Part shown: positions 1 to 64,000 of the stretch, piece by piece
Layout of the letters: each line of letters starts with the position of its first letter
How positions within the stretch are numbered: position 1 is the first letter of the stretch
Source: Phytohabitans houttuyneae
Lineage (GTDB): Bacteria > Actinomycetota > Actinomycetes > Mycobacteriales > Micromonosporaceae
DNA length: 64,000 nucleotides
Assembly (NCBI RefSeq): GCF_011764425.1
Contig: NZ_BLPF01000001.1
Coordinates: 2,781,001 to 2,845,000, forward strand
Direction of reading: 5' to 3'
Program-made: the position numbers and the translations under genes
The notes under the pieces: generated by a model
The model's input: the letters and a program-made list of their open reading frames with translations, nothing else
Told to the model about the DNA's origin: nothing
Databases searched by the model: none

Positions 1-1124
1 CAGGACTGCGGCTTGACCGCGCCGGAGCCGTCCTGCCACGCGTTGCCACTCCACACGTTGCCCTGGTGAAACTCGAACGTCGCGACAGGTCCGTAGTAGC
101 CGCACTTGGGGCCGTACTTCTTGCCGAACAGGTTGTTCACGTACCGGATGTTGGTGCCGATCGGATACGGCTTCGCCGACGTGGAACCGCCGTAGGTGCA
201 GTAGCCGCCGTTGGTGTTGAAAAGGTTGCGCTCGATCAGCGCGTTGTTGATCGGCTCGAAGTCACCGTAAAGCGAGAGCGCGGCCGAGCAGCCGTCGCTG
301 TCGCAGATCAGGTTGTTGTGGATGACCTTGTAGTTGCTGCCGCCGTTGGAGCCGATCGCGGTCTGGTGCGCGCCGTTGACGTACACCCACCCGTGCAGGT
401 ACGAGTCCTCGATATGGACGTTCTTGCGCATGTTCGCCCCGCGGCCGGTGCCGTGGATGTGACAGCGTATGCACGTGTAGTCATCGTTGCCGATCGCGGC
501 CTCGCCGTTGGGGTCGACCTTGCCGCCGCCGTCGATCTCGACGTCGACAAGTCGCAGACCCACCAGGCTCCAGTCCGTCTTGTACGTACCGCCGACCTTG
601 CCCAGCACCAGTGACCGGCTGATCGTGACGTTTTTTCCTTCGATCGTCAGCCCATTGGTGAATCGGCAACCGTCCAACTTGACATTGCTCTTCGTGACGG
701 TGTTGGGACAATCGCGCAACTTGACGCCGGTGTGCTTGTAGCCCGTGCAGTTTTCGTCCGGAAACTTCGGATAGCTCGGGCACGCGGAATTGCCGATGGA
801 GCCGGCCTTCTTCGGCGTGGCGGACGGGCTGGCGGAGGCGCTCGCGCTCGGCGCGGCGGCAAACTTGCCCTTTCCGTCCGGCACCGGCGTCTCGGTGGAC
901 ACCTGTCCCTCGTCCGACGCGGTCGGCGTCGCGGTCACGTCGCCGCTGCTCGCGGATGGCTTGAAAACGAGATCAGTCGCACGGACGAAGCCGAACGTCG
1001 CCGCAAGCGCGATCACCGTACCCACAGCCACAAAAACCAACTTTTTGGACGAACCACGCGAAGAACGATGGTTCGACCCGGGGACGGGCGGCGTTTGGCG
1101 CGTTTTGTCAGAGTGACCTGTCAC
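1..1124 (-). CDS. Secreted/anchored parallel beta-helix-like protein, 3' end cut by window edge
   Basis: Surface protein of unknown substrate; the gene runs off the left edge, so the C-terminus is missing. The GTG at 1124 is chosen because AGGAG lies 5 nt upstream. After a basic Ser-rich head, residues 29-47 form a single hydrophobic segment, a signal anchor. A Ser/Ala/Pro/Thr-rich linker follows to about residue 105. The rest shows repeated short strands (NVTISRSLVLGK, NVHIEDSYLHGW, NALIERNLFNTNG), the look of a right-handed parallel beta-helix as in pectate lyases and carbohydrate epimerases. Cysteines are frequent, which fits an extracellular fold. No catalytic set could be assigned. It is transcribed away from the acyltransferase gene at 1336. 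Confidence 0.82.
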   Translation of the reverse strand, partial: MTGHSDKTRQTPPVPGSNHRSSRGSSKKLVFVAVGTVIALAATFGFVRATDLVFKPSASSGDVTATPTASDEGQVSTETPVPDGKGKFAAAPSASASASPSATPKKAGSIGNSACPSYPKFPDENCTGYKHTGVKLRDCPNTVTKSNVKLDGCRFTNGLTIEGKNVTISRSLVLGKVGGTYKTDWSLVGLRLVDVEIDGGGKVDPNGEAAIGNDDYTCIRCHIHGTGRGANMRKNVHIEDSYLHGWVYVNGAHQTAIGSNGGSNYKVIHNNLICDSDGCSAALSLYGDFEPINNALIERNLFNTNGGYCTYGGSTSAKPYPIGTNIRYVNNLFGKKYGPKCGYYGPVATFEFHQGNVWSGNAWQDGSGAVKPQS

Positions 1125-1335
1125 AGATGCTCCTACTCGAACCTGCACGCTGGCGCCTGGACTCACGCCGTTTACGCGCCGGCCTTCGCATATTGGTCAT
1201 TCGCGATGAGCGCGGTAATGCTAGCACCGTAGGCATTGGTCATTCCGGCATACGGACAATGCGTGCGGCGTAAGGGATCCACGGTGTCATCATCGCGACA
1301 CCCCAGCCCGGATCACTGCCAAGTATGGTGACGCG

Positions 1336-2469
1336 GTGACCACGGTCCGACCGGCCGCCTTGCCCCCGGCCAGCCCAGATACCGCCGGTGGCCGGCTCCC
1401 GTCGCTGACCGGGCTCCGCTTCGTCGCCGCGTTCCTCGTCTTCGGTTTCCACGTGCACATCGAGCATCTGATGGCACCCGGGGCCGTCCGGACCACAATG
1501 GAGTGGCTGTTCGGACAAGGCGCGGTTGGCGTTTCGTTTTTCTTTATTTTGAGCGGATTCGTCCTCACCTGGTCCGCACGCAAAGGCGACACCGCGGTGC
1601 GTTTCTGGCGTCGACGCATCGCGAAGATCTACCCCAACCACGTCGCCACCTGGCTGGTCGCCCTCGCCGTCGCCGTGGTCACCGGCGCGGGGCTGAGCCT
1701 GGCGGTCGTCGTCCCCAACCTGTTGCTCCTGCAGGCATGGTCGCCGGACATCGACGTCTTCTTCGGCCTCAACACCGTGAGCTGGTCGCTGGCCTGCGAG
1801 GCGTTCTTCTACGCGCTGTTCCCGCTGCTGTACCTCGGGCTTGTGCGCGTGCCCGGCCGGGGCCTGTGGCCGGCGGCCACACTCGCGCTGGGGGCGGTGT
1901 GGGCTGTCCCGGTGCTCGCTTCGCTGCTGCCCGCCGACGACCGGTACTGGGCAATCTGGATCTTCCCGGTGGCTCGGCTGCCCGAGTTCGTGGCCGGCAT
2001 GCTGCTGGCCCGCATCGTCCGCGAGGGGCGCTGGCCGAGGCTGGGCGTGTGGCCGGCGACCGCGCTCGCCGCCGCGGCGTACCTGACGTCGCGGTTCCTG
2101 CCCGACGACTTCCGGCTCGTGGCGGGCACCGCGATTCCCCTCGCGCTGCTCGTGGCGGCGGTCGGAGCCGCGGACGCGACCGGGCGCCCGACACCGTGGC
2201 GAGCCGGCTGGATGATCTGGCTGGGCGAGGTCTCGTTCGCCTTCTATCTCGTGCACCAGCTCGCGTTGCGGGTCGTGCTCAAGGGCTCCGGCGTCGAGCA
2301 CTCCGCGCCGACCGCGATCGGTATAGCCGTCGTGGCGCTGGCGCTCGCCCTGCTCGGGAGCTGGCTGCTCTACCGGTGCGTCGAGCTGCCCGGCATGCGC
2401 CTGCTCCGGCCGAGGCCACGGGCCCGATCGGCGTACCCCGCCACAGCCGTCCGCCCAGAGCAGGTGTAA
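1336..2469 (+). CDS. Acyltransferase family 3 membrane protein
   Basis: Integral membrane O-acyltransferase (Acyltransferase_3, PF01757), 377 aa, a usual length. Such enzymes move acetyl or other acyl groups across the membrane onto surface glycans, antibiotics or lipids; the acceptor here is unknown. Seen: the N-terminal LTGLRFVAAFLVFGFHVH motif with the conserved His at 39, followed by GVSFFFILSGFVLTW and a basic FWRRRIAKIYP loop, then about eight more hydrophobic segments. The start is GTG at 1336; a TATGGT hexamer sits 6 nt upstream, so the message may be leaderless. The glycosyltransferase operon at 2604 lies just downstream, so acylation of its product is a reasonable inference. Confidence 0.9.
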   Translation: MTTVRPAALPPASPDTAGGRLPSLTGLRFVAAFLVFGFHVHIEHLMAPGAVRTTMEWLFGQGAVGVSFFFILSGFVLTWSARKGDTAVRFWRRRIAKIYPNHVATWLVALAVAVVTGAGLSLAVVVPNLLLLQAWSPDIDVFFGLNTVSWSLACEAFFYALFPLLYLGLVRVPGRGLWPAATLALGAVWAVPVLASLLPADDRYWAIWIFPVARLPEFVAGMLLARIVREGRWPRLGVWPATALAAAAYLTSRFLPDDFRLVAGTAIPLALLVAAVGAADATGRPTPWRAGWMIWLGEVSFAFYLVHQLALRVVLKGSGVEHSAPTAIGIAVVALALALLGSWLLYRCVELPGMRLLRPRPRARSAYPATAVRPEQV

Positions 2470-2603
2470 GACATTCGACACCCACTCCCACCAGGCGGCC
2501 CATTGTCCGGACCGCCGGATTCCAGGAATGTCGGTAGGCGTGTCTGTACGCTCAGCACCGCCGAGGCGCGCATCCCGCGCGGAGTTGACGAGGTAACCGC
2601 CTG

Positions 2604-3884
2604 ATGAAAAACCGCCGGGCCAACATCACGATCCTCATCGCCAACCTCCCGGCCGAACGGGATCGCCGAGTCATCCGCGAGTGCCTGAGCCTGGAAGAGG
2701 CGGGATACGAGGTCACCGTCATCGCCCCGCGCGGTGACAAGAGCCTCAAAGTCCTGCCGGGCAGCCGAAATACCCGGCTGCGGCCCTACCCGGTCTTCGT
2801 CTACGGCTCCGGCGTGCTGTCGTTCGCGACCGAGTTCATCTGGTCGTTCCTGTGCATCGCCGTCCGGCTGCTCGGCGAGGTCTTCGCCGGCCGGGCCCAG
2901 GCGGTGCAGGTGTGCAACCCGCCCGACGTGTACTGGCCGCTGGCACTGATGATGCGGGCCATGGGGCGCCCGTGGGTCTTCGACCACCACGACCTGTGCC
3001 CCGAGGTCTACGCCACCCGCTCCGGCGGCCAGCCAAACCGCTGGGTGTACCGGATGCTCGAGCTGCTGGAGTGGCTCACGCTCCGCACCGCCTCGGCGGT
3101 GTTCGCGACCAACGAGTCGTTCCGGGACAACGCCTTGCGCCGCGGCGTGCCGGAGGAAAAGGTCACGGTGGTGCGAAACGGGCCGGCCCTGGGCGAAATC
3201 GCGCCGGCCGGTCCCGACGGGGCGGCAGAGGGCCGGCACGGCGAGCACCACCTCGTCTACCTCGGTGTCCTCGGCCCACAGGACAACGTCGAGGGCACCG
3301 TGCTCGCGGCCGAGGAGCTCACCCGGATCCGCGGGCGCGCCGGGTGGCGGCTCAGCATCGCCGGCGACGGCGAGAGCCTGCCCGCGCTGCGCAAGCTCGT
3401 CGCCGACCGGGGGCTCGGCGACGTGGTCGAGTTCACCGGCTGGCTTGACGGTCAGGCGGTCGACGACCTGCTGCGCACCGCCACGGTCGCGATCCAGCCC
3501 GACCTGCCCACGACGATGAACCACCTGTCGACCATGGCCAAGACCGTGGAGTACGTGGCGCGTGGCCTTCCGGTCGTCGCCGCCGACCTCGTCGAGACCC
3601 GCCGGACCGCCGACGAAGCCGCGATCTACGTGCCGAACGGGACTCCCCTCGAGTACGCGATGGCGATCGACGAGCTGCTGCGCGACCGGGAGCGCCGGGA
3701 GAAGATGCGCGAGGTGGGGCTGACCCGCTTCGCCGACCACCTCGCCTGGGAGCACCAGGCCCGCGAGTACCTCAAGGTGTGGCACCGGCTGCTCGCCCGG
3801 CGGCCCGTCGACCCCACCGTGCCCCGCCCGCGCACAAGTGGCCCCGGCTCGTCCCGGGTCGCGGAGCCGGCGGGCCGGGAATGA
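2604..3884 (+). CDS. Glycosyltransferase family 4
   Basis: GT-B glycosyltransferase of the GT4 family (426 aa), likely adding a sugar from a nucleotide donor to a membrane-linked acceptor at the cytoplasmic face. The N-terminal half (NITILIANLPAERDRRVIRE) is the acceptor Rossmann domain with a hydrophobic patch near 75-95. The C-terminal donor domain has LVYLGVLGPQDNVEG, SIAGDGES and the GT4 signature TVEYVARGLPVVAADLVETR near residues 313-332. The ATG at 2604 has GAGGT upstream. First gene of a five-gene operon: its TGA overlaps the next ATG (ATGA). Exact sugar specificity cannot be read. Confidence 0.9.
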   Translation: MKNRRANITILIANLPAERDRRVIRECLSLEEAGYEVTVIAPRGDKSLKVLPGSRNTRLRPYPVFVYGSGVLSFATEFIWSFLCIAVRLLGEVFAGRAQAVQVCNPPDVYWPLALMMRAMGRPWVFDHHDLCPEVYATRSGGQPNRWVYRMLELLEWLTLRTASAVFATNESFRDNALRRGVPEEKVTVVRNGPALGEIAPAGPDGAAEGRHGEHHLVYLGVLGPQDNVEGTVLAAEELTRIRGRAGWRLSIAGDGESLPALRKLVADRGLGDVVEFTGWLDGQAVDDLLRTATVAIQPDLPTTMNHLSTMAKTVEYVARGLPVVAADLVETRRTADEAAIYVPNGTPLEYAMAIDELLRDRERREKMREVGLTRFADHLAWEHQAREYLKVWHRLLARRPVDPTVPRPRTSGPGSSRVAEPAGRE

Positions 3885-4750
3885 CGAGCGTCGTCATCGC
3901 CGCGCACAACGAGGCGGCGGTCATCGGTCGCTGCCTGGACGCACTGCTGGCAAGCAACCCGGGGCTCGACGTGACCGTGGTGGCCAACGGCTGTACCGAC
4001 GACACCGCCGCGGTCGCGGCAGCGCGCCCAGGCGTCCGGGTTGTCGACCGGCCCGAGCCCGGCAAGGCCGGCGCGCTCAACGCCGGAGACGCGGTCGCCC
4101 AAGGCTTTCCCCGGCTGTACCTGGACGCCGACATCGTGCTGACGCCTGGTGGCGTGCACGCGCTGGCCGCCGCCGTGGCCGAGCCGTCCGGCGCGGGGCC
4201 GGCCCCGCTCGCCGCAGTGCCCCGGCGCAAGCTGGACCTGTCGGGGCGCCCGCTGCTCGTGCGCGCCTTCTTCGCGGTCAACTCCCGGCTCCCCGCCTAC
4301 GACCGGGCCCTCTTCGGGCGCGGCGCCATCGCGCTGTCCGCGCAGGGGCGGGCCCGCTTCGACACGTTCCCGTCGGTGATCGCCGACGACCTCTACCTGG
4401 ACTCGCTGTTCACCTACGACGAAAAGCGCGAGGTCGAGTCCGTCGTGTCGACGGTGGCGACGCCGCGCCGGACCCGCGACCTCGTGCGGCGCCTGGTCCG
4501 CGTCCGCGCCGGGAACGCGGCGATGAGGGCGGCGTCCGCGGCGGGCGATGGGCCTTCCGGGGTACGCTCCAGCGCGCGCTCGTCCTGGCTGCGCGACGTC
4601 GTGCTTCCCCGGCCCTGGCTGTGGCCGGCGGGGGCGTGCTACGCCGCGATCACCGTCACCGCCGCGGTCACCGCCAAGCGACGCGGTGGCGCGGTCGGCT
4701 GGGGCCACGACGAGTCGAGCCGGCAGGCCGAGCGGCAGCCGGCGGCATAG
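3881..4750 (+). CDS. Glycosyltransferase family 2
   Basis: GT-A fold glycosyltransferase, 289 aa. The ATG at 3881 overlaps the preceding stop (ATGA), which fits translational coupling and gives the canonical start MTSVVIAAHNEAAVIGRCL. The nucleotide-binding VVANGCTDDT and the metal-binding LDAD (Asp82, Asp84) are visible, as is a later DDLYLD motif typical of GT2 enzymes that act on glycan chains. A weakly hydrophobic stretch near the C-terminus may associate with the membrane. Part of the 2604-7325 operon; probably adds the second sugar of the same glycan. Donor and acceptor unknown. Confidence 0.88.
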   Translation: MTSVVIAAHNEAAVIGRCLDALLASNPGLDVTVVANGCTDDTAAVAAARPGVRVVDRPEPGKAGALNAGDAVAQGFPRLYLDADIVLTPGGVHALAAAVAEPSGAGPAPLAAVPRRKLDLSGRPLLVRAFFAVNSRLPAYDRALFGRGAIALSAQGRARFDTFPSVIADDLYLDSLFTYDEKREVESVVSTVATPRRTRDLVRRLVRVRAGNAAMRAASAAGDGPSGVRSSARSSWLRDVVLPRPWLWPAGACYAAITVTAAVTAKRRGGAVGWGHDESSRQAERQPAA

Positions 4751-4762
4751 GGCAGGAGTCTG

Positions 4763-5431
4763 ATGGCGACCGACAGCGTCGTTAACGTGTGCTTCCACGG
4801 TGTGGGCACGCCGCAGCGCGAGCTCGAACCCGGCGAGGACGTCTACTGGGTGGACGTCGACAGGTTCCGCCGGATCCTCGACGAGGTGGCGACCTGGCCG
4901 TCCGTGCGGATCAGCTTCGACGACGGCAACGCCTCCGATGTGGAGATCGGCCTGCCCGAGCTGGCCGAGCGCGGGCTCACCGCCGACTTCTTCGTGGTGG
5001 CCGGGCGGCTCGACAAGCCCGGCAGCCTCGGCGTCGACCACGTGCACGAGCTGCGCGACCGGGGCATGGAGATCGGCACGCACGGCATGTGGCACCGCTC
5101 GTGGCGCGGCCTCGACGAGGCCGAGTCACACGACGAGCTGGTGGCCGCCCGTGACCGGCTCACCGAGGTGGTCGGCCACGTGGTCGACAGCGCGGCGCTG
5201 CCGCTGGGCCAGTACGACAGGACCGTGCTGGGCGCCTTGCGCCGCAACGGGTACCGGCGGGTCTACAGCAGCGACCGGCGCACCGCGCGGCGCGGTTCGT
5301 GGCTGCAGCCGCGCTACAGCGTGCGCCGCCACGACACCGCCGAGGGCCTGCGCGCCGAGATCCTCTCCGCACCGCCGCTGACCCGCCGGGTCCGGGCGAC
5401 CGCCGTGGGAGTGGTGAAGCGGTGGCGGTGA
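4763..5431 (+). CDS. Polysaccharide deacetylase family protein (NodB domain)
   Basis: Metal-dependent carbohydrate esterase of the CE4/NodB type, 222 aa. Seen: ISFDDGN with Asp53-Asp54 (motif 1) and EIGTHGMWH with His107 and His111, the H-x3-H zinc pair (motif 2). No signal peptide, so it should act in the cytoplasm, unlike the secreted peptidoglycan deacetylases. The ATG at 4763 has AGGAG 4 nt upstream. It lies 12 nt after the GT2 gene and overlaps the ATP-grasp gene. Likely removes an N-acetyl group from a sugar intermediate, exposing an amine; that amine would be a natural substrate for the ATP-grasp ligase encoded next (inference). Confidence 0.87.
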   Translation: MATDSVVNVCFHGVGTPQRELEPGEDVYWVDVDRFRRILDEVATWPSVRISFDDGNASDVEIGLPELAERGLTADFFVVAGRLDKPGSLGVDHVHELRDRGMEIGTHGMWHRSWRGLDEAESHDELVAARDRLTEVVGHVVDSAALPLGQYDRTVLGALRRNGYRRVYSSDRRTARRGSWLQPRYSVRRHDTAEGLRAEILSAPPLTRRVRATAVGVVKRWR

Positions 5432-6582
5432 AGGTCCTCGCCGGCTTCGCCGAGTCGCTGGCCGCGATCGAGTCGGCCTGGTGCCTGCGCGACGCCGGGT
5501 ACGAGGTCGTCGCGTTCACCCGCGCCGGAAAGCGCCCGCCGCTCGCCGCCGCCCGCGGCGTCCGAGTGCACCCCGTGCCGGCTCCGGAGACAGACGTCGC
5601 CGCCTGTGTGGAGGCGATCCGCGCGCTTGTCGACGCCGAGCGCCCCACCGCGGTCCTGCCCCTCGACGACGCCGCGCTGCTCGCCTGCGACCGCGCGGCC
5701 GAGGCCGGCGGGCGGATCCTCGGCGTGCCGGTCGCCGGAGCCACGGGTGCCGCCGCCCGCCTCGCACTCGACAAGAGCGAGCAGATCGCGCTGGCGGAAA
5801 AGGCCGGCATTCCGGTACCGCCCACCGGCTCCACCGAACCGCCCGCGGGTCCCGGGCCGTGGATGGTCAAGTCGGCACTCGCCGCCGTCGAGGTTGGCGG
5901 GCGGCTGACCCGGCCGGCCGGCGCGATCGCCCGCGAGCCCGGCGAGGTGCCGGCGATCGTCGCGAAGCTCGGCGGACCAGCGCTCGTCCAGCCCGTGCTC
6001 GACGGCATCGGCGAGGGCGTGTTCGGCATCGCGGTCGACGGCGAGGCGTACGCGCTCTCGGCCCACCGCCGCGTCCGCATGATGAACCCGCGCGGGTCCG
6101 GCTCCAGCGCCTGCCGCTCGATTCCGGTCGACCTCGACCTTGCCGGTCCGGTGCGCCGCTTCGTGGCGGAGGCGGGGTGGCACGGCATCTTCATGGTCGA
6201 GCTGCTCCGCGACGCGGATGGGCAGCCGTGGTTCATGGAGCTCAACGGGCGCACCTGGGGCAGCATGGCGCTGGCCCGGCACCGCGGCCTGCCGTACCCC
6301 GTCTGGGCCGTCCAGGCCGCGCTGGATCCCGCCTGGCGCCCGCCGGCGGTGCCGGAGGCCCCCCACCTGCTCTGCCGCCACGCCGGGCGCGAGCTGGTGC
6401 ACCTGCTGGCGGTCATGCGCGGCGCGAAGGGCGCAGACGCCGGGCGCTGGCCCTCGCGCGGCGCCACGCTCAAGGCCATGCTGCGGCGCGAGCGCGGAAA
6501 CCGCTGGTACCACGCGGACGAGCGAGGTGTCTTCCTGCGGGACACCTGGCACACCGTGGCCGACCAGCTGCGCCGCCGATGA
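5422..6582 (+). CDS. ATP-grasp carboxylate-amine ligase-like protein
   Basis: ATP-grasp protein of 386 aa, expected to make an acyl-phosphate from ATP and a carboxylate and then join it to an amine or similar nucleophile. Seen: an N-terminal Rossmann-like domain (MAVKVLAGFAESLAAIESA), the DKSEQIALAEKAGIPVPPT linker typical of carbamoyl-phosphate-synthase-like ATP-grasps, and the ATP/Mg site GIFMVELLRDADGQPWFMEL with NGRTWGS. The GTG at 5422 has GGGAG 10 nt upstream; the GTG at 5428, which overlaps the previous stop as GTGA, is the alternative. Substrate unknown. Lying between a NodB deacetylase and a PHP phosphoesterase, it may attach an amino acid or other acid to a deacetylated sugar (inference). 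Confidence 0.85.
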   Translation: MAVKVLAGFAESLAAIESAWCLRDAGYEVVAFTRAGKRPPLAAARGVRVHPVPAPETDVAACVEAIRALVDAERPTAVLPLDDAALLACDRAAEAGGRILGVPVAGATGAAARLALDKSEQIALAEKAGIPVPPTGSTEPPAGPGPWMVKSALAAVEVGGRLTRPAGAIAREPGEVPAIVAKLGGPALVQPVLDGIGEGVFGIAVDGEAYALSAHRRVRMMNPRGSGSSACRSIPVDLDLAGPVRRFVAEAGWHGIFMVELLRDADGQPWFMELNGRTWGSMALARHRGLPYPVWAVQAALDPAWRPPAVPEAPHLLCRHAGRELVHLLAVMRGAKGADAGRWPSRGATLKAMLRRERGNRWYHADERGVFLRDTWHTVADQLRRR

Positions 6583-7325
6583 AGACCGTCCGGGCCGCGG
6601 CCCACGTGCACTCGGAGTGGTCCGATGACGCCACGTGGAAGCTCGCCGACATCGCCGCCGGCTTCGCCGAGCGCGGCTACGACGTGGTGCTCCTCGCCGA
6701 CCACTGCCGGGAGTTCGTGGCCTCGCGGTGGGCGGAGTACCGGGCCGCGTGCGCCGAGGCGAGCACCGGCGCGATCCTGCTGGTGCCGGGGATCGAGTAC
6801 AACGACCTGGACAACACCGTGCACGTCCCGGTCTGGGGCGACGTGCCGTTCTACGGCCAGCAGGTGCCGGACATCGGCGCGCTGCTCGCCGGCGTCACCG
6901 CCGACGGCGGCACCAGCGTGTTAGCCCACCCGTGGCGGCGCGACGCGTGGCGGCGGTACAAGCCCGCCTGGAGCGCCCACCTGGCAGCGGTCGAGGTGTG
7001 GAACCGCAAGTACGACGGCATCGCGCCCAACCGCCACGCGGCCGACCTGGCCCGCCGGGAAGGGCTGCCGCAGTTCGCCGCCGTCGACTTCCACACCAGC
7101 CGGCAGTTCTTCCCGCTCGCCATGCGGCTGCGCCTCGCCAGCGACACGGTCGACCTACCGGCCGTGCACGGCGCGCTGCGCGAGGGCGCCTTCGAAGCCG
7201 CGTTCCGCGAGCGGCCGATCGCGTCGATGCTGCGCGGCCCAGCCCTGCACGCGGCCGTCGCCGCCGAGACCGCCCGCCGCGCGGTCCGCCCGGCCGTCAA
7301 CCGCCTCCGCCGCCTGCGCGGCTGA
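6579..7325 (+). CDS. PHP-domain phosphoesterase family protein
   Basis: PHP (polymerase and histidinol phosphatase) fold metal-dependent hydrolase, 248 aa. The metal ligands can be followed in order: AHVHSEWSDD (HxH), LLADHCREF (DH), VPGIEYND (Glu), VLAHPW (His) and VDFHTS (D-x-H). It starts with ATGA over the stop of the ATP-grasp gene and is the last gene of the operon. It lacks the polymerase III and HisK partner regions, so the substrate is probably a small phosphate ester such as a sugar-phosphate. The C-terminal 50 residues are Arg/Ala-rich and may be disordered or bind nucleic acid or membrane. Confidence 0.85.
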   Translation: MKTVRAAAHVHSEWSDDATWKLADIAAGFAERGYDVVLLADHCREFVASRWAEYRAACAEASTGAILLVPGIEYNDLDNTVHVPVWGDVPFYGQQVPDIGALLAGVTADGGTSVLAHPWRRDAWRRYKPAWSAHLAAVEVWNRKYDGIAPNRHAADLARREGLPQFAAVDFHTSRQFFPLAMRLRLASDTVDLPAVHGALREGAFEAAFRERPIASMLRGPALHAAVAAETARRAVRPAVNRLRRLRG

Positions 7326-7449
7326 GACCCGCGCTGCCGTAGGGGCCGCGGTCCCGGCGTTCTGTGTAACCCGCCCGCTCTGGGCCGCGCGGTTCGTGGC
7401 TGGGTGCGGGTTCTTGGGCGAAGGGCGGCCGATTGCGGGAGGCTCCGGA

Positions 7450-7473
7450 GCTGGGCGCAGCAATGCGCCCAGC
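7450..7473 (+). repeat. REP-like hairpin, copy 1
   Basis: Perfect palindrome: 10-bp arms GCTGGGCGCA / TGCGCCCAGC around a GCAA tetraloop (GNRA class). The flank on the left (GGAGGCTC) is partly shared, in inverted orientation, with the second copy at 7747-7770. Confidence 0.8.
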
Positions 7474-7746
7474 GGGTGTGCTCGCTGCGTTGGGTTGGTC
7501 CGCCGAGGCGGCGCGTCTGGGTCGGTAGTCCCCCGACCGCGGGGCCCGAGGCCGCCGTTACTGCTGGGGGAGCATGACTGCTGGGAAGATCGCGGACAGT
7601 CCGGCAGAGACGCGCCGGCGCCCCGCGTCGCGATAGCGCCGTGCGGGGCAACCGATGGCCCCACCCCGGGCAGCCCGCGGCGATCAGCGGACCCGCGGCA
7701 TCGGCCCCCGGCGGTGAGGGACGCCACCGCAACCCGCTCAACCGGG

Positions 7747-7770
7747 GCTGGGCGCATTGCTGCGCCCAGC
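7747..7770 (-). repeat. REP-like hairpin, copy 2 (inverted)
   Basis: Same 10-bp arms as the copy at 7450, but the loop reads TTGC on the plus strand, so GCAA is on the minus strand: the two copies face each other about 270 nt apart. The right flank, read on the minus strand, is GGGAGCCTC, close to the left flank of copy 1. The arrangement resembles a REPIN-type doublet. Confidence 0.8.
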
Positions 7771-7882
7771 TTGAGAGGCTCCCGCGCCGGGCGCCCCCAC
7801 CGGGGCTCGCGCCGTGCGGGCCGTGCGGACCGTGCAGGCCGGGCGGATTGGGCGGACCCGGGCGGACCGGGAGCGTGCGCAC

Positions 7883-7998
7883 CCGCGGAGGGTGAGGCCG
7901 CGGGAACGCACCCCAAGAAAACGCTCCGCTGCGCTCCACGTTTCCCCGGGGGCCCCGCGCAACGGTCTGGACCACGACGGGCGTCGCGGTAGCTCAAA
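7883..7998 (-). repeat. 116-bp dispersed 3'-UTR repeat, copy A
   Basis: Read on the minus strand it begins TTTGAGCTACCGCGACG two bases after the TGA of the GT2 gene (8000-8002) and ends CTCCGCGG. It aligns without gaps to 27019-27134; by eye 108 of 116 positions match and the central 60 are identical. The two copies share a GC-rich structured core (GCGCGGGGCCCCCGGGG) and the run GAGCGTTTTCTTGGGG. Function unknown; a mobile non-coding element or a 3'-end or terminator element are both possible. Confidence 0.85.
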
Positions 7999-7999
7999 A

Positions 8000-8935
8000 T
8001 CACCTGGCGAGGGCGGCGACCAGCTCGGGGCTCGGGGTGGCCCGCAGCCGCGACGGGCTGGCCAGGGCCTTGGCGGCCGCGCGGCTCGCCCTGTTGCCCA
8101 GCGCGGCGCGGCTGGTCTCGCGCAGCAGCAGTGCCGCCCAGTAGGCCGCCGTGGGCACGCTGCCGTGGCGGCGGCGGTAGAGGCGCACGCGGTTGAGGTT
8201 GAGCAGTGCCCAGAGGCCGGGCGACTGCTTGGACTCGCCCTCAAGGTGCACGGCCAGCGCGGACGGTGCCAGGCGGGTCGGCAGGCCGGCGTCGCGGGCG
8301 CGCAGTGCGAAGTCGGTCTCCTCGGAGTAGAGGAAGAAGGACTCGTCCCACGGGCCGACCCGGGACCAGCACTCGGCGCTCAGCAGCATCGCGGAGCCGG
8401 CGGCCCAGTCGGCCTCGGTCTCGGCGCCGTAGAGGTGGTCGCTGACCACGAGCTCGCCGAACAGGCGGAACCGGCCGGCCCGGTGCGCGCCGAGCACGGC
8501 GTCGCCGAGGGCGCGCAGCGGGCTCGGCTCGCGGCGCAGCACGTGGATGACCGAGCCGTCACCCCGCTCCAGCCGCGGCACGACGATGCCGGCGGTGCTG
8601 CCGCGGAGCACGGCGAGCAACTCCAGCCCGCACTTGGGTGCCAGGCGGATGTCCGGGTTGAGCACGAGGACGGCCGTGTGCGGCCTCGCGGCGGCCACGG
8701 CTGCGTTGATGCCCGCCGCGTAACCCGCGTTGCGCCCCATCTCCACCACGACGCTGCCCGGCGCCAGCCGCTTGACCGCCGCCGCGCTCCCGTCGGCGGA
8801 GGCGTTGTCGGCCACGGTGAGGTGCCACGAGATGCCTTCCAGGCCGGGGCCGAGGGAGGCGATCAGGTCGGCGAGGAGCCGCTTGCTGTTGTAGGTGACG
8901 ACGACTACCGCGATCGTCTCCTCGGCCTGGCTCAA
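8000..8935 (-). CDS. Glycosyltransferase family 2 (rhamnosyltransferase-like)
   Basis: GT2 enzyme of 311 aa. Seen: VVVVTYNSKRLLADLIASL at the N-terminus, VADNASADGS, MGRNAGYAAGINA, the metal site VLNPDIRL (N-x-D form, as in WbbL/RfbF-like rhamnosyltransferases), and the acceptor-side signature GPWDESFFLYSEETDFALRA. No membrane segments. Start is an unusual TTG at 8935, supported by GGGGAG 5 nt upstream and by the absence of another in-frame start before the fold begins. Probably adds a deoxysugar to a cell-wall glycan or its lipid-linked precursor. The 3' end is followed at once by the 116-bp repeat. Confidence 0.88.
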   Translation of the reverse strand: MSQAEETIAVVVVTYNSKRLLADLIASLGPGLEGISWHLTVADNASADGSAAAVKRLAPGSVVVEMGRNAGYAAGINAAVAAARPHTAVLVLNPDIRLAPKCGLELLAVLRGSTAGIVVPRLERGDGSVIHVLRREPSPLRALGDAVLGAHRAGRFRLFGELVVSDHLYGAETEADWAAGSAMLLSAECWSRVGPWDESFFLYSEETDFALRARDAGLPTRLAPSALAVHLEGESKQSPGLWALLNLNRVRLYRRRHGSVPTAAYWAALLLRETSRAALGNRASRAAAKALASPSRLRATPSPELVAALAR

Positions 8936-9154
8936 CCCGACTCCCCTGTTGCTCGCTCACGACTGGCGGCCGCGCTGATCCGGGCGCCGGCGCCACGACC
9001 ATCCTGCCGTCCCGCATGGCCACCACGGTTCCGTCGTCCGGGTGAGAGAGGTGTCGGCAACCCGTCGGTCGGGGGACGGTCCATCCGGTCAGTCGTTGTT
9101 CTCCCGCCTTCGGCTGATTCGTCGGTCAGGATCATCGGCGTAGCGTCGAGCGCC

Positions 9155-10267
9155 ATGGCCGATACTTTGCCGCCCGCACCACCGCGGGAGGCACCTTCCA
9201 CCGACGCGCGGGAGGCGGAGCCCGCGACCCGCCCACTGGACGTGCTGGAGGCGCCGCCCGAGCAGGCACCCAAGGTGGCTCCCAGCCGCAAGCGGCGCTG
9301 GTGGCGGCTCGTCGCGCTCATCGTGGGGCTGTCACTCGTGCTGGGCGCGGCGGCGAGCGGGGGCGCGCTGTGGCTGTACGCGCGGTCGGTCGAGGGCGAG
9401 ATCGAGCGGGTGGACGCGTTCGCGGGCGTGCCCGAGCAGGCCCGTCCGCCGGTGGTCGTCGAGGAGGCGCTCAACTACCTCGTGGTCGGCAGCGACTCCC
9501 GGGCGCCGGACAGCACCGACGGCTCGCGCACCGACGCGATCCTCCTGATGCACGTCGCGGCCGACCGCAAGAGCGGCCAGATGGTCTCCATCCCCCGCGA
9601 CACGTGGGTCCAGGTGCCCAAGTCGGCCGACGGGCGGCACGGCGGCGTCCAGGCGAAGATCAACGCCAGCTTCGCGTGGGGTGGTGCGCCGCTGCTCGTA
9701 CAGACGGTGGAGAGCTTCACGGGCGTACGCATCAACAACGTGATCATCGTGGACTTCGCGGGCTTCCAGGAGATCATCGACACGCTCGGTGGGGTGGACA
9801 TCGACGTGGACGCCAACTTCCGCTCGATCCACGCGCCTTTCCGCAGCTTCACCAAGGGCCCCCAGCGGATGGACGGCGCGACGGCGCTGGACTACGCGCG
9901 CCAGCGCTACCAGTTCAGCGACGGCGACTTCACCCGCGTGCGGCACCAGCAGCAACTGGTCCGCGCGGTGCTCACCAAGGCGACCGAGAAGGGCCTGATG
10001 AAGGACCCGGGCCGGCTCAACGGCTTCCTCCGCGCCACCGCCCACTCGGTCAGCGTGGACAAGGGGCTCGACCTTTTCGGTACCGCGTGGGCGCTGCGCG
10101 ACCTGCGCGCCGACGACATCACGTCGCTCACGAGCCCCTCCCAGTCCACCGGCATGGTGGGCGACCAGAGTGTGGTCTTTCCGGACGAAGAGGCAGCCGC
10201 CGGCCTCTACAAGGCGATCCAGAACGACGAGATGGACACCTGGCTCCTGGAGAATCCGCAGGGCTGA
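9155..10267 (+). CDS. LCP (LytR-CpsA-Psr) family glycopolymer transferase
   Basis: LCP enzyme, 370 aa, which moves undecaprenyl-linked glycopolymers onto peptidoglycan (or arabinogalactan) outside the membrane. A cytoplasmic Pro/Glu-rich head (1-50) precedes one membrane segment at about 52-75. The extracellular LCP domain has YLVVGSDSRAP, RTDAILLMH, VSIPRDTWV, INASFAWGG, DTLGGVDI and ALDYARQRY, all standard. The ATG at 9155 is the start that places the membrane segment correctly; the open frame upstream is non-coding. With the glycosyltransferases around it, it could ligate the polymer made by this locus (inference). Confidence 0.92.
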   Translation: MADTLPPAPPREAPSTDAREAEPATRPLDVLEAPPEQAPKVAPSRKRRWWRLVALIVGLSLVLGAAASGGALWLYARSVEGEIERVDAFAGVPEQARPPVVVEEALNYLVVGSDSRAPDSTDGSRTDAILLMHVAADRKSGQMVSIPRDTWVQVPKSADGRHGGVQAKINASFAWGGAPLLVQTVESFTGVRINNVIIVDFAGFQEIIDTLGGVDIDVDANFRSIHAPFRSFTKGPQRMDGATALDYARQRYQFSDGDFTRVRHQQQLVRAVLTKATEKGLMKDPGRLNGFLRATAHSVSVDKGLDLFGTAWALRDLRADDITSLTSPSQSTGMVGDQSVVFPDEEAAAGLYKAIQNDEMDTWLLENPQG

Positions 10268-10340
10268 CTGTCGGATAGCTGATGGAAGGCTGATCCGGAC
10301 GGGTCTGCCGCTGGAAGTGACGGCCGAATACCCTCCACGC

Positions 10341-11003
10341 GTGGCTCTTCATTCGATTCGCCGGCGACTTGTCGACTCGCCGGACTCCTGGGGTGCGAAG
10401 CGCCGTGCGCGGCGGGCGCAGTGGCTGAGCGAGACGTTTCCGGATCTCGCCCAGATGTCCGTCATCGACCTTGGTGGGCGGGTCGACACCTGGGAGCGCG
10501 CGCCGGTGCGGCCCAAGCACGTCCACGTGGTCAACCTCGAGCCGATTCCCGGCGAGCTGCCGGAGTGGGCCGAGCTTGACTACGGCGACGCCTGCGCGCT
10601 GCCGGAGCACATCGCGAAGCGCCGCTACGACCTCGTCTTCTCCAACTCGGTGATCGAGCACGTCGGCGGCCACGAGCGGCGCCTGCGCTTCGCCGAGTCG
10701 ATCCACGCGCTCGCCGACGCGCACTGGGTGCAGACGCCCTACCGCTACTTTCCGATCGAGCCGCACTGGGTAGCGCCCGGCATGCAGTTTCTGCCGGTCT
10801 CGCTGCGCACCACCGTCGCGCACCGGTGGCCGCTGGCGCACACGCCGGCCAAGGACCGCGACGACGCGCTGCAGTCCGTGCTCTGGACCGAGCTCATCGA
10901 CAAGACGCAGATGCGCCACTACTTTCCACAGTCGACGATCCGCAGCGAGCGCATCTTCGGGCTCACCAAGTCGATGATCGCCTACAAGCTGCCGGGCGCC
11001 TGA
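10341..11003 (+). CDS. Class I SAM-dependent methyltransferase
   Basis: Predicted methyltransferase of 220 aa, with the Rossmann motif MSVIDLGGRVDTWER (motif I), NLEPIPG (acidic end of beta 2) and DLVFSNSVIEHVG (motif IV, as in glycan-tip or small-molecule methyltransferases). The GTG at 10341 is the first start that begins the conserved part. The gene is 73 nt after the LCP gene and its last 22 nt overlap the convergent hydrolase gene. Substrate unknown; O-methylation of a surface glycan is plausible from the context. Confidence 0.82.
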   Translation: MALHSIRRRLVDSPDSWGAKRRARRAQWLSETFPDLAQMSVIDLGGRVDTWERAPVRPKHVHVVNLEPIPGELPEWAELDYGDACALPEHIAKRRYDLVFSNSVIEHVGGHERRLRFAESIHALADAHWVQTPYRYFPIEPHWVAPGMQFLPVSLRTTVAHRWPLAHTPAKDRDDALQSVLWTELIDKTQMRHYFPQSTIRSERIFGLTKSMIAYKLPGA

Positions 11004-11809
11004 CGCTGGGCCGGACCCGCGACCGGCACGTCGGAGAAGGCGGCGACAGTCCGGTCGGCGTACGCGCTCGCGTCGCCGAACTCCATCGGACCGTCCCATG
11101 TGGACGGTAGTGGGACAGCCACGTCCGGCGCGACCCGGGAGACGATCTCGTCCAGCACCCGCTCGGCGTCGCCCACCCACAGGTGCTTGGCCCCGTCGAC
11201 GCCGATGACCTCGGCCTGCGGGACGGCGGCGAAGCGCTCGCGGGCCTCCTCCGGTCGCAGGTAGTCGTCGAGCTCGGGCACCAGGGCGGTCACCGGCTTG
11301 CCGGACTCGGCCCACACCGCCAGGTCGTCGTCGGTGGCGAAGCGCAGCGGCGGGGAGAGCAGGATCGCGCCGGCCACCGACGGGTCGCAGCCATACTTCA
11401 GCACGAGGTCGGTGCCGAACGACCAGCCGACAAGCCACACGTTGGGCAGCGAGGCGAACTCCGCGTACTCGATCGCGGCGGCCACGTCGAACCGCTCGCC
11501 GACCGCCTTGTCGAACTGTCCCTCGCTCGTGCCCCGCACGCTGCTCGTGCCCCGCGTGTTGAACCGCAGCACCGCGAGCCCGGCCAGCGCGGGCAGCCGC
11601 CACGCCGCCTTGCGGAACAGGTGGCTGTCCATCATGCCGCCGTGGGTGGGCAGCGGGTGGACGCAGATCAGGGTGCCGGCCGGCGGGGTGTCACCGGCGG
11701 GGAGGGCCAGCTCGCCGACGAGCTTGAGGCCGTCGGCGGTGTGCAGCTCGATGTCCTCCCGCCGCCCTGGCAGGATCGAGTTGGCGCGGATCGGTTCGCT
11801 CACTCCCAC
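10982..11809 (-). CDS. Alpha/beta hydrolase
   Basis: Alpha/beta-hydrolase of 275 aa, COG2945-like. The oxyanion region CVHPLPTHGGMMD, strand LAVLRFNTRGTSSVRG, nucleophile elbow GWSFGT (Ser) and a late GAKHLWVG (His) are in the right order; the acid is probably in LVPELDD. Last gene of the leftward operon that begins at 19847, lying 6 nt after the zinc-ribbon gene. The GTG at 11809 is taken as start; a second GTG two codons on is possible. It could be an esterase trimming acyl groups; no substrate can be assigned. Confidence 0.85.
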   Translation of the reverse strand: MGVSEPIRANSILPGRREDIELHTADGLKLVGELALPAGDTPPAGTLICVHPLPTHGGMMDSHLFRKAAWRLPALAGLAVLRFNTRGTSSVRGTSEGQFDKAVGERFDVAAAIEYAEFASLPNVWLVGWSFGTDLVLKYGCDPSVAGAILLSPPLRFATDDDLAVWAESGKPVTALVPELDDYLRPEEARERFAAVPQAEVIGVDGAKHLWVGDAERVLDEIVSRVAPDVAVPLPSTWDGPMEFGDASAYADRTVAAFSDVPVAGPAQRQAPGSL

Positions 11810-11815
11810 AGTCTT

Positions 11816-12097
11816 TCACCGCCGCCGCTCGCGGGCCCGCCAGCAGCCGGTATGCCAGTGGCGGCGGTCACCCTCGTCGCCGCGGCCGTCGACCGGCCAG
11901 GCCACCACGTGCGGGGTGCCGGGACGGATCTCCTGGTTGCAGCCGGGACACCGGTACGTCTTCGTGGACGTTTTGCCGGGTATCGTGCGTACCGCCCACT
12001 CGCCGTCGCTCCACTGCTGCACCCGCTGCACACCCTGCCGGGCGCGGTCGAGGTCGAGCGGCGGGACGTCGTCCCGGTCGGGGTTGCGGCGTGGCAT
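11816..12097 (-). CDS. Small zinc-ribbon protein (often labelled ATP/GTP-binding protein)
   Basis: 93-aa cytoplasmic protein found across actinobacteria and often labelled ATP/GTP-binding protein, although I see no P-loop. It has a CPGCNQEI knuckle followed by HVVAWP and HWHTGCW, a Cys2-His-Cys pattern fit for one zinc. The N-terminus (MPRRNPDRDDVPPLD) and the RARERRR tail are charged. It sits 5 nt after the FkbM gene and 6 nt before the hydrolase gene in the same operon, but its job there is unknown. Confidence 0.8.
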   Translation of the reverse strand: MPRRNPDRDDVPPLDLDRARQGVQRVQQWSDGEWAVRTIPGKTSTKTYRCPGCNQEIRPGTPHVVAWPVDGRGDEGDRRHWHTGCWRARERRR

Positions 12098-12102
12098 GGG
12101 TC

Positions 12103-12852
12103 TCAGGGCAGGCGGGCGTACACGTCACCCGAACGGCCCGACGGCCGCAGCCGCTCCAGCAGTGCCAGCAGGCCCGGCATGTCGAGCCACTCGTCGCTCA
12201 CCCAGCGCGCGGTCTCGGCGAGCGAGTAGTTGTACCGGTATCCGCCGGCGGCGGCGCCGAGCTTGTCCACCATGTCGAGCGTGGCCATGGAGGCGTCGTG
12301 CGCGGACGGCACGTACTCGACGGAGAGGGCGCGCACCGGCCGGGAGAGGCCCGCCAGCACCTGGGTCTCGAAGCCTTCAACGTCGATCTTGCAGAACGCC
12401 GGCTCGCCGTACCGCTTGACGAGCTCGTCGAGCGTGACGACCTCCACCTCGACCGAGCGGTCCCACCGCACGCTCTGGAACGAGCGGTCCGCCGCGACCG
12501 AGTCCATCCACTCGCGGGACATCGAGGAGACCGTCGGGTTGGTGGTGGAGAGGGCCAGCGACGCGCGCCCGGACTGCTCGCCGACAGCGCTGGGCACGAG
12601 CGTGACGCCCTTGTCGCGCCCGAAGAACAGGCGCAGGACGCGCAGGCAGTCCGGCTGCGGCTCCACCGCGATGACCCGGGCGCCCAGCTTGCGCCACGCG
12701 CGCACCCGGCTGCCGACGTGCGCCCCGATGTCGAACCCGAGGTCGCCGGGGCCGAGGAACTCGCTGTAGAGCCGCCGCATCCGCCGATGCTTGGTCGGCT
12801 GGCCGTGGTAGATGACCAGGGAGCGGGCGATCCCCCAGACGCGGTCGAGCAT
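12103..12852 (-). CDS. FkbM family methyltransferase
   Basis: SAM-dependent O-methyltransferase of the FkbM family, 249 aa. Seen: DLGFDIGAHVGSRVRAW (motif I), VIAVEPQPDCLRVL (motif II), and the FkbM hallmark FCKIDVEGFETQVLAGL. Family members methylate hydroxyls of sugars and polyketides and are common in surface-polysaccharide loci. It lies 17 nt downstream of the lipoprotein glycosidase gene and 5 nt upstream of the zinc-ribbon gene. Inferred role: methyl decoration of the glycan made by the membrane GT2 of this operon. Confidence 0.9.
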   Translation of the reverse strand: MLDRVWGIARSLVIYHGQPTKHRRMRRLYSEFLGPGDLGFDIGAHVGSRVRAWRKLGARVIAVEPQPDCLRVLRLFFGRDKGVTLVPSAVGEQSGRASLALSTTNPTVSSMSREWMDSVAADRSFQSVRWDRSVEVEVVTLDELVKRYGEPAFCKIDVEGFETQVLAGLSRPVRALSVEYVPSAHDASMATLDMVDKLGAAAGGYRYNYSLAETARWVSDEWLDMPGLLALLERLRPSGRSGDVYARLP

Positions 12853-12869
12853 GCTGCGACGCTACCCCC

Positions 12870-14024
12870 TCAGCTTGCTCGTTTTGGGTCCTTGGCGAAG
12901 CAGCGGGCGATGTTCTGCTCGCCCGGCCGGCCCAGGAAGTCCATCGGTGACTTGCTCGACGGCTTCGCCTTGGGGTCGGTGTCGAGGTTGATCATCCAGA
13001 AGTAGATGCCGCCCAGGTCGCGCTCGCGCATCACCTGGCACGCGGTGTCGAACCAGCGCTGCTGGATCTCCGGCTTGAGCGTGCCCTTGGCCTTCGGCGA
13101 CCACGGCTCCTGGTACGCCCCCGAGCGGGCCCCGATCGCCACCTCGGCGAGCACGAGGGTGGGCAGCTCGCCGGTGCCGACGGCGTCGTCGAGCCAGTCG
13201 TTCCACCCGTCGACGAGCCGGCTCACCGAGGCGCTGTCGCCCACCTCCAACGGCGGGTACGCGTCGACGGAGAGCGTGATGCCCGGCGCCGGACCGCTTT
13301 CCTTGAGGCGGTCGTAGTTGGCGCTGTAGTCGATCTCGCCGGAGTACACCTCCTTGACGCCGGTCGCGACCGTGCGCCAGCCGGTGGTGCTGGTCTCCAT
13401 CGTGTTGAGCTCGGTGCCGACCACGAACGTCGCCGACTTCGCCGCCTCGGCCACCTTCGCGTACTGGATGAGCATGTCCGTGTACGAGGCGAACCACTTC
13501 GTGCGGTTTTCCGGCCGGATCGAGCCGCGCCACATGTCCGGGTCGTCCTTGGTCAGGTTGCGCTCGTTGAGCATCGGGCGTACCGCCGTGCGCAGCCCGC
13601 GCTTGTTGGCCTCGTCGAGCACGATCTCCAGGCGGGCGGGAGACGGCGTGATGGGGTGGTCCATCCGCACCGCGTTCGCGTACGCCGAGTCCATGACGAA
13701 CGAGAACGAGATGGAGACCGAGTTGGCGCCGAGCTCGACCACGTGGTCGAGGACCTTCTGCGCCTTGGCCCGCACGATCTGATCGGTGTCGTCCTGGTTG
13801 TTTTCCCAGTAGACCGCGATCCCGTACTGCCGCATGCCCTCCTGCCACGGCTCGCGCACCTTGACGACCTCGGGCTCGGCCGGCGTGCTCGCGCCGGGCT
13901 TTCCACCGGCGGCAGGCGGCGGCCCTTCGGAGAGGCGCTCCAGCGGGTCGCCCTCGCCGGACGAGCAGCCAGCGGCAAGCAGCACCGCCAGTGCGGCGGC
14001 GCAGCGGGCGACGGCGGCCCTCAT
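12870..14024 (-). CDS. Lipoprotein glycoside hydrolase-like TIM-barrel protein
   Basis: Secreted lipoprotein of 384 aa: the signal MRAAVARCAAALAVLLAAGC ends in lipobox LAAGC. The mature part looks like a clan GH-A (GH113-like) TIM barrel: YGIAVYWENN, GANSVSISFSFV, TFVVGTELNTM (Glu205, candidate acid/base), LVLAEVAIG (Glu294, candidate nucleophile) and GIYFWMINLD. The ATG at 14024 overlaps the stop of the GT2 gene (ATGA), which favours it over longer frames. Expected to cut or edit a beta-linked glycan outside the cell, comparable in position to the hydrolase that accompanies bacterial cellulose-type synthases. Substrate not readable. Confidence 0.8.
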   Translation of the reverse strand: MRAAVARCAAALAVLLAAGCSSGEGDPLERLSEGPPPAAGGKPGASTPAEPEVVKVREPWQEGMRQYGIAVYWENNQDDTDQIVRAKAQKVLDHVVELGANSVSISFSFVMDSAYANAVRMDHPITPSPARLEIVLDEANKRGLRTAVRPMLNERNLTKDDPDMWRGSIRPENRTKWFASYTDMLIQYAKVAEAAKSATFVVGTELNTMETSTTGWRTVATGVKEVYSGEIDYSANYDRLKESGPAPGITLSVDAYPPLEVGDSASVSRLVDGWNDWLDDAVGTGELPTLVLAEVAIGARSGAYQEPWSPKAKGTLKPEIQQRWFDTACQVMRERDLGGIYFWMINLDTDPKAKPSSKSPMDFLGRPGEQNIARCFAKDPKRAS

Positions 14025-15556
14025 ATCGGCTTGGCGATCACGACGAACTGCTGCTGACCGCCGCGCAGGTAGCGGATCAGCCCGCGGATCGCGCCGATCC
14101 CCTCCATGAGCGAGAAGAACGGGACGAGCAGGATCACCGCTATCCCCTCCCACCATCGGTACTTGGCGCGGCGGGAGACGCTCACGTTGATGCGCAGGCC
14201 CTCGGAGTAGAGCCAGATCGCGAACGCCATGTTGAGCGCCCAGACCGGGAGCACGAGCAGCGTGATCGGCACGGTGTCGAACGAGCCGAGCGCCCAGCCC
14301 AGCAACAGGATCGTGCCGAGGTGCTGCAGCGGGCTGATCACCCACGTGAACGTCGAGTATCCAATGTAGAGCCTGTCGCGCAGCGGGATGCGGTCGTCGA
14401 GCGAGAGCCCGATCAGGCCCCACGCCCACCGCTCGCGCTGGCGGAAGAAGTCGCGCACGGTGGCCGGCGAGGCGCCGTAGCAGCGGCCGGCGAACCAGGC
14501 GCTGCGCCCCGGGTACCGCCGGCTGAAGATGAGCGCGAACTGCGCGTCCTCGACGATCGCCTCCGGACCGAAGTCCCAGCCGATCTCGGCCTCCACCGAC
14601 GCGCGGACCAGCAGCAGCTCGCCGTGCACGCCGGCCAGCGGGTGCCCGCCGCCGGTGAACGCCGAATACACCGTCACGTCGGCGATCGGGCGGCTCGCGT
14701 CGGCCAGCCAGGTGAGGCGGCTGCGGGCGTGCTCGCGCGGGTACGTCAGGATGCCCTGTGCCATGTGGCAGGCCTTGTCGCCGAGGTCGCGCTGCTGCTC
14801 GATGAGGCGGGCCAGCGCGATCGCGGTGTCAAGGCCGACGCCGGTGTCGTCGTCCATGTGCAGCACCCAGACGTCGTCCCGGTCTTCGTGCTGGGCGATG
14901 CGCAGCTCGTGCGCGTAGTTGTTGGCGCGCGACTTGAACTTGGTGCCGTTGACCGTGTGGTAGCTCTGCGGCACGGTGACCACCCGGATGTACCGGCTGA
15001 TCTCGGCCAGCTTGTGGATCTTTTCCGCCGCCTCGCAGCCCTCTTCGATCACCACGTCGACGCGGAGCTTGGGGAAGCACTCCGGCAGGTACGTGATGTA
15101 CGAGTGGACGACCCGGTCGAGCGCCGGATATGTGTCGTGGCGGCCGATCGTCGGCACGACCACCACGAGCCGGTCCTTGCACCGGATGATCTGGTCGTCG
15201 GCGGCGGTGAGCCGGTCGCGGCGCAGGCGGCGCCGGGTGATGAGGGCACCCACGATGCCCACGACCGTGCCGATCACCGGGTAGGTCCACACGATCGTCA
15301 CCACCGCGCCGAGCGGCCCGGTCGACTTGACGCTCAGCCACAGCGTGACGGCGAGGACGGCGAGGAACCAGACGGCCAACGGCCACATCCGCGGAAGCCA
15401 GCCGGCATGACGCTGCGCCATCGTGGTGGCACGCGGTGTGATCGGCATGCGCACGGCGGGCATGACGTGCGTCTCGCCGGGATGGTGTTGGCGGGGAATG
15501 ATCTGCGTCCGCTCACCCGGCTCGTCGCGGCGCGAGGCAGCGACGTGCATCGTCAC
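14021..15556 (-). CDS. Membrane glycosyltransferase family 2 (processive synthase-like)
   Basis: Integral membrane GT2, 511 aa. Two hydrophobic segments lie at about residues 60-105, a GT-A domain in the middle (VVVVPTIGRHDTYPAL; HMDDDTGVG near 234; an acidic GPEAIVEDAQFA), QRERW near 372, then about four membrane segments. D,D,D,QxxRW is the signature of processive synthases such as cellulose, chitin and hyaluronan synthases and CslA, so it may extend and export a beta-glycan. The GTG at 15556 overlaps the previous stop (GTGA); ATG 15550 is the alternative. No PilZ domain. Co-encoded with a GlxA-like oxidase and a glycosidase. Confidence 0.85.
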   Translation of the reverse strand: MTMHVAASRRDEPGERTQIIPRQHHPGETHVMPAVRMPITPRATTMAQRHAGWLPRMWPLAVWFLAVLAVTLWLSVKSTGPLGAVVTIVWTYPVIGTVVGIVGALITRRRLRRDRLTAADDQIIRCKDRLVVVVPTIGRHDTYPALDRVVHSYITYLPECFPKLRVDVVIEEGCEAAEKIHKLAEISRYIRVVTVPQSYHTVNGTKFKSRANNYAHELRIAQHEDRDDVWVLHMDDDTGVGLDTAIALARLIEQQRDLGDKACHMAQGILTYPREHARSRLTWLADASRPIADVTVYSAFTGGGHPLAGVHGELLLVRASVEAEIGWDFGPEAIVEDAQFALIFSRRYPGRSAWFAGRCYGASPATVRDFFRQRERWAWGLIGLSLDDRIPLRDRLYIGYSTFTWVISPLQHLGTILLLGWALGSFDTVPITLLVLPVWALNMAFAIWLYSEGLRINVSVSRRAKYRWWEGIAVILLVPFFSLMEGIGAIRGLIRYLRGGQQQFVVIAKPI

Positions 15557-17166
15557 ACGGCTTCCTTCCGGGTCAGCAACGCGACGGTGTAGCCCGTTGT
15601 CCACCAGCTGTCCGCGACATCATAACGTTCCTTAAGGACGTCCTTCTTGCTTCCATCGAGGTCATCGAGTGGATCTCCGTACTCCCCGAGGCGAAGCACC
15701 CACAGCCGCCGCGTCTCGCCGAGCCGGACCGCGACGTCCTGGTGCTCGCTGGCCACCATCCAGCCGTCGGTGCGCATCGGGCGGTCCATGAGCAGGTCGG
15801 TGGGGCGCCGGTTGGCCGGCAGGTAGTGCGCGATCACGTCACGGTTGAGCACGCCGGGGCCGCGGTCCTTCAGCCCGTACACAATCCCGTCGCCGGGCTG
15901 GAAGTCACGCTCGATCAGCGCCACGACCGCCTTGGTGTCCTGGTACCGGAACGCCGGCTTGCGCACCTCGGCCTGGCCGGGCAGGGTCAGCACGGCCAGC
16001 ACCGCAATCGTGGCGGTCGCCGCGAGCAGCCCGCGCTTGGCCAGCAGCAGGCCGACGAGCACCGCCCAGCCGACGATCGTGTAGAGCACGTACCGCTGCT
16101 GCCACAGGTGGGCGACCGAGCCGAGGGCCATCAGCAGCGCCACCGGCACGACGCCGAGAGTGATGGCCACCACAGCGCCCCGCTCGCGGGAGACCGCCGC
16201 CACACCGAGGGCGATGACCGCGCCGCCGATGAGCGCGCCGCCGAAGAACTCCAGCCCGTACGCCTCGATCTGGTGCAGGTCGGTGAACGGGATCCAGCCG
16301 ATCTGGTTTCCCTGCTGCCGGCGCCCGATCAGGATGATCGGGATGAGCGGTATCAGGCCGACGAACGCGCTCGGCCCCCACCGCCACACAAGCTTGCGCT
16401 TGAGGAGCAGGACGGCCAGGCCGTGCGCCGCGAGCATCAGCAGTGCGACGAGGTGCATGGCGCCCAGCGCGGCCACGGCGGCGCCGTAGGCGAGCGCGAG
16501 GCCGAGCGTGTAGCCCTCCAGCATGCGGATCAGCAGCAGCGTGGCCACCGCCGCGGCGAGCGTCGCCATCGCGTACGGCCGGGCCTCCTGCCCGAAACGC
16601 GTGGTGATGGGCAGGATCGCGAAGGTGAGGCCGGCGATCAGGCCGATGCGGTGCGAGCCGAGGCGGATGCCGATCAGGCCGACCACCGCCGCGGCGCCGA
16701 CCATCGCGAGCAGCGACGGCAGGCGCAGTGACAGGTCGGAGTCGCCGAAAACGGTGGTCCAGATGCGGATCAGCACGTAGTACGGGCCGATGGTGGCGTC
16801 GGTGCCGTCGAGCTGGCGCCACAGCTCCGCCCACGAAACCGTGGTGATGCCCCACGTCGCGAGCTCGTCGGCCCACAGGCCGGTGCCGGTCAGCCCGACG
16901 ACGCCGAGCGCGAGCGTGACCAGAGCCGGCGCGCCCCAGGCGATCCGGCGCTGCCACGCCTCCCGCCGCAGCTTGCGGTCAGCCTCTTCCTGCGACGGCG
17001 ACTTCGGCAGGAGCATCGTCGCGTCCGCCGGCGGAGGCGGGTCCGGCGGGGTCACCACTCCGACCCGGCGCGGCAGGGGAATGTGCACTTCCCCGTTGGG
17101 GGTCGCCACCGGAAGTTGCGAGCGAGCGGCCCTGTTCATCGGAGCAGGATAGACCGGCGCGTCCAC
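15553..17166 (-). CDS. GT-C membrane glycosyltransferase (GT39/mannosyltransferase-like)
   Basis: Polytopic GT-C enzyme, 537 aa, using a lipid-phosphate sugar donor on the outer face of the membrane. The first extracytoplasmic loop carries the acidic GT-C motif LWADELATWGI. About eleven hydrophobic segments follow, then a soluble tail with DDLDGSKKDVLKERYDV. The N-terminal 65 residues are cytoplasmic and Pro-rich. I take GTG 17166, which has AAGGGGG 7 nt upstream; TTG 17172 and ATG 17139 are alternatives. It overlaps the GT2 gene by 4 nt (GTGA), so both probably build the same surface glycan. Confidence 0.85.
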   Translation of the reverse strand: MDAPVYPAPMNRAARSQLPVATPNGEVHIPLPRRVGVVTPPDPPPPADATMLLPKSPSQEEADRKLRREAWQRRIAWGAPALVTLALGVVGLTGTGLWADELATWGITTVSWAELWRQLDGTDATIGPYYVLIRIWTTVFGDSDLSLRLPSLLAMVGAAAVVGLIGIRLGSHRIGLIAGLTFAILPITTRFGQEARPYAMATLAAAVATLLLIRMLEGYTLGLALAYGAAVAALGAMHLVALLMLAAHGLAVLLLKRKLVWRWGPSAFVGLIPLIPIILIGRRQQGNQIGWIPFTDLHQIEAYGLEFFGGALIGGAVIALGVAAVSRERGAVVAITLGVVPVALLMALGSVAHLWQQRYVLYTIVGWAVLVGLLLAKRGLLAATATIAVLAVLTLPGQAEVRKPAFRYQDTKAVVALIERDFQPGDGIVYGLKDRGPGVLNRDVIAHYLPANRRPTDLLMDRPMRTDGWMVASEHQDVAVRLGETRRLWVLRLGEYGDPLDDLDGSKKDVLKERYDVADSWWTTGYTVALLTRKEAV

Positions 17167-17199
17167 AAGCAAACCCCCTTGTTGGGCACGTTTATTCGG

Positions 17200-17745
17200 T
17201 CAGTCCCCGGCGCCACAGGCGGTCCCGTCGCCGTTGCGATCGAGGCCGTGCCGGTCACGCCCTCCAGTGATCTTAAGCGGTTTGAATCCGCGCTCTTTCA
17301 GCCAACCGCACTTGTCGGTCACTCCCGCCGGAAACTCCCACGGTACGCAAATGTCGCGATCGCCATAGGCGTGGTCGCAACCGTCCGTACCCTCCTCGAT
17401 CTCGACCCCCGCCGTCGGCGAGGGCAGCGGTGCGCGGGGCTTGACCCCCGGCTGCTCCGCGAAGGGCTGCACGTACGGCGGCGGCGACTCGACCGGCGCG
17501 GCCGGCTGGCGCCCGCCGCTTTCCTGCCCTGCCTCCGGGGCCTGGCCGCTGTCCGGCGCCGTCTCGTCGGCCGGCGCCGCGGCGGGCTTGCCGTCAAACC
17601 AGAGCAGGTCACTGTCGCTCCCGCCGGCCACCGCTACGCCAGCGAGCCCCAGCACGAGCGCGGCGGCTACCGCCGCGATCCCGATACGGTCACGGCGGCT
17701 GCGGGCCCTGAGCCAGGCGGCCAGGGCCCGGTACCAACGAGTCAT
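17200..17745 (-). CDS. Membrane-anchored excalibur (calcium-binding) domain protein
   Basis: 181-aa protein with a basic head, one membrane segment at about residues 22-41 (IGIAAVAAALVLGLAGVAVA), a Pro/Ala/Glu-rich linker and a C-terminal excalibur domain ending DRHGLDRNGDGTACGAGD. In that motif the D-x-N-x-D Asp/Asn pattern resembles an EF-hand loop and the Cys pair closes the fold. Excalibur domains are extracellular, often in nucleases and wall proteins; here the domain stands alone. The ATG overlaps the oxidase stop (ATGA), so the two are translated together. A wall or glycan-binding accessory to the oxidase is an inference. Confidence 0.85.
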   Translation of the reverse strand: MTRWYRALAAWLRARSRRDRIGIAAVAAALVLGLAGVAVAGGSDSDLLWFDGKPAAAPADETAPDSGQAPEAGQESGGRQPAAPVESPPPYVQPFAEQPGVKPRAPLPSPTAGVEIEEGTDGCDHAYGDRDICVPWEFPAGVTDKCGWLKERGFKPLKITGGRDRHGLDRNGDGTACGAGD

Positions 17746-19847
17746 CCGAGCTTGACCCACTTGGCGATCGAGGGAACGCCGTTGGCGTTGTGGACAAAGA
17801 GCATGTACCACCCGGGCGGGGCCAGGTTGGGGTTGCTCGTCACGTTCAGGTCGATGGTGGTGGCGTTTCGCACCGTCATCGGCAGCTCGACGAACCGCTG
17901 GTTGGGGTCGGACGAGTGGGTCACGGCCGCCGGACGGATCAGCGACGCCCGGGTCACTCCGGAATTCACGGTGATCCGCTGGGTCGTGCCGTATCCCCAG
18001 TTGGTGTTGGCCACGGTCTGGATCGCCGGCCGCGCGCCCTTGAACATGTACGGCGGCGAGTAGATCGAGATGCGCGTGTCGAACGTGCCGTTGCCGGGGT
18101 TGTCACCGACCGCCATGACCCGGCCGTCGGGCAGCAGGAACGCCGACGAGTGGTACGTGCGCGGCACCGGGTCGGTCGCCATGCCGGCGCGGAACTTGTT
18201 GGTCTGCGGGTCGAAGATGGACGCCTCGAAGACCGGGTCGGCCCGGTTGTGCAGCCCGCCGCCGGTCTCGAAGACGGTGCCGTCCGGCAGCAGCACGAGC
18301 GAGACGTACATCTTGCCCTGGTCGCCGGTCTGCGGCGCACCGCCAGTCAGCGTGCCCTGCGGGATGAGCGGACCCGCCTGGTAGCGCGGGCTCGCCGCCT
18401 TGAGGTCGATGAGGTCGGTGAGCCGGTGCGCGGTCGCGCCGGCGTCGCCGTTGCCACCGCCGACGGTGAACACCCGCTGCGCCTGCGCGGGCGGCAGCAG
18501 CACGCTCATCGACTGGTCGCGCTCGTCCTTGCGCTGCAGGCCGGGCACGTCGGTGATGGTGCCGTTGCCGTAGTTGTAGATGGACGCCCCGCTGCCCGGC
18601 AGGCCCACGCCGAACGTGTGGCTGCCGGTGTAGAAGAGCCGGCCGTCCTGCATCAGCACCATCGCCGGGTACAGGCCCCACCACGCCCAGGTCTGCTTCG
18701 TCTCGTCCTGGCGCAGCCAGCGCCCCTCGGATGCCTTGAAGTAGTCGGTGGTGGTGCTGCCGGTCGAGTCCTCACCGAGGCCGCCGAGCGAGAGCACGTC
18801 GCCGTTGCCGAGGATCGTCGCCGACGGGTACCAGTGGCCGACGAGCATGTCGTTCGTGCGCGTGTACCTGTTTGTGGCCGGGTCGAAGATGTACGAGTTT
18901 TTCAGGCCCTTGTAGCCAACCGTGCCGTCGGCGCTCGGATAGTCCTTGTTGCCGCCCATCACCAGCACCTTGCCGTCGCGCAGCTGCACGTGCCCGGCGC
19001 AGAAGAGGTCGACGGGCGTGGCCACGTTGGTGAAGGCGCCGGTCGCCGGGTCGTACACCGCGGTCTTGAACGTGCCGGCGGCGAACGCGTTGGGGTCGTT
19101 GCCGGAGCCCGCGACGAGCAACACCTTGCCGTTGTTGAGCATCACCGCGTGGACGCCGCGCACCGCCGACTGGTACGGCATGACCTGCCACTTGCCCTTG
19201 GTGCAGCCGGCCGCGTCGGTGCAGCCGCTGGGCGTGGGCGTCGGCGTGACCACCTCGACCATCGAGTAGTCGTCGGTCGTCAGCGTGCCGAGGGCGTAAA
19301 TGCTGACGCCCCAGGTGATCTGGTCGGTGTTGGCCGGGATCGGCGGCGTACGCACGACCTTCTGCGTCCAGGCGGTGGTGGCCGGCAGGGTCGCCGGATC
19401 CATCCAGTACTGCCAGCCGAGCGCGGTGTCGTGGCGGAAGAGCGTGACGGCGTTGGCCGCGGTGGTCGACTTGTAGTAGACGGACAGGTCGTACTGACGA
19501 CCGGGTGCGACGCGAGGAGCACACTGCGCGTTTTCCAGCATCATCGCCTTGCGGTCGCCCGAGACGAGGCGCGTGATGCTCACCCGCATCGCCCGCGAGC
19601 CGCTGCGCGCGTCGGTGGTCACGCCCATCGTGAACGTGTTGTCACCGTGCCCCGACCGCTCCCAGCAGGTCGGAAAACCGTTGGCGTCCAACGTCTCCAG
19701 GCCCGGGTTTTGCACCAGGTTGACGGCGGCCTGCGCCGGTGTGGCGACGAAGACGCCGACGGTCAGCATGAGAGCGAAGGCGAGCAGCCGGCCGAGTCCA
19801 CGGCGGAGCTCAGGGCTGAACATCGGGACGGCTTTTGCGGGAGGCAC
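17742..19847 (-). CDS. Copper-radical oxidase (GlxA / galactose oxidase-like, kelch + DUF1929)
   Basis: Secreted oxidase of 701 aa. GTG 19847 is chosen for AGGAG 5 nt upstream; the signal peptide ends at TPAQA near residue 40. An N-terminal carbohydrate-binding-like domain (about 42-200) is followed by a seven-bladed kelch propeller and a DUF1929 E-set domain. All radical-site residues are present: Cys283 (LFCAGH) and Tyr340 (HWYPS) for the Tyr-Cys cofactor, Tyr565-His566 (RTYHSS) and His644 (VTHSSD). Known relatives use copper to oxidise primary alcohols to aldehydes with release of hydrogen peroxide. First gene of the operon to 10982; Streptomyces GlxA works with the CslA synthase at hyphal tips, and a synthase-like GT2 is encoded nearby. 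Confidence 0.9.
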   Translation of the reverse strand: MPPAKAVPMFSPELRRGLGRLLAFALMLTVGVFVATPAQAAVNLVQNPGLETLDANGFPTCWERSGHGDNTFTMGVTTDARSGSRAMRVSITRLVSGDRKAMMLENAQCAPRVAPGRQYDLSVYYKSTTAANAVTLFRHDTALGWQYWMDPATLPATTAWTQKVVRTPPIPANTDQITWGVSIYALGTLTTDDYSMVEVVTPTPTPSGCTDAAGCTKGKWQVMPYQSAVRGVHAVMLNNGKVLLVAGSGNDPNAFAAGTFKTAVYDPATGAFTNVATPVDLFCAGHVQLRDGKVLVMGGNKDYPSADGTVGYKGLKNSYIFDPATNRYTRTNDMLVGHWYPSATILGNGDVLSLGGLGEDSTGSTTTDYFKASEGRWLRQDETKQTWAWWGLYPAMVLMQDGRLFYTGSHTFGVGLPGSGASIYNYGNGTITDVPGLQRKDERDQSMSVLLPPAQAQRVFTVGGGNGDAGATAHRLTDLIDLKAASPRYQAGPLIPQGTLTGGAPQTGDQGKMYVSLVLLPDGTVFETGGGLHNRADPVFEASIFDPQTNKFRAGMATDPVPRTYHSSAFLLPDGRVMAVGDNPGNGTFDTRISIYSPPYMFKGARPAIQTVANTNWGYGTTQRITVNSGVTRASLIRPAAVTHSSDPNQRFVELPMTVRNATTIDLNVTSNPNLAPPGWYMLFVHNANGVPSIAKWVKLG

Positions 19848-19930
19848 AGCGTCTCCTGTCGATCCACATCTACCTGGGCCGTCCCGCAGGCTACCGGTGA
19901 TTCCCGCACTGGCCAAGACGGGTTTGTCCG

Positions 19931-20794
19931 TCACTGTCCGAGTGGACTTATGTCCAGCCTGGCAAGCCGATCCGGGTCCACAAGAATGTCCAATGCAGTC
20001 ACCTTGCCGCCACGGATCGTAAACGCCATGACCGACGTGACCCGCTCGCCGTCGCTCGCCACCAGGCCGGGTACGCCATTGACGAGCGCGAGTACGGCCG
20101 CGCGCCCCATCCGGGAGTAGGTGACGGCGTTCGTGGCGAGTGTCCTGGCTCCGCGCACCGCGGGACCCTTGTCGGGCCGGGCGACAACGTCGGGGTCGAG
20201 CACGGCGAGCAGCGCCTCGATGTCGCCGCCGCGGGCGGCCGCGAGAAACGCTTCCACCACCGCGCGCTGGCCGGCCAGGTCGCCGTCGGACATCGGCTCC
20301 GCACCGCGCACCCGGCGGCGGGCCCGGCTGGCCAGCTGCTTGGCGGCGGCCGGCGAGCGACCGAGGATCGGCCCGATCTCCTCGAACGGCACCGCGAACG
20401 TGTCGTGGAGCACGAACGCGAGCCGCTCGGCGGGCGCCAACTGTTCGAGCACGACGAGCAGCGCCAGCCCCACCGAGTCGGCCAGCAGCGCCTCCTGCTC
20501 GGGGTCCGGCCCGTCCGCGCGGCTGATGATCGGCTCAGGCACGTGCACGCCCAGCGGCTCCTCGCGCCGCGCCCTGCGGGTGCGCAGCATGTCCAGGCAC
20601 ACCCGGCCGACCACGGTGGTGAGCCAGCCGCCGAGGTTGGTGACGTCGCTCGTGTCGGCGCGGGTCAGCTTGAGCCACGCCTCCTGCACCGCGTCGTCCG
20701 CCTCGCTCACCGAGCCGAGCATCCGGTACGCCACCGCGCGCAGGTGGCCGCGGTGCGCCTCGAAACGCTCGGCCATCCAGTCGTACTCGTTCAT
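19931..20794 (-). CDS. sigJ: ECF RNA polymerase sigma factor, SigJ/ECF41 type
   Basis: Extracytoplasmic-function sigma factor, 287 aa, with sigma region 2 (AYRMLGSVSEADDAVQEAWL), region 4 (EQLAPAERLAFVLHDTFAVP, ILGRSPAAAKQLASRARRR) and a C-terminal SnoaL-like domain of about 110 aa. The domain and the DPDRLARLD segment near the end (family motif NPDKL) mark ECF41, whose fused extension replaces an anti-sigma factor. ECF41 genes usually sit beside a carboxymuconolactone decarboxylase, oxidoreductase or epimerase gene; none is adjacent. The oxidase operon starts 83 nt downstream on the same strand, so it may be a target or be read through. Start ATG 20794. Confidence 0.88.
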   Translation of the reverse strand: MNEYDWMAERFEAHRGHLRAVAYRMLGSVSEADDAVQEAWLKLTRADTSDVTNLGGWLTTVVGRVCLDMLRTRRARREEPLGVHVPEPIISRADGPDPEQEALLADSVGLALLVVLEQLAPAERLAFVLHDTFAVPFEEIGPILGRSPAAAKQLASRARRRVRGAEPMSDGDLAGQRAVVEAFLAAARGGDIEALLAVLDPDVVARPDKGPAVRGARTLATNAVTYSRMGRAAVLALVNGVPGLVASDGERVTSVMAFTIRGGKVTALDILVDPDRLARLDISPLGQ

Positions 20795-20830
20795 GAACTG
20801 TTGACGAGATCGGCCGCGGAAACGTAACAG

Positions 20831-22606
20831 CTACCGGAACCCACGGCCTACCTTGCGCCCGAGGTAGCCGGCGGTCACCAGGTGCTCCAGCAGCGGCGCC
20901 GGCGCGAAGCCCGGCTCGCGCAGCTCCAGGTACAGCTCGCGCTGGATGGCCAGCGCCACGTCCAGCCCCACCACGTCGAGCAGCTCGAACGGCCCCAACG
21001 GGTAACCGCACCCCAGCTTCATCGCGTAGTCGATGTCGTCCGCCGTCGAGTACGAGGCCTCGAGCATCCGCACCGCGTCGTTGAGGTACGGAAACAGCAG
21101 CGCGTTCACCACGAAACCGGCCCTGTCGGCGCAGACCACGCCGGTCTTGCCGAGTGCGGCCACCACCGCGCGGGCGGTGGCCAGCGCCTCTACCGAGGTA
21201 CGGATCGTGTGCACCACCTCGACCAGCGACATGACCGGCGCCGGGTTGAAAAAGTGCAACCCCACGACATCGGCCGGCCGCTGGGTTGCCATCGCACACT
21301 GGATGACCGGCAGCGACGACGTGGTGGTCGCGAGCACCACGCCGGGCTTGCAGATCTCGTCCAGCAGGGCGAAGAGCGCCCGCTTCACGCTCAGCTCCTC
21401 GACGACCGCCTCGACCACGAGGTCGACGTCGGCGAGGTGGTCCAGCGTGGCCGACCAGTTGACCCGCCCCAGCGCCGCGTCGCGCTCCTGCTCGGTCAGC
21501 TTGCCCCGCACCACGCCCTTGTCGAGCGACTGCTTGACCGCCTCGCACACGCGGGCCGACTTTTCCGCGCCGCGGGTGACGGACACGACCTCGTACCCGG
21601 CCTTCGCGAACACCTCGATGATGCCGGTGGCCATGGTCCCGGACCCGACCACGCCGACCTTCGCGATCCCGCGAGCCCCGTCGGCCGCCGCCGGCTCCGC
21701 CGCGGTCGGCGTCTGATCATCCGGTACGAGTACCGGCGAACCCGGCTTCTCGTACGTGTAGAAGCCGCGCCCGGACTTGCGGCCCAGCAGCCCCGCCGTG
21801 ACCATCTGCTTGATGAGCGGCGCGGGCGCGTGCCGCCGGTCCCGCCCGCCCCGGCGGTACATGGTGTCGAGGATCTCGTACGCCGTGTCGAGGCCGATCA
21901 GGTCCATCAGCGCCAGCGGGCCCATCGGCAGCCGGCAGCCGAGCTTCATGGCCGCGTCGATGTCCTCCCGGCTGGCGTAGCGCGCCTCGTACATCCCGAC
22001 CGCGTGGTTGAGGTAGCCGAACAGCAGCGCGTTGGCGATGAACCCGGCGCGGTCGTTGATGGTCACGTCGACCTTGCCCAGCCGCGCGCAGAGCGCCTCC
22101 ACGTCGGCGACCACCTCGGGCTCGGTGACGACCGTGCGCACCACCTCGACGAGCTTCATGATGGGCGCCGGGTTGAAGAAGTGGATGCCCACCACCTGGT
22201 TCGGCCGGTGGGTGGCCACCGAGATCTCCGTGACGCTCAGCGAAGAGGTGTTGGTGGCAAGGATCGCGGTGGGCTTACAGACCCGGTCGAGCTCCGCGAA
22301 GATCCGCTGCTTGAGGTCGAGGTGCTCGGGCACCGCCTCGATGACCAGGTCGACGTCCCGCAACGCCTCCAGCCCCACCGCAAACGTGATCCGCGTGAGC
22401 AGCGCGTCCCGGTCGCCCGGCTCCAGCTTGCCCCGCGCGACCGCCCGGTCGGTCGACCCGACAAGCGTGGACCGCCCCTTCTCCAGGGCGCCGTCGCTGA
22501 TCTCCACCGCGACGACGTCGATCCCGTTGCGGGCGAAGACCTCCACGATCCCGGCACCCATAGTGCCCAAGCCGACAACGCCCACGGTATTGATCTCGCG
22601 CGCCAC
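20831..22606 (-). CDS. Fused tandem 3-hydroxyacyl-CoA dehydrogenase
   Basis: 591-aa protein made of two complete 3-hydroxyacyl-CoA dehydrogenase units (about 1-290 and 315-591) joined by an Ala/Pro linker. Each has the NAD fold (GLGTMGAG; GSGTMATG), the TSS serine, the HFFNP histidine and the GFI(A)NALLF / GFVVNALLF asparagine, so both halves look active. The second half has ATTTSS where the first has ATNTSS. Role: NAD-dependent oxidation of 3-hydroxyacyl-CoA (or 3-hydroxybutyryl-CoA) in beta-oxidation or butyrate metabolism. GTG 22606 has AGGGGG 6 nt upstream. This duplicated form is common in actinobacteria. Monocistronic. Confidence 0.92.
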   Translation of the reverse strand: MAREINTVGVVGLGTMGAGIVEVFARNGIDVVAVEISDGALEKGRSTLVGSTDRAVARGKLEPGDRDALLTRITFAVGLEALRDVDLVIEAVPEHLDLKQRIFAELDRVCKPTAILATNTSSLSVTEISVATHRPNQVVGIHFFNPAPIMKLVEVVRTVVTEPEVVADVEALCARLGKVDVTINDRAGFIANALLFGYLNHAVGMYEARYASREDIDAAMKLGCRLPMGPLALMDLIGLDTAYEILDTMYRRGGRDRRHAPAPLIKQMVTAGLLGRKSGRGFYTYEKPGSPVLVPDDQTPTAAEPAAADGARGIAKVGVVGSGTMATGIIEVFAKAGYEVVSVTRGAEKSARVCEAVKQSLDKGVVRGKLTEQERDAALGRVNWSATLDHLADVDLVVEAVVEELSVKRALFALLDEICKPGVVLATTTSSLPVIQCAMATQRPADVVGLHFFNPAPVMSLVEVVHTIRTSVEALATARAVVAALGKTGVVCADRAGFVVNALLFPYLNDAVRMLEASYSTADDIDYAMKLGCGYPLGPFELLDVVGLDVALAIQRELYLELREPGFAPAPLLEHLVTAGYLGRKVGRGFR

Positions 22607-22615
22607 TGCGGTCCC

Positions 22616-22632
22616 CCTAACGTTCGCTAAGG
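22616..22632. promoter_or_regulatory. Candidate TetR-type operator upstream of the acyl-CoA dehydrogenase gene
   Basis: CCTAACGTTCGCTAAGG is an imperfect dyad 10 nt before the start at 22606. Its CTAACG / CGCTAAG half-sites resemble operators of TetR-family regulators of fatty-acid genes in actinobacteria (pattern CTAACG..CGTTAG). No regulator gene adjoins it, so this rests on sequence shape only. Confidence 0.3.
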
Positions 22633-22840
22633 TTATGCGCGCGAGTCTGCCACGTTTCGCCCTCCCACCCCCGCGGGTGGCACATCTCACCGCCGGCGCC
22701 GGACGCCCTCGCCCCTCGCGGACCTTGATACGCGGTCACCCACAGACCAACGACTATCACATTTGCGTTGGGCCCTTTACACCACGCAGTTTCTCTGAAT
22801 ACGGTCGCGTCACCCAACGGCGAATGTAGCGAGGACTGCA

Positions 22841-23819
22841 ATGGCGAAGCTGTGGGGTTGGTGGACCCGACACAAGCTCCAGATCTTGGAAGACTATCTC
22901 CAAGCGTTCGCGACAGCGACGAAGTCCGTCGAGGAACGCATCTATCTGGACCTCTTTGCCGGCTGGTCGGAAAACATCAGCCGCGAGACCGACGAGCAGA
23001 TCCTCGGCTCCGTGCACCGCGCGCTTCGTGCGACACCGCCGTTCACCCGTCTTTGCCTGTTCGAGGTGGAGGGCAAGGCGCAGCGGATCGAGGCCGCGAT
23101 CCACAAGGCCTATCCCGGAAGGAAGGGCATCGCCGTCTACCCGGGTGACTGCAACATCCAAGTCTCACGGGCCCTCGTCGACCTACGCAGGGTGGCCTGG
23201 GCACCTACGTTCGCCTTCATCGACCAGTTCGACTCCGAGGTCCATTGGTCCACTTTGGAGAAGATAGCCAACTTCCGCCTTCGCGGCCCCAAGGCCGAGA
23301 TGTGGATCCTCTTCGCAACGGGGCAGTACCCGCGCGGCCTGAACATCCACGGCGACGAACTCAACTCGACCTACGGCGACACACTCACACGAATGCTCGG
23401 CACGGAAGAGTGGATCAATATCGCCGAAGCACGCAGGCGGGGGATTCTTGACCCGGGGCGCCGCACGCGGCGAATGGGTCAATCTGATGCGTTGGCGCTT
23501 GGAGCACGCCCTCGGCTACGCCGCCTCACATGCGTTCACCATGAAGAACACCAACGGCAACGATATCTACGACATGATCTTCACGACGGATCATCCCGTC
23601 GGCGCGAAGATCATGAATCACCTATACGCCACGGCGCTTTCACAGCATGAGGCGATGCGCCAGCACGCACTGGCGTTGCGCAGAGACAGACGGCGAGAGG
23701 ATGCCGGAAGCCCGTCGCTCTTTGCCGTCACCCCGGAAATGATCAGAGCACCGGCTACGGCCGCCGATCATGGATACGTACATGAACCTCCCCACGAGCC
23801 GTACCAACTACCCCGCTAG
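22841..23819 (+). pseudogene. tcmP: Three-Cys-motif partner protein TcmP, frameshifted
   Basis: Partner of the three-Cys-motif protein encoded convergently next door; biochemical function unknown. ATG 22841 has GAGGA upstream. The first frame gives RIYLDLFAGWSENIS, CLFEVEGKAQRIEAAI, FAFIDQFDSEVHWSTLEKIA and AEMWILFATGQYPRG, then leaves the family pattern after EWINIAEARRR. The family C-terminus (EWVNLMRWRLEHALGYAA, NTNGNDIYDMIFTTDHPVGA, KIMNHLY) continues one base later in another frame to 23819. One extra base in or near the GGGGG run at about 23439-23443 explains the break. Base composition is visibly less GC-rich than in the neighbours (33 of 60 at 22921-22980), suggesting transfer. Broken gene or sequencing error cannot be separated here. 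Confidence 0.85.
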
Positions 23820-24583
23820 CCAGCCACCGGCAGCACCGGCTCCAACCGCCGACGCGGCATCTCGTCCCAGGTTTGGCCGTCCAATAGGCGGCCACCGGCC
23901 TTCGGCGTACGACCTCCCCACTGTTTGAAAAAGAACGCCACCTCAGCCTCGGCGCACGCCTCCCGCAATTGCCGTAGCCATGCTGCCGCCACCGGCCGCG
24001 CGTTTGGCCCCGACTCTCCGCCGGCAATCAGCCAGTCCATGCCAGTCAGATCAATCCCGTCAAGCGGCCCTAGAAGCGGCTCGGCGGAAACGAACCGTAC
24101 CGCGGCGGGGACGCCGCGGAGGCGATCCAGTCGATCAAGGTGACCGGCGTCCTCCACGCTCACCCCCATCCAGACGTTGTCGGGCCACACCAGCTCAGGC
24201 GCCAGGCGACTGAGGCGGCTGGCCCGCTTCGTCAGGACCTGATAGGTGTGCCGCGGCGTGGCGGCCATGACCTCGAAAACCTTGTGCACAAAGGCGACCG
24301 GCACCCGCGCGTGAAACAGGTCGCTCATCGAGTTGACGAAGACGACGCGTGGCTCACGCCACCGCAACGGTGTTTCCAGCGCGTCCGCATGGACGGCAAC
24401 GCCGAACCCAGGGCCGGAGGTGCGCGGATCCCCATCGTTCTGGTACTTCGACGAACCCATCGCCTTCAGACGTTTCGCCAACACGAGGGCATAGCAATTG
24501 TCGCAACCGGCCGACACGCGGTCACATCCCGTAGTCGGGTTCCATGTCGCCTCGGTCCATTCGATGGCGCTCCGATCCGCCAC
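23816..24583 (-). CDS. Three-Cys-motif protein, phage Gp37/Gp68 family (DUF5131)
   Basis: 255-aa protein of the DUF5131/Gp37-Gp68 family, found in phages and scattered bacteria. The defining cysteines are Cys20, Cys27 and Cys30 in TTGCDRVSAGCDNCYA (C-x6-C-x2-C), preceded by IEWTEATWNP and followed by LAKRLKAMG. The body has VFVNSMSDLFHARVP, YQVLTKRASRLSRL, NVWMGVSVED, VSAEPLLGPLD and WLIAGGESGPNARP, a TIM-barrel-like, radical-SAM-like layout, though activity has not been shown for this protein. GTG 24583 has GAGGGG upstream. It is convergent with tcmP; the two stop codons share CTAG at 23816-23819. Low GC suggests that the pair moved in together. Confidence 0.88.
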   Translation of the reverse strand: MADRSAIEWTEATWNPTTGCDRVSAGCDNCYALVLAKRLKAMGSSKYQNDGDPRTSGPGFGVAVHADALETPLRWREPRVVFVNSMSDLFHARVPVAFVHKVFEVMAATPRHTYQVLTKRASRLSRLAPELVWPDNVWMGVSVEDAGHLDRLDRLRGVPAAVRFVSAEPLLGPLDGIDLTGMDWLIAGGESGPNARPVAAAWLRQLREACAEAEVAFFFKQWGGRTPKAGGRLLDGQTWDEMPRRRLEPVLPVAG

Positions 24584-24779
24584 AACACCCCCTCAGATTC
24601 CCGGACAATGGTCTCGCCCAAAGTACGGTCAGATCGCCGCCACGCACTCGGTAGCCTAACGCTGATACACGATCGTGACCGTCGCCGTAGCCATTGAAGC
24701 GACGCCCGGATAAATTGCTATTTTGCTAACGCGGCTGGGAAATGCCGGCGGTACCAGTCGTCGCCAGCCCTTGTGACGG

Positions 24780-24989
24780 TCACCGCTTGATCCAGCGGAC
24801 CCCGGCCAAGGCGCCCTCCAATGCGCGCCGAGCATGGACGCAGTCCCTCAGGCCGGCGTCAGCCAGCCGCTCCGCCACCTCCTGCGCGCCGATCAGGCGT
24901 AGCGTCTCCGCGTCCGGGACGCCGACCTGGCGCAGGTCCGCCGCCAGCTTCGGGCCGATGTTGACCAGGCTCTCCAGCTCCGTCGCCAT
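24780..24989 (-). CDS. TfoX C-terminal domain (helix-hairpin-helix) protein
   Basis: 69-aa protein equal to a stand-alone TfoX/Sxy C-terminal domain: LVNIGPKLAADLRQVGVPDAE forms a helix-hairpin-helix, followed by two helices to WIKR. In competence regulators this part is fused to an N-terminal domain; here it is alone, and such single-domain forms are common in actinobacteria and of unknown function. ATG 24989 is backed by GGAGGG 7 nt upstream. Its first 131 nt overlap the 3' end of the MarR frame on the same strand, so it is probably translated by coupling from the marR message. Confidence 0.8.
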   Translation of the reverse strand: MATELESLVNIGPKLAADLRQVGVPDAETLRLIGAQEVAERLADAGLRDCVHARRALEGALAGVRWIKR

Positions 24990-25431
24990 GGGTGTATCCC
25001 TCCAGTCCGAAAAGGACGATCGCGTCGTCCAGCGCCTGCGCCAGCCGGCGCAGGGTGGTGCGGTCGGCCGGCTCGTAGCGCAGGCGCACCGGGCCGGCGA
25101 GCGGGGCGGCGCCGACCGTGCGCTCCCCGGCGGTCGTCAGACGCACAAGCCGGCGGCGGCGGTCGCCCGGGTCCGGCGACACCTCCACGAGCCCGCGGGT
25201 GGCGAGCCGGTCGAGGAGCTGGCCGAGCGTGGCCGGGTGCATCACGAGCCGCTCCCGCAGCGTCGTGAGCGCCACGCCGTCCGGGCCTGACCACTCTCCG
25301 ACGATGCGCAGGATCGCCAGCTGGGCACCGGTCACGCCGTGCTCCCGCTCCAGCCGGCGGTTCAACCCGTTGATCGCCGCGTCCAGCCTCGTCCACGCCT
25401 GGATGGCGGCGAGCGCGTCAGGGTCGGTCAC
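24859..25431 (-). CDS. MarR family transcriptional regulator
   Basis: Winged-helix MarR-type repressor. Seen: helix 1 LAAIQAWTRLDAAINGLNRRL, core LAILRIVGEWSGPDGVALTTLRERLVMHPATLGQLLDRL, and the wing PGDRRRRLVRLTTAGE. The GTG at 25431 is chosen because a CATAAT -10 hexamer ends 6 nt upstream, which would make the message leaderless; GTG 25449 would lie upstream of that promoter. The family domain ends near residue 145; the frame then runs on into the tfoX-like gene as a low-complexity Gly/Pro/Arg tail to 24859, so a stop may have been lost. Divergent from the aldehyde dehydrogenase gene, its likely target. Confidence 0.85.
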   Translation of the reverse strand: MTDPDALAAIQAWTRLDAAINGLNRRLEREHGVTGAQLAILRIVGEWSGPDGVALTTLRERLVMHPATLGQLLDRLATRGLVEVSPDPGDRRRRLVRLTTAGERTVGAAPLAGPVRLRYEPADRTTLRRLAQALDDAIVLFGLEGYTHGDGAGEPGQHRPEAGGGPAPGRRPGRGDATPDRRAGGGGAAG

Positions 25432-25437
25432 AAGATT

Positions 25438-25452
25438 ATTATGTAGCACATA
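25438..25452. promoter_or_regulatory. marR -10 box and palindromic candidate operator
   Basis: TATGT-agc-ACATA (25440-25452) is a perfect 5-bp-arm dyad. It overlaps the minus-strand -10 CATAAT (25443 down to 25438) of the marR gene and lies 10 nt before the -35 of the divergent aldehyde dehydrogenase promoter. The size and place suit a MarR dimer that represses itself and the neighbour (inference). Confidence 0.5.
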
Positions 25453-25461
25453 GCAATTGCC

Positions 25462-25490
25462 TTACCGGTGGGTAAGTTTGGGTTTAGACT
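25462..25490 (+). promoter_or_regulatory. SigA-type promoter of the aldehyde dehydrogenase gene (leaderless)
   Basis: TTACCG (25462-25467), a 17-nt spacer and TAGACT (25485-25490) make a near-consensus vegetative promoter. The -10 ends 6 nt before the ATG at 25497, so transcription should begin at or next to the start codon. No ribosome binding site is visible, which agrees with a leaderless message. Confidence 0.6.
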
Positions 25491-25496
25491 CCGGAC

Positions 25497-27002
25497 ATGA
25501 CCGCTGTGCACACGCCCGGGGCCCCGTGGATCGAAGACGGCGAGCTCGTCTCCACCAACCCCGCCACCGGTGCGGAGGCCGGCCGATTCCCGGTCGCCGA
25601 CCCCGACGACGTGACCCGCGCGGTGGAGCGCGGCCGCGAGGCGGGTCTGTGGTGGGCCGGCCTTGGATTCGCCGGCCGCAAGGAGCGGCTGATGCGGTGG
25701 CGCGCGCTGCTCGCCCAGCAGATCACCGAGCTGGCAGACCTCGTCAACCGCGAGTCCGGCAAGCCGGTGGCCGAGGCGGTGGTCGAGGCGGTCGCTGCCA
25801 TCGAGCACGTCGACTGGTCCGCGCGCAACGCCCGCCGCGTGCTGGGCCCGCGCAAGGTGCGCACCCGCCTTGTGCTCGCCGAGTTCTCCGCCCACCTTGA
25901 ATACCAGCCGTTCGGCGTGGTCGGCGTGATCGGCCCGTGGAACTACCCGGTCGTCACCCCCCTCGGCTCGATCGCGTACGCGCTGGCCGCCGGCAACGCG
26001 GTCGTCTACAAGCCCAGCGAGTACACGCCGGCCGTCGGCCAGTGGCTTGTCGACTCGTTCGCGCGGGTGGTGCCCGAGCACCCCGTCTTCCAGATCGTGC
26101 ACGGGCTGGGCGACGTGGGCGCGGCGCTATGCCGCTCGGGGGTGGGCAAGGTCGCGTTCACCGGCTCCTCGGCCACCGCCCGCAAGGTGATGGCCGCCTG
26201 CGCCGAGACGCTGACGCCGGTGCTGATGGAGGGCGGCGGCAAGGACGCGATGATCGTCGACAGCGACGCCGACCTCGACAAGGCCGCCGAGGCCGCCGTG
26301 TGGGGCGGGCTCACCAACGCGGGCCAGACGTGCATCGGCATCGAGCGGGTGTACGCGGTGGACCCGGTCTACGACGAGTTCGTCGCCAAGGTGGTGCAGC
26401 GGGCCGAAAAGCTGACCGTTGGGGCGGGCGGCGGCGCCGACATCGGCCCGATCACGATGCCCGCGCAGCTCGACATCATCCGCCGCCACATCGACGACGC
26501 GCTGGCCCGCGGCGGCCGGGCGCTGCTCGGCGGCGCCGAGGCGGTGCAGCCGCCGTACGTGAAGCCGACAATCCTCGTCGACGTCCCGGAGGACTCGGCG
26601 GCGGTGCGCGAGGAGACGTTCGGCCCGACGCTGACGATCCGCCGCGTGCGCGACGCCGACGAGGCGGTCGCGCTGGCCAACGCCGTCACCTACGGGCTCG
26701 GCGGCTCGGTCTTCGGCCACAAACGGGCGGTCGCCATCGCCCGCCGGCTCCGCTCCGGCATGAGCGCGATCAACTCGGCGCTCACCTTCGTGGGCATGTC
26801 GACGCTGCCCTTCGGTGGCGTCGGCGACTCCGGCTTCGGCCGCATCCACGGCGAAGACGGCCTGCGCGAATTCGGCCGGGCCAAGGCGATCACCCAGCGC
26901 CGCGGCCCGTCCGTGCTTCCGGCCCAGACCTTCGAGCGCACGCCCAAAGACGTCGACCGCATCGTCAAGGTCGTCAAGCTCCTCTACGGCCGCACCCGCT
27001 AG
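25497..27002 (+). CDS. Aldehyde dehydrogenase family protein
   Basis: NAD(P)-dependent aldehyde dehydrogenase, 501 aa, full length. Seen: FGVVGVIGPWNYPVVTPLGS, VYKPSEYTP, VAFTGSSATAR (cofactor loop), Glu245 in LMEGGGKDAM and the nucleophile Cys279 in NAGQTCIGIERV, with the usual 34-residue spacing, then EETFGPTLTI and LPFGGVGDSGFGR. It oxidises an aldehyde to the acid (succinate-semialdehyde or aromatic aldehydes are options); the substrate cannot be told. Expressed from a leaderless promoter beside a divergent MarR gene and a palindromic operator, so induction by a small ligand is likely. Followed 16 nt later by the 116-bp repeat. Confidence 0.92.
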   Translation: MTAVHTPGAPWIEDGELVSTNPATGAEAGRFPVADPDDVTRAVERGREAGLWWAGLGFAGRKERLMRWRALLAQQITELADLVNRESGKPVAEAVVEAVAAIEHVDWSARNARRVLGPRKVRTRLVLAEFSAHLEYQPFGVVGVIGPWNYPVVTPLGSIAYALAAGNAVVYKPSEYTPAVGQWLVDSFARVVPEHPVFQIVHGLGDVGAALCRSGVGKVAFTGSSATARKVMAACAETLTPVLMEGGGKDAMIVDSDADLDKAAEAAVWGGLTNAGQTCIGIERVYAVDPVYDEFVAKVVQRAEKLTVGAGGGADIGPITMPAQLDIIRRHIDDALARGGRALLGGAEAVQPPYVKPTILVDVPEDSAAVREETFGPTLTIRRVRDADEAVALANAVTYGLGGSVFGHKRAVAIARRLRSGMSAINSALTFVGMSTLPFGGVGDSGFGRIHGEDGLREFGRAKAITQRRGPSVLPAQTFERTPKDVDRIVKVVKLLYGRTR

Positions 27003-27018
27003 ACACCATTTCAGGAGA

Positions 27019-27134
27019 TTTGAGCTACCGCGACGTCCGCGGTGGTCCGGACCGTCGCGCGGGGCCCCCGGGGAAACGTGGAGCGCAGCGGAGCGTTTTC
27101 TTGGGGTGCGTTCCCGCAGCCTTACGCTCCGCGG
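27019..27134 (+). repeat. 116-bp dispersed 3'-UTR repeat, copy B
   Basis: Second copy of the element at 7883-7998, here on the plus strand and starting 16 nt after the TAG of the aldehyde dehydrogenase gene. It carries a perfect GGTCCGGACC palindrome where copy A has GGTCCAGACC. The identical core runs from GCGCGGGGCCCCC to GTGCGTTCCCGC. Both copies read in the sense of the upstream gene, pointing to a role or insertion preference at transcript 3' ends. Confidence 0.85.
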
Positions 27135-27198
27135 TCGTTGAGCCAACCCCAACCCTCCACAGGGGAACGCGGCGGCCGCCGGCCGCGTCGAACGGGCC

Positions 27199-27618
27199 AT
27201 GAGGATCACCGTGGGGCTGCTGGCGGCCATGTCCCTCGCCGCGTGCGGCGAGGCCACTCATACGATCGAAGCCGCGCCGGTGTGGCAGGAGCCGAGCCAC
27301 TACACGTACGTCCTCGAGTCGAGCTGCGGCGAGCGCCTGCTGATCGGGCGCTTCCGCATCACGGTGGACGGCGGCAAGGTCACCAAGGCGGAAGGGCTCG
27401 ACGAGCCCGGCCAGCGGGCGCTGCAGGGCAAGAGCGAGAGCCCGCCCACGCTTGGTCAGCTCCTCGAGCAGGTGCGGACCGCCCGCCGCGCGAACGCGCA
27501 CAAAGCCGAGCTGACCACCGACCCCACCGACGGCCACCCGACGAAGATCACGATTGACCCGATCGAAAACGCGATCGACGACGAGTCCTGCTACGCGATC
27601 ACGGAGTACCGCGCCTAG
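27199..27618 (+). CDS. DUF6174 domain lipoprotein
   Basis: Small secreted lipoprotein, 139 aa. The short signal MRITVGLLAAMSLAAC ends in a lipobox (LAAC, Cys16). The mature part begins its domain with EPSHYTYVLESSCGERLLIGRFRITVDGGKV and ends DDESCYAITEYRA, matching DUF6174, whose function is unknown; the two Cys in SSCGE and ESCYA could pair outside the cell. ATG 27199 is the only start before the signal. It stands between the repeat and a convergent DUF5130 gene, so it is probably transcribed alone. Confidence 0.8.
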   Translation: MRITVGLLAAMSLAACGEATHTIEAAPVWQEPSHYTYVLESSCGERLLIGRFRITVDGGKVTKAEGLDEPGQRALQGKSESPPTLGQLLEQVRTARRANAHKAELTTDPTDGHPTKITIDPIENAIDDESCYAITEYRA

Positions 27619-27646
27619 CGTGGCCTCGAAAGGCCCACCGGAAGCG

Positions 27647-28069
27647 CTAGTCGCGGGCTGAGCGGCCGGCGTGGGTGGCCAGCTGGTCCAGGCCGCTGAT
27701 GATGCCGCCGGCAAGATCGTCGCCGCCGAAGGCCGCCACCATCGACAGCGCGGCAAGCTTGGCCTCGCGGTCGAGGATGCGCTTGCGGGCCACCGAGCCG
27801 GTGATGATCTCCAGCACCCGCTGGTTGGGCGACACCGCGACGAGCACCGAGCGGTCCGGGTCGCCGAGCTGGGCGTGAAGCTTTTCGGCGTGGCCGCGCA
27901 CCGGCTCGTCCAGGTCTCCGATGTAGACGCTGAACGTCAGGCCCGTGGACCGGTCGGCCACCCGCAGCGCCTCGTCCAGGCGCAGAAGCTGCCGGGTGTT
28001 GAACGGCCCGTCGAGCACACCGGCGCGGACCGCCGTGCCGCCCTCGGCGGTGTGGTCACCAGCGGTCAC
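27647..28069 (-). CDS. DUF5130 (TPM-like) family protein
   Basis: 140-aa actinobacterial protein with a single TPM-phosphatase-like domain: [42 protein letters not shown] and [19 protein letters not shown]. No signal or membrane segment, unlike the TPM proteins of photosystem repair. GTG 28069 overlaps the preceding small membrane gene by 14 nt, and the two are found side by side in many actinobacteria, which suggests that they work as a pair at the membrane. Function unknown. Confidence 0.85.
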
Positions 28070-28403
28070 TTGCGCCTCCCGTCGGTCCGACCCGCGTCGG
28101 CGCCGCGACGAGCTCGCCGCCCCGCTCCGCTGGGGACTCCACTCCGGCCGACCCCGCGGGCAGCGCCGCGTGCGACGACGTGCCGGCGGGCAGCTCACCG
28201 TGCGAAGCCTGCGAGCCAGAAGCCTGGGCACCGGCCAGCTGCTCGGGTGCGGCCAAGAACCACACCGGGGCGAACTCGAACGGGCGGCCCGGCCGGTAGC
28301 GCCTGGCCGCGCGGCCACCGCCGAGCGCGGCCAGCCCGGAGATCACAAGCACGATCGCCAGCGGTATGCCGGCGAAGACGAGCACCGTCTCGGTTACAGA
28401 CAC
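28056..28403 (-). CDS. Small membrane protein paired with DUF5130
   Basis: 115-aa protein with one N-terminal membrane segment ([21 protein letters not shown], residues 7-27), a basic [15 protein letters not shown], the aromatic [13 protein letters not shown] and a disordered Ser/Ala/Gly-rich tail. The start is GTG 28403 rather than 28412 because GGAGT lies 7 nt upstream of it. The conserved part is the first 60 residues. Role unknown; coupling to the DUF5130 gene suggests a membrane anchor or partner for it. Confidence 0.75.
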
Positions 28404-28419
28404 GGACAACACTCCTGAC

Positions 28420-29859
28420 TCAGACGCCGTTCACGGTAGCGGAGGGCGTTGCCCGCCATATCTCGGGGTGCCGATCACCCCATCCGAGTGACGCTTCCAG
28501 CTCGGCGGCGGCCGTGATCAGGACGCCGTCCGCGCCGGGCCGGCCGGTCAGCAGCACCCCGACGGGCATCCCGTCGACCGGCGACACCGGGATGGACACC
28601 GATGGCTGGCCGGTGACATTGAACACCGCGCAGTACGGCGAGAACCGCCGCTGCAGGTCGAAGTCCAGCTCAGGGTCGCCCGCCTCGGTGAACGAGCCCA
28701 CCCGCGCCTGGGGCGCCGCCAGTGTGGGGCAGAGCAGCAGGTCGTACCCGGCGGTGGCGCGCATGCCACGGCGGACCTGTACCTGGATCTCGGCCAGCGT
28801 GCTCATCAGCTGCGCCGCCGTGACCGCCGCACCCCGCTCCCGCATCAGCCGGGTCAGCGGCAGCAGCTCGGCCTCGCGCTCGGGTGGGACCGGGGCGAGC
28901 GCCAGCACGTACCAGAGGATCTCGAAGAGCGGCCACACCTCGGGCCCGAACGGCGCCGGGACCTCGACCACCTCGTGCCCGGCCGCGGCCAGCGCGGTGG
29001 CCGCGACGTCGACGGCGCCCGCGCACGCCGGGTCGACCGGCTGGTCCCCCACGAGCATCGGCGTGACGAAGCGGCCCACCCGCAGGCGTGGGCCGGTCCG
29101 CCGGGCCGCGGCCAGGTACCCGCCCTCGGGCGGCGGCGGCGCGGGGTACGGCTCGCCGGGCACGGGCACGGCCATCGCGTCGAGCATCGCCGCGGCGTCG
29201 GCAACTGTCCGGGCCAGCGGGCCGGGCGTGGGCAGCCCGAACGCGCCGAAGCCCAGCGGCCCGCCGGAGACCACGCCACGGCTGGGCTTGAAGCCGACCA
29301 GCCCGCACAGCGCCGCCGGTATGCGCACCGACCCTCCGCCGTCGGAACCCTGCGCGAACGGCACCAGCCCGGCCGCCACCGCCGAGGCCGCGCCGCCGCT
29401 GGAGCCGCCGGCGGTGTAGTCCAGGCCCCACGGGTTGCGGGCCGGCAGCGCGACGATCCCCTCCGAGTAGAGCGAAACGCCCAGTTCGGAGGTGGTCGTC
29501 TTGCCGAGGCTGACCGTGCCGGCCGCGCGGAGCAGGGCCACCACGTCGGCGTCCAGTGGCGGCACGAAGTCGGCGAACGCGGCCGAGCCGAACGTCGTCC
29601 GTACCCCCGCGGTCATGGTCAGATCCTTGATCGCCGTCGGCACCCCGTGCAGCCGCGGGCGTCCCTCGATCGGAACCGCGTCGGCCGCCACGGCCTGCGC
29701 CCGCGCCTGGTCGGCGGTCACCGTGACGAACGCGCCTACCGTCTCGCCGTGCGCGGCGATGCGGTCCAGGTAGTGGTCGACAAGTTCGAGGCTGGACACC
29801 TCGCGCCGGCGGATCGCGTCGGCCTGCTCAAGGGCGGTGAGGTCGTGAAGATCGGCCAT
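28420..29859 (-). CDS. Amidase (amidase signature family)
   Basis: Amidase-signature hydrolase, 479 aa. The Ser-cisSer-Lys triad is complete: Lys78 (TAIKDLT), Ser153 (GGSSGG) and Ser177 (GSDGGGSVR), with the same 75- and 24-residue spacings as in fatty-acid amide hydrolase. It cleaves a carboxamide; substrates vary widely (aryl amides, indoleacetamide, nylon oligomers). No GatB/GatC neighbours, so this is not the tRNA amidotransferase GatA. ATG 29859. It is divergent from the kynureninase gene with only 19 bp between starts, so shared control and a role in the same pathway are possible but unproven. Confidence 0.9.
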
Positions 29860-29878
29860 GCCACCTAGTTTGTATCGC

Positions 29879-31129
29879 GTGACGGACTTTCTCTCCCGGG
29901 CCCGCGAACTTGACGCCGCCGACACGCTGGCCCCCTTTCGCGAACGGTTCGTCATCCCCGACGAGGACCTCGTGTACCTCGACGGCAACTCGCTCGGCCG
30001 GCTCCCTGTGTCCACAAGGGAGCGTCTACACCAGGCGATCGACGAGTGGGGCGGCGACCTGATCCGCGGGTGGGACCGGTGGATCACGCTGTCCCGCGAG
30101 GTCGGTGACGTGCTGGCCGGTGGTGTGCTGGACGCCGCACCGGGCGACGTCGTGCTCGCCGACTCGACGAGCGTCAACCTCTACAAGCTCGCGGCCGCCG
30201 CCTGCGCCGCACGGCCCGCACGCCACGTGATCGTCACCGACGACGACAACTTCCCCAGCGACCGGTACATCTTCCAGGGGCTGGCGCAGGCGCGCGGCCT
30301 GGAGCTGCGGGTGGTGAAGTCCGACATCGACCTGGGCGTGTCGGTCGAGGCGGTGCGCGAGGCGCTGGACGAGGACGTGGCGCTGGTGTCGCTCTCGCAC
30401 GTCGCGTACCGCTCGGGCGCCGTCGCGGACATGGCGGCCATCACCGCCGCCGCGCACGAGGTCGGCGCCCTCACCCTCTGGGACCTCAGCCACTCGGCGG
30501 GCGCGGTCCGCGTCCCGCTGCGCTCCGCCCGGGTCGACCTCGCTGCCGGGTGTACCTACAAGCACCTCAACGCCGGCCCCGGCGCTCCCGCGTTCCTCTA
30601 CGTGCGGGCCGACCTGCGGCGTGAGCTGCGCCAGCCGATCTGGGGCTGGTTCGGGCAGCGGGCGCAGTTCGACATGGCCGCCGAGTACGACCCGATGGAC
30701 TCGATCGACCGCTTCCAGGTCGGTACCCCATCGGTGCTCGGCGCGTACGCGGCACTCTCGGGTGCCAAGCTCACCGCCGAGGCGGGCATCGGGGCGATCG
30801 CGGAAAAGGGCGCGGCGCTCGGGGCGTACGCGATCGAGGTGAGCGACGCGTGGCTCGCACCGCACGGGTTCACGCTCGCCTCGCCGCGCGCGGGCACCCG
30901 GCGGGGCGGGCACGTGACGCTGCACCACACGCGGGCGTGGCAGTTCAGCCAGGCGCTGCGCGCGGCCGGCGTGGTGCCCGACTTCCGTACACCGGACCGG
31001 CTGAGGCTGGGCTTCGGCGCGCTCTACACCCGTTTTGTGGACGTGTACGCCGGCCTGTCCCGACTGCGCGATATCGCCGAGGCCGGAACACACCTGGAGT
31101 TTCCGGAACAACATGCCCGAGTGACCTAG
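29879..31129 (+). CDS. kynU: Kynureninase
   Basis: PLP-dependent kynureninase, 416 aa, a normal length, which splits kynurenine or 3-hydroxykynurenine to (hydroxy)anthranilate and alanine in tryptophan breakdown. Seen: YLDGNSLGRLP at the N-terminus, DDDNFPSDRYIFQG, WDLSHSAGAV (pyridine-nitrogen Asp), CTYKHLNAGPG (Schiff-base Lys228), WGWFGQ and RFQVGTPSVL. GTG 29879 begins the conserved MTDFLSRARELD. No tryptophan dioxygenase gene lies in the window; the divergent amidase might serve the formamidase step, but that is a guess. Confidence 0.92.
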   Translation: MTDFLSRARELDAADTLAPFRERFVIPDEDLVYLDGNSLGRLPVSTRERLHQAIDEWGGDLIRGWDRWITLSREVGDVLAGGVLDAAPGDVVLADSTSVNLYKLAAAACAARPARHVIVTDDDNFPSDRYIFQGLAQARGLELRVVKSDIDLGVSVEAVREALDEDVALVSLSHVAYRSGAVADMAAITAAAHEVGALTLWDLSHSAGAVRVPLRSARVDLAAGCTYKHLNAGPGAPAFLYVRADLRRELRQPIWGWFGQRAQFDMAAEYDPMDSIDRFQVGTPSVLGAYAALSGAKLTAEAGIGAIAEKGAALGAYAIEVSDAWLAPHGFTLASPRAGTRRGGHVTLHHTRAWQFSQALRAAGVVPDFRTPDRLRLGFGALYTRFVDVYAGLSRLRDIAEAGTHLEFPEQHARVT

Positions 31130-31188
31130 CCTCAGCTTTTGCCCGGTTTTCCGATCTTTTGAGGCGACCGGGTGCGAAGATCCGTCTC

Positions 31189-31674
31189 ATGAGGGCTTTC
31201 ACGATGGGCCGCTCCGCCGCGGCCCTGGGCATGGTGGCGATGGCTTGCCTGGCAATGCCCGCACCCGCCTACGCCGACGGCGCGTGGGTCGAGGTCAATC
31301 CCAGCAGCATCCAGGCCGGGTACCGGGTCGGCATCCGGGGCAGCTGCCAGGAAAACCTCAACGACGCGGTCGCCAAGTCAAAGGCGTTCGGCGAGGTGAA
31401 GATGGCGCCCGAGCACGGCTTCGTCGTGGCCGCCGTGACGATCCCCAGCGGCGCGCGGCCCGGTGACTACGACGTCAAGCTCTCCTGCGCAAACGGCAGT
31501 TCCGCCACCACCACCATGTACGTCCTCGGCAAGGACCACCCCACCAAGGGTCCGGCCACGGGTGGCGGCGGTACGGCCGGCGGCTCGAGCACCCCCCTCG
31601 CGCTCACCGGCGGCGGGCTGGCCGCCGTGGTGGCCGGGGTGGGGCTGCTGGCGCTGCGCCGCCGCCGGGCGTAG
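31189..31674 (+). CDS. Sortase-anchored surface protein (LAxTG-like signal)
   Basis: 161-aa wall protein: signal peptide to about residue 30 (CLAMPAPAYA), an Ig-like/beta-sandwich domain (WVEVNPSSIQAGYRVGIRGSC ... SGARPGDYDVKLSC) with a Cys pair, a Gly/Thr linker, then LALTGG, a hydrophobic stretch and the RRRRA tail. This is a classical cell-wall sorting signal with LALTG in place of LPxTG, the variant (LAxTG) known for actinobacterial sortase substrates. The sortase gene follows 6 nt later, so this is probably its dedicated substrate. ATG 31189. Confidence 0.85.
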   Translation: MRAFTMGRSAAALGMVAMACLAMPAPAYADGAWVEVNPSSIQAGYRVGIRGSCQENLNDAVAKSKAFGEVKMAPEHGFVVAAVTIPSGARPGDYDVKLSCANGSSATTTMYVLGKDHPTKGPATGGGGTAGGSSTPLALTGGGLAAVVAGVGLLALRRRRA

Positions 31675-31680
31675 CCACCG

Positions 31681-32295
31681 ATGCCCGCGGGCTCCCGGCT
31701 GCTCGCCGGGATGCTCGTGCTGGCCGGTGTGTTCGCGATCGGGCTGGGCCTGGGCCAGATCGAGCTGCCCGCGTGGTGGACGCCGGAGGGCAAGCCACCA
31801 CCGAAGGCGTTCCCGGTGCTGGAGCCGAGCCGCCCGACCCGCATCGCGATCCCCTCGCTGGGGCTGCGGGCGCCCGTGCACGGCGTGGGCCTCGCCGACG
31901 ACGGCACGATCGCGGTACCCGCGGCGACCCGGCGGCACGAGGCCGGCTGGTACGACGAGAGCCCCACCCCGGGGCAGTTCGGCCCGGCGATCATCGTGGG
32001 ACACGTGGACACCCGCTCCGGGCCGGCGGTCTTTCACGACCTGCGGCGGCTGCGGCCTGGCGCGACGATCGAGATCACCCGCCGGGACCGCTCGGTGGCG
32101 ATCTTCGAGGTGAACACGGTGGAGCACTTCGGCAAGACCGAGCTGCCCATGCGCCGTCTCTACAGTGACTTCAGCCGTCCCGGCCTCCGCCTGATCACCT
32201 GCGGCGGACGATGGGTGGGCGGCGAGACAGGCTACGAGGACAATGTGGTGGTCTTCGCCTCGCTCGTGCGCGCCAAAAACGTCAAGAGCGTGTAG
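31681..32295 (+). CDS. Class F sortase
   Basis: Membrane-anchored transpeptidase, 204 aa. One N-terminal membrane segment (residues 6-25) is followed by a Pro-rich stem and the sortase barrel: TRIAIPSLGLRAPV, the catalytic His108 in IIVGHVDT and Cys174 in LRLITCGG, then GYEDNVVVFA as in class F. It joins the sorting motif of surface proteins to an amine of the wall. It is encoded 6 nt after a protein with an LALTG signal; class F enzymes are not firmly tied to that motif, so the pairing is worth testing. ATG 31681. Confidence 0.92.
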   Translation: MPAGSRLLAGMLVLAGVFAIGLGLGQIELPAWWTPEGKPPPKAFPVLEPSRPTRIAIPSLGLRAPVHGVGLADDGTIAVPAATRRHEAGWYDESPTPGQFGPAIIVGHVDTRSGPAVFHDLRRLRPGATIEITRRDRSVAIFEVNTVEHFGKTELPMRRLYSDFSRPGLRLITCGGRWVGGETGYEDNVVVFASLVRAKNVKSV

Positions 32296-32301
32296 GCGAA
32301 G

Positions 32302-32327
32302 ACAACAAAAGCGGCGCCTAGGCCGCT
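32302..32327 (-). terminator. Intrinsic terminator of the HNH gene
   Basis: On the minus strand AGCGGC-ctaggc-GCCGCT is followed by TTTGTTGTC: a 6-bp GC stem with a T-rich tail. The stem covers the HNH stop codon (TAG at 32318-32320). From the plus side the same stem may also stop the sortase transcript, but no T-run follows on that strand. Confidence 0.5.
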
Positions 32328-32845
32328 TCGGGGAGGTCGAGCCAGTCGGCCCAGCGTGGGTCCGGGGCACGGTGCCCGAGCACGCGCCAGGCCATGCCTT
32401 TCGGCGCCGCGGGAAGCGCGTGCAGGCGCCAGCCGAGCTCCGCCGGGGTGCGGTCGCCTTTGGCGTGGTTGCACTTGGCGCAGGCGGCCACCACGTTTTC
32501 CCAGGCGTGCCCCCCGCCGCGGCTACGCGGGAAGACGTGGTCGATGGTCTCGGCCGGACCGCGGCAGTAGGCACAGCGCCAGCCGTCTCTGGCGAAGATG
32601 GCGCGCCGGGAGAGGCCGACGTGGCTGCGGTAGGGCACCCGCACGTAGCGGGTCAGCCGGACCACGGAGGGCACGGGCAGGTCGTGGCGGGCGCTATGGA
32701 GCATGCCGTCGCCGTCGGCGACGCACACCGCCTTCGCGGACAGGACAAGGATCGCGGCTCTTCGCACTGACACGACACACAGCGGCTCGTACGTGGCATT
32801 GAGGACTAATGCTCCTGAGCCCACCGAGGGTCGTATGTCAGGCAT
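32318..32845 (-). CDS. HNH endonuclease
   Basis: 175-aa protein with an N-terminal region (ALVLNATYEPLCVVSVRRAAILVLSAKA) and a C-terminal HNH nuclease: RDGWRCAYC, TIDHVFPRSRGGGHAWENVVAACAKCNHAKGD, with two CxxC zinc knuckles and the His/Asn/His set. This form is conserved and single-copy in most actinobacteria, so it is more likely a housekeeping nuclease than a restriction or mobile enzyme. ATG 32845 has GGAGAGG upstream. Target unknown. Confidence 0.9.
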   Translation of the reverse strand: MPDIRPSVGSGALVLNATYEPLCVVSVRRAAILVLSAKAVCVADGDGMLHSARHDLPVPSVVRLTRYVRVPYRSHVGLSRRAIFARDGWRCAYCRGPAETIDHVFPRSRGGGHAWENVVAACAKCNHAKGDRTPAELGWRLHALPAAPKGMAWRVLGHRAPDPRWADWLDLPEAA

Positions 32846-33113
32846 CGCGCTCACCTCTCCAGGTCCCGCAGACCAGCTCCCTGTCAGACCAGTCCGCCGC
32901 GGGCCGTCGGTGACCGCGGCCAACGCCGGCAGATCACCGGCGTCCGTGCGCCAATAGTCCCCGATGGGTAGCTGAAATGCACGTACTATTCGGGGCCTAC
33001 CTCGTGAAGCTTAGGTATCCCGTGGCAAGATGACCGGTTTATCCGGTGAGAAGGGCCGCACCGGGGGCGACCCCGCCGTGCCTTCGCGCCCCGGGTGCGG
33101 TACTAAGGCACAC

Positions 33114-34160
33114 GTGATTGCCGCCCTCCTCGCCGCCCCGCTGCCGGACCCCTCGCCCTCCCCCACCGTGGGGGCGGACTGCCGCGAGGACGCCCTCTGC
33201 CAGCGGGTGTTCGAGTGGACCGGCACCCCGTGGCTGGCCGAGAGCAGCTTCTGGATCTTCGTGAAGCCGCTCCGCATCATCCTGATCCTGCTGATCGCGC
33301 TCCTGATCCGCTGGGTCACCCACCGCATGATCAGTCGTCTGGTCCGGACCTCGACGCACACGTCGGTCCCGACGATCTTGCGGCCGCTGCGCGAGCGCGT
33401 CCCCAACGCCCCCACCGACCCGGCCACGGTCGTGCCCGAGCGGCGCCGCCAGCGCGCCGAGGCGATCGGCTCGGTACTGCGCAACACGGTGACCGCGGTG
33501 GTCTTCGCGATCGCCGTACTGCTGGTCCTCTCCGAGCTGAACTTCAACCTCGCCCCGCTGATCGCGAGTGCGGGCATCGCCGGCGTCGCACTCGGCTTCG
33601 GCGCCCAGTCGCTGGTCAAGGACGTGATCTCCGGGGTCTTCATGCTGCTCGAAGACCAGTACGGCGTGGGCGACACCGTCGATCTTGGAGAGGCGACCGG
33701 CGTCGTGGAGGCGGTCGGGCTGCGCATCACCACCGTGCGGGACGGCCGGGGCGTGCTCTGGTACATCCGCAACGGCGAGATCATCCGGGTCGGCAACAAG
33801 AGCCAGGGCTGGGCGATGGTCATCGTGGACATGCCGATCGGCTTCGCCGGCGTCGAGGAGGCCACCTCGGTCATGCGGGCCGCCGCCGTCGAGGTCGCCG
33901 AGGACCCCGAGCTGGCCGGTCACTTCGTGGAGCCGCCGGACGTGCTGGGCGTCGAGCAGATCACTGTGGACGGCGCCGTGATCCGTACCGTCGCGAAGAC
34001 CACCGCCGATGGCCAGTTCGACGTCGGCCGCGAGCTGCGCCGCCGGCTGACCCAGGCGCTGGACGCCGCCGGCATCACCGCCAGGATCGCCGCAACCCGG
34101 ATGTTTCCCCGCCCGTCGGCGCCGAACGGCGAGGGCGATACGCGGGGTGGGGCCACTTAG
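33114..34160 (+). CDS. MscS-family mechanosensitive ion channel
   Basis: 348-aa channel of the small-conductance type, opening under membrane tension to release solutes on hypo-osmotic shock. Seen: an extracytoplasmic N-terminus with two Cys, three membrane segments, and the pore helix TM3 with the Gly/Ala pattern ASAGIAGVALGFGAQSLVKD followed by GVFMLLEDQYGVGDTVDLG, the MscS beta domain (TTVRDGRGVLWYIRNGEI) and an alpha/beta C-domain. GTG 33114 has AAGG 5 nt upstream; a longer frame exists but is not supported. A Pro/Ser-rich tail ends the protein. Confidence 0.9.
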   Translation: MIAALLAAPLPDPSPSPTVGADCREDALCQRVFEWTGTPWLAESSFWIFVKPLRIILILLIALLIRWVTHRMISRLVRTSTHTSVPTILRPLRERVPNAPTDPATVVPERRRQRAEAIGSVLRNTVTAVVFAIAVLLVLSELNFNLAPLIASAGIAGVALGFGAQSLVKDVISGVFMLLEDQYGVGDTVDLGEATGVVEAVGLRITTVRDGRGVLWYIRNGEIIRVGNKSQGWAMVIVDMPIGFAGVEEATSVMRAAAVEVAEDPELAGHFVEPPDVLGVEQITVDGAVIRTVAKTTADGQFDVGRELRRRLTQALDAAGITARIAATRMFPRPSAPNGEGDTRGGAT

Positions 34161-34419
34161 GGTGCCAGCCGCGGGGCACGGATGAGGGAACCGTGGCGCG
34201 TGGGTCGCGCGCCAGCTGGACGGTCAGGTATCGTCCGTTCGTTCAGTCGTCGAGGCGACGGACCATCCGTTCGCCCTAGCGAGTTGTCAGACGATCGGGC
34301 AGAATTCGTGAATAGCTCCATGGCGGAGCGTCACGACGATCTCGCCTTTCCGTCTAGATAGCGTTCCCCGGCGATGTCACCACAAGTGACTGCTCGGAAG
34401 GGACGATGGAGGCCCCCCG

Positions 34420-35811
34420 GTGTCCGACGAGGCACGCGCCGCCGCCGAACGGCAGGCCACCTTCCGTGAGGTGTTCAGCCAGCCCGAGTATCGAGCGGTC
34501 TATATCGCGAGCGCGTTGTCCTGGTTCGGTGACTATGTCGCCAAGGCCGCGGTGACCGTCCTTGTCTACGACCAGACCCAGTCCGTGGCGATGTCGGCCG
34601 CCGCCTTCGCGATCAGCTACCTGCCGTGGCTGCTCGGCGGCCCGCTGCTGGCCACCGTCGCGGAGCGTCACCCTTACCGCACGGTCATGGTCACCGCCGA
34701 CCTGGTCCGCATGGTGCTTGTCGGGTCGATCGCGCTGGTCGAGATGCCGGCGCCGCTCCTGCTCGTCGTGATCTTCCTGTGCACGCTGGCAAACCCGCCG
34801 TCCCAGGCTGCCCGCTCGGCGCTGCTGCCGATGATCCTGGCCGGCGACCGCCTCGTCGTGGGCCTCTCGGTCAACCTGACCACCGGCCAGGCCGCCCAGG
34901 TCGGTGGCTACCTCGCGGGCGCCGCCATCGCGGCGGTCAACCCGCGCGTCGCGCTGGCGATCGACGCCGGGACGTACGCCGCTTCCGCTGTCCTGATCCG
35001 CCTCGGCGTCCGGGCGAGGCCACCGGCGATGGCTGCCGCGCACCGCAGCCACCTGCTGCGGGAGACCGCCGACGGCTTCCGGATCGTGTTCGGCACACCG
35101 GTGCTGCGCGCTATCGCCGTGCTCGTCTTCGCCTCCATGCTCTTCGCGATCGTGCCCGAAGGGCTGGCCGCCGCCTGGGCGGCCACGCTCGGCTCCAGCG
35201 AGACGGGGCGTGGTTTCTCCCAGGGCCTGATCATGGCCGCCAGCCCGGCCGGCTTCATCATCGGCGGCCTGGTGACCGCCCGGCTGCTCCGGCCCGACGT
35301 GCGGCGCGCGCTGATCCGGCCGTTCGCGGTGCTGGCGCCGCTCTCGCTCGTGCCCGCTCTCTTCGGACCCTCGGCCGTCGGCATCGCCGTGATGGCCGCG
35401 ATCTGCGGTTTCTCCGTGGCCGGCATGATGCCCGCGGCCAACGGCCTGTTCGTCCAGGCACTGCCGCACGGGTTCCGGGCCCGCGCCTTCGGCGTGATGC
35501 AGAGCGGCACCCAGATCATGCAGGGCGCGGCCGTGCTGGCCACCGGCGTGCTCGCCGAGCACAACCCGATCCCCCGCGTCGTCGGGCTCTGGAGCCTCGC
35601 CGGCGTCGTGCTGATCCTGCTGGCCGCCACCCAGTGGCCGAGCGCCGACAGGTTCAACGCCACGGCGGCGGCCGCCGCCCGCAACCAGCCGGGCGCCGTG
35701 CCCGCGCCGGCAGACCCGCTGGACCAGCCGGTCCGGCAAAACGGCGCCCACCAGGGTGACGCACGTGACGTGGTCGAGCAGGTAAGGCTGCCTGGCAAGA
35801 TAGAGCGGTGA
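34420..35811 (+). CDS. MFS transporter (MFS_3/enterobactin-exporter-like)
   Basis: Twelve-segment major facilitator, 463 aa, likely an exporter driven by proton exchange. It has the MFS loop 2-3 form GPLLATVAERHPYRTVMVTADLVRM and an overall look near MFS_3/EntS-type proteins. The cytoplasmic tail (about 410-463) is Ala/Pro/Gln-rich. GTG 34420 follows GGAGG. The last codons overlap the globin start (GTGA), so both are made from one message. Substrate unknown; the coupling to a haemoglobin could point to nitric-oxide or redox stress, but this is a guess. Confidence 0.88.
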   Translation: MSDEARAAAERQATFREVFSQPEYRAVYIASALSWFGDYVAKAAVTVLVYDQTQSVAMSAAAFAISYLPWLLGGPLLATVAERHPYRTVMVTADLVRMVLVGSIALVEMPAPLLLVVIFLCTLANPPSQAARSALLPMILAGDRLVVGLSVNLTTGQAAQVGGYLAGAAIAAVNPRVALAIDAGTYAASAVLIRLGVRARPPAMAAAHRSHLLRETADGFRIVFGTPVLRAIAVLVFASMLFAIVPEGLAAAWAATLGSSETGRGFSQGLIMAASPAGFIIGGLVTARLLRPDVRRALIRPFAVLAPLSLVPALFGPSAVGIAVMAAICGFSVAGMMPAANGLFVQALPHGFRARAFGVMQSGTQIMQGAAVLATGVLAEHNPIPRVVGLWSLAGVVLILLAATQWPSADRFNATAAAAARNQPGAVPAPADPLDQPVRQNGAHQGDARDVVEQVRLPGKIER

Positions 35812-36224
35812 ACTTCTTCGACGCGGTCGGCGGTGAGCCGACCTTCCGCAAGCTGGTCGACGAGTTCTACGCGGGGATCGCCACCGATCCGCTGCTCCGG
35901 CCGATGTACCCCGAGGAGGACCTCGGGCCGGCGACCGAGCGGCTGACCCTCTTCCTGATGCAGTACTGGGGCGGTCCCAACACGTATTCGGCGGAGCGCG
36001 GGCACCCGCGGCTGCGGATGCGGCACGCGCCCTTCAAGGTGGGGCCCGCCGAGCGGGACGCGTGGCTGCTGCACATGCGCCGCGCCGTCGACAGCCTCGA
36101 CCTGCCGCCCGAGCAGCACGCGACGCTCTGGGACTACCTGGAGCGGGCGGCGTACTTCATGGTCAACACCATGGACGACGGGCCGGGTCCGGCCGGCCCG
36201 ACAAATGGGTTGAAGACCGCATAA
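35808..36224 (+). CDS. glbO: Group II truncated haemoglobin (GlbO type)
   Basis: 138-aa haem protein of the trHb group II. Proximal His73 in RMRHAPF, Tyr21 at B10 (DEFYAGI) and Trp86 at G8 (RDAWLLHM) are the hallmark residues that set oxygen binding in GlbO. YPEEDLGPATERLTLFLMQYWGG is also typical. In mycobacteria GlbO is essential or near-essential and interacts with membrane lipids and respiratory chains. GTG 35808 overlaps the MFS stop by 4 nt. Confidence 0.93.
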   Translation: MNFFDAVGGEPTFRKLVDEFYAGIATDPLLRPMYPEEDLGPATERLTLFLMQYWGGPNTYSAERGHPRLRMRHAPFKVGPAERDAWLLHMRRAVDSLDLPPEQHATLWDYLERAAYFMVNTMDDGPGPAGPTNGLKTA

Positions 36225-36285
36225 CAGCGCAGCTACCTCGGTCGTTGGTCAACGCGTACCCCAACGCCGGCCGCCGAGGGAGATC

Positions 36286-37536
36286 ATGCGCCGCCGCCTC
36301 TTCGCCATCGCCGCCGTGGCGGCCGCCACCGTGGCCGGGGTCGTACCGGCCACCGCGCAGATCGCCCAGCCGACCGTGGTCTCCACGGACCCCGTCGACT
36401 GGACGCCGCACGTGCTCGACGGCACCGTGCACGCGATCGCGGTCGTGGGCGAGACGGTCGTCGTGGGCGGCACGTTCTCCGCCGTGGAGACCGAGGCGGG
36501 CTTCCAGTACCGGCGGGACTACCTGCTCGCGTTCAGCGCCGCAGACGGCACGCTGCGCCGCTTCGCGCCCCGCCTGGACGGCCCGGTGTACGCGCTGGCG
36601 GCCGGCCCCAACGGCACGGTCTACGCCGCCGGCGCCTTCCGCACGGTGAACGGCGTCGCGCAGCGCGGCCTCGCCCGCCTCTCGGTCGCCACCGGCGGGC
36701 GCGTGGGCAGCTTCACGCCGAGCGTCAACTGGGGCGATGTGCGGGCGCTCGCCGCCTCCGGCCGGTGGCTGTACGCGGGCGGCACGTTCTCGGCGGTCAA
36801 CGGCGTTCCGCGGCTCGCTCTCGCCCGGCTGGACGCCATCTCCGGCGCGGTCGACGGCGGCTTCGACGCCGCCCTCACCGGCCGCACGGCCGAGCAGCGG
36901 GTGCGCGTGGAGGACTTCGCCCTGGCACCCGACGGGCGGCGGCTGGTGGTGGCCGGCGCGTTCGGCCGCGCGGCGGGGCAGCCTCGCGCGCAGCTCGCGC
37001 TGCTCGACACCAGCGGACCGGGTGCGGTGGCGGTCAACTGGCACACGGACGTCTACCAGGACACCTGCGACGCCGGCTACGAGACGTACCTGCGTGGCGT
37101 GGACTTCGCGCCGGACGGCTCGTACTTCGTGGTGGTGACGACCGGCAACGCGCACGGCCCGTACCGGCTGTGCGACACGGCGGCCCGCTTCAACGTGGCC
37201 GGGCCCGGCCTTCACAAGCCCGCGTGGGTCAACCACACCGGCGGCAACACGCTGCTGTCGGTCGCGGTGACCGGCAGCGCGGTCTACGTCGGCGGTCACC
37301 AGCAGTGGCTGGACAACCCGCACGGCCGCAAGAGCGCCGGCCCGGGTGCGGTGCCGAGGCCGGGAATCGGCGCCATCGACCCGCGCACCGGCAAGGCGCT
37401 GCCGTGGAACCCCACGCGCAGCCGCGGCGTGGGCGTGCGCTCATTCCTCGCGACGCCGGGCGGCCTGTGGGTGGGCTCGGATACCGACCAGCTGGGCAAC
37501 GAGTACCACGGCCGCATCGGGATGTTTCCGCTCTGA
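36286..37536 (+). CDS. Secreted beta-propeller protein (delta-60 / DUF5122-like repeats)
   Basis: 416-aa exported protein: signal peptide to VVPATAQ near residue 25, then repeated blade motifs of the delta-60 type: VVVGGTFSAVE, VYAAGAFRTVNGVAQRGLARL, LYAGGTFSAVNGVPRLALARLD, LVVAGAFGRAAGQPRAQLALLD, VYVGGHQQWLDN. No membrane anchor or catalytic set. Such propellers in actinobacteria are secreted, sometimes joined to PKD or lectin domains; this one is bare. Function unknown; binding of glycan or protein is the usual role. ATG 36286 follows GGGAG. Confidence 0.85.
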   Translation: MRRRLFAIAAVAAATVAGVVPATAQIAQPTVVSTDPVDWTPHVLDGTVHAIAVVGETVVVGGTFSAVETEAGFQYRRDYLLAFSAADGTLRRFAPRLDGPVYALAAGPNGTVYAAGAFRTVNGVAQRGLARLSVATGGRVGSFTPSVNWGDVRALAASGRWLYAGGTFSAVNGVPRLALARLDAISGAVDGGFDAALTGRTAEQRVRVEDFALAPDGRRLVVAGAFGRAAGQPRAQLALLDTSGPGAVAVNWHTDVYQDTCDAGYETYLRGVDFAPDGSYFVVVTTGNAHGPYRLCDTAARFNVAGPGLHKPAWVNHTGGNTLLSVAVTGSAVYVGGHQQWLDNPHGRKSAGPGAVPRPGIGAIDPRTGKALPWNPTRSRGVGVRSFLATPGGLWVGSDTDQLGNEYHGRIGMFPL

Positions 37537-37604
37537 CTCCGCCGGCCGGTGCGACCGCACAGGGTGAGGCGGGGGAAGCAACGGTCCGGAGCGCCGCAGC
37601 GCCG

Positions 37605-38231
37605 CTAGAGCAGTGCACCCTCGTCGTGCAGCCAGTCGACAAACGAGGTGGCCACCGCGGCGCCGCAGTCGAGCAGCTCGACCACGAGAGCGTCGTGCGC
37701 GCCAGCGCTCAGCGGCACCTGGAGCTCGGCGTAGATGGGCAGCTGGCCGCGCTCGGTGGGATCGCCCACATACGCCTTGCAGAAGCGGCGCGTGTGGTTC
37801 CACTCGTTGACCACGCGGTATGCGCGGTCGGCCCAGTCTGGCGGGACCGTCGAGTGTGGACGGGCGCGCATCACGAGGATCTCGTCGTCGGGGCCCTCGA
37901 GCGTGAAGAGCACCGCGTGCCGCTCCCACATCGCCAGCAGGCTGCCGTCGCCGTCCGCGAGGTAGCGCACGTCGAGCAGGTCGAGTGCCTCACCGATGCG
38001 GCGGAGGGTGACGGGCGCGACCTTGACCGGCATGTCGTCGTCCATGCTGGACAGGTCGGACGGCACCTTGATGTGCCCGGGCTCGCGCTGGGCCGGGACG
38101 CCGACGCGCACCTTGCCGGGGATGGTCGTGCGCTTGCCGGAGCCACCGGTCGGCCGCGGCGCGGGACTCTGCCGCGGAGCGCTCCCCGTGCTCGCCGCCT
38201 CGGGCTCCTCCCCGATGGTCTCCTGGGTCAC
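37605..38231 (-). CDS. YbjN domain-containing protein
   Basis: 208-aa cytoplasmic protein. An N-terminal Pro/Ser/Gly-rich region (1-75) precedes a YbjN domain: LRRIGEALDLLDVRYLADGDGSLLAMWERHAVLFTLEG, DRAYRVVNEWNHTRRFCKAYVG and a final VDWLHDEGALL. YbjN domains are related to type III secretion chaperone folds and in E. coli link to stress and motility; in actinobacteria several paralogues flank each other and their role is unknown. GTG 38231 has GGAGAGG upstream. Confidence 0.87.
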   Translation of the reverse strand: MTQETIGEEPEAASTGSAPRQSPAPRPTGGSGKRTTIPGKVRVGVPAQREPGHIKVPSDLSSMDDDMPVKVAPVTLRRIGEALDLLDVRYLADGDGSLLAMWERHAVLFTLEGPDDEILVMRARPHSTVPPDWADRAYRVVNEWNHTRRFCKAYVGDPTERGQLPIYAELQVPLSAGAHDALVVELLDCGAAVATSFVDWLHDEGALL

Positions 38232-38422
38232 GCCTGGCCTCTCCAGCCTTTCGCCACCGGTGTGACCGGGGCGCCATTGCCACCACGGCATCGCTCGTGC
38301 ACCTCACTCCCCAGCGGATCCAGCCGCCTACGTTGCGTTGGACCCGACGCACGACGGTACCCGGACAGCCGGCTTCAGGCATCCCCCCAACGACCCCACC
38401 AAGCTAGAAAGATGATGTGGCA

Positions 38423-39091
38423 TCAGCCGTTCGTATGAGCCGCGGCTGGTCGTACCGCGAATTGACTCACGGGAAGTAGCCACGCCACACCGTATGGTGC
38501 CGCCAACCCAACCCACCGGCCGATAGCTTGGATACGCACTTCGCCTAGCTGTACGGGGTCGACTTCACCGGGAGCCGGGGCCGAACGGCCGAGAAACCCC
38601 ATCCGTACGACGGCCTGGATCAGCCTTTGCGGCACCTCGACCCGAGACTCCGCGTCTGTGACCAGGATCGCAACATGATCCAGAAGCGCGTCCCGGAGTG
38701 CCCGCTGGCCCACGGCCCGGCCGCCGACGCCCTCCGTGCTGGCCGCACGCAGCGTGCCCGCGGCCGCGGCCGCGATGCGGTGCACCTCGGCGGCGGGCAC
38801 GGTCTCCACCACCCGCGCGCCAGGCGGCGGCAGCGGCCACCGCCACTCCTGGTCCCGCCGGCCCGGCAGCGCGTCTCCCCCGCGCCCCAGCTCGGCGAGC
38901 AGGTCGGCGGCCGAGACGGTGGCGTCCCGCGGCCCGGTGCCGGCGACGGTGCGGCCGACGAGGACGGCCCACGGCAGGCGGGCCCAGAGCGCGACGTGCT
39001 CGCCGCCGCTCTTCATGCGCACCACAGCGCCCGGATCGAGGCGGGTCAGCCTGGCCAGGAAGGCACCGGCGTCCGGCGCGGAGAGGTTCAT
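38423..39091 (-). CDS. Conserved actinobacterial protein of unknown function
   Basis: 222-aa soluble protein that I do not recognise as a named family. It is rich in Ala/Val/Arg, opens with MNLSAPDAGAFLARLTRLDPGAVVRMKSGGEHVALWARLPW and has a middle section with ARVVETVPAAEVHRIAAAAAG and VPQRLIQAVVRMGFLG. It is coupled (ATGA at 39088-39091) to the thioesterase gene, which overlaps ettA, so the three genes form one transcript. The linkage suggests a conserved operon with a translational or metabolic role; nothing more can be said. Confidence 0.75.
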   Translation of the reverse strand: MNLSAPDAGAFLARLTRLDPGAVVRMKSGGEHVALWARLPWAVLVGRTVAGTGPRDATVSAADLLAELGRGGDALPGRRDQEWRWPLPPPGARVVETVPAAEVHRIAAAAAGTLRAASTEGVGGRAVGQRALRDALLDHVAILVTDAESRVEVPQRLIQAVVRMGFLGRSAPAPGEVDPVQLGEVRIQAIGRWVGLAAPYGVAWLLPVSQFAVRPAAAHTNG

Positions 39092-39481
39092 TGGTAGGCG
39101 CTCAGGAAGGCCCGCTCGGCCTCCGTGAGCCGGCGGGGTCGCTGCTCGCTCAGGTCATAGGGTGCGCACACGGTGCGGGCGCGGCTGGCCAGGACGCCAC
39201 CGTCGAACAGCTCGTACGCGACGGTGAACCGGGCCGCCCGGATCTCCTCGATCCACGACTCGATGCGCACCGGGTCTCCGTAGTCGACCGGCCGCAGGTA
39301 GTCGATCTCGTGGCGGGCGATGATCACGCCCTCCTCCAGCGAGGTCAGGCCGGCCTCCCGGGCGCCGACGAACATCATCGCCACCCGGGCCTCCTCGTAC
39401 AGCGTGAGGAACCGTGCGTTGTTCACGTGCCCGTACGCGTCCATGTCGGACCACCGCACGGCACAGTGGTAGACGAACCGG

Positions 39482-39489
<8 letters not shown>
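39088..39489 (-). CDS. Acyl-CoA thioesterase, 4HBT (hotdog) family
   Basis: 133-aa hotdog-fold thioesterase. The active-site pattern RWSDMDAYGHVNNARFL (Asp-x-Asp...His-Val-Asn) is that of the 4-hydroxybenzoyl-CoA thioesterase/YbgC group; the second half (DYLRPVDYGDPVRIESWIEEI) completes the fold. It releases CoA from an acyl-CoA; chain length unknown. GTG 39489 overlaps the ettA 3' end by 8 nt, and its own stop overlaps the next start (ATGA). Confidence 0.9.
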
Positions 39490-41158
<1,669 letters not shown>

Positions 41159-41457
41159 GGTGCGGCCTACCTCCAATGGATCATGCTGTCTGCTCGGCGA
41201 ACGCCACCGACAATCCTGACAGGTCCACAACCCGAGTAGCGAATCACCCCGACGGACGCGGAGCCGCCGACTCCGACCGCCATCGACATTGATGAGTAAT
41301 CGGGCGTTCACGACAATGGGCCGGTTCAACCCCCGCCACCAGGGAAATCAAGCCTCGCTGGGCGCTATGTGAACCGGCATGCTCCCGCGACGCAGTGACG
41401 AAATGCCAGGCAAGTAGTCTCTGCTGGGGACCCGTCGACACCGGAGGTGTACGGAGC
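41159..41457. other. Intergenic region between ettA and otsA
   Basis: 299 nt between divergent genes. No open frame with recognisable content. Possible -10 TAGTCT at about 41416-41421 for otsA, and GGAGG at about 41442-41446 as its ribosome site. No clear hairpin. Confidence 0.5.
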
Positions 41458-42852
41458 GTGACGGTTCGTAGCTCGTTCGTCGTTGTTGCCAACCGGCTGC
41501 CCGTCGATGAGGTGACGACACCGGAGGGGCGCGGCTGGCGGCGCAGCCCTGGTGGTCTGGTGACCGCGCTGCATCCGGTGCTCGCCCAGCACAAGGGCAC
41601 CTGGGTCGGCTGGGCGGGCGGGGTGGGCGAGGCGCCCGAGCCGTTCGACCTCGAAGGCATCCACCTGCACCCGGTGCCGCTCAGCTCCGAGGAGCTCGAG
41701 CGCTACTACGAGGGCCAGTCCAACGCGACCATCTGGCCGCTCTACCACGATGCCGTGGAGCAGCCGGTCTTCAAGCGCCGCTGGCGTGAGGCGTACCGCG
41801 TGGTCAACGCCCGCTTCGCCGAGGCGGCCGCGGAGGTGGCCGCCGAGGGTGCCACGGTGTGGGTGCAGGACTACCAGTTGCAGCTGGTGCCGGCGATGCT
41901 CCGCGAGCTCCGCCCCGACCTGCGGATCGGTTTCTTCCTGCACATCCCGTTTCCGCCGATCGAGCTGTTCATGCAGATGCCGCTGCGGGCCGAGGTGCTG
42001 CGCGGGCTGCTCGGTGCCGACCTGGTCGGCTTCCAGCAGCGGCTCGCCGCGCAAAACTTCGTCCGGCTGGCGCGGCACCTGCTCGGCCTGCGCTACGAGG
42101 GTCAGACGATCGAGGTGGACGGGCGGCGGGTCAAGGCCGGCGCCTTCCCGATCTCGATCGACGTGGCCGAGATGGAGCGGATGGCGGCCGACCCGACGGT
42201 GCAGGCGCGCGCCAAGCAGATCCGCGCAGAGCTGGGCGACCCCAAGACGATCGTGCTGGGCGTCGACCGGCTCGACTACACCAAGGGCATCGAGCGCCGC
42301 CTCAAGGCCTTCCGGGAGCTGCTCGCCGACGGCAGGCTGAGCGTGCCCGAGGCGGTCATGGTGCAGGTCGCCACGCCGAGCCGGGAGCGGGTCGAGCACT
42401 ACCAGGCACTCCGGGTGAAGGTCGAGCGCGAGGTCGGGCGGATCAACGGCGAGTTCGGCCGGGTGGGCGTGCCCGCGGTGCACTACCTGCACCAGTCGTA
42501 CAGCCGCAGCGAGCTGTCCGCGCTCTACTGCGCCGCCGACGTGATGATGGTCACCCCGCTCCGCGACGGCATGAATCTCGTCGCCAAGGAGTACGTCGCC
42601 TCCCGCTCCGACACCGGTGGCGCGCTGGTGCTCAGCGAGTTCGCGGGGGCCGCGACCGAGCTGCGGCAGTCCTTCCTGTGCAACCCGCATGACCCCGAAG
42701 GAGTGAAAGACGCGCTGCTCAGGGCGGTGCACGTCGATGGGGTGGAGGCTCGGCGGCGCATGCGGATCATGCAGCGTCACCTCCGAACGCACGACGTGGG
42801 CCACTGGGCGCGGTCATTCCTCAACGAGTTGGGGGTCCCGGACGCGGCCTGA
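41458..42852 (+). CDS. otsA: Trehalose-6-phosphate synthase
   Basis: GT20 synthase, 464 aa: glucose from a nucleotide donor plus glucose-6-phosphate gives trehalose-6-phosphate. Seen: [55 protein letters not shown], the GT-B core [18 protein letters not shown] and the donor site [15 protein letters not shown] 41458 begins just before the conserved strand, with GGAGG upstream; a longer frame exists but starts in non-conserved sequence. It is 45 nt before the phosphatase-trehalase fusion and acts just upstream of it in the pathway. Confidence 0.95.
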
Positions 42853-42897
42853 GCCGCTTCCAGAGCACGAATCGGGCGAACGGGGCAGCATGGAGTC

Positions 42898-45456
42898 ATG
42901 GTCCTTGACCTTGACCAGCGCACCGTCGGCGAGATCGACCCCGACCTACGGCAGGCGGTCGGCCGGATCGCGCGCGTTCCCAACCTGCTGATCGCCTGCG
43001 ACTACGACGGCACGATCGCGCCGATCGTCCTCGATCCGTCCAGAGCGGTGCCGCTGCCCGAGTCCGTCGCCGCCATCCGCGCGCTGGCCGCGCTGCCGCA
43101 GACCACCGTCGCGGTGATCTCCAGCCGGGCCCTGCGCGACCTCGCCGCCCTCTCCCGCCTGCCCTCCGAGGTGCACCTCGTGGGCAGCCACGGGTCGGAG
43201 TTCGACATCGGGTTCGTCGAGCGCCTGGCGCCCGAGCTTGTCGAGGTCCGCACGCGGCTGCAGACCGCGGTCCGCCAGATCGCCCAAAACCAGTCAGGGG
43301 TACGGCTGGAGGCGAAACCGGCCAGTGTGGCCGTGCACGTGAGAGCGGCCGAACCAGAGGTGGCCGCCCGGGTCCTCGACGCGCTCCGCGCGGGCCCCGC
43401 CACCTGGCCGGAGGTGACCGTCACGGACGGCAAGCAGGTGATGGAGCTCTCCGTACTGCCCACCAACAAGGGCGCGGCCGTCGACCAGCTGCGCACCCAG
43501 ATGTCGGCGAGTGCCGCGCTGGTGATCGGCGACAGCGTGACGGACGAACGGGCGTTCGAGCGGCTGCACGGGCCCGACGTGGGCGTCAAGATCGGGCCGG
43601 GCGAGACCAAGGCGGCGTACCGGGTGGCGGAGCCGATCGAGGCGGCCCGGGTGCTCGGCCTGCTGCTCCAGATCCGCCGCACCTGGCTCTTCGGCGAGCG
43701 GGCCGTGCCGATCGAGCGCCACTCGATGCTCGCCAACGGCCGTACCGTCGCCCTGCTCACCCCCGCCGCCAAGCTCACCTGGCTCTGCCATCCGCGAGCC
43801 GACTCGGCCGCGCTCTTCGCCGACCTGCTCGGCGGCAACCCGGCCGGGCATTTCAGCGTGTCACCCGACCGGGGCGGCATGCCGCTGGGCCAGCGCTACC
43901 GCTCGGGCACGATGACGGTGGAGACGCGCTGGTCCGGGCTCAAAGTCACCGACTGGCTCGCCACACCCAGCGACGGCGGCGACTCGACGCTCGTCCGTGT
44001 GCTCGACGGCCACGGGCGGGCCCGGCTCGAGTTCGTGCCCCGGCCGGAGTTCGGGCAGGTCGGGGTGAGGCTGCAGCACCTCGGCGACGGCCTGCTCGTG
44101 CTCGGCTCCAACGAGCCCGTCGCGCTCTACTCCCCCGGCATCGAGTGGGAGCTGACCACCGACGGCGGGTACGACACCGCCCGCGCGGTGGTCGACCTGG
44201 CCGCGGCGGGCGGGCAGGTGGTCCTGGAGCTGCGGTTCGGCTCGCACAGCCTCGACCACCACGCGGTACCGGTGTCCGACCGCCAGACCACGGCCGAACG
44301 CCCCTGGCGGGACTGGGCGGGCAGCCTGCGACTGCCCGGCGTGGCCCGTGACCTGGTCCTGCGGTCCGCGCTCACCCTCCGCGCCATGTGCAACGACGCG
44401 ACCGGGGGCATCCTCGCCGCGGCGACAACGTCGCTGCCGGAGGAGGTCGGCGGCGTACGCAACTGGGACTACCGCTACTGCTGGCTGCGCGACGCCGCGA
44501 TGACCGCGCGGGCGCTTGTCGACCTCGGCTCGCTGAGCGAGGCCGAAGGCTTCCTGCGCTGGGTCGACGGCTGCGTGGAGCGCACCGGCGGCCACCCCGA
44601 GCGGCTGCACCCGCTCTACACCGTCGAGGGGTACGAGCTGGGCGCCGAGGCGGTCATCGACACGCTGCCCGGCTGGGCCGGCTCCCGCCCGGTGCGCGTC
44701 GGCAACCTCGCCAACCACCAGCTGCAGCTCGACGTGTTCGGCCCGGTGGTCGACCTGATCGCGGCGGTGGCCGACTCCCGCGGCTCGGTACGCGAGCAGG
44801 AGTGGCGGGTCATCGAGGCGATGGTGCAGGCCGTCGAGCGGCGGTGGCACGAGCCGGACCACGGCCTGTGGGAGGCGCGGCTTCCGCCGAGGCACCACGT
44901 GTACTCGAAGGTCATGTGCTGGCTCACAGTGGACCGCGCCCTGCACGTGCTGAGTGCCCACGGCGGAGGCGGCGACCGACCGGAGTGGGTGGAGCTGCGC
45001 GAGCGGATCGGCCACAACGTGCTGGAGCACGGCTGGCACGACGGCGCGGGCGCCTACACGGTGGCCTACGGCGACGAGGAGATGGACGCCTCCAGCCTCT
45101 GGGTCGGCCTGTCCGGCCTGCTGGCCGACGACGACCCCCGCTTCCTCGCCACTGTGCTCAAGGTCGAGGCGGACCTGCGCAGCGGCCCGGTCGTCTACCG
45201 GTACCGCTGGGACGACGGTTTGCCCGGCCGCGAAGGCGGCTTCCACGTGTGCACCGCCTGGCTGATCGAGGCGTACCTGCGCACCGGCCGCCGCAGCGAC
45301 GCCGAGGAGCTCTTCGCGCAGATGCTGGACACGGCGGGGCCGACCGGCCTGCTGCCCGAGCAGTACGACCCGATCGCCGAGCGCGGCCTGGGCAACCACC
45401 CGCAGGCGTACAGCCATCTAGGCCTGATCCGCTGCGCCCTCCTCCTGGACGGCTAG
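42898..45456 (+). CDS. otsB: Bifunctional trehalose-6-phosphate phosphatase / GH15 trehalase-like fusion
   Basis: 852-aa fusion. Residues about 25-260 form a HAD-type trehalose phosphatase: LIACDYDGTIAP (Asp35 nucleophile, Asp37), VISSRALRDLAAL, LVGSHGSEFDI, ELSVLPTNKGAAV, LVIGDSVTDERAF. Residues about 275-850 are a GH15 (glucoamylase/trehalase) unit: an N-terminal beta-sandwich, RNWDYRYCWLRDAA, EGYELGAEAVIDT, and Glu779 in REGGFHVCTAWL where a catalytic Glu is expected. Known GH15 relatives in mycobacteria are trehalases. One chain could thus both complete and undo trehalose synthesis, or the GH15 part may act on another glucan. The last 39 nt overlap the convergent cobA gene. Confidence 0.92.
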   Translation: MVLDLDQRTVGEIDPDLRQAVGRIARVPNLLIACDYDGTIAPIVLDPSRAVPLPESVAAIRALAALPQTTVAVISSRALRDLAALSRLPSEVHLVGSHGSEFDIGFVERLAPELVEVRTRLQTAVRQIAQNQSGVRLEAKPASVAVHVRAAEPEVAARVLDALRAGPATWPEVTVTDGKQVMELSVLPTNKGAAVDQLRTQMSASAALVIGDSVTDERAFERLHGPDVGVKIGPGETKAAYRVAEPIEAARVLGLLLQIRRTWLFGERAVPIERHSMLANGRTVALLTPAAKLTWLCHPRADSAALFADLLGGNPAGHFSVSPDRGGMPLGQRYRSGTMTVETRWSGLKVTDWLATPSDGGDSTLVRVLDGHGRARLEFVPRPEFGQVGVRLQHLGDGLLVLGSNEPVALYSPGIEWELTTDGGYDTARAVVDLAAAGGQVVLELRFGSHSLDHHAVPVSDRQTTAERPWRDWAGSLRLPGVARDLVLRSALTLRAMCNDATGGILAAATTSLPEEVGGVRNWDYRYCWLRDAAMTARALVDLGSLSEAEGFLRWVDGCVERTGGHPERLHPLYTVEGYELGAEAVIDTLPGWAGSRPVRVGNLANHQLQLDVFGPVVDLIAAVADSRGSVREQEWRVIEAMVQAVERRWHEPDHGLWEARLPPRHHVYSKVMCWLTVDRALHVLSAHGGGGDRPEWVELRERIGHNVLEHGWHDGAGAYTVAYGDEEMDASSLWVGLSGLLADDDPRFLATVLKVEADLRSGPVVYRYRWDDGLPGREGGFHVCTAWLIEAYLRTGRRSDAEELFAQMLDTAGPTGLLPEQYDPIAERGLGNHPQAYSHLGLIRCALLLDG

Positions 45457-46683
45457 CACGTCGACGACCTCGCCCACGACCACGATCGCGGGCGGGCGGA
45501 AGCCGGCCTCGGCGGTCTGCTCGGCGACCTCGGACAGCGCGCTGCGCAGCACCCGCTGGGCGCCCGTGGTGCCCTCCTGCACGACGGCGGCGGGGGTCTG
45601 CGGCGCCCGCCCGTGCGCGAGCAGGGTAGCTGTGATCTTGGGAAGGTTTTTCAGGCCCATCAGGATCACCAGCGTGCCCCGCATCCGGGCCAGGGCCGGC
45701 CAGTCCACCAGCGACGACGGATCCTCCGGCGCGACGTGCCCGCTCACCACCGTGAACTCGTGCGCCACCCCGCGGTGCGTCACCGGTATCCCGGCCACGG
45801 CCGGCGCGGCCACCGAGCTGGTCACGCCCGGTACCACCGTCACCGGCACGCCCGCCTCTGCACAGGCGATCGCCTCCTCGCCGCCGCGGCCGAAGACGTA
45901 CGGGTCGCCGCCCTTGAGGCGGACCACCACCAGCCCGGCGGCGGCGCGCTCGACGAGGATGCGGTTGATCTCCTCCTGCGCCTTGGCCGGCCCGTACGGG
46001 ATCTTCGAGGCGTCCACCAGCTCCACCTCGGGCCGCAGCTCGTCCAGCAGCAGCCCGGGCACCAGCCGGTCGGCGACCACGACGTCGGCCTCGGCGAGCA
46101 TCCGCCGGCCCTTGACCGTGATCAGCTCCGGGTCGCCCGGCCCGGCGCCCACGAGCACCACCCGCCCGCCGCCGAGCACCTCCCGCGCCGGCGCCTCCGA
46201 GACCGCCGCCGGCGCCGCGCAACCCGGCAGGGTGCCGTCCAGCAGACCTTCCCGGATCGCGTCGCGGATCACCATGGCGCGGGGCGGGTCGCCGCCGGCC
46301 GTGACCGCGACCGTGACCGGGCCGTGCCGCGTGGTCGCGGGCGTCCAGGCGCTGGCCGCGTGCCGGTCGTCGGCGCGTACGCAGAACACCCGCCGCTCCA
46401 GCGCCGCCGCGCTCACCGCCGCCGCGGCGGCCGGGTCGTCGACCGCGACCTGCACCAGCCAGGCACCGTCCACATCGGAGGCTTGGAAGCGCCGCTCGCT
46501 CCAGTGCACCCGCCCGGCGTCGGCGAGTGCGCGCAGCGCCGGCGTGAGGTACGGGCTGACCACCTCGACGCGGGCGCCGGCGTCGAGCAGCGCCGGCACC
46601 CGCCGGGTGGCGACCACGCCGCCGCCGACGACGAGGACGCGGCGGCCCTTGAGCAGCAGGGCGAGTGGGTAAGGACTCGTCAC
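45418..46683 (-). CDS. cobA: Uroporphyrinogen-III C-methyltransferase / precorrin-2 dehydrogenase (CysG-like)
   Basis: 421-aa bifunctional enzyme of the siroheme/cobalamin branch. The N-terminal part (1-150) is the precorrin-2 dehydrogenase Rossmann domain (VLVVGGGVVATRRVPALLDAG, VCVRADDRHAASAW). The C-terminal part is the SAM methyltransferase (VVLVGAGPGDPELITVKGRRML, VVADRLV, VVRLKGGDPYVFGRGGEE, VVPGVTSSVAAPA). It makes precorrin-2 from uroporphyrinogen III and oxidises it to sirohydrochlorin. Start ATG 46683; the ATGA overlaps the cobT stop. It is the last gene of cobC-cobT-cobA. Confidence 0.93.
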   Translation of the reverse strand: MTSPYPLALLLKGRRVLVVGGGVVATRRVPALLDAGARVEVVSPYLTPALRALADAGRVHWSERRFQASDVDGAWLVQVAVDDPAAAAAVSAAALERRVFCVRADDRHAASAWTPATTRHGPVTVAVTAGGDPPRAMVIRDAIREGLLDGTLPGCAAPAAVSEAPAREVLGGGRVVLVGAGPGDPELITVKGRRMLAEADVVVADRLVPGLLLDELRPEVELVDASKIPYGPAKAQEEINRILVERAAAGLVVVRLKGGDPYVFGRGGEEAIACAEAGVPVTVVPGVTSSVAAPAVAGIPVTHRGVAHEFTVVSGHVAPEDPSSLVDWPALARMRGTLVILMGLKNLPKITATLLAHGRAPQTPAAVVQEGTTGAQRVLRSALSEVAEQTAEAGFRPPAIVVVGEVVDVLAVQEEGAADQA

Positions 46684-47720
46684 TTCTCGGACACTCCCGC
46701 GGAGTCGAACGTCGCCACCTCGTGCAGCACCCGCACCGAGCCCGCCACGATCGGCACCGCGAGCACCGCGCCGGTGCCCTCGCCGAGCCGCAGCCCGAGG
46801 TCGATGAGCGGCTCGAGGCCGAGGTGGGCCAGCGCCACGGTCGCGCCCGGCTCGGCCGAGCGGTGGCCCGCGACCATCGCGCCGACCGCGTCCCGGGCCA
46901 GGGCCGCCGCGGCGAGCGCGGCCGACACCGCGATCACGCCATCGAGGATCACGGGTACCCGGCGGGAGGCGCCGCCCAGGATGAAGCCGGCGATCGCCGC
47001 GTGCTCCAGCCCGCCGACCGCCGCCAGCACGCCGACCGGGTCGGCCGGGTCGGGCGCGTGCGCCTCCAGCGCGGCGCGGACCACCGCCACCTTCCGGGCG
47101 TACCGATCGTCGTCGATGCCCGTGCCCCGCCCGGTGACGGCGGCCGCGTCGGCACCGGTGAACGCCGCGATCAGCGCCGCCGCCGGCGTCGTGTTGGCGA
47201 TGCCCATGTCGCCGGTGACCAGCGCCCGGGCGCCCTCGTCCACCAGCGTGAACGCGACCCGCGCGCCCGCCTCCAGCGCCGCGGAGACCTCGTCGCGGGT
47301 GAGCGCCGGCTCCGCGGTCATGTCCCGCGTGCCGGCCCGCACCTTCGCCGCGACGAGGCCCGGCCCTTCACCGAGGTCTTCGAGCACCCCCACGTCCACG
47401 ACGGTCACCGAGGCGCCGACCTGCCGGGCGAACGCGTTGACCACCGCGCCGCCGGCCAGGAAGTTGGCCACCATCTGGCCGGTGACCTCCTGCGGCCACG
47501 GCGTGACGCCCTGGGCGTGGACACCGTGGTCGCCGGCGAAGACGGCCACCGCGGCCGGCTCGGGTATCGGGGGCGGGCACTGGCCGGCCAGCCCGGCCAG
47601 GCGGATGGAAAGCTCCTCCAGCGCGCCCAGCGAGCCCGCCGGCTTGGTGAGCCGCGCGTGCAGGGACCGCGCCGCCTCCATCGCCGGCCCGTCGAGCGGG
47701 GAGATGCTGTCGATCATCAC
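46680..47720 (-). CDS. cobT: Nicotinate-nucleotide-dimethylbenzimidazole phosphoribosyltransferase
   Basis: CobT/CobU, 346 aa, which makes alpha-ribazole phosphate for the lower loop of vitamin B12. Seen: LTKPAGSLGALEELSIRLAG, AVFAGDHGVHAQGVTPWPQEVT, TTPAAALIAAFTG, RGTGIDDDRYARK, and the catalytic Glu in LRLGEGTGAVLA. GTG 47720 overlaps the preceding stop (GTGA); the ATG at 47717 would be the alternative. Middle gene of the operon. Confidence 0.95.
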   Translation of the reverse strand: MMIDSISPLDGPAMEAARSLHARLTKPAGSLGALEELSIRLAGLAGQCPPPIPEPAAVAVFAGDHGVHAQGVTPWPQEVTGQMVANFLAGGAVVNAFARQVGASVTVVDVGVLEDLGEGPGLVAAKVRAGTRDMTAEPALTRDEVSAALEAGARVAFTLVDEGARALVTGDMGIANTTPAAALIAAFTGADAAAVTGRGTGIDDDRYARKVAVVRAALEAHAPDPADPVGVLAAVGGLEHAAIAGFILGGASRRVPVILDGVIAVSAALAAAALARDAVGAMVAGHRSAEPGATVALAHLGLEPLIDLGLRLGEGTGAVLAVPIVAGSVRVLHEVATFDSAGVSEK

Positions 47721-48745
47721 GCCTCCAGGTTCATTGTCTTGCGCAGGGCCGCGACGAAACCATCGGTGACCGCAGTGTCCCGCACCGCGATCCGCAGCCA
47801 GTCGGCGCCCAGCCCGGGAAAAGTGTCGCCGCGCCGCACCGCGTACCCCATCTCGCGGAGGGCCAGCCGCACGCGGCCGCCGTGCGAGGTGCGGATCAGG
47901 ACGAACGACGACGCCGGCCGCCCCACCACGGCGACGCCGGGGATCGCGCGGAGTTCAGCCACCAGGTGGTCGCGGTCGGCAGCGAGCGCAGCGGCGATCT
48001 CCCGCTCGGCCGCCACGGCCGCCGGAGTCGCGCACGCGGCGGCCGCGGCGAGCGCGGGCGTCGAGACGGCCCAGAGCGGCTGCACGGCGGCGAGCCGGGT
48101 GAGCAGGTCGGCCGGGCCGAGCAGGTACCCGATCCGCAGCCCCGCCAGCCCCCACGTCTTGGTGAGGCTGCGCACGACCACGAGCCCGGGCAGGTCGCGC
48201 CGCGCGGCCAGCGACTGCGCCTCGCCGGTCGTGTCCGCGAACGCCTCGTCCACCACCAGCACCCGACCCGGGCGGGCGAGAGCGGCCACCGCCTTCGCGG
48301 GGTGAAGGACGGAGGTCGGGTTCGTGGGATTTCCGACGAAGACGAGGTCGGCGTCGTCCGGCACCAGCGCCGGGTCGAGCGCGAAGCCGGACGCCTCCGG
48401 AAGCACCACCCTGGACACCTCGTGGCCGGCGTGCCGCAGCGCCGCCTCCGGCTCGGTGAACTGCGGATGTACCACCACAGCCCGCCGCGCCCCGCGCAGC
48501 GCCTGCGCCAGCAGGACGAAGCCTTGCGCCGCGCCGGCGGTGAGCAGCACCTCGGCGGCCGGGCGCGCGTGTCGCGCGGCCACCGCGGCGGTTGCGGGGG
48601 CCGGATCCGGGTACGCGGCGAGGTCGGCCAGCGAGGCCGCGATCGGCTCGGCGAGCCACGGCGGCATCGGCGCCCGGCGCACGTTGACCGCGAGATCGAC
48701 GAGGCCGGACCCGACTTCGGAGTCGCCGTGAAACCCGAGATCCAT
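47717..48745 (-). CDS. cobC: PLP-dependent CobC-like aminotransferase-fold enzyme (Rv2231c family)
   Basis: 342-aa fold-type I PLP enzyme, like histidinol-phosphate aminotransferase. Family members in actinobacterial cobalamin operons are thought to act as threonine-phosphate decarboxylase (CobC/CobD), giving aminopropanol phosphate for the nucleotide loop. Seen: LAVNVRRAPMPPWL, LTAGAAQGFVLLAQAL, VFVGNPTNPTSVLHP, LVVDEAFADTTGE, and the PLP lysine in RSLTKTWGLAGLRIGYLLG. ATG 48745. First gene of cobC-cobT-cobA; 98 nt from the divergent PBP gene. No B12 riboswitch fits this gap. Confidence 0.88.
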   Translation of the reverse strand: MDLGFHGDSEVGSGLVDLAVNVRRAPMPPWLAEPIAASLADLAAYPDPAPATAAVAARHARPAAEVLLTAGAAQGFVLLAQALRGARRAVVVHPQFTEPEAALRHAGHEVSRVVLPEASGFALDPALVPDDADLVFVGNPTNPTSVLHPAKAVAALARPGRVLVVDEAFADTTGEAQSLAARRDLPGLVVVRSLTKTWGLAGLRIGYLLGPADLLTRLAAVQPLWAVSTPALAAAAACATPAAVAAEREIAAALAADRDHLVAELRAIPGVAVVGRPASSFVLIRTSHGGRVRLALREMGYAVRRGDTFPGLGADWLRIAVRDTAVTDGFVAALRKTMNLEA

Positions 48746-48843
48746 GCCCTCCAGGATGACCGAGATCAGACAGTGCCAACGCGCGGCATGTTTTGCCTCT
48801 TTAGATCATGTCTTGACTGGCTTTGTCCTACCTTTGGGTAGTG

Positions 48844-50988
48844 ATGAAGCGCGTACTCTCCGCAACCAGTCGGATGGCACCCCTCGTCCGCACCGGACTC
48901 ATCGCAGGGGTGCTGGTAGCCGCCGTCGCCTACCCCATCGCCGCCGCGGGCGGCATCGGGGCGAAGGCGGCCGCCGACTTCGTCGGCGACATGCCGTCCG
49001 TGCTGGACGTGACCCCTCCGGCACAGACCACGTACGTGTACGCGGCCGACGGCAAGACGCTGATCACGATGTTCTATGAGGAGCATCGAAAGTACGTGCC
49101 GATCAGCCAGATGTCGGTGAACATCCAACGGGCCATCGTGGCCTCCGAGGACTCGCGCTTCTACCAGCACAACGGGGTGGACGCGAAGGGCATCGCCCGC
49201 GCGTTCGTCGCCAACCACCAGGGCGGCGAGGTGCAGCAGGGCGCGTCGACGCTCACCATGCAGTACGTGCGCATGGCGCTGCGGGACGGCGCCAAGACGC
49301 CGGTCGAGGTGCAGCAGGCCACCGAGCAGACGAGCGCCCGCAAGATCCGCGAGATGCGGCTGGCCGTCGAGCTCGAGAAGCAGATCAGCAAGCAGCAGAT
49401 CCTGGAGCGGTACCTCAACTCGGCCTACTTCGGCCACCGCGCCTACGGCATCTACGCCGCCGCCGAGGTCTTCTTCTCCAAGCGACCCAAGGACCTGACG
49501 CTCGTCGAGGCGGCGACCATCGCCGGTCTGGTCAAGGCGCCCACGGCGTACGACCCGGCGAGCCAGGACAAGCGGGCGGCCACCGAGCGGCGCAACTACG
49601 TGATCGACCGGATGGTGGCGCTCAAGTACGCGACGCCGGCCGAGGGCGAGAAGGCCAAGGCCACGCCCATCAAGCTGCGGCTCACCACGCCGGCGAACGA
49701 CTGCGTCTCGGTCGACGACAAGCACAACGACTGGGGCTTCTTCTGCGACTACTTCAAGACGTGGTGGAACGAGCAGAAGGCGTTCGGCAACAGTGCGCAG
49801 GAGCGGGAGGACCGGCTGCGCCGCGGCGGGTACAGGATCGTGACGACGCTCGACCCGAAGATCCAGCGCAGCGCGCAGGCGAACGTGCTGGAGAAGGAGG
49901 GCAAGCGCAGCCGCTTCGCGCTCGGCATCGTCGCCATCCAGCCCGGCAGCGGCCAGGTGAAGGCGATGGCGGTCAACCGCACGTACTCGCTCGACCAGAA
50001 GGCGAACGGCGCGCACTCCGACCCCGCCAAGTCCGGCAAGATCCCGGGCAACTACCCGAACACGGTGAACCCGCTGCTCGGCGGCGGCGACATGCCCGGC
50101 TACCAGGCGGGTTCGACGTTCAAGATGTTCGTCATGCTCGCCGCGCTCGACGCGGGCATGCCGATGAGCACCTCGTTCCACGCCCCGATGCGGTACGTCT
50201 CGCAGTACCTGGCCGGCGAGGGCGAGCCGAGCAGCTGCGGCGGCCGGTGGTGCCCCTCGAACGCCTCCGGCGCGATGACCGGCCGCCAGAACATGTGGTC
50301 CGGCTTCGGCAAGTCGGTGAACACGTATTTCGTCCAGCTTGAACAGAAGGTCGGCGCCGACAAGGCGGTGCGGATGGCCGAGCGGGTGGGCCTGCGCTGG
50401 CGCACGGACATCGACAAGCTGCAGGCCTCACCGAAGAAGGCGCGCGGCTGGGGTGCGTTCACGCTTGGCGTGTCCGACGCGACGCCGCTGGAGATGTCGA
50501 ACGCGTACGCCACGGTGGCGGCGGACGGCAAGTACTGCGAGCCGCTGCCCGTGCTGTCGATCGCGGCGCCGGACGGCTCGCAGGCCGCGTACAAGGGTGT
50601 CGAGGTGGCCAAGCCGCGGTGCATGCAGGCGGTCAGCCCGGCAGCCGCCCGCGCGGCGGCGGATGCGGCCCGCTGCGTGACCGGCTTCGGCGCGGCCCGC
50701 GGCTCCTGTGGCGGCTGGTCGACCGCGCCCGGCGTGTACGGCATCGTGGGCCGCCCGGTGGCCGGCAAGACCGGTACGACCGACTCGACCCGCGCGGCCT
50801 GGTTCGTCGGCATGACGCCGGACCTGGCGGCGGCCTCGTTCATCGCCGACCCGGACTACCCGTTCAACGCGGTGGGCGACGGCCAGTCGCTCAAGCCGAT
50901 CAACACGGTCGCCGAGACCCTGCGCGACGGCCTGAAGGGCAAGCCCAAGCGCAACTTCATCCCGCCGCCCGCGTCGATCCTGCGCTAG
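48844..50988 (+). CDS. Class A penicillin-binding protein (transglycosylase/transpeptidase)
   Basis: 714-aa bifunctional peptidoglycan synthase. One N-terminal membrane segment (about 15-38) precedes the GT51 domain (Glu102 in VASEDSRFYQHNGVD, QQGASTLTMQYVRM, EKQISKQQILERYLNSAYFG) and then the transpeptidase with SxxK (Ser424-Lys427, GSTFKMF), SxN (Ser491, KSVN) and KTG (Lys642, AGKTGTT). Four Cys in the transpeptidase part may pair outside the cell. The tail is short, without PASTA or FN3 domains. ATG 48844; GTG 48841 directly before it is possible. It stands between cob genes but has no evident tie to them. Confidence 0.95.
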   Translation: MKRVLSATSRMAPLVRTGLIAGVLVAAVAYPIAAAGGIGAKAAADFVGDMPSVLDVTPPAQTTYVYAADGKTLITMFYEEHRKYVPISQMSVNIQRAIVASEDSRFYQHNGVDAKGIARAFVANHQGGEVQQGASTLTMQYVRMALRDGAKTPVEVQQATEQTSARKIREMRLAVELEKQISKQQILERYLNSAYFGHRAYGIYAAAEVFFSKRPKDLTLVEAATIAGLVKAPTAYDPASQDKRAATERRNYVIDRMVALKYATPAEGEKAKATPIKLRLTTPANDCVSVDDKHNDWGFFCDYFKTWWNEQKAFGNSAQEREDRLRRGGYRIVTTLDPKIQRSAQANVLEKEGKRSRFALGIVAIQPGSGQVKAMAVNRTYSLDQKANGAHSDPAKSGKIPGNYPNTVNPLLGGGDMPGYQAGSTFKMFVMLAALDAGMPMSTSFHAPMRYVSQYLAGEGEPSSCGGRWCPSNASGAMTGRQNMWSGFGKSVNTYFVQLEQKVGADKAVRMAERVGLRWRTDIDKLQASPKKARGWGAFTLGVSDATPLEMSNAYATVAADGKYCEPLPVLSIAAPDGSQAAYKGVEVAKPRCMQAVSPAAARAAADAARCVTGFGAARGSCGGWSTAPGVYGIVGRPVAGKTGTTDSTRAAWFVGMTPDLAAASFIADPDYPFNAVGDGQSLKPINTVAETLRDGLKGKPKRNFIPPPASILR

Positions 50989-50998
50989 GTTTCGCCGG

Positions 50999-51568
50999 TC
51001 AGCTCAGGTCGGCCTTGACAAGAGACCAGACCTCGAGGTCGACCCGTCCACTGTGTACATGCCCGGCGTTGCGGAGCAGGCCCTCGTAGGTGAAGCCGGC
51101 CTTCTCCGCGACCCGGCGCGACGCGGTGTTGCCCGGCGCCACCCGCAGCTCGATCCGCTGGAAACCGTGCTCCAGCAGCAGCGCTATGGCCAGCGCGTCG
51201 ACCGACTCGGCGGCCACTCCAAAGCCGCGGGTGTCGGGCGCGATCGCGTACGACACCTCGGTGACCCGGGCGACCCAGTCGGTGCGCTTGGTCCACAGGC
51301 AGCCGATGAGGCGGTCGTCCTCGCGGCGCACCACGGCGTAGTGGTCGCCGTTGCCGCTGTCCCGCCGCTCCTGGGCGCTCTCGGTGCACCAGGCGATGCC
51401 CTCGATCTGCCCGAACTCGCGCGGGAACGGCAGCCACCGCTGTGTCTGCTTGTCCATGAAGACCTCGGTGACCGGCTTGGCGTCGGCGGCCTGTACCGGG
51501 CGCACGAGGACGCGCGGGGTCGACACGGTCAGCGTCGGAAACCGCCGCACCGCCACATGTCCACTCAC
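50999..51568 (-). CDS. GNAT family N-acetyltransferase
   Basis: 189-aa GNAT enzyme of the RimJ/RimL-like group (LTVSTPRVLVRPVQAAD, VTEVSYAIAPDTRGFGVAAESVDAL, ELRVAPGNTASRRVAEKAGFTYEGLLRN). It transfers an acyl group from acyl-CoA to an amine, either a protein N-terminus or a small molecule; the acceptor is unknown. Its GTG at 51568 overlaps the cobB stop by 4 nt, so it is cotranscribed with cobB, and only 10 nt separate its end from the convergent PBP gene. Confidence 0.88.
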   Translation of the reverse strand: MSGHVAVRRFPTLTVSTPRVLVRPVQAADAKPVTEVFMDKQTQRWLPFPREFGQIEGIAWCTESAQERRDSGNGDHYAVVRREDDRLIGCLWTKRTDWVARVTEVSYAIAPDTRGFGVAAESVDALAIALLLEHGFQRIELRVAPGNTASRRVAEKAGFTYEGLLRNAGHVHSGRVDLEVWSLVKADLS

Positions 51569-53046
51569 GTCGTGACCTCACCACTGGGGCTGACGGGCGT
51601 TTGGGCATCTTGCGGGCCGGGCTGGGCGGGCAGCTGTGCGGTGTCCGCCGTCGAGGTGATCGCGGGCACCGGCGAGACCGGCGTCGCGGCGTCGGCCGGC
51701 GCGGCCGCCGCCACCAGCCGGTGGGCGATCTCCGGTGCGCCCGCCCAGTGGAGCATCAGCTGGGAGGCGTGCACGCGCCGCCACACGAAGCCCTCCGGGG
51801 TGCTGCCACCCCAGGTCCAGGCCGGTGTCTGGCCGGCGCGCGGGTTGAGCACGCCGCGGTGCTGCTTGTAGCCGACCATGCGGGCGCCGAGCTGGGCCAC
51901 CGGTGTGGAGGCCCGGGCGGTCGCCTCGCGGTAGCCGACGACGACCTGGTCGGTGCTCATGCCGGTGGCCTCGACGACCCCGCACATCGGCCGGCCGTCG
52001 AACTCGCGGGCCAGCCACAGCGCGCCGGCGCCCTCGGCGATCACCGGGCGGCCGGCCTGGGCGAGCGCGGCGACCTCGGTGCACAGTCGACGGTTGGCGG
52101 ACAGCTCCTCCGCGTACGACTCCGGCAGGCCACCGCCGATCACCAGCGCGTCGGTGCCTTCCGGGAGGTGCTCGTCGCGCAGCGGGTCGACCGGCACGAC
52201 GTGGGCGCGGGCGGCGGCGAGGAGCTCGGCCGTCTCCGCGTACGAGTACGAGATCGTGGGACCACCCGCCAGCGCGACCACCGGCCGGCGGCCGACCGCC
52301 ACGGCGGGGCTCTCCCCGCGCGCCGTCCACGGCTCGACGCCGAGCTGCGGCGCTGAGCGGGCGAGCGCGACAAGCCTGTCGAGGTCCACCGCGCCGGCGA
52401 TGCCCTCGCCCAGCCGCCGGACGCCGCGGGCCGCCTCGACGCTGCGGTGCACCACCGGCACCACGCCGTCGTGCCGGGACGGCAGCGCGGCGGGCAGGTC
52501 GCGGCGGCGCAGCGCGCCGAGCACGGGCACGCCGATGTCGTCGAGCGCCTCGCGCAGAAGCTGCTCGTGGCGGTCGGAGGCGACCCGGTTGAGGATCACG
52601 CCGCCGAGCCACAGCACCTCGTCGTACGCCCGGAAGCCGTGCACAAGCGCGGCGACCGACTGGCCCATCGCGCCCACGTCGACGACGAGGATCACCGGGG
52701 CGCGCAGGGTGGCGGCGACACCGGCGGTGGAATGCGAGTCGGCACGGCCGGTGAGGCTGTCGAAGAGCCCCATCGTGCCCTCCATCACCGCGATGTCCGC
52801 GCCGTTGGCGCCGTGGGCGAAGAGCGGGGCGACCCGCGCCGAGCCGACCAGACGGGGATCGAGGTTGCGGCCGGGCCGGCCGGCGGCGAGGCCGAGGTAG
52901 GCGGCGTCGGTGTGGTCGGGTCCGATCTTGAAGCCGGCGGCGCGCATGCCCCGGCCGGCCAGGGCGGCGAGGAGGCCGACGGCCACCGCCGTCTTGCCGT
53001 GTCCGGACGATGGCGCGCTCACCACGACGCGCGGTACGGCGGTCAT
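51565..53046 (-). CDS. cobB: Cobyrinate / hydrogenobyrinate a,c-diamide synthase CobB
   Basis: 493-aa amidotransferase that uses ATP and an ammonia source to amidate the a and c side chains of the corrin. The N-terminal ATPase has VVVSAPSSGHGKTAVAVGLL and ADSHSTAGVAATL; the C-terminal GATase_3 domain has VIGGGLPESYAEEL and ASQLMLHWAG. Where other members carry the nucleophile Cys (AE-C-(A/G)G), this one reads VIAEGAGALWLA with Gly339, so glutamine hydrolysis looks lost or differently placed. The last 40 residues are a Pro/Thr-rich tail. ATG 53046 has GGAGGAG upstream, a strong site. Confidence 0.92.
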   Translation of the reverse strand: MTAVPRVVVSAPSSGHGKTAVAVGLLAALAGRGMRAAGFKIGPDHTDAAYLGLAAGRPGRNLDPRLVGSARVAPLFAHGANGADIAVMEGTMGLFDSLTGRADSHSTAGVAATLRAPVILVVDVGAMGQSVAALVHGFRAYDEVLWLGGVILNRVASDRHEQLLREALDDIGVPVLGALRRRDLPAALPSRHDGVVPVVHRSVEAARGVRRLGEGIAGAVDLDRLVALARSAPQLGVEPWTARGESPAVAVGRRPVVALAGGPTISYSYAETAELLAAARAHVVPVDPLRDEHLPEGTDALVIGGGLPESYAEELSANRRLCTEVAALAQAGRPVIAEGAGALWLAREFDGRPMCGVVEATGMSTDQVVVGYREATARASTPVAQLGARMVGYKQHRGVLNPRAGQTPAWTWGGSTPEGFVWRRVHASQLMLHWAGAPEIAHRLVAAAAPADAATPVSPVPAITSTADTAQLPAQPGPQDAQTPVSPSGEVTT

Positions 53047-53114
53047 CGACGTCTCCTCCCCACAAACGGCCGGGACCAGCGTAGTGCCTGAGATCACACG
53101 AGTAGCCTCGTGCT

Positions 53115-53845
53115 GTGTACCGGTTCCTCCTGACCCCCGCTGGCTGGGCTTTGCCGCCCTCGTCGGCGTGGCGGCCGTCGTCATGGTGATGCTGGGCAAC
53201 TGGCAGCTGCACCGGTACCAGGAGCGCAGTGCGACAAACGAACGGATCGACGAGTCGTCACGGGTCGCGCCGGTTCCACTGCCCGAGGAGGTGCCCGCGG
53301 CCTGGACCCGGGTGACCGTCACCGGGCAGTACGACGCGACGAACGAGATCCTCGTCCGCGGCCGCACGGTCGACGGGGCGGTCGGGTTCGAGGTGGTCAC
53401 GCCGCTTGTCCGCACCGACGGGCCGACGGTGCTGGTCGATCGGGGCTGGGTGCCACCGGCGCCCGGCGGTGCCATCGCGATGCCGAAGGTGCCGGCACCG
53501 CCCACCGGCGAGGTGACGGTGGTCGGCCGCCTGCACCCCAGCGAGAGCCGGCCCGAGTCGGTGACCCGCCGCGACGGCAAGATCGAGGTGCGGCGGATCG
53601 GTGTGGACCGGCTCGCGCAGGAGCTCCCGTATTCCGTCTACGGTGCGTACCTGCTGGCCGAGGAGCCCGCCGAGGGCTTCACCGAGGTCACCATCAAGCA
53701 CGAAAACTCCTGGCAGAACGCGGGGTACGTGCTGCAGTGGTGGCTCTTCGCCGCGCTGGCCGTGGCCGGCTTCGGTTGGATGGTCTACCGCGAGGCGCAT
53801 CCGAAGGAGGAGTCAGTGGACCGAGCCGAGCTGGCCGACGCATGA
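53115..53845 (+). CDS. SURF1 family cytochrome oxidase biogenesis protein (frame broken near the N-terminus)
   Basis: Membrane protein of the SURF1 family, which helps assemble haem-copper oxidase in the cytoplasmic membrane. Two membrane helices, one at each end (ALVGVAAVVMVMLGNWQLHRY; WWLFAALAVAGFGWMVYRE), flank an extracytoplasmic domain with TVTGQYDATNEILVRGRT, LVDRGWVPP and KHENSWQNAGYVLQWW. The natural start MYRFLLTP (GTG 53115) is in a different frame from the rest: the C-run at 53134-53138 has five Cs where six would restore ...LTPRWLGF. Otherwise translation must begin at GTG 53083 or inside helix 1. Coupled to the next gene by ATGA. Confidence 0.85.
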
Positions 53846-54198
53846 CCGAGCCCGTCGTCGCCCTCATCGGCGAGATCGCGGTCACCCCCACCACGGTCCG
53901 TACGCCGGCGGGCGAGATCCCGCTGGCCGAGTCGACGTGGCAGGTCTCCGACTTCTGGCAGACCGAGCAGAAGACCCCGACCTGGGCGATCGTGGCCGCG
54001 GTGCTGGGCTTCTGCGTGCTGACCGTGTTCAGCCTGCTCTTCCTGCTGGTAAAGCGGACGGTCTACAAAGGCACCGTGCAGGTGACGGTGACAAACGGCC
54101 CGCGCCAGTACGTGGCCCGCATCCCGGTGACCACGCAGGAGCAGGTGCAGCAGGTCCACAACCAGGTCAACTACGTCCGGTCGCTGGCCGCTCTCTGA
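53842..54198 (+). CDS. Small actinobacterial membrane protein
   Basis: 118-aa protein conserved in actinobacteria: an N-terminal soluble segment (GEIAVTPTTVRTPAGEIPL), one membrane helix near residues 50-71 (VAAVLGFCVLTVFSLLFLLV), then a KRTVYKGTVQVTVTNG strand and an EQVQQVHNQVNYV tail. No known domain. ATG 53842 overlaps the SURF1 stop; the coupling suggests that it is made with SURF1, but it has no known link to oxidase assembly. The last 32 nt overlap the convergent signalling gene. Confidence 0.78.
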   Translation: MTEPVVALIGEIAVTPTTVRTPAGEIPLAESTWQVSDFWQTEQKTPTWAIVAAVLGFCVLTVFSLLFLLVKRTVYKGTVQVTVTNGPRQYVARIPVTTQEQVQQVHNQVNYVRSLAAL

Positions 54199-56239
54199 CG
54201 AGGACGACCTCCTCCGGCGCCACCGCCCGCCCGTAGTGCCAGCCCTGCGCGGTGTCGCACTCCAGCTCGCGGAGGGCCGCGGCTTGCTGAGCCGTCTCCA
54301 CGCCCTCCGCCGTCACCGTCAGCTTCAGCTTGTGCGCGAGCCGGATCAGTGCGGAGAGGATCTCCTGGTCGGTCTGGTCCGGCCCGCCCGGGGCGCGGAG
54401 TCCGGCCATGAAGCGCCCGGCCAGCTTGAGCGCGTGTACCGGCAGGTCGCGCAGGTAGGCCAGGTTGGAGTAGCCCGTCCCGAAGTCGTCGATCGCGATC
54501 CGCACGCCGAGCTCTGCGAGCGCGTGCAGGGTACGCAGCGGCTGGCCGGCACTGCCCATGACCGAGCTCTCGGTCACCTCCAGCTGCAACGCCTCCGGCT
54601 CCAGGCCGGTCTCGGCGAGCACCTCCTTGACCGCGTCGACGAAGCCGGCGTCACGCACCTGGCGTACCGCGATGTTGACGCTCATCAGCAGCGGTTGGGT
54701 GGGGTGCGCGTCCCGCCACGCCCGGCCCTGCCGGCACGCCTCGGTCAGCACCCACCGGCCGAGCGGGCCGATCGCGCCGGTCTCCTCGGCCAGCTCGATG
54801 AAGCGGTTTGGGCCGAGCACGCCAAGCTCCGGGTGGCGCCACCGCACCAGGGCCTCGGTGCCGATCACGACGCCGTCGTCGAGGCGCACCAACGGTTGGT
54901 ACTCCACAACAAACTGGCCCTGGGCCAGTGCCTCGGGCAGCTGGCCGGAGAGCCGGTAGCGGCTCACGTCCGAGGCGTGCCGGTCGGCGTCGAAGATCGC
55001 CCACCGGTCCCGCCCGTCTGTCTTGGCCCAGTAGAGGGTGGTGTCCGCCGCCTTCATCAGCTCGGCCGCGTCGGTGCCCTCGACCGCACGGTCGACAACA
55101 CCCACGCTGGCCGAGACGTTGAGCACGTGCCCGCCCAGGTGCACCGGCGTGCGCACGGCGTCGAGGGCGAGCTCGGCGACCCGTACCACGTCGGCGGTCT
55201 CCTTGACCCGCTCGACAAGCACCACGAACTCGTCGCCGCCCATCCGTGCCACAAGGTGTCCGCTCGGCCTGAGTCGGGACGCCAGGCGGCTGGCGATGGT
55301 ACGGATCAGCTCGTCCCCGGCGTCGTGGCCGAGCGTGTCGTTGATCGCCTTGAAACCGTCGAGGTCCAGGTAGCAGATGCCGACCCGCGCGTCCGGCTCG
55401 GTCGTGATCAGGGCACCGGTCAGCCGTTCGAAGAAGAGCGTGCGGTTGGGCAGGTCGGTGAGCGGGTCGTGCAGCGCCTGGTGGCGCAGCTGCTGCTGGA
55501 GCGAGCGGCGCTCGGTGACGTCCTCGACCATCGCGACCGCGTACAGCGGGGAGCCGTCGCGCCCCCGGATCAGCGAGACCACCAGGTCGATCCAGATCCG
55601 GCCGCCGTCGGCCCGGCGGTACGGGCGCTCGGTGCGGTAGTTGTCCCGGTTGCGCAGGCCGCCCGGCGGGAGGAGCGCGCCGGCCGGCAGGGCGAGAAAC
55701 TGGTCCCGGCTGTACCCGAACATCGTGCACAGTGCCCTGTTGACCTCCAGGAGCCGCCCGTCCAGCGCGGCGATACCGATACCGATTCCGGCCTCGGCGA
55801 AGACGGCCTGGAAGCGCGCCTCGCTCGCGATCCGGGCCTCCTCGGCCTCGACCCGGGCGGCCAGCGCGGCGGCGTAGATGTCCTCCTGCTCGCTGAGCGT
55901 CCGCTCGCGCAGCGCCTGCGCGTACCCCGCGGCGAGCGCGCCCTGCAGCAGGCCGAGCCGGGAGCCCTTGCCGATCGACTCCGCGTACTCCCCCAGCTGC
56001 TCGTCGAGCACCACGAGCGTGCGGTCGAGCGAGGCGGGCTGGGTGAAGTGGGCGGCGACGAGGCCCGCGCCGACGTCGTGCGCCGGCTGCGGGTCGGACT
56101 TTTCCGCGATGAGCGCGTCGAGGAGGCGAGTGGCCGGCCCGGTCAGGTGGACAGCCAGCTCACCACTCGTCATCGACACGAAGCTCGTCCACGCGATAGC
56201 GCGGGCCCAGTGCTGGGCGAGCCGCTCGGCGGTCACCAT
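54167..56239 (-). CDS. PAS-GGDEF-EAL cyclic-di-GMP signalling protein
   Basis: 690-aa cytoplasmic signalling protein. An N-terminal alpha-helical sensor of about 150 aa precedes PAS (ARFQAVFAEAGIGIGIAAL), GGDEF (LDLDGFKAINDTLGHDAGDEL, RMGGDEFVVLVE near 335) and EAL (VEYQPLVRLDDG, EALVRW near 460, LQLEVTESSVM, DDFGTGYSNLAYL, TAEGVE). The GGDEF motif is intact, so both synthesis and hydrolysis of c-di-GMP are possible. In the EAL domain the usual LKID reads LKLAG. ATG 56239 is chosen; the upstream frame has no support. No receiver or membrane segment; nucleotide turnover by PAS sensing is inferred. Confidence 0.92.
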   Translation of the reverse strand: MVTAERLAQHWARAIAWTSFVSMTSGELAVHLTGPATRLLDALIAEKSDPQPAHDVGAGLVAAHFTQPASLDRTLVVLDEQLGEYAESIGKGSRLGLLQGALAAGYAQALRERTLSEQEDIYAAALAARVEAEEARIASEARFQAVFAEAGIGIGIAALDGRLLEVNRALCTMFGYSRDQFLALPAGALLPPGGLRNRDNYRTERPYRRADGGRIWIDLVVSLIRGRDGSPLYAVAMVEDVTERRSLQQQLRHQALHDPLTDLPNRTLFFERLTGALITTEPDARVGICYLDLDGFKAINDTLGHDAGDELIRTIASRLASRLRPSGHLVARMGGDEFVVLVERVKETADVVRVAELALDAVRTPVHLGGHVLNVSASVGVVDRAVEGTDAAELMKAADTTLYWAKTDGRDRWAIFDADRHASDVSRYRLSGQLPEALAQGQFVVEYQPLVRLDDGVVIGTEALVRWRHPELGVLGPNRFIELAEETGAIGPLGRWVLTEACRQGRAWRDAHPTQPLLMSVNIAVRQVRDAGFVDAVKEVLAETGLEPEALQLEVTESSVMGSAGQPLRTLHALAELGVRIAIDDFGTGYSNLAYLRDLPVHALKLAGRFMAGLRAPGGPDQTDQEILSALIRLAHKLKLTVTAEGVETAQQAAALRELECDTAQGWHYGRAVAPEEVVLVRERPATGRS

Positions 56240-56390
56240 CGCTGTCGCCGCATCCCTACCGTCGGACCATCGCGCCGCGTGACCGCGACCCGGTGATCCC
56301 GCCGGGGAAGACCACGGTGCCCCCCACCTTTCGGACAAAGGCCGGCAGATTACCGCCAGCATAGGGGGCAAAGTTGCTCGCGTGGAACTT

Positions 56391-57905
56391 TCACGTTCCG
56401 TTGTGGATCGCCCGCACGGTGTCGATGGTGTCGGCCTCCGCCGCCGGCTTGTCGTCCCTGTACCGCAGGACCCGGGCAAACCGCAAAGCCACGCCACCGG
56501 GGTATCGCGGGCTCGCCTGCACCCCGTCGAACGCGATCTCGACGACCTGCTCGGGTCGCACGGTCACGACCCAGTCGCCTTTGTGGACCGCCAACTCCAG
56601 GAAGCGTTCAGTCTGCCACCGAAGGAGCTCGTCGGTGAGGCCTTTGAAGGTCTTGCCCAGCATCACGAACCCGCCGGTCTCCGGATCCCGGGCGCCGAGG
56701 TGCAAATTGGACAGCCAACCCTTGCGCCGCCCGTGTCCCCACTCGACGGCAAGCACCACGAGGTCGAGCGTGTGTCGCGGCTTGACCTTGACCCAGGCGG
56801 CGCCGCGCCTCCCCACGTCGTACGGCGATTCGGGTGACTTCACGACCACGCCCTCCTGCCCCGCGGCAAGCGCCGCGGCGAAGGCGTCCGCCGCCTCGGC
56901 CGGTGTGGTCACGGCGGTGCGGCCGACCAGCAGCGGCTCCGGCACGGCCTCGGCGAGCGCGGCCCAGCGGTCGCGGCCGGGCGCGTCGAGCAGGTCTGCG
57001 CCGTCGAGGTGCAGCAGATCGAAGAAGTACGGCGTGAGCGCGGTGACCGGCCTGCCCCTGGTCGCGGCCCGGCTGGCCGTCTCCTGAAACGGGCGCGGCC
57101 TGCCGGTCTCGTCCAGCGCCATCGCCTCGCCGTCGAGCACGACCTCGCGGGCCGGCAGCGCGCGCACGGCGGCCACCACCTCGGGCAGCCGGGACGTGAT
57201 GTCGTCGAGGCTGCGGGTGAAGACCGCGACCTCGTCGCCGGAGCGGTGCACCTGGATGCGGATCCCGTCGAGCTTGACGTCGACCACGGCGGGCACGCCG
57301 GTGGCGGCCAGCGCGTCGTCGACCGAAGCCGCGCTCTGCGCCAGCATCGGGGCCAGCGGCCGCCCCACCCGGAGCGTGAACTCCGCGAGTGCCGCCGCGC
57401 CACCGGTGAGCGCCGCGGTCGACACCTCCTTGAGGTCGCCGGCCAGCAGCAGCGCCCGCCGCACCAGCGTCACCGGCACCTCGCCGGCGCGGGCGATCGC
57501 GTCCACCAGGAGTCCGGCCTGCGCGCCCTGCCGCAGCTCGCCGCCGAAGAGCCCGATGAGGTGGCGCTGCTCGTCCGCGGTGGCGGCGCTGAACAGCGCG
57601 CCCACGAGCTCGCGGCGTCGGGCCTGCGAGCCGGCGCCGCCGACCTTGGAGATCTCCTCGATCGCCCGGTCGACGGCGCCAACGGTCAGGGTGGGCTCGC
57701 CCGCTGGTGGTGGCGCGTCCCGGAGGGTGGCCCAGCCGACGCCGGTCTGGCGCTGGCGCAGCTCACCGGCGAGGTACGCCGAGCCGGCCACGACCTCCTC
57801 CGGCCCCAGCCGGCGCAGGGCGTCGGCGAGCAGCTCGACCTTGGCCTTCCGGCTGGACGTCGCGGAGACCGCCGCCGAGGTGGCCACGAGATCAACAAAG
57901 CGCAC
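56391..57905 (-). CDS. ligB: ATP-dependent DNA ligase (LigB-type)
   Basis: 504-aa ligase. The N-terminal DNA-binding domain (1-180) precedes the nucleotidyltransferase core with the adenylated Lys211 in [13 protein letters not shown] (K-x-D-G), [29 protein letters not shown] and [13 protein letters not shown], then an OB domain ([15 protein letters not shown]). This is the mycobacterial LigB-type layout, an accessory to the NAD ligase LigA in nick repair. ATG 57905. Next to it lies the divergent-acting MFS/HxlR pair, with no functional tie. Confidence 0.93.
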
Positions 57906-57909
57906 GCCT

Positions 57910-59334
57910 TCACGGTAGTGGCCCGACCGACAATTCCGCGGCCACCGGCTGCGCCTCGCGCTGCTCGGCCCGCTGCAGCAGCAGGACGAGGAAAGCGCCC
58001 GCCACGGTCACCACGGCGGCCACCCAGCCGGCGGTCCGCAGCCCGGCCACCAGGTCCGCGGCCGGCGCCGCGCCCGCCTCCACGTCCAGTCCGGCATTGG
58101 CGACCGCGACGAGCGCGGCCAGCCCCACCGCGCCGCCGATCTGCTGCGACGTGGAGATCAGGGCCGACGCGACGCCCTGCTCACCGGCGGAGACGTCCGC
58201 GCCGCCGGCGAGGAAGACCATCGGGTACACCATGCCGGCGAACAGCCCGAGGAACACGATGCCGGGCAGCAGGCGCCAGTACGACCCGCCCGCCGACATG
58301 CCCGCCGCGACGGCCGCCATCGAGAGGCCGGCGCCGAGGACGCCGGTGAAGAGCGCGCCGCGCATGCCCAGGCGGCTGAGCAGCACCGGGAGCAGCTTGG
58401 CCGCGCCGACGATCGACATGAGGCTCATCGGCAGGAACGCGAGGCCGGCGCCGAGCGCGGTGTACCCGAGGACCTCCTGCACGTCCATGTAGAACAGGTA
58501 GTGCAGCGTGTTGATCGTGCCCATCAGCACGAAGATCAACGCCATCACCGTGACCAGGCTGCGCACGCCGAACAGGCGGGGCGGGGCCAGGGGGTCACGC
58601 GAGCGCCGCTCGATCAGCACGAACGCGGCGAGCAGCACGCCGCCGAGCGCCAGCGCACCCGCCCCGCGGGCCGAGCCCCAGCCCGCCTCCGGCCCACTGG
58701 CCAGCCCGAACACCACGAGCGTCGAGCCGGCCGTGGCGACCAGCGCGCCCGGCAGGTCGAAGCCGCCCCACGCGTAGCCGCCGGGGTCGGGGGCGAGTAC
58801 CCGGAACGCGGCCACCACGGCGGCGAGCGTGAGCGGGGCGTTGACGAAGAAGACCCACTCCCAGCCGAGGTAGTTGGTGATCACACCGCCGGCCATCGGG
58901 CCAGCGACCGCGCCGAGGCTGCCGGCGACACCCCACAGGCTCAGCGCTCGGTTGCGGGCCGGCCCCGCGGCGAACGTGTTGTTGATCAGGGCGAGCGTGG
59001 CCGGGAAGAGCAGCGCCCCGCCCGCGCCCTGGACCACGCGGGCTCCGACCAGCACTCCCGGCGTGCTCGCCAGGCCGCCGGCGAAGGAGGCGAGCCCGAA
59101 GACCGCGAAGCCGAACACGAACATCCTCCGCGCGCCGAGCCGGTCCACCGCCCGCCCACCGAGCAGCAGGATCCCGCCAAGGCCGACCGCGTACGCGCTG
59201 ACCACCCACTGCAGCGACTGCGCGGTGAAGCCAAGCTCGTGCCCGATGTCGGGGAGCGCCACGTACACGATGTTGAAGTCGATCGAAATGATGAAGGCCG
59301 CGAAGGTCAACAACGCCAGCCTGAGCCTGTTCAT
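57910..59334 (-). CDS. MFS transporter, DHA2 (EmrB/QacA-type) family
   Basis: 14-segment drug:H+ antiporter, 474 aa. Seen: [23 protein letters not shown] with the Asp in TM1 (motif D1), [21 protein letters not shown] (motif A), [23 protein letters not shown] (motif C) and a long central region. It likely exports a toxic compound. ATG 59334 is chosen because it puts TM1 at the N-terminus; the upstream frame is weak. Divergent from the HxlR regulator at 59420 with 85 nt between, the typical layout of a locally controlled efflux gene. It ends only 4 nt before the ligase start region. Confidence 0.9.
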
Positions 59335-59419
59335 GGGTGACCACCCGTTCTCTTGGTGCACGACTTGTAACAGCACCCATGATGTGTGACCATGAACCCT
59401 GGCGTAAGGAGGCACTTTT

Positions 59420-59827
59420 ATGTCCCAGGGAAACATCGGTGTGTCCGAGCAGGTCATCGACCCGACCGAGGATCAGGCCTGCACCGTGCGCCAGGTCCTC
59501 GACCGGGTCGGCGGCAAGTGGAGCATCGGCATCCTGGTGGCCGCCTCGAAGGGCCCGGTCCGCTTCACGGAGCTTGAGCGCTCGGTCGAGGGGATCAGCC
59601 GCCGCATGCTCACGCTCACGCTGCGCCAGCTGGAGCGCGACGGGCTGCTGGTGCGCACGGTCTACCCGACCGTCCCGCCCAAGGTGGAGTACCGGGCGAC
59701 CGAGATCGCGCTGGAGCTCTACGACTCGCTCGTCACGCTGACGACGTGGGCCGAGCGGCACCGCGCCACGATCGCCGCCGCCCGCGAGGCGTACGACCGG
59801 GAGCACACGCTCACGCCAGTGAGTTGA
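59420..59827 (+). CDS. HxlR family transcriptional regulator
   Basis: 135-aa winged-helix regulator of the HxlR type. The family Cys (DQACTVRQVLDRVGGKWSIGIL) is followed by the recognition helix FTELERSVEGISRRMLTLTLRQLERDGLLVR and a wing with VEYRATEIALEL. It probably senses an electrophile or redox signal through this Cys and controls the divergent MFS gene. ATG 59420 has GGAGG upstream. The last 17 nt overlap the convergent reductase gene. Confidence 0.92.
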   Translation: MSQGNIGVSEQVIDPTEDQACTVRQVLDRVGGKWSIGILVAASKGPVRFTELERSVEGISRRMLTLTLRQLERDGLLVRTVYPTVPPKVEYRATEIALELYDSLVTLTTWAERHRATIAAAREAYDREHTLTPVS

Positions 59828-60458
59828 TGTCCTTCGGATCGAGGATCCGCTTCGGCGCGCCGTGGCGGGCGGCGTTGAGCATCGCGAGCCCGATCAGCTC
59901 GGTCGTGGTGACCTGGTTGGGAAACAGCCGCCGGATCAGTGGCGCGACCGGCCCGATCACGCGGTAGAGGATCCGGTAGAGCCGGGTCCTGGACGTCGCG
60001 CCGTACTTCGCCTGGATGAAGCCGGGGCGAAACATGACCGCCTTGGGAAACAGGTCCAGCAGCGCGGCTTCCGTCTCCCCCTTGACCTGCGCCCACATCG
60101 CCCGCCCGCCGGTGCCGGCGCCGGAGACGTACACGAACGTGAGGTCGGGGTTGTCGGCCGCCAGCACGCGGGCCGCGGCCATCGTCACGTCGTACGTGAT
60201 CCGGCGGTAGTCGGCCTCGCTCATGCCCGTCGACGAGACGCCGAGGCAGAAGAAGCAGGCGTCCTGCCCGGCCAGGTCGCCCGCGATCGGCGACAGGTCG
60301 AGCAGGTCCTTGTGCACGATGTCGCGCAGCTTTTCGTGGCTGACCCCGGTCGGCGTGCGACCGACCGCGAGCACGCTCTCCACGTCGGGCGCGAGCAGGC
60401 ACTCCCGCAGCACGCCCTGGCCGACCATCCCGGTGGCGCCGAAGACCACGACTCTCAC
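59811..60458 (-). CDS. NAD(P)-binding (atypical SDR / NmrA-like) protein
   Basis: 215-aa Rossmann protein. GTG 60458 starts VRVVVFGATGMVGQGVLREC, the glycine-rich GATGMVGQG cofactor motif; also DACFFCLGVSS, FVYVSGAGTGG and AVMFRPGFIQAKYG. It lacks the YxxxK active site of classical SDRs, so it may be a sensor or an unusual reductase. The stop of the winged-helix gene upstream overlaps the start (GTGA), so the two are translated together. Substrate unknown. Confidence 0.85.
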   Translation of the reverse strand: MRVVVFGATGMVGQGVLRECLLAPDVESVLAVGRTPTGVSHEKLRDIVHKDLLDLSPIAGDLAGQDACFFCLGVSSTGMSEADYRRITYDVTMAAARVLAADNPDLTFVYVSGAGTGGRAMWAQVKGETEAALLDLFPKAVMFRPGFIQAKYGATSRTRLYRILYRVIGPVAPLIRRLFPNQVTTTELIGLAMLNAARHGAPKRILDPKDINSLA

Positions 60459-61537
60459 GTGGCCGAACCTACCGCCACATCGGACGGCGCGGCGCCCGGC
60501 GCGACGAACGCCAGCAGCCACGCACCCTCGGCCGCCACCGCGGCCCGGTCCCGCTTGGTGAGCCGCCCGAACGGCTCGACCGCCAGCCGCCGCTTCGTGA
60601 TCGTCCAGGTGCCGGCCACCACCCCGTCCACGAGGAACGCCCGCACGAGGCGGTGCCGCGACATGTACGCGCGGTGGGCGTCGGAGATCACCCGTGTGCG
60701 GTCGGCGTGCGACACGAGCAGGTTGTCGAAGTCGGCGAGGAAGCGCACCGGTGCCGGCGTGTCCGGGTCAGGGCGCGGCGCGTCCGGCAGGTCGAAGAGC
60801 TCCCGTCCCGCCTCGTCCCGGAAGCGGGCCAGCGGCAGCGCGTGCACCACGTCGCGCAGGCCGGTGAGGCCGGACCACACCTGCACGTCCTGGACGGTGG
60901 CCGGGCCGAACGCGGCCAGGTAACGGCGCACCATCTCTTCCGGCGCCATCGGCGACAGCGGGGCGCCGGTCCAGGACTCGAGAGTGGTGAGCACCGGCTG
61001 GCCGCTGCGCCCCCACAGGCCGCGTGGCGGCACCTGGACGAGCGGGAGCAGCCCGCGCACCCCGTGAGCGAGCGAGGCCGCCTCCCGGTCGGGCCACCGT
61101 TCGTGCAGTAGCGCCCCGAGATCGGTACCAGATATGGGTTGTGGCTCGGTGAGCTCGCGCCCGGCGGCGGCCAGGGCCGCGTGGTCGAGGCCGGCCAACG
61201 GCGCGGCGTGGATGGTGTTGGTCCGCAGGTCGCGGTCGTAGAGCGGCTGGACGAGCGGGCGGAGGCCGGCCGCGTCGCGGGCGGTGACCAGGTGGACCGT
61301 GCCGCGCATGAGCGCGATCCGCACCACCTGCCGGTCGCGCAGCAGCCCGCTCAACTCCTCGGGGTCGAACCCGGACAGCCGGCTCCACAGGCCGAGGTAC
61401 GGCGCGTGCGGCGCCTGCCCCTGCAGGCCCACCAGGTGCTCGACCGCCTCCGCCGCGCCCAGCGGCACGCGCTCCAGCAGATGCTGGCGGGCGAGCGTGG
61501 CGCGCCCGAGGGCGCGCCACGTCAACACTTTCGTCAC
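60455..61537 (-). CDS. Winged-helix DNA-binding protein (HTH_42/AlkX-YcaQ-like)
   Basis: 360-aa protein of the HTH_42 (DUF1006) superfamily, three tandem winged-helix units. Members include the AlkZ/YcaQ DNA glycosylases that excise interstrand cross-links, but many family proteins have no shown activity. Seen: LRDRQVVRIALMRGTVHLVTARD, EEMVRRYLAAFGPATVQDVQVWSGL, DFDNLLVSHADRTRVIS and FLVDGVVAGTWTITK, all family-typical; the catalytic QxQ pocket of AlkZ could correspond to GLQGQAPHAPYLGL near residue 39. Coupled at both ends: GTGA with the reductase gene, and 4 nt overlap with the epoxide hydrolase. Confidence 0.85.
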   Translation of the reverse strand: MTKVLTWRALGRATLARQHLLERVPLGAAEAVEHLVGLQGQAPHAPYLGLWSRLSGFDPEELSGLLRDRQVVRIALMRGTVHLVTARDAAGLRPLVQPLYDRDLRTNTIHAAPLAGLDHAALAAAGRELTEPQPISGTDLGALLHERWPDREAASLAHGVRGLLPLVQVPPRGLWGRSGQPVLTTLESWTGAPLSPMAPEEMVRRYLAAFGPATVQDVQVWSGLTGLRDVVHALPLARFRDEAGRELFDLPDAPRPDPDTPAPVRFLADFDNLLVSHADRTRVISDAHRAYMSRHRLVRAFLVDGVVAGTWTITKRRLAVEPFGRLTKRDRAAVAAEGAWLLAFVAPGAAPSDVAVGSAT

Positions 61538-62635
61538 CGCAGGCCGTCGAAGAACTCGCGCACGTCGCCGACAAGCGTCTCGGTCGCCACGTGGGCCGCG
61601 TAGTGGCCGCCGGGCTCCTCGTACCGGTGCCAGGACACGATGTTGTGGTGGTCGCGCTCGGCGAACGTGCGCATCGACACGAAGTCACCCTCGAACATCG
61701 CCACCCCAGCGGAACGGTCGTCGGCTCGGCCGGCGCCTTGGCCTGCTCGGCGTGCGCGTCCTCGTAGTAGAAGCGGGTGGCCGAGGTGGCCGTACCGGTC
61801 AGCCAGTACAGCATCGTATTGGTCAGGATGAAGTCGTCGTCCACCTCCTCGCCGAACAGCTGGGCGTTCCAGCCGAGCAGGCCGGCGGGCGAGTCGAAGA
61901 TGCCGTACGCGAGCGTCTGCGGCTGCTGCGAGTGGAGCGTGTTGAAGGACATCTTGTTCTCGTAGAACCACTGCAGCACCTCAAGGCCCTTGAACTCCTC
62001 GGGCCGAGCTTCTCCATCTCGGCCGGGTCGCCGGAGGGAAACGAGAAGATCTGCGTCACGTGCACGCCCACCACGTGTTCGGGGTCGAGGCGGCCGAGTT
62101 CGGGGCTGACGAACGAGCCGCCGTCGTTGCCCACCGCGCCGTACCGGTCGTAGCCGAGCCGCCGCATCAGCTCCGCCCACGCCTTGGCGGTGCGGTAGCG
62201 GTTCCAGCCCTTCTCGGTCGTGGGACCGGAGAAGCCGAAGCCGGGCAGCGACGGAATCACCACGTGGAAGTCGCGGGTCAGCGGCTCGATGGCACGGAGG
62301 TACTCCACGATCGACCCCGGCCACCCGTGCGTGAGGATCAGCGGGAGCGCGTCCTCCCGCTCCGAGCGGACGTGGATGAAGTGGATGTTCTGCCCGTCGA
62401 TCGTGGTGGTGAACTGCGGGTACTTGTTCAGCTCCGCCTCCCACCGGCGCCAGTCGTACCCGGTGCGCCAGTACTCGGCCAGCCGCCGCACGTACCCGAC
62501 CGGCACGCCGTACTCCCAACCCGCGCCGGGGATCTCGTCCGGCCAGCGGGTGCGGTCGAGGCGGTCGCGGAGGTCGTCCAGCTCGGCCTGCGGGACGTCG
62601 ATGCGGAAGGGCTTGATCTCGTTGTTCTCCGTCAT
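61534..62635 (-). pseudogene. Epoxide hydrolase (EHN family), two frameshifts
   Basis: Alpha/beta-hydrolase epoxide hydrolase. Frame 1, from ATG 62635, has IKPFRIDVPQAELDDLRDRL (EHN), ILTHGWPGSIVEY and GAVGNDGGSFVSPELG (nucleophile Asp). Near 62000-62006 a single base is missing (CCCGAGGAG for CCCGGAGGAG); frame 2 continues with EEFKGLEVLQWFYENKMSF and FDSPAGLLGWNAQLFG. A second single-base loss near 61705-61709 (CTGGGGTGG for CTGGGGGTGG) shifts to frame 3 with MRTFAERDHHNIVSW (His) and EFFDGLR. Restoring one G at each place gives a full-length enzyme, so this is a recent loss or a sequence error. Expected role: hydration of an aromatic or juvenile-hormone-like epoxide. Confidence 0.85.
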
Positions 62636-62698
62636 GCCAATAACGCTACGGACCCTTCCGGTCAGGTCCTGTCCTAAAGGTCTGGCAAGATTTTCCTC

Positions 62699-63662
62699 GT
62701 GCTTGAGACATCCGCGAGACTCCTGCGCCTGCTCTCGTTGCTGCAGGGCAGGCGCGACTGGTCGGGCTCCGCGCTGGCCGAGCGGCTGGAGGTGAGCGAG
62801 CGCACGGTCCGCCGCGACGTCGACCGGCTCCGCGACCTCGGCTACCCCGTGCACGCCACGCGCGGCACCGACGGCGGCTACCGCCTGGGCGCCGGCGCGG
62901 CCATGCCGCCGCTGCTGCTCGACGACGAAGAGGCGGTCGCCGTCGCGGTCGGCCTCCGCACGGCCGCCGGCGGCACCGTGGCGGGGATCGAGGAGACGTC
63001 GGTACGGGCACTCGCCAAGCTCGAACAGGTGCTGCCCTCCCGGCTACGCCACCGGGTGAACGCGCTGCAGTCGTACACCGTGCCCGTCCCGCCCGACCGG
63101 CCCGGCCCCACCGTCGACCCGTCGGTGCTCACGGCGCTGGCGGCCGCCTGCCGCGACGCCGAGCGGCTGCGCTTCGACTACCGGGGCACGACGGCTCCGC
63201 CACGGTCCGCTCGGTCGAGCCGCACCGCCTCGTCTCGTGGGGCCGCCGGTGGTACCTGGTGGCCTGGGATGTGGACCGGCAGGACTGGCGCACGTTCCGG
63301 GTGGACCGGATCGCCCCGCGCACCCCGACCGGCCCCCGCTTTCCCGCACGCGAGGGTCCACCGGGCGGCGCGGCCGCACACGTGGCGCGCGGCGTCTCCG
63401 CGGCCGCGTGGCGCCACACCGCCCGAGTGGTCGTGCACGCCCCGCCGAGGTGGTGGCGGAACGGATCAACCCGGCGGTGGGCGTGGTGGAGGCGCTGGAC
63501 GCGGAGACGTGCGTGCTGAACACGGGCGCCGACACCATCGCCACCCTCGCCCTCTACCTGGGCCTGCTGGAGGCGGACTTCGAGGTCACCTCGCCGCCGG
63601 AGCTTGTCGCCTACGTCCGCTCACTGTCCGAGCGCTACGCCCGCGCGGCCCGACCCTCTTAG
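62699..63662 (+). pseudogene. YafY-type HTH/WYL-domain transcriptional regulator, two frameshifts
   Basis: Helix-turn-helix (RLLRLLSLLQGRRDWSGSALAERLEVSERTVRRDVDRLRDLGYPV) plus WYL ligand-binding domain, DeoR/YafY type. The frame breaks at 63182-63185, where GGGG should be GGGGG; restoring it gives ...FDYRG then VRSVEPHRLVSWGRRWYLVAW. A second loss near 63446-63450 (CCCCGCC for CCCCGGCC) shifts again, after which VVAERINPAVGVVEALDA and YVRSLSERYARAARPS finish at 63662. The corrected protein is a normal WYL regulator of about 320 aa. It is divergent from the epoxide hydrolase, its likely target. Confidence 0.85.
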
Positions 63663-63724
63663 TTGATCAGGGAGTTGGTGAGCGTGTCGTCCGGCGCGTT
63701 TCGCCTCGAGATCCCTGATCAACT
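63661..63724. terminator. Long inverted repeat between convergent genes
   Basis: AGTTGATCAGGGAG at 63661-63674 and ATCCCTGATCAACT at 63711-63724 pair over 13 of 14 positions around a 36-nt loop. The stems overlap the end of the regulator gene and the stop of the peptidase gene. This could be a bidirectional terminator, although no T-run follows on either strand. Confidence 0.5.
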
Positions 63725-64000
63725 CGCCAGGGGACCCGCCGCGTCCGCAACGCTGCGCAGCAGCAGCGCCTCCGCTAGGCACACCCGGGCGAACTCGCCC
63801 AGGTGGAGGCTCTCGTTCGGCCCGTGCGCCTGTGCGTGCGGGTCCTCCACGCCGGTGACCAGGATCGCCGCGCCCGGAAACATCTCCTGGAACGTCGCGA
63901 TGAACGGGATCGACCCGCCCACCCCGATGTCCACCGGGTCCACGCCGTCCCACGCCGTGCGGAACGCGTCCCGCGCCGCGTCGAACATCGGGCCGGTCGC
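63719..64000 (-). CDS. M20 family metallopeptidase/dipeptidase, C-terminal end only
   Basis: C-terminal part of an M20/M25/M40 zinc peptidase whose 5' end lies beyond the window. Seen: VGGSIPFIATFQEMFPG, ILVTGVEDPHAQAHGPNESLHLGEFARVCLAEALLL, typical of the PepV/dipeptidase CNDP-like C-terminus that carries a zinc-binding His (HGPNESLH). It ends ...PLAS at the stop, overlapping the inverted repeat. Expected cytoplasmic cleavage of dipeptides or N-acylated amino acids. Confidence 0.88.
   Translation of the reverse strand, partial: ATGPMFDAARDAFRTAWDGVDPVDIGVGGSIPFIATFQEMFPGAAILVTGVEDPHAQAHGPNESLHLGEFARVCLAEALLLRSVADAAGPLAS

What the first reader, a model, noticed from the sequence alone, without database searches (positions are those of the whole stretch)
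10982..19847. GlxA-like copper-radical oxidase operon with its own glycan synthase and glycosidase
One leftward operon, mostly linked by 4-nt overlaps, encodes an oxidase with every radical-site residue (Cys283, Tyr340, Tyr565, His566, His644), an excalibur protein, a GT-C enzyme, a membrane GT2 with DDD and QxxRW, a GH-A-like lipoprotein (Glu205, Glu294) and an FkbM methyltransferase. Streptomyces cslA-glxA builds a hyphal-tip glycan; this set differs (excalibur, GT-C, methyltransferase) and may be a distinct oxidised, methylated glycan pathway. The grouping is read from the sequence; the joint role is inference.
Basis: partly seen in the sequence, partly recalled or inferred. Interest (0 to 1): 0.75.

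Follow-up and report, generated by a model that had tools for sequence, protein, structure and literature searches.

The report
Predicted oxidised bacterial mannan synthesis operon
This soil actinomycete carries a gene set that probably makes, trims and oxidises a plant-like beta-mannan on its surface, and close relatives carry a different sugar-polymer machine at the same chromosomal spot beside the same kind of oxidase.

Summary
In detail: gene order, radical-site residues, GT2 motifs and the two glutamates are as written. The reading needs changing. (1) The glycosidase is GH113, a beta-mannanase family. (2) The GT2 is not CslA but a separate actinobacterial family; of the 80 named loci returned, 76 have a strong GH113, GH5 or GH26 mannanase-type neighbour. 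Its QxxRW and invariant FxVIxK are spaced like QxxRW/FxVTxK of CslA and BcsA. I predict a beta-1,4-mannan (or glucomannan) synthase. (3) The oxidase is a GlxA sister subfamily with a CBM-like N-terminal domain and without GlxA's inserted domain. In the 121 sampled family genomes, 21 of 21 subfamily members have an excalibur-like domain downstream or fused. (4) This pair occurs beside three different synthase cassettes. Two congeners carry, at the same locus, a GT-C, a BcsA-like GT2 and a lichenase-like GH26 instead. (5) The FkbM methyltransferase was found in no other locus compared (158), so "methylated glycan" is unsupported. Function is inferred from context, motifs and fold; no protein of this operon has been assayed, and a Streptomyces GH113 tested in print was inactive on mannans. 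The listed rows of my literature searches showed no bacterial beta-mannan synthase.

The parts
17742..19847 (-). GlxA-sister radical copper oxidase: N-terminal hydrophobic segment (aa 17-35), CBM-like N-terminal domain, kelch propeller with Cys283-Tyr340-Tyr565-His566-His644, GO-like E-set
   Evidence: PF09118 93 bits; NF052501 390 bits (cut-off 800); PDB 4unm GlxA E 4e-78
19227..19727 (-). N-terminal domain of the oxidase: beta-sandwich of the CBM4/CBM22/CBM16 kind, without counterpart in the alignment to S. lividans GlxA
   Evidence: AlphaFold2 model pLDDT 93.8; Foldseek and VIA-align matches; alignment
17200..17745 (-). TM-anchored, Pro-rich protein with C-terminal excalibur-like domain; fused to the oxidase in other genomes
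   Evidence: PF05901 16.7 bits (cut-off 22, not reached); adjacent (19) or fused (2) in 21 of 21 subfamily members; fused in 13 of 13 f33 genomes examined; TM-like segment aa 21-39
15553..17139 (-). GT-C glycosyltransferase (PMT_2), 8 TM-like segments found; start uncertain (17109 to 17172); predicted to decorate or cap the chain from a polyprenyl-phosphate sugar
   Evidence: PF13231 32 bits (cut-off 26.1); NCBIfam MT1671 mannosyltransferase 92.5 bits (cut-off 900)
14021..15556 (-). Membrane GT2, predicted beta-1,4-mannan (or glucomannan) synthase; DDD, ED, QRERW (373-377), FVVIAK (504-509)
   Evidence: PF13632 73.7 bits; mannanase-type neighbour in 77 of 80 loci, 76 strong; model pLDDT 85 with PcManGT/HAS/BcsA-like fold; motifs 78 of 78
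12870..14024 (-). GH113 lipoprotein (lipobox LAAGC), predicted membrane-anchored endo-beta-1,4-mannanase; Glu205, Glu294
   Evidence: PF22612 112.9 bits; PDB 4cd6/3civ beta-mannanases 5.5e-18 and 7.2e-18
12103..12852 (-). FkbM-type methyltransferase, so far seen at this locus only in this genome; probably not part of the core system
   Evidence: PF05050 60 bits; absent in congeners, where GH113 lies within a few bases of the 93-aa gene, and from the 158 loci tested

Best explanation
The operon makes a beta-1,4-linked mannan (or glucomannan) at the cell surface. Shown: gene content, conservation, motifs, co-occurrence. Inferred: every reaction. Steps: (a) the membrane GT2 polymerises mannose (GDP-Man presumed) and extrudes the chain through its own TM channel, as BcsA/CslA do for cellulose; (b) the lipid-anchored GH113 endo-mannanase cuts or releases chains during synthesis, the role of BcsZ, CslZ or plant MAN2/5; (c) the GT-C enzyme adds side or end sugars outside the membrane from a polyprenyl-phosphate donor; (d) the copper radical oxidase, held to the glycan by its CBM-like domain and to the membrane by its N-terminal segment or the TM-anchored excalibur partner, oxidises a primary alcohol of the glycan to an aldehyde, releasing hydrogen peroxide, and may also be a structural partner of the synthase as GlxA is for CslA. 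The oxidase/excalibur pair is a module that occurs with different synthases.
Confidence: 0.55

Rival explanations
1. The GT2 makes a mixed glucomannan or another beta-1,4 heteropolymer, and the mannanase cuts only its mannose-rich parts.
For: Mannanases of these families also cut glucomannan (Table 1 of PMC9032380 for several GH113); the GT2 fold matches glucan, hyaluronan and mannosyl enzymes about equally; CBM16 structures bind cello- and mannopentaose (titles).
Against: The hydrolases checked beside the GT2 match mannanases, not endoglucanases.
Confidence: 0.2
2. Two independent modules that only sit together: a mannan synthase/mannanase pair and an oxidase/excalibur pair acting on something else, for example on the GT-C product or on other wall glycans.
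For: Each module occurs without the other (G090, G072 and G073 contexts; 73 of 80 named GT2 loci without the oxidase); in G077 the two halves are divergent; GT-C, oxidase and excalibur are the parts shared by all three cassette types.
Against: 4-nt overlaps, joint operon in three genera, oxidase tree tracks cassette type, CBM-like domain on the oxidase.
Confidence: 0.17
3. It is a divergent CslA-GlxA cellulose system.
For: Same overall plan; shared radical site; QxxRW and FxVxxK spacing as in CslA.
Against: GT2 scores at most 12.7 bits against CslA with its own family at 711 or more; oxidase at 390 of 800 bits; hydrolase is GH113, not the roughly 350-aa gene (presumed CslZ, not scanned) found beside GlxA and CslA in this family.
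Confidence: 0.05
4. A mannan-degrading or plant-attack locus.
For: Mannanase plus oxidase, and a genus recalled to be plant-associated.
Against: A membrane synthase-type GT2 and a GT-C in the same operon, hydrolase lipid-anchored, no transporter or exo-mannosidase among the ten proteins scanned.
Confidence: 0.03

Closest known systems
CslA-GlxA(-CslZ, LpmP) of Streptomyces (PMC11022532; abstract, Discussion and passages read)
   Same: Membrane GT2 with QxxRW and FxVxxK, radical copper oxidase with the same ligand set, hydrolase in the cluster
   Different: GT2 of another family; oxidase sister subfamily with CBM-like N-terminal domain and no inserted domain 2; excalibur-like partner; GT-C; GH113 instead of CslZ
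BcsA-BcsB-BcsZ cellulose synthase (E. coli BcsA sequence compared)
   Same: GT2 fold, gating-loop-like motif at nearly the same spacing, hydrolase in the operon
   Different: No PilZ domain in the GT2 and no BcsB among the proteins scanned; mannanase family instead of endoglucanase; oxidase
Plant glucomannan synthesis: CslA synthases with endomembrane mannanases MAN2/MAN5 (PMC13181414; abstract and Discussion read)
   Same: A membrane-held endo-mannanase needed together with a mannan synthase
   Different: Plant system; no oxidase; GT2 homology not tested
GH113 beside GT2 in Bacteroidetes (PMC9032380; sections 5 and 10 read)
   Same: GH113 near GT2 genes, proposed there to build or remodel an own polysaccharide
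   Different: Clade 5, mostly marine Bacteroidetes, no activity found; no oxidase or actinobacterial GT2 family in the sections read

Membership tests
CslA-GlxA-CslZ cellulose system | Oxidase over the GlxA equivalog cut-off (NF052501, 800 bits) | tested here: not met
   390.3 bits
CslA-GlxA-CslZ cellulose system | GT2 of the CslA family | tested here: not met
   Family HMM: six CslA rows at most 12.7 bits, 13 own-family rows 711-914 bits; CelA NCBIfam 11.5 bits
CslA-GlxA-CslZ cellulose system | QxxRW plus FxVTxK-type gating loop at CslA spacing | tested here: met
   FxVIxK, spacing 131 against 132; 78 of 78; T replaced by I
CslA-GlxA-CslZ cellulose system | CslZ-type endoglucanase in the cluster | tested here: not met
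   Hydrolase is GH113
CslA-GlxA-CslZ cellulose system | LpmP (LPMO) in the cluster | tested here: not met
   No LPMO family among the ten operon and flank proteins scanned; the rest of the genome was not searched
Radical copper oxidase (AA5-like) | Cys, two Tyr, two His of the radical site, second-sphere Trp, E-set domain | tested here: met
   All six conserved 21 of 21; PF09118 over cut-off
Radical copper oxidase (AA5-like) | Copper binding and Tyr-Cys cofactor, alcohol oxidation | not testable with these tools
   Needs protein
GH113 | Over Pfam cut-off with both catalytic Glu | tested here: met
GH113 | Endo-beta-1,4-mannanase activity | not testable with these tools
   Needs protein
Excalibur domain PF05901 | Over Pfam cut-off | tested here: not met
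   16.7 bits (cut-off 22); motif and conserved Cys visible, so called excalibur-like
GT-C mannosyltransferase MT1671/Rv1635c | NCBIfam equivalog cut-off 900 bits | tested here: not met
   92.5 bits; PMT_2 over cut-off; the Rv1635c name is recalled
Processive polysaccharide synthase (BcsA/HAS fold) | Fold and TM channel | tested here: inconclusive

The most novel reading that the evidence does not exclude
A dedicated bacterial beta-1,4-mannan synthase family, spread across Actinobacteria, which in several Micromonosporaceae was joined to an oxidase/excalibur module so that the mannan is oxidised as it is made; the oxidase/excalibur module is an exchangeable finishing unit used with at least three different surface-glycan synthases, and whole cassettes are swapped at one chromosomal locus within a genus.
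Probability: 0.38. Interest if true: 0.87.

Novelty: new variant of a known kind. Interest (0 to 1): 0.68.

Why it matters
What GlxA-type oxidases do in glycan synthesis is open: the Discussion of PMC11022532 offers processing of possible galactose units only as a presumption. A set of natural variants, the same oxidase module with different synthases and hydrolases, makes that question testable by comparison and by swapping partners. If the GT2 makes beta-mannan, bacteria would have their own counterpart of plant hemicellulose synthesis; the rows listed by my searches (open-licence papers only, long lists cut to 10-15 rows) held no paper on a bacterial beta-mannan synthase. The GT2/hydrolase pairing also suggests a rule to read polymer type from genome context.

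Tried and rejected
Rejected: CslA membership. Rejected: FkbM as a core part, since no homologue was found in 158 other loci and in a congener GH113 nearly abuts the 93-aa gene. Rejected: the ECF sigma factor as a core part, as it is adjacent only in the window, L079 and as a fragment in L087. Rejected: alpha/beta-hydrolase and 93-aa protein as glycan genes, since they flank the other cassette too. Considered: a link to the Actinoplanes sporangium-matrix imp cluster (PMC12691653, abstract and passages); it has GT4/Wzx-type genes and GH5 hydrolases, so no match to this set was seen.

Led nowhere: promoter/terminator scan, no promoter-like site and 3 terminator-like sites against 2.8 expected. 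Excalibur literature searches showed nothing on excalibur with copper oxidases in the rows listed. In one search two rows labelled CslA (L133, L150) were wrong picks (358 and 290 aa neighbours), so CslA figures rest on the other six rows. The order-level search for the oxidase matched 2 of 298 genomes, the own one included, the class-level one 34 of 394, own included; contexts of 20 of those 34 other genomes were fetched. PgaC, a processive E. coli enzyme, lacks the FxVxxK motif, so the motif points to the BcsA/CslA type and is not needed for processivity. Rows dropped: L087 (broken GT2) and contig-cut GT2s were left out of A1/A2; A2 holds 78 rows. The 80 named loci overlap with G-handle genomes (same contigs), so the two sets are not independent. 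In the oxidase tree one type M member of the window's own genus (L085) falls with the type G clade at weak support (87/75).

Best-explanation odds went from 0.56 to 0.55 and the degradation rival from 0.02 to 0.03 after reading the GH113 activity table.
Full report
WHAT IS THERE. The window lies in an 11.34-Mb genome. On the - strand, in transcription order: oxidase 19847-17742, excalibur-like protein 17745-17200, GT-C 17139-15553 (start uncertain), GT2 15556-14021, GH113 lipoprotein 14024-12870, FkbM methyltransferase 12852-12103, a 93-aa protein and an alpha/beta-hydrolase. No promoter or terminator signal above chance was found, so cotranscription rests on spacing.

THE HYDROLASE. It is GH113 by Pfam (E 2.4e-32) and its nearest solved relatives are endo-beta-1,4-mannanases (5.5e-18).

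THE GT2. It matches the broad PF13632 but neither CslA nor CelA. One scan of 84,980 named species genomes returned the best 80 of 94 relatives, in Streptomyces, Kitasatospora, Frankia, Pseudonocardia, Actinomadura, Dactylosporangium, Planosporangium, Plantactinospora, Asanoa and others. Beside it lies GH113 in 64, a GH5 mannanase type (subfamily GH5_8 by recall) in 9, a strong GH26 in 3, a weak GH26 in 1 and nothing found in 3 of 80 (the three are L166, L216, whose contig ends at the gene, and L236). In 41 of the 64 GH113 loci there is also a GH26 hit. Sample partners match solved mannanases at 1.9e-114 (GH5), 2.2e-89 (GH26) and 5.3e-121 (another GH5, in Frankia); the Streptomyces GH26 checked is a weaker match, 8e-19. 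In the GT2 tree the GH5 and strong GH26 loci sit together inside GH113-linked branches, most simply read as exchange of the hydrolase while the GT2 stayed (midpoint root). The three families are of one clan (recalled), and GH5 and GH26 hold other activities, so the argument rests on the close match to mannanases. In the bacterial family, 16 of 121 genomes have GH113 over cut-off and 11 of these have it beside the GT2. Of 67 GH113 genes called beside the GT2 in 84 loci, 67 lie on its strand, 62 within 100 nt, and the two glutamates are kept in 67 and 66; 10 show a lipobox-like motif and 56 a hydrophobic N-terminal segment.

CASSETTES. Beside the 21 oxidases are: type M, GT-C + GT2 + GH113, in 9 (divergent in one, frames broken in one); type G, GT-C + BcsA-like GT2 + GH26, in 3; type D, another GT2 + PMT-like GT-C, with a separate DPM-like GT2 in 3, in 7; none adjacent in 2. 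The type G GH26 is closest to 'Endoglucanase H' (E 5e-29), recalled as a C. thermocellum lichenase, and its GT2 to BcsA (3e-31). In the window's genus the flanks are the same genes (hydrolase and 93-aa protein on one side, hydroxyacyl-CoA dehydrogenase on the other; 83-91% identity for the two type G loci), yet G000, G057 and G103 carry type M there and G031 and G091 type G. G031 and G091 have no match to the type M GT2 (E 0.001); G000, G057 and G103 none to the type G GT2 (E 1e-30); none of these five has CslA. G077 has one weaker CslA/BcsA-like hit, and G091 a second type G-like GT2 elsewhere. The type G oxidases of this genus group with that of another genus, G048 (100/99), while those of G000, G057 and G103 group with Plantactinospora and Asanoa ones (node 94/93); the type M oxidase of G077 falls with the type G clade, weakly (87/75). 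So oxidase and synthase were probably replaced together. Oxidase lineage follows cassette type (5 changes, shuffled mean 15, as low in 0 of 200); near-copies make part of that.

MECHANISM. The likeliest reading is given under Best explanation. One sub-hypothesis: because oxidase, excalibur and a PMT-clan GT-C are common to the three cassettes while GT2 and hydrolase vary, the oxidase may act on the sugar that the GT-C adds, not on the backbone. This is inference.

KNOWN WORK. CslA-GlxA makes cellulose in vitro, and removing much of GlxA's extracellular part lowers CslA activity (PMC11022532, abstract, Discussion, passages). Arabidopsis needs mannanases MAN2/MAN5 for normal glucomannan synthesis (PMC13181414, abstract and Discussion). 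GH113 near GT2 was noted in Bacteroidetes and read as possible building or remodelling of an own polymer; the Streptomyces GH113 tested there was soluble but inactive on mannans (PMC9032380, sections 5 and 10). The rows listed by searches showed no paper on a bacterial beta-mannan synthase or on an oxidase/excalibur pair; only open-licence papers are held and long lists were cut.

VERDICT. A real, conserved system of a known general kind (synthase + copper oxidase + hydrolase), new in its parts: predicted beta-mannan synthase family, CBM-bearing oxidase with excalibur-like partner, and cassette exchange at one locus. The GT2-mannanase link is strong, the oxidase-mannan link moderate, the methylation claim unsupported.

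Noticed in passing
window 19931-20794 (-): SigJ-like ECF sigma factor with SnoaL-type tail directly upstream of the oxidase; in the same place in L079, a fragment in L087, not found beside the oxidase in the other relatives.
   Followed up: partly
L087 (G057, P. suffuscus) 6240-11653: GT-C, GT2 and the flanking hydrolase each appear in two overlapping pieces while the oxidase is intact; decay or sequencing error.
   Followed up: no
L271-L283: A type D cassette (GT2 and PMT-like GT-C in 13 of 13, DPM-like GT2 in 11) ending in an oxidase::excalibur fusion in the 13 f33 genomes examined; product unknown.
   Followed up: partly
L116, L117, L120, L123, L125-L127, L130, L131, L134, L139, L141, L142: PF09118 proteins of about 1,400 aa, a separate large group in the same bacterial family.
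   Followed up: no
L186 6776-8167 and other Streptomyces GT2 loci: GH26-like protein upstream of the GT2 in addition to the GH113 downstream; only a weak match to known mannanases where checked.
   Followed up: partly
L290 (G150): A distant oxidase::excalibur fusion (47% identity) beside a BcsA-like GT2 and two GH26-type hits, outside the window's family.
   Followed up: no
window 22841-24583: An ORF without Pfam match (+) facing a DUF5131 gene (-, E 1.1e-99).
   Followed up: no
window 8000-10267: A small GT2 and a LytR-type reading frame (label from reading the sequence only) next to the operon, perhaps part of a separate exopolysaccharide region.
   Followed up: no
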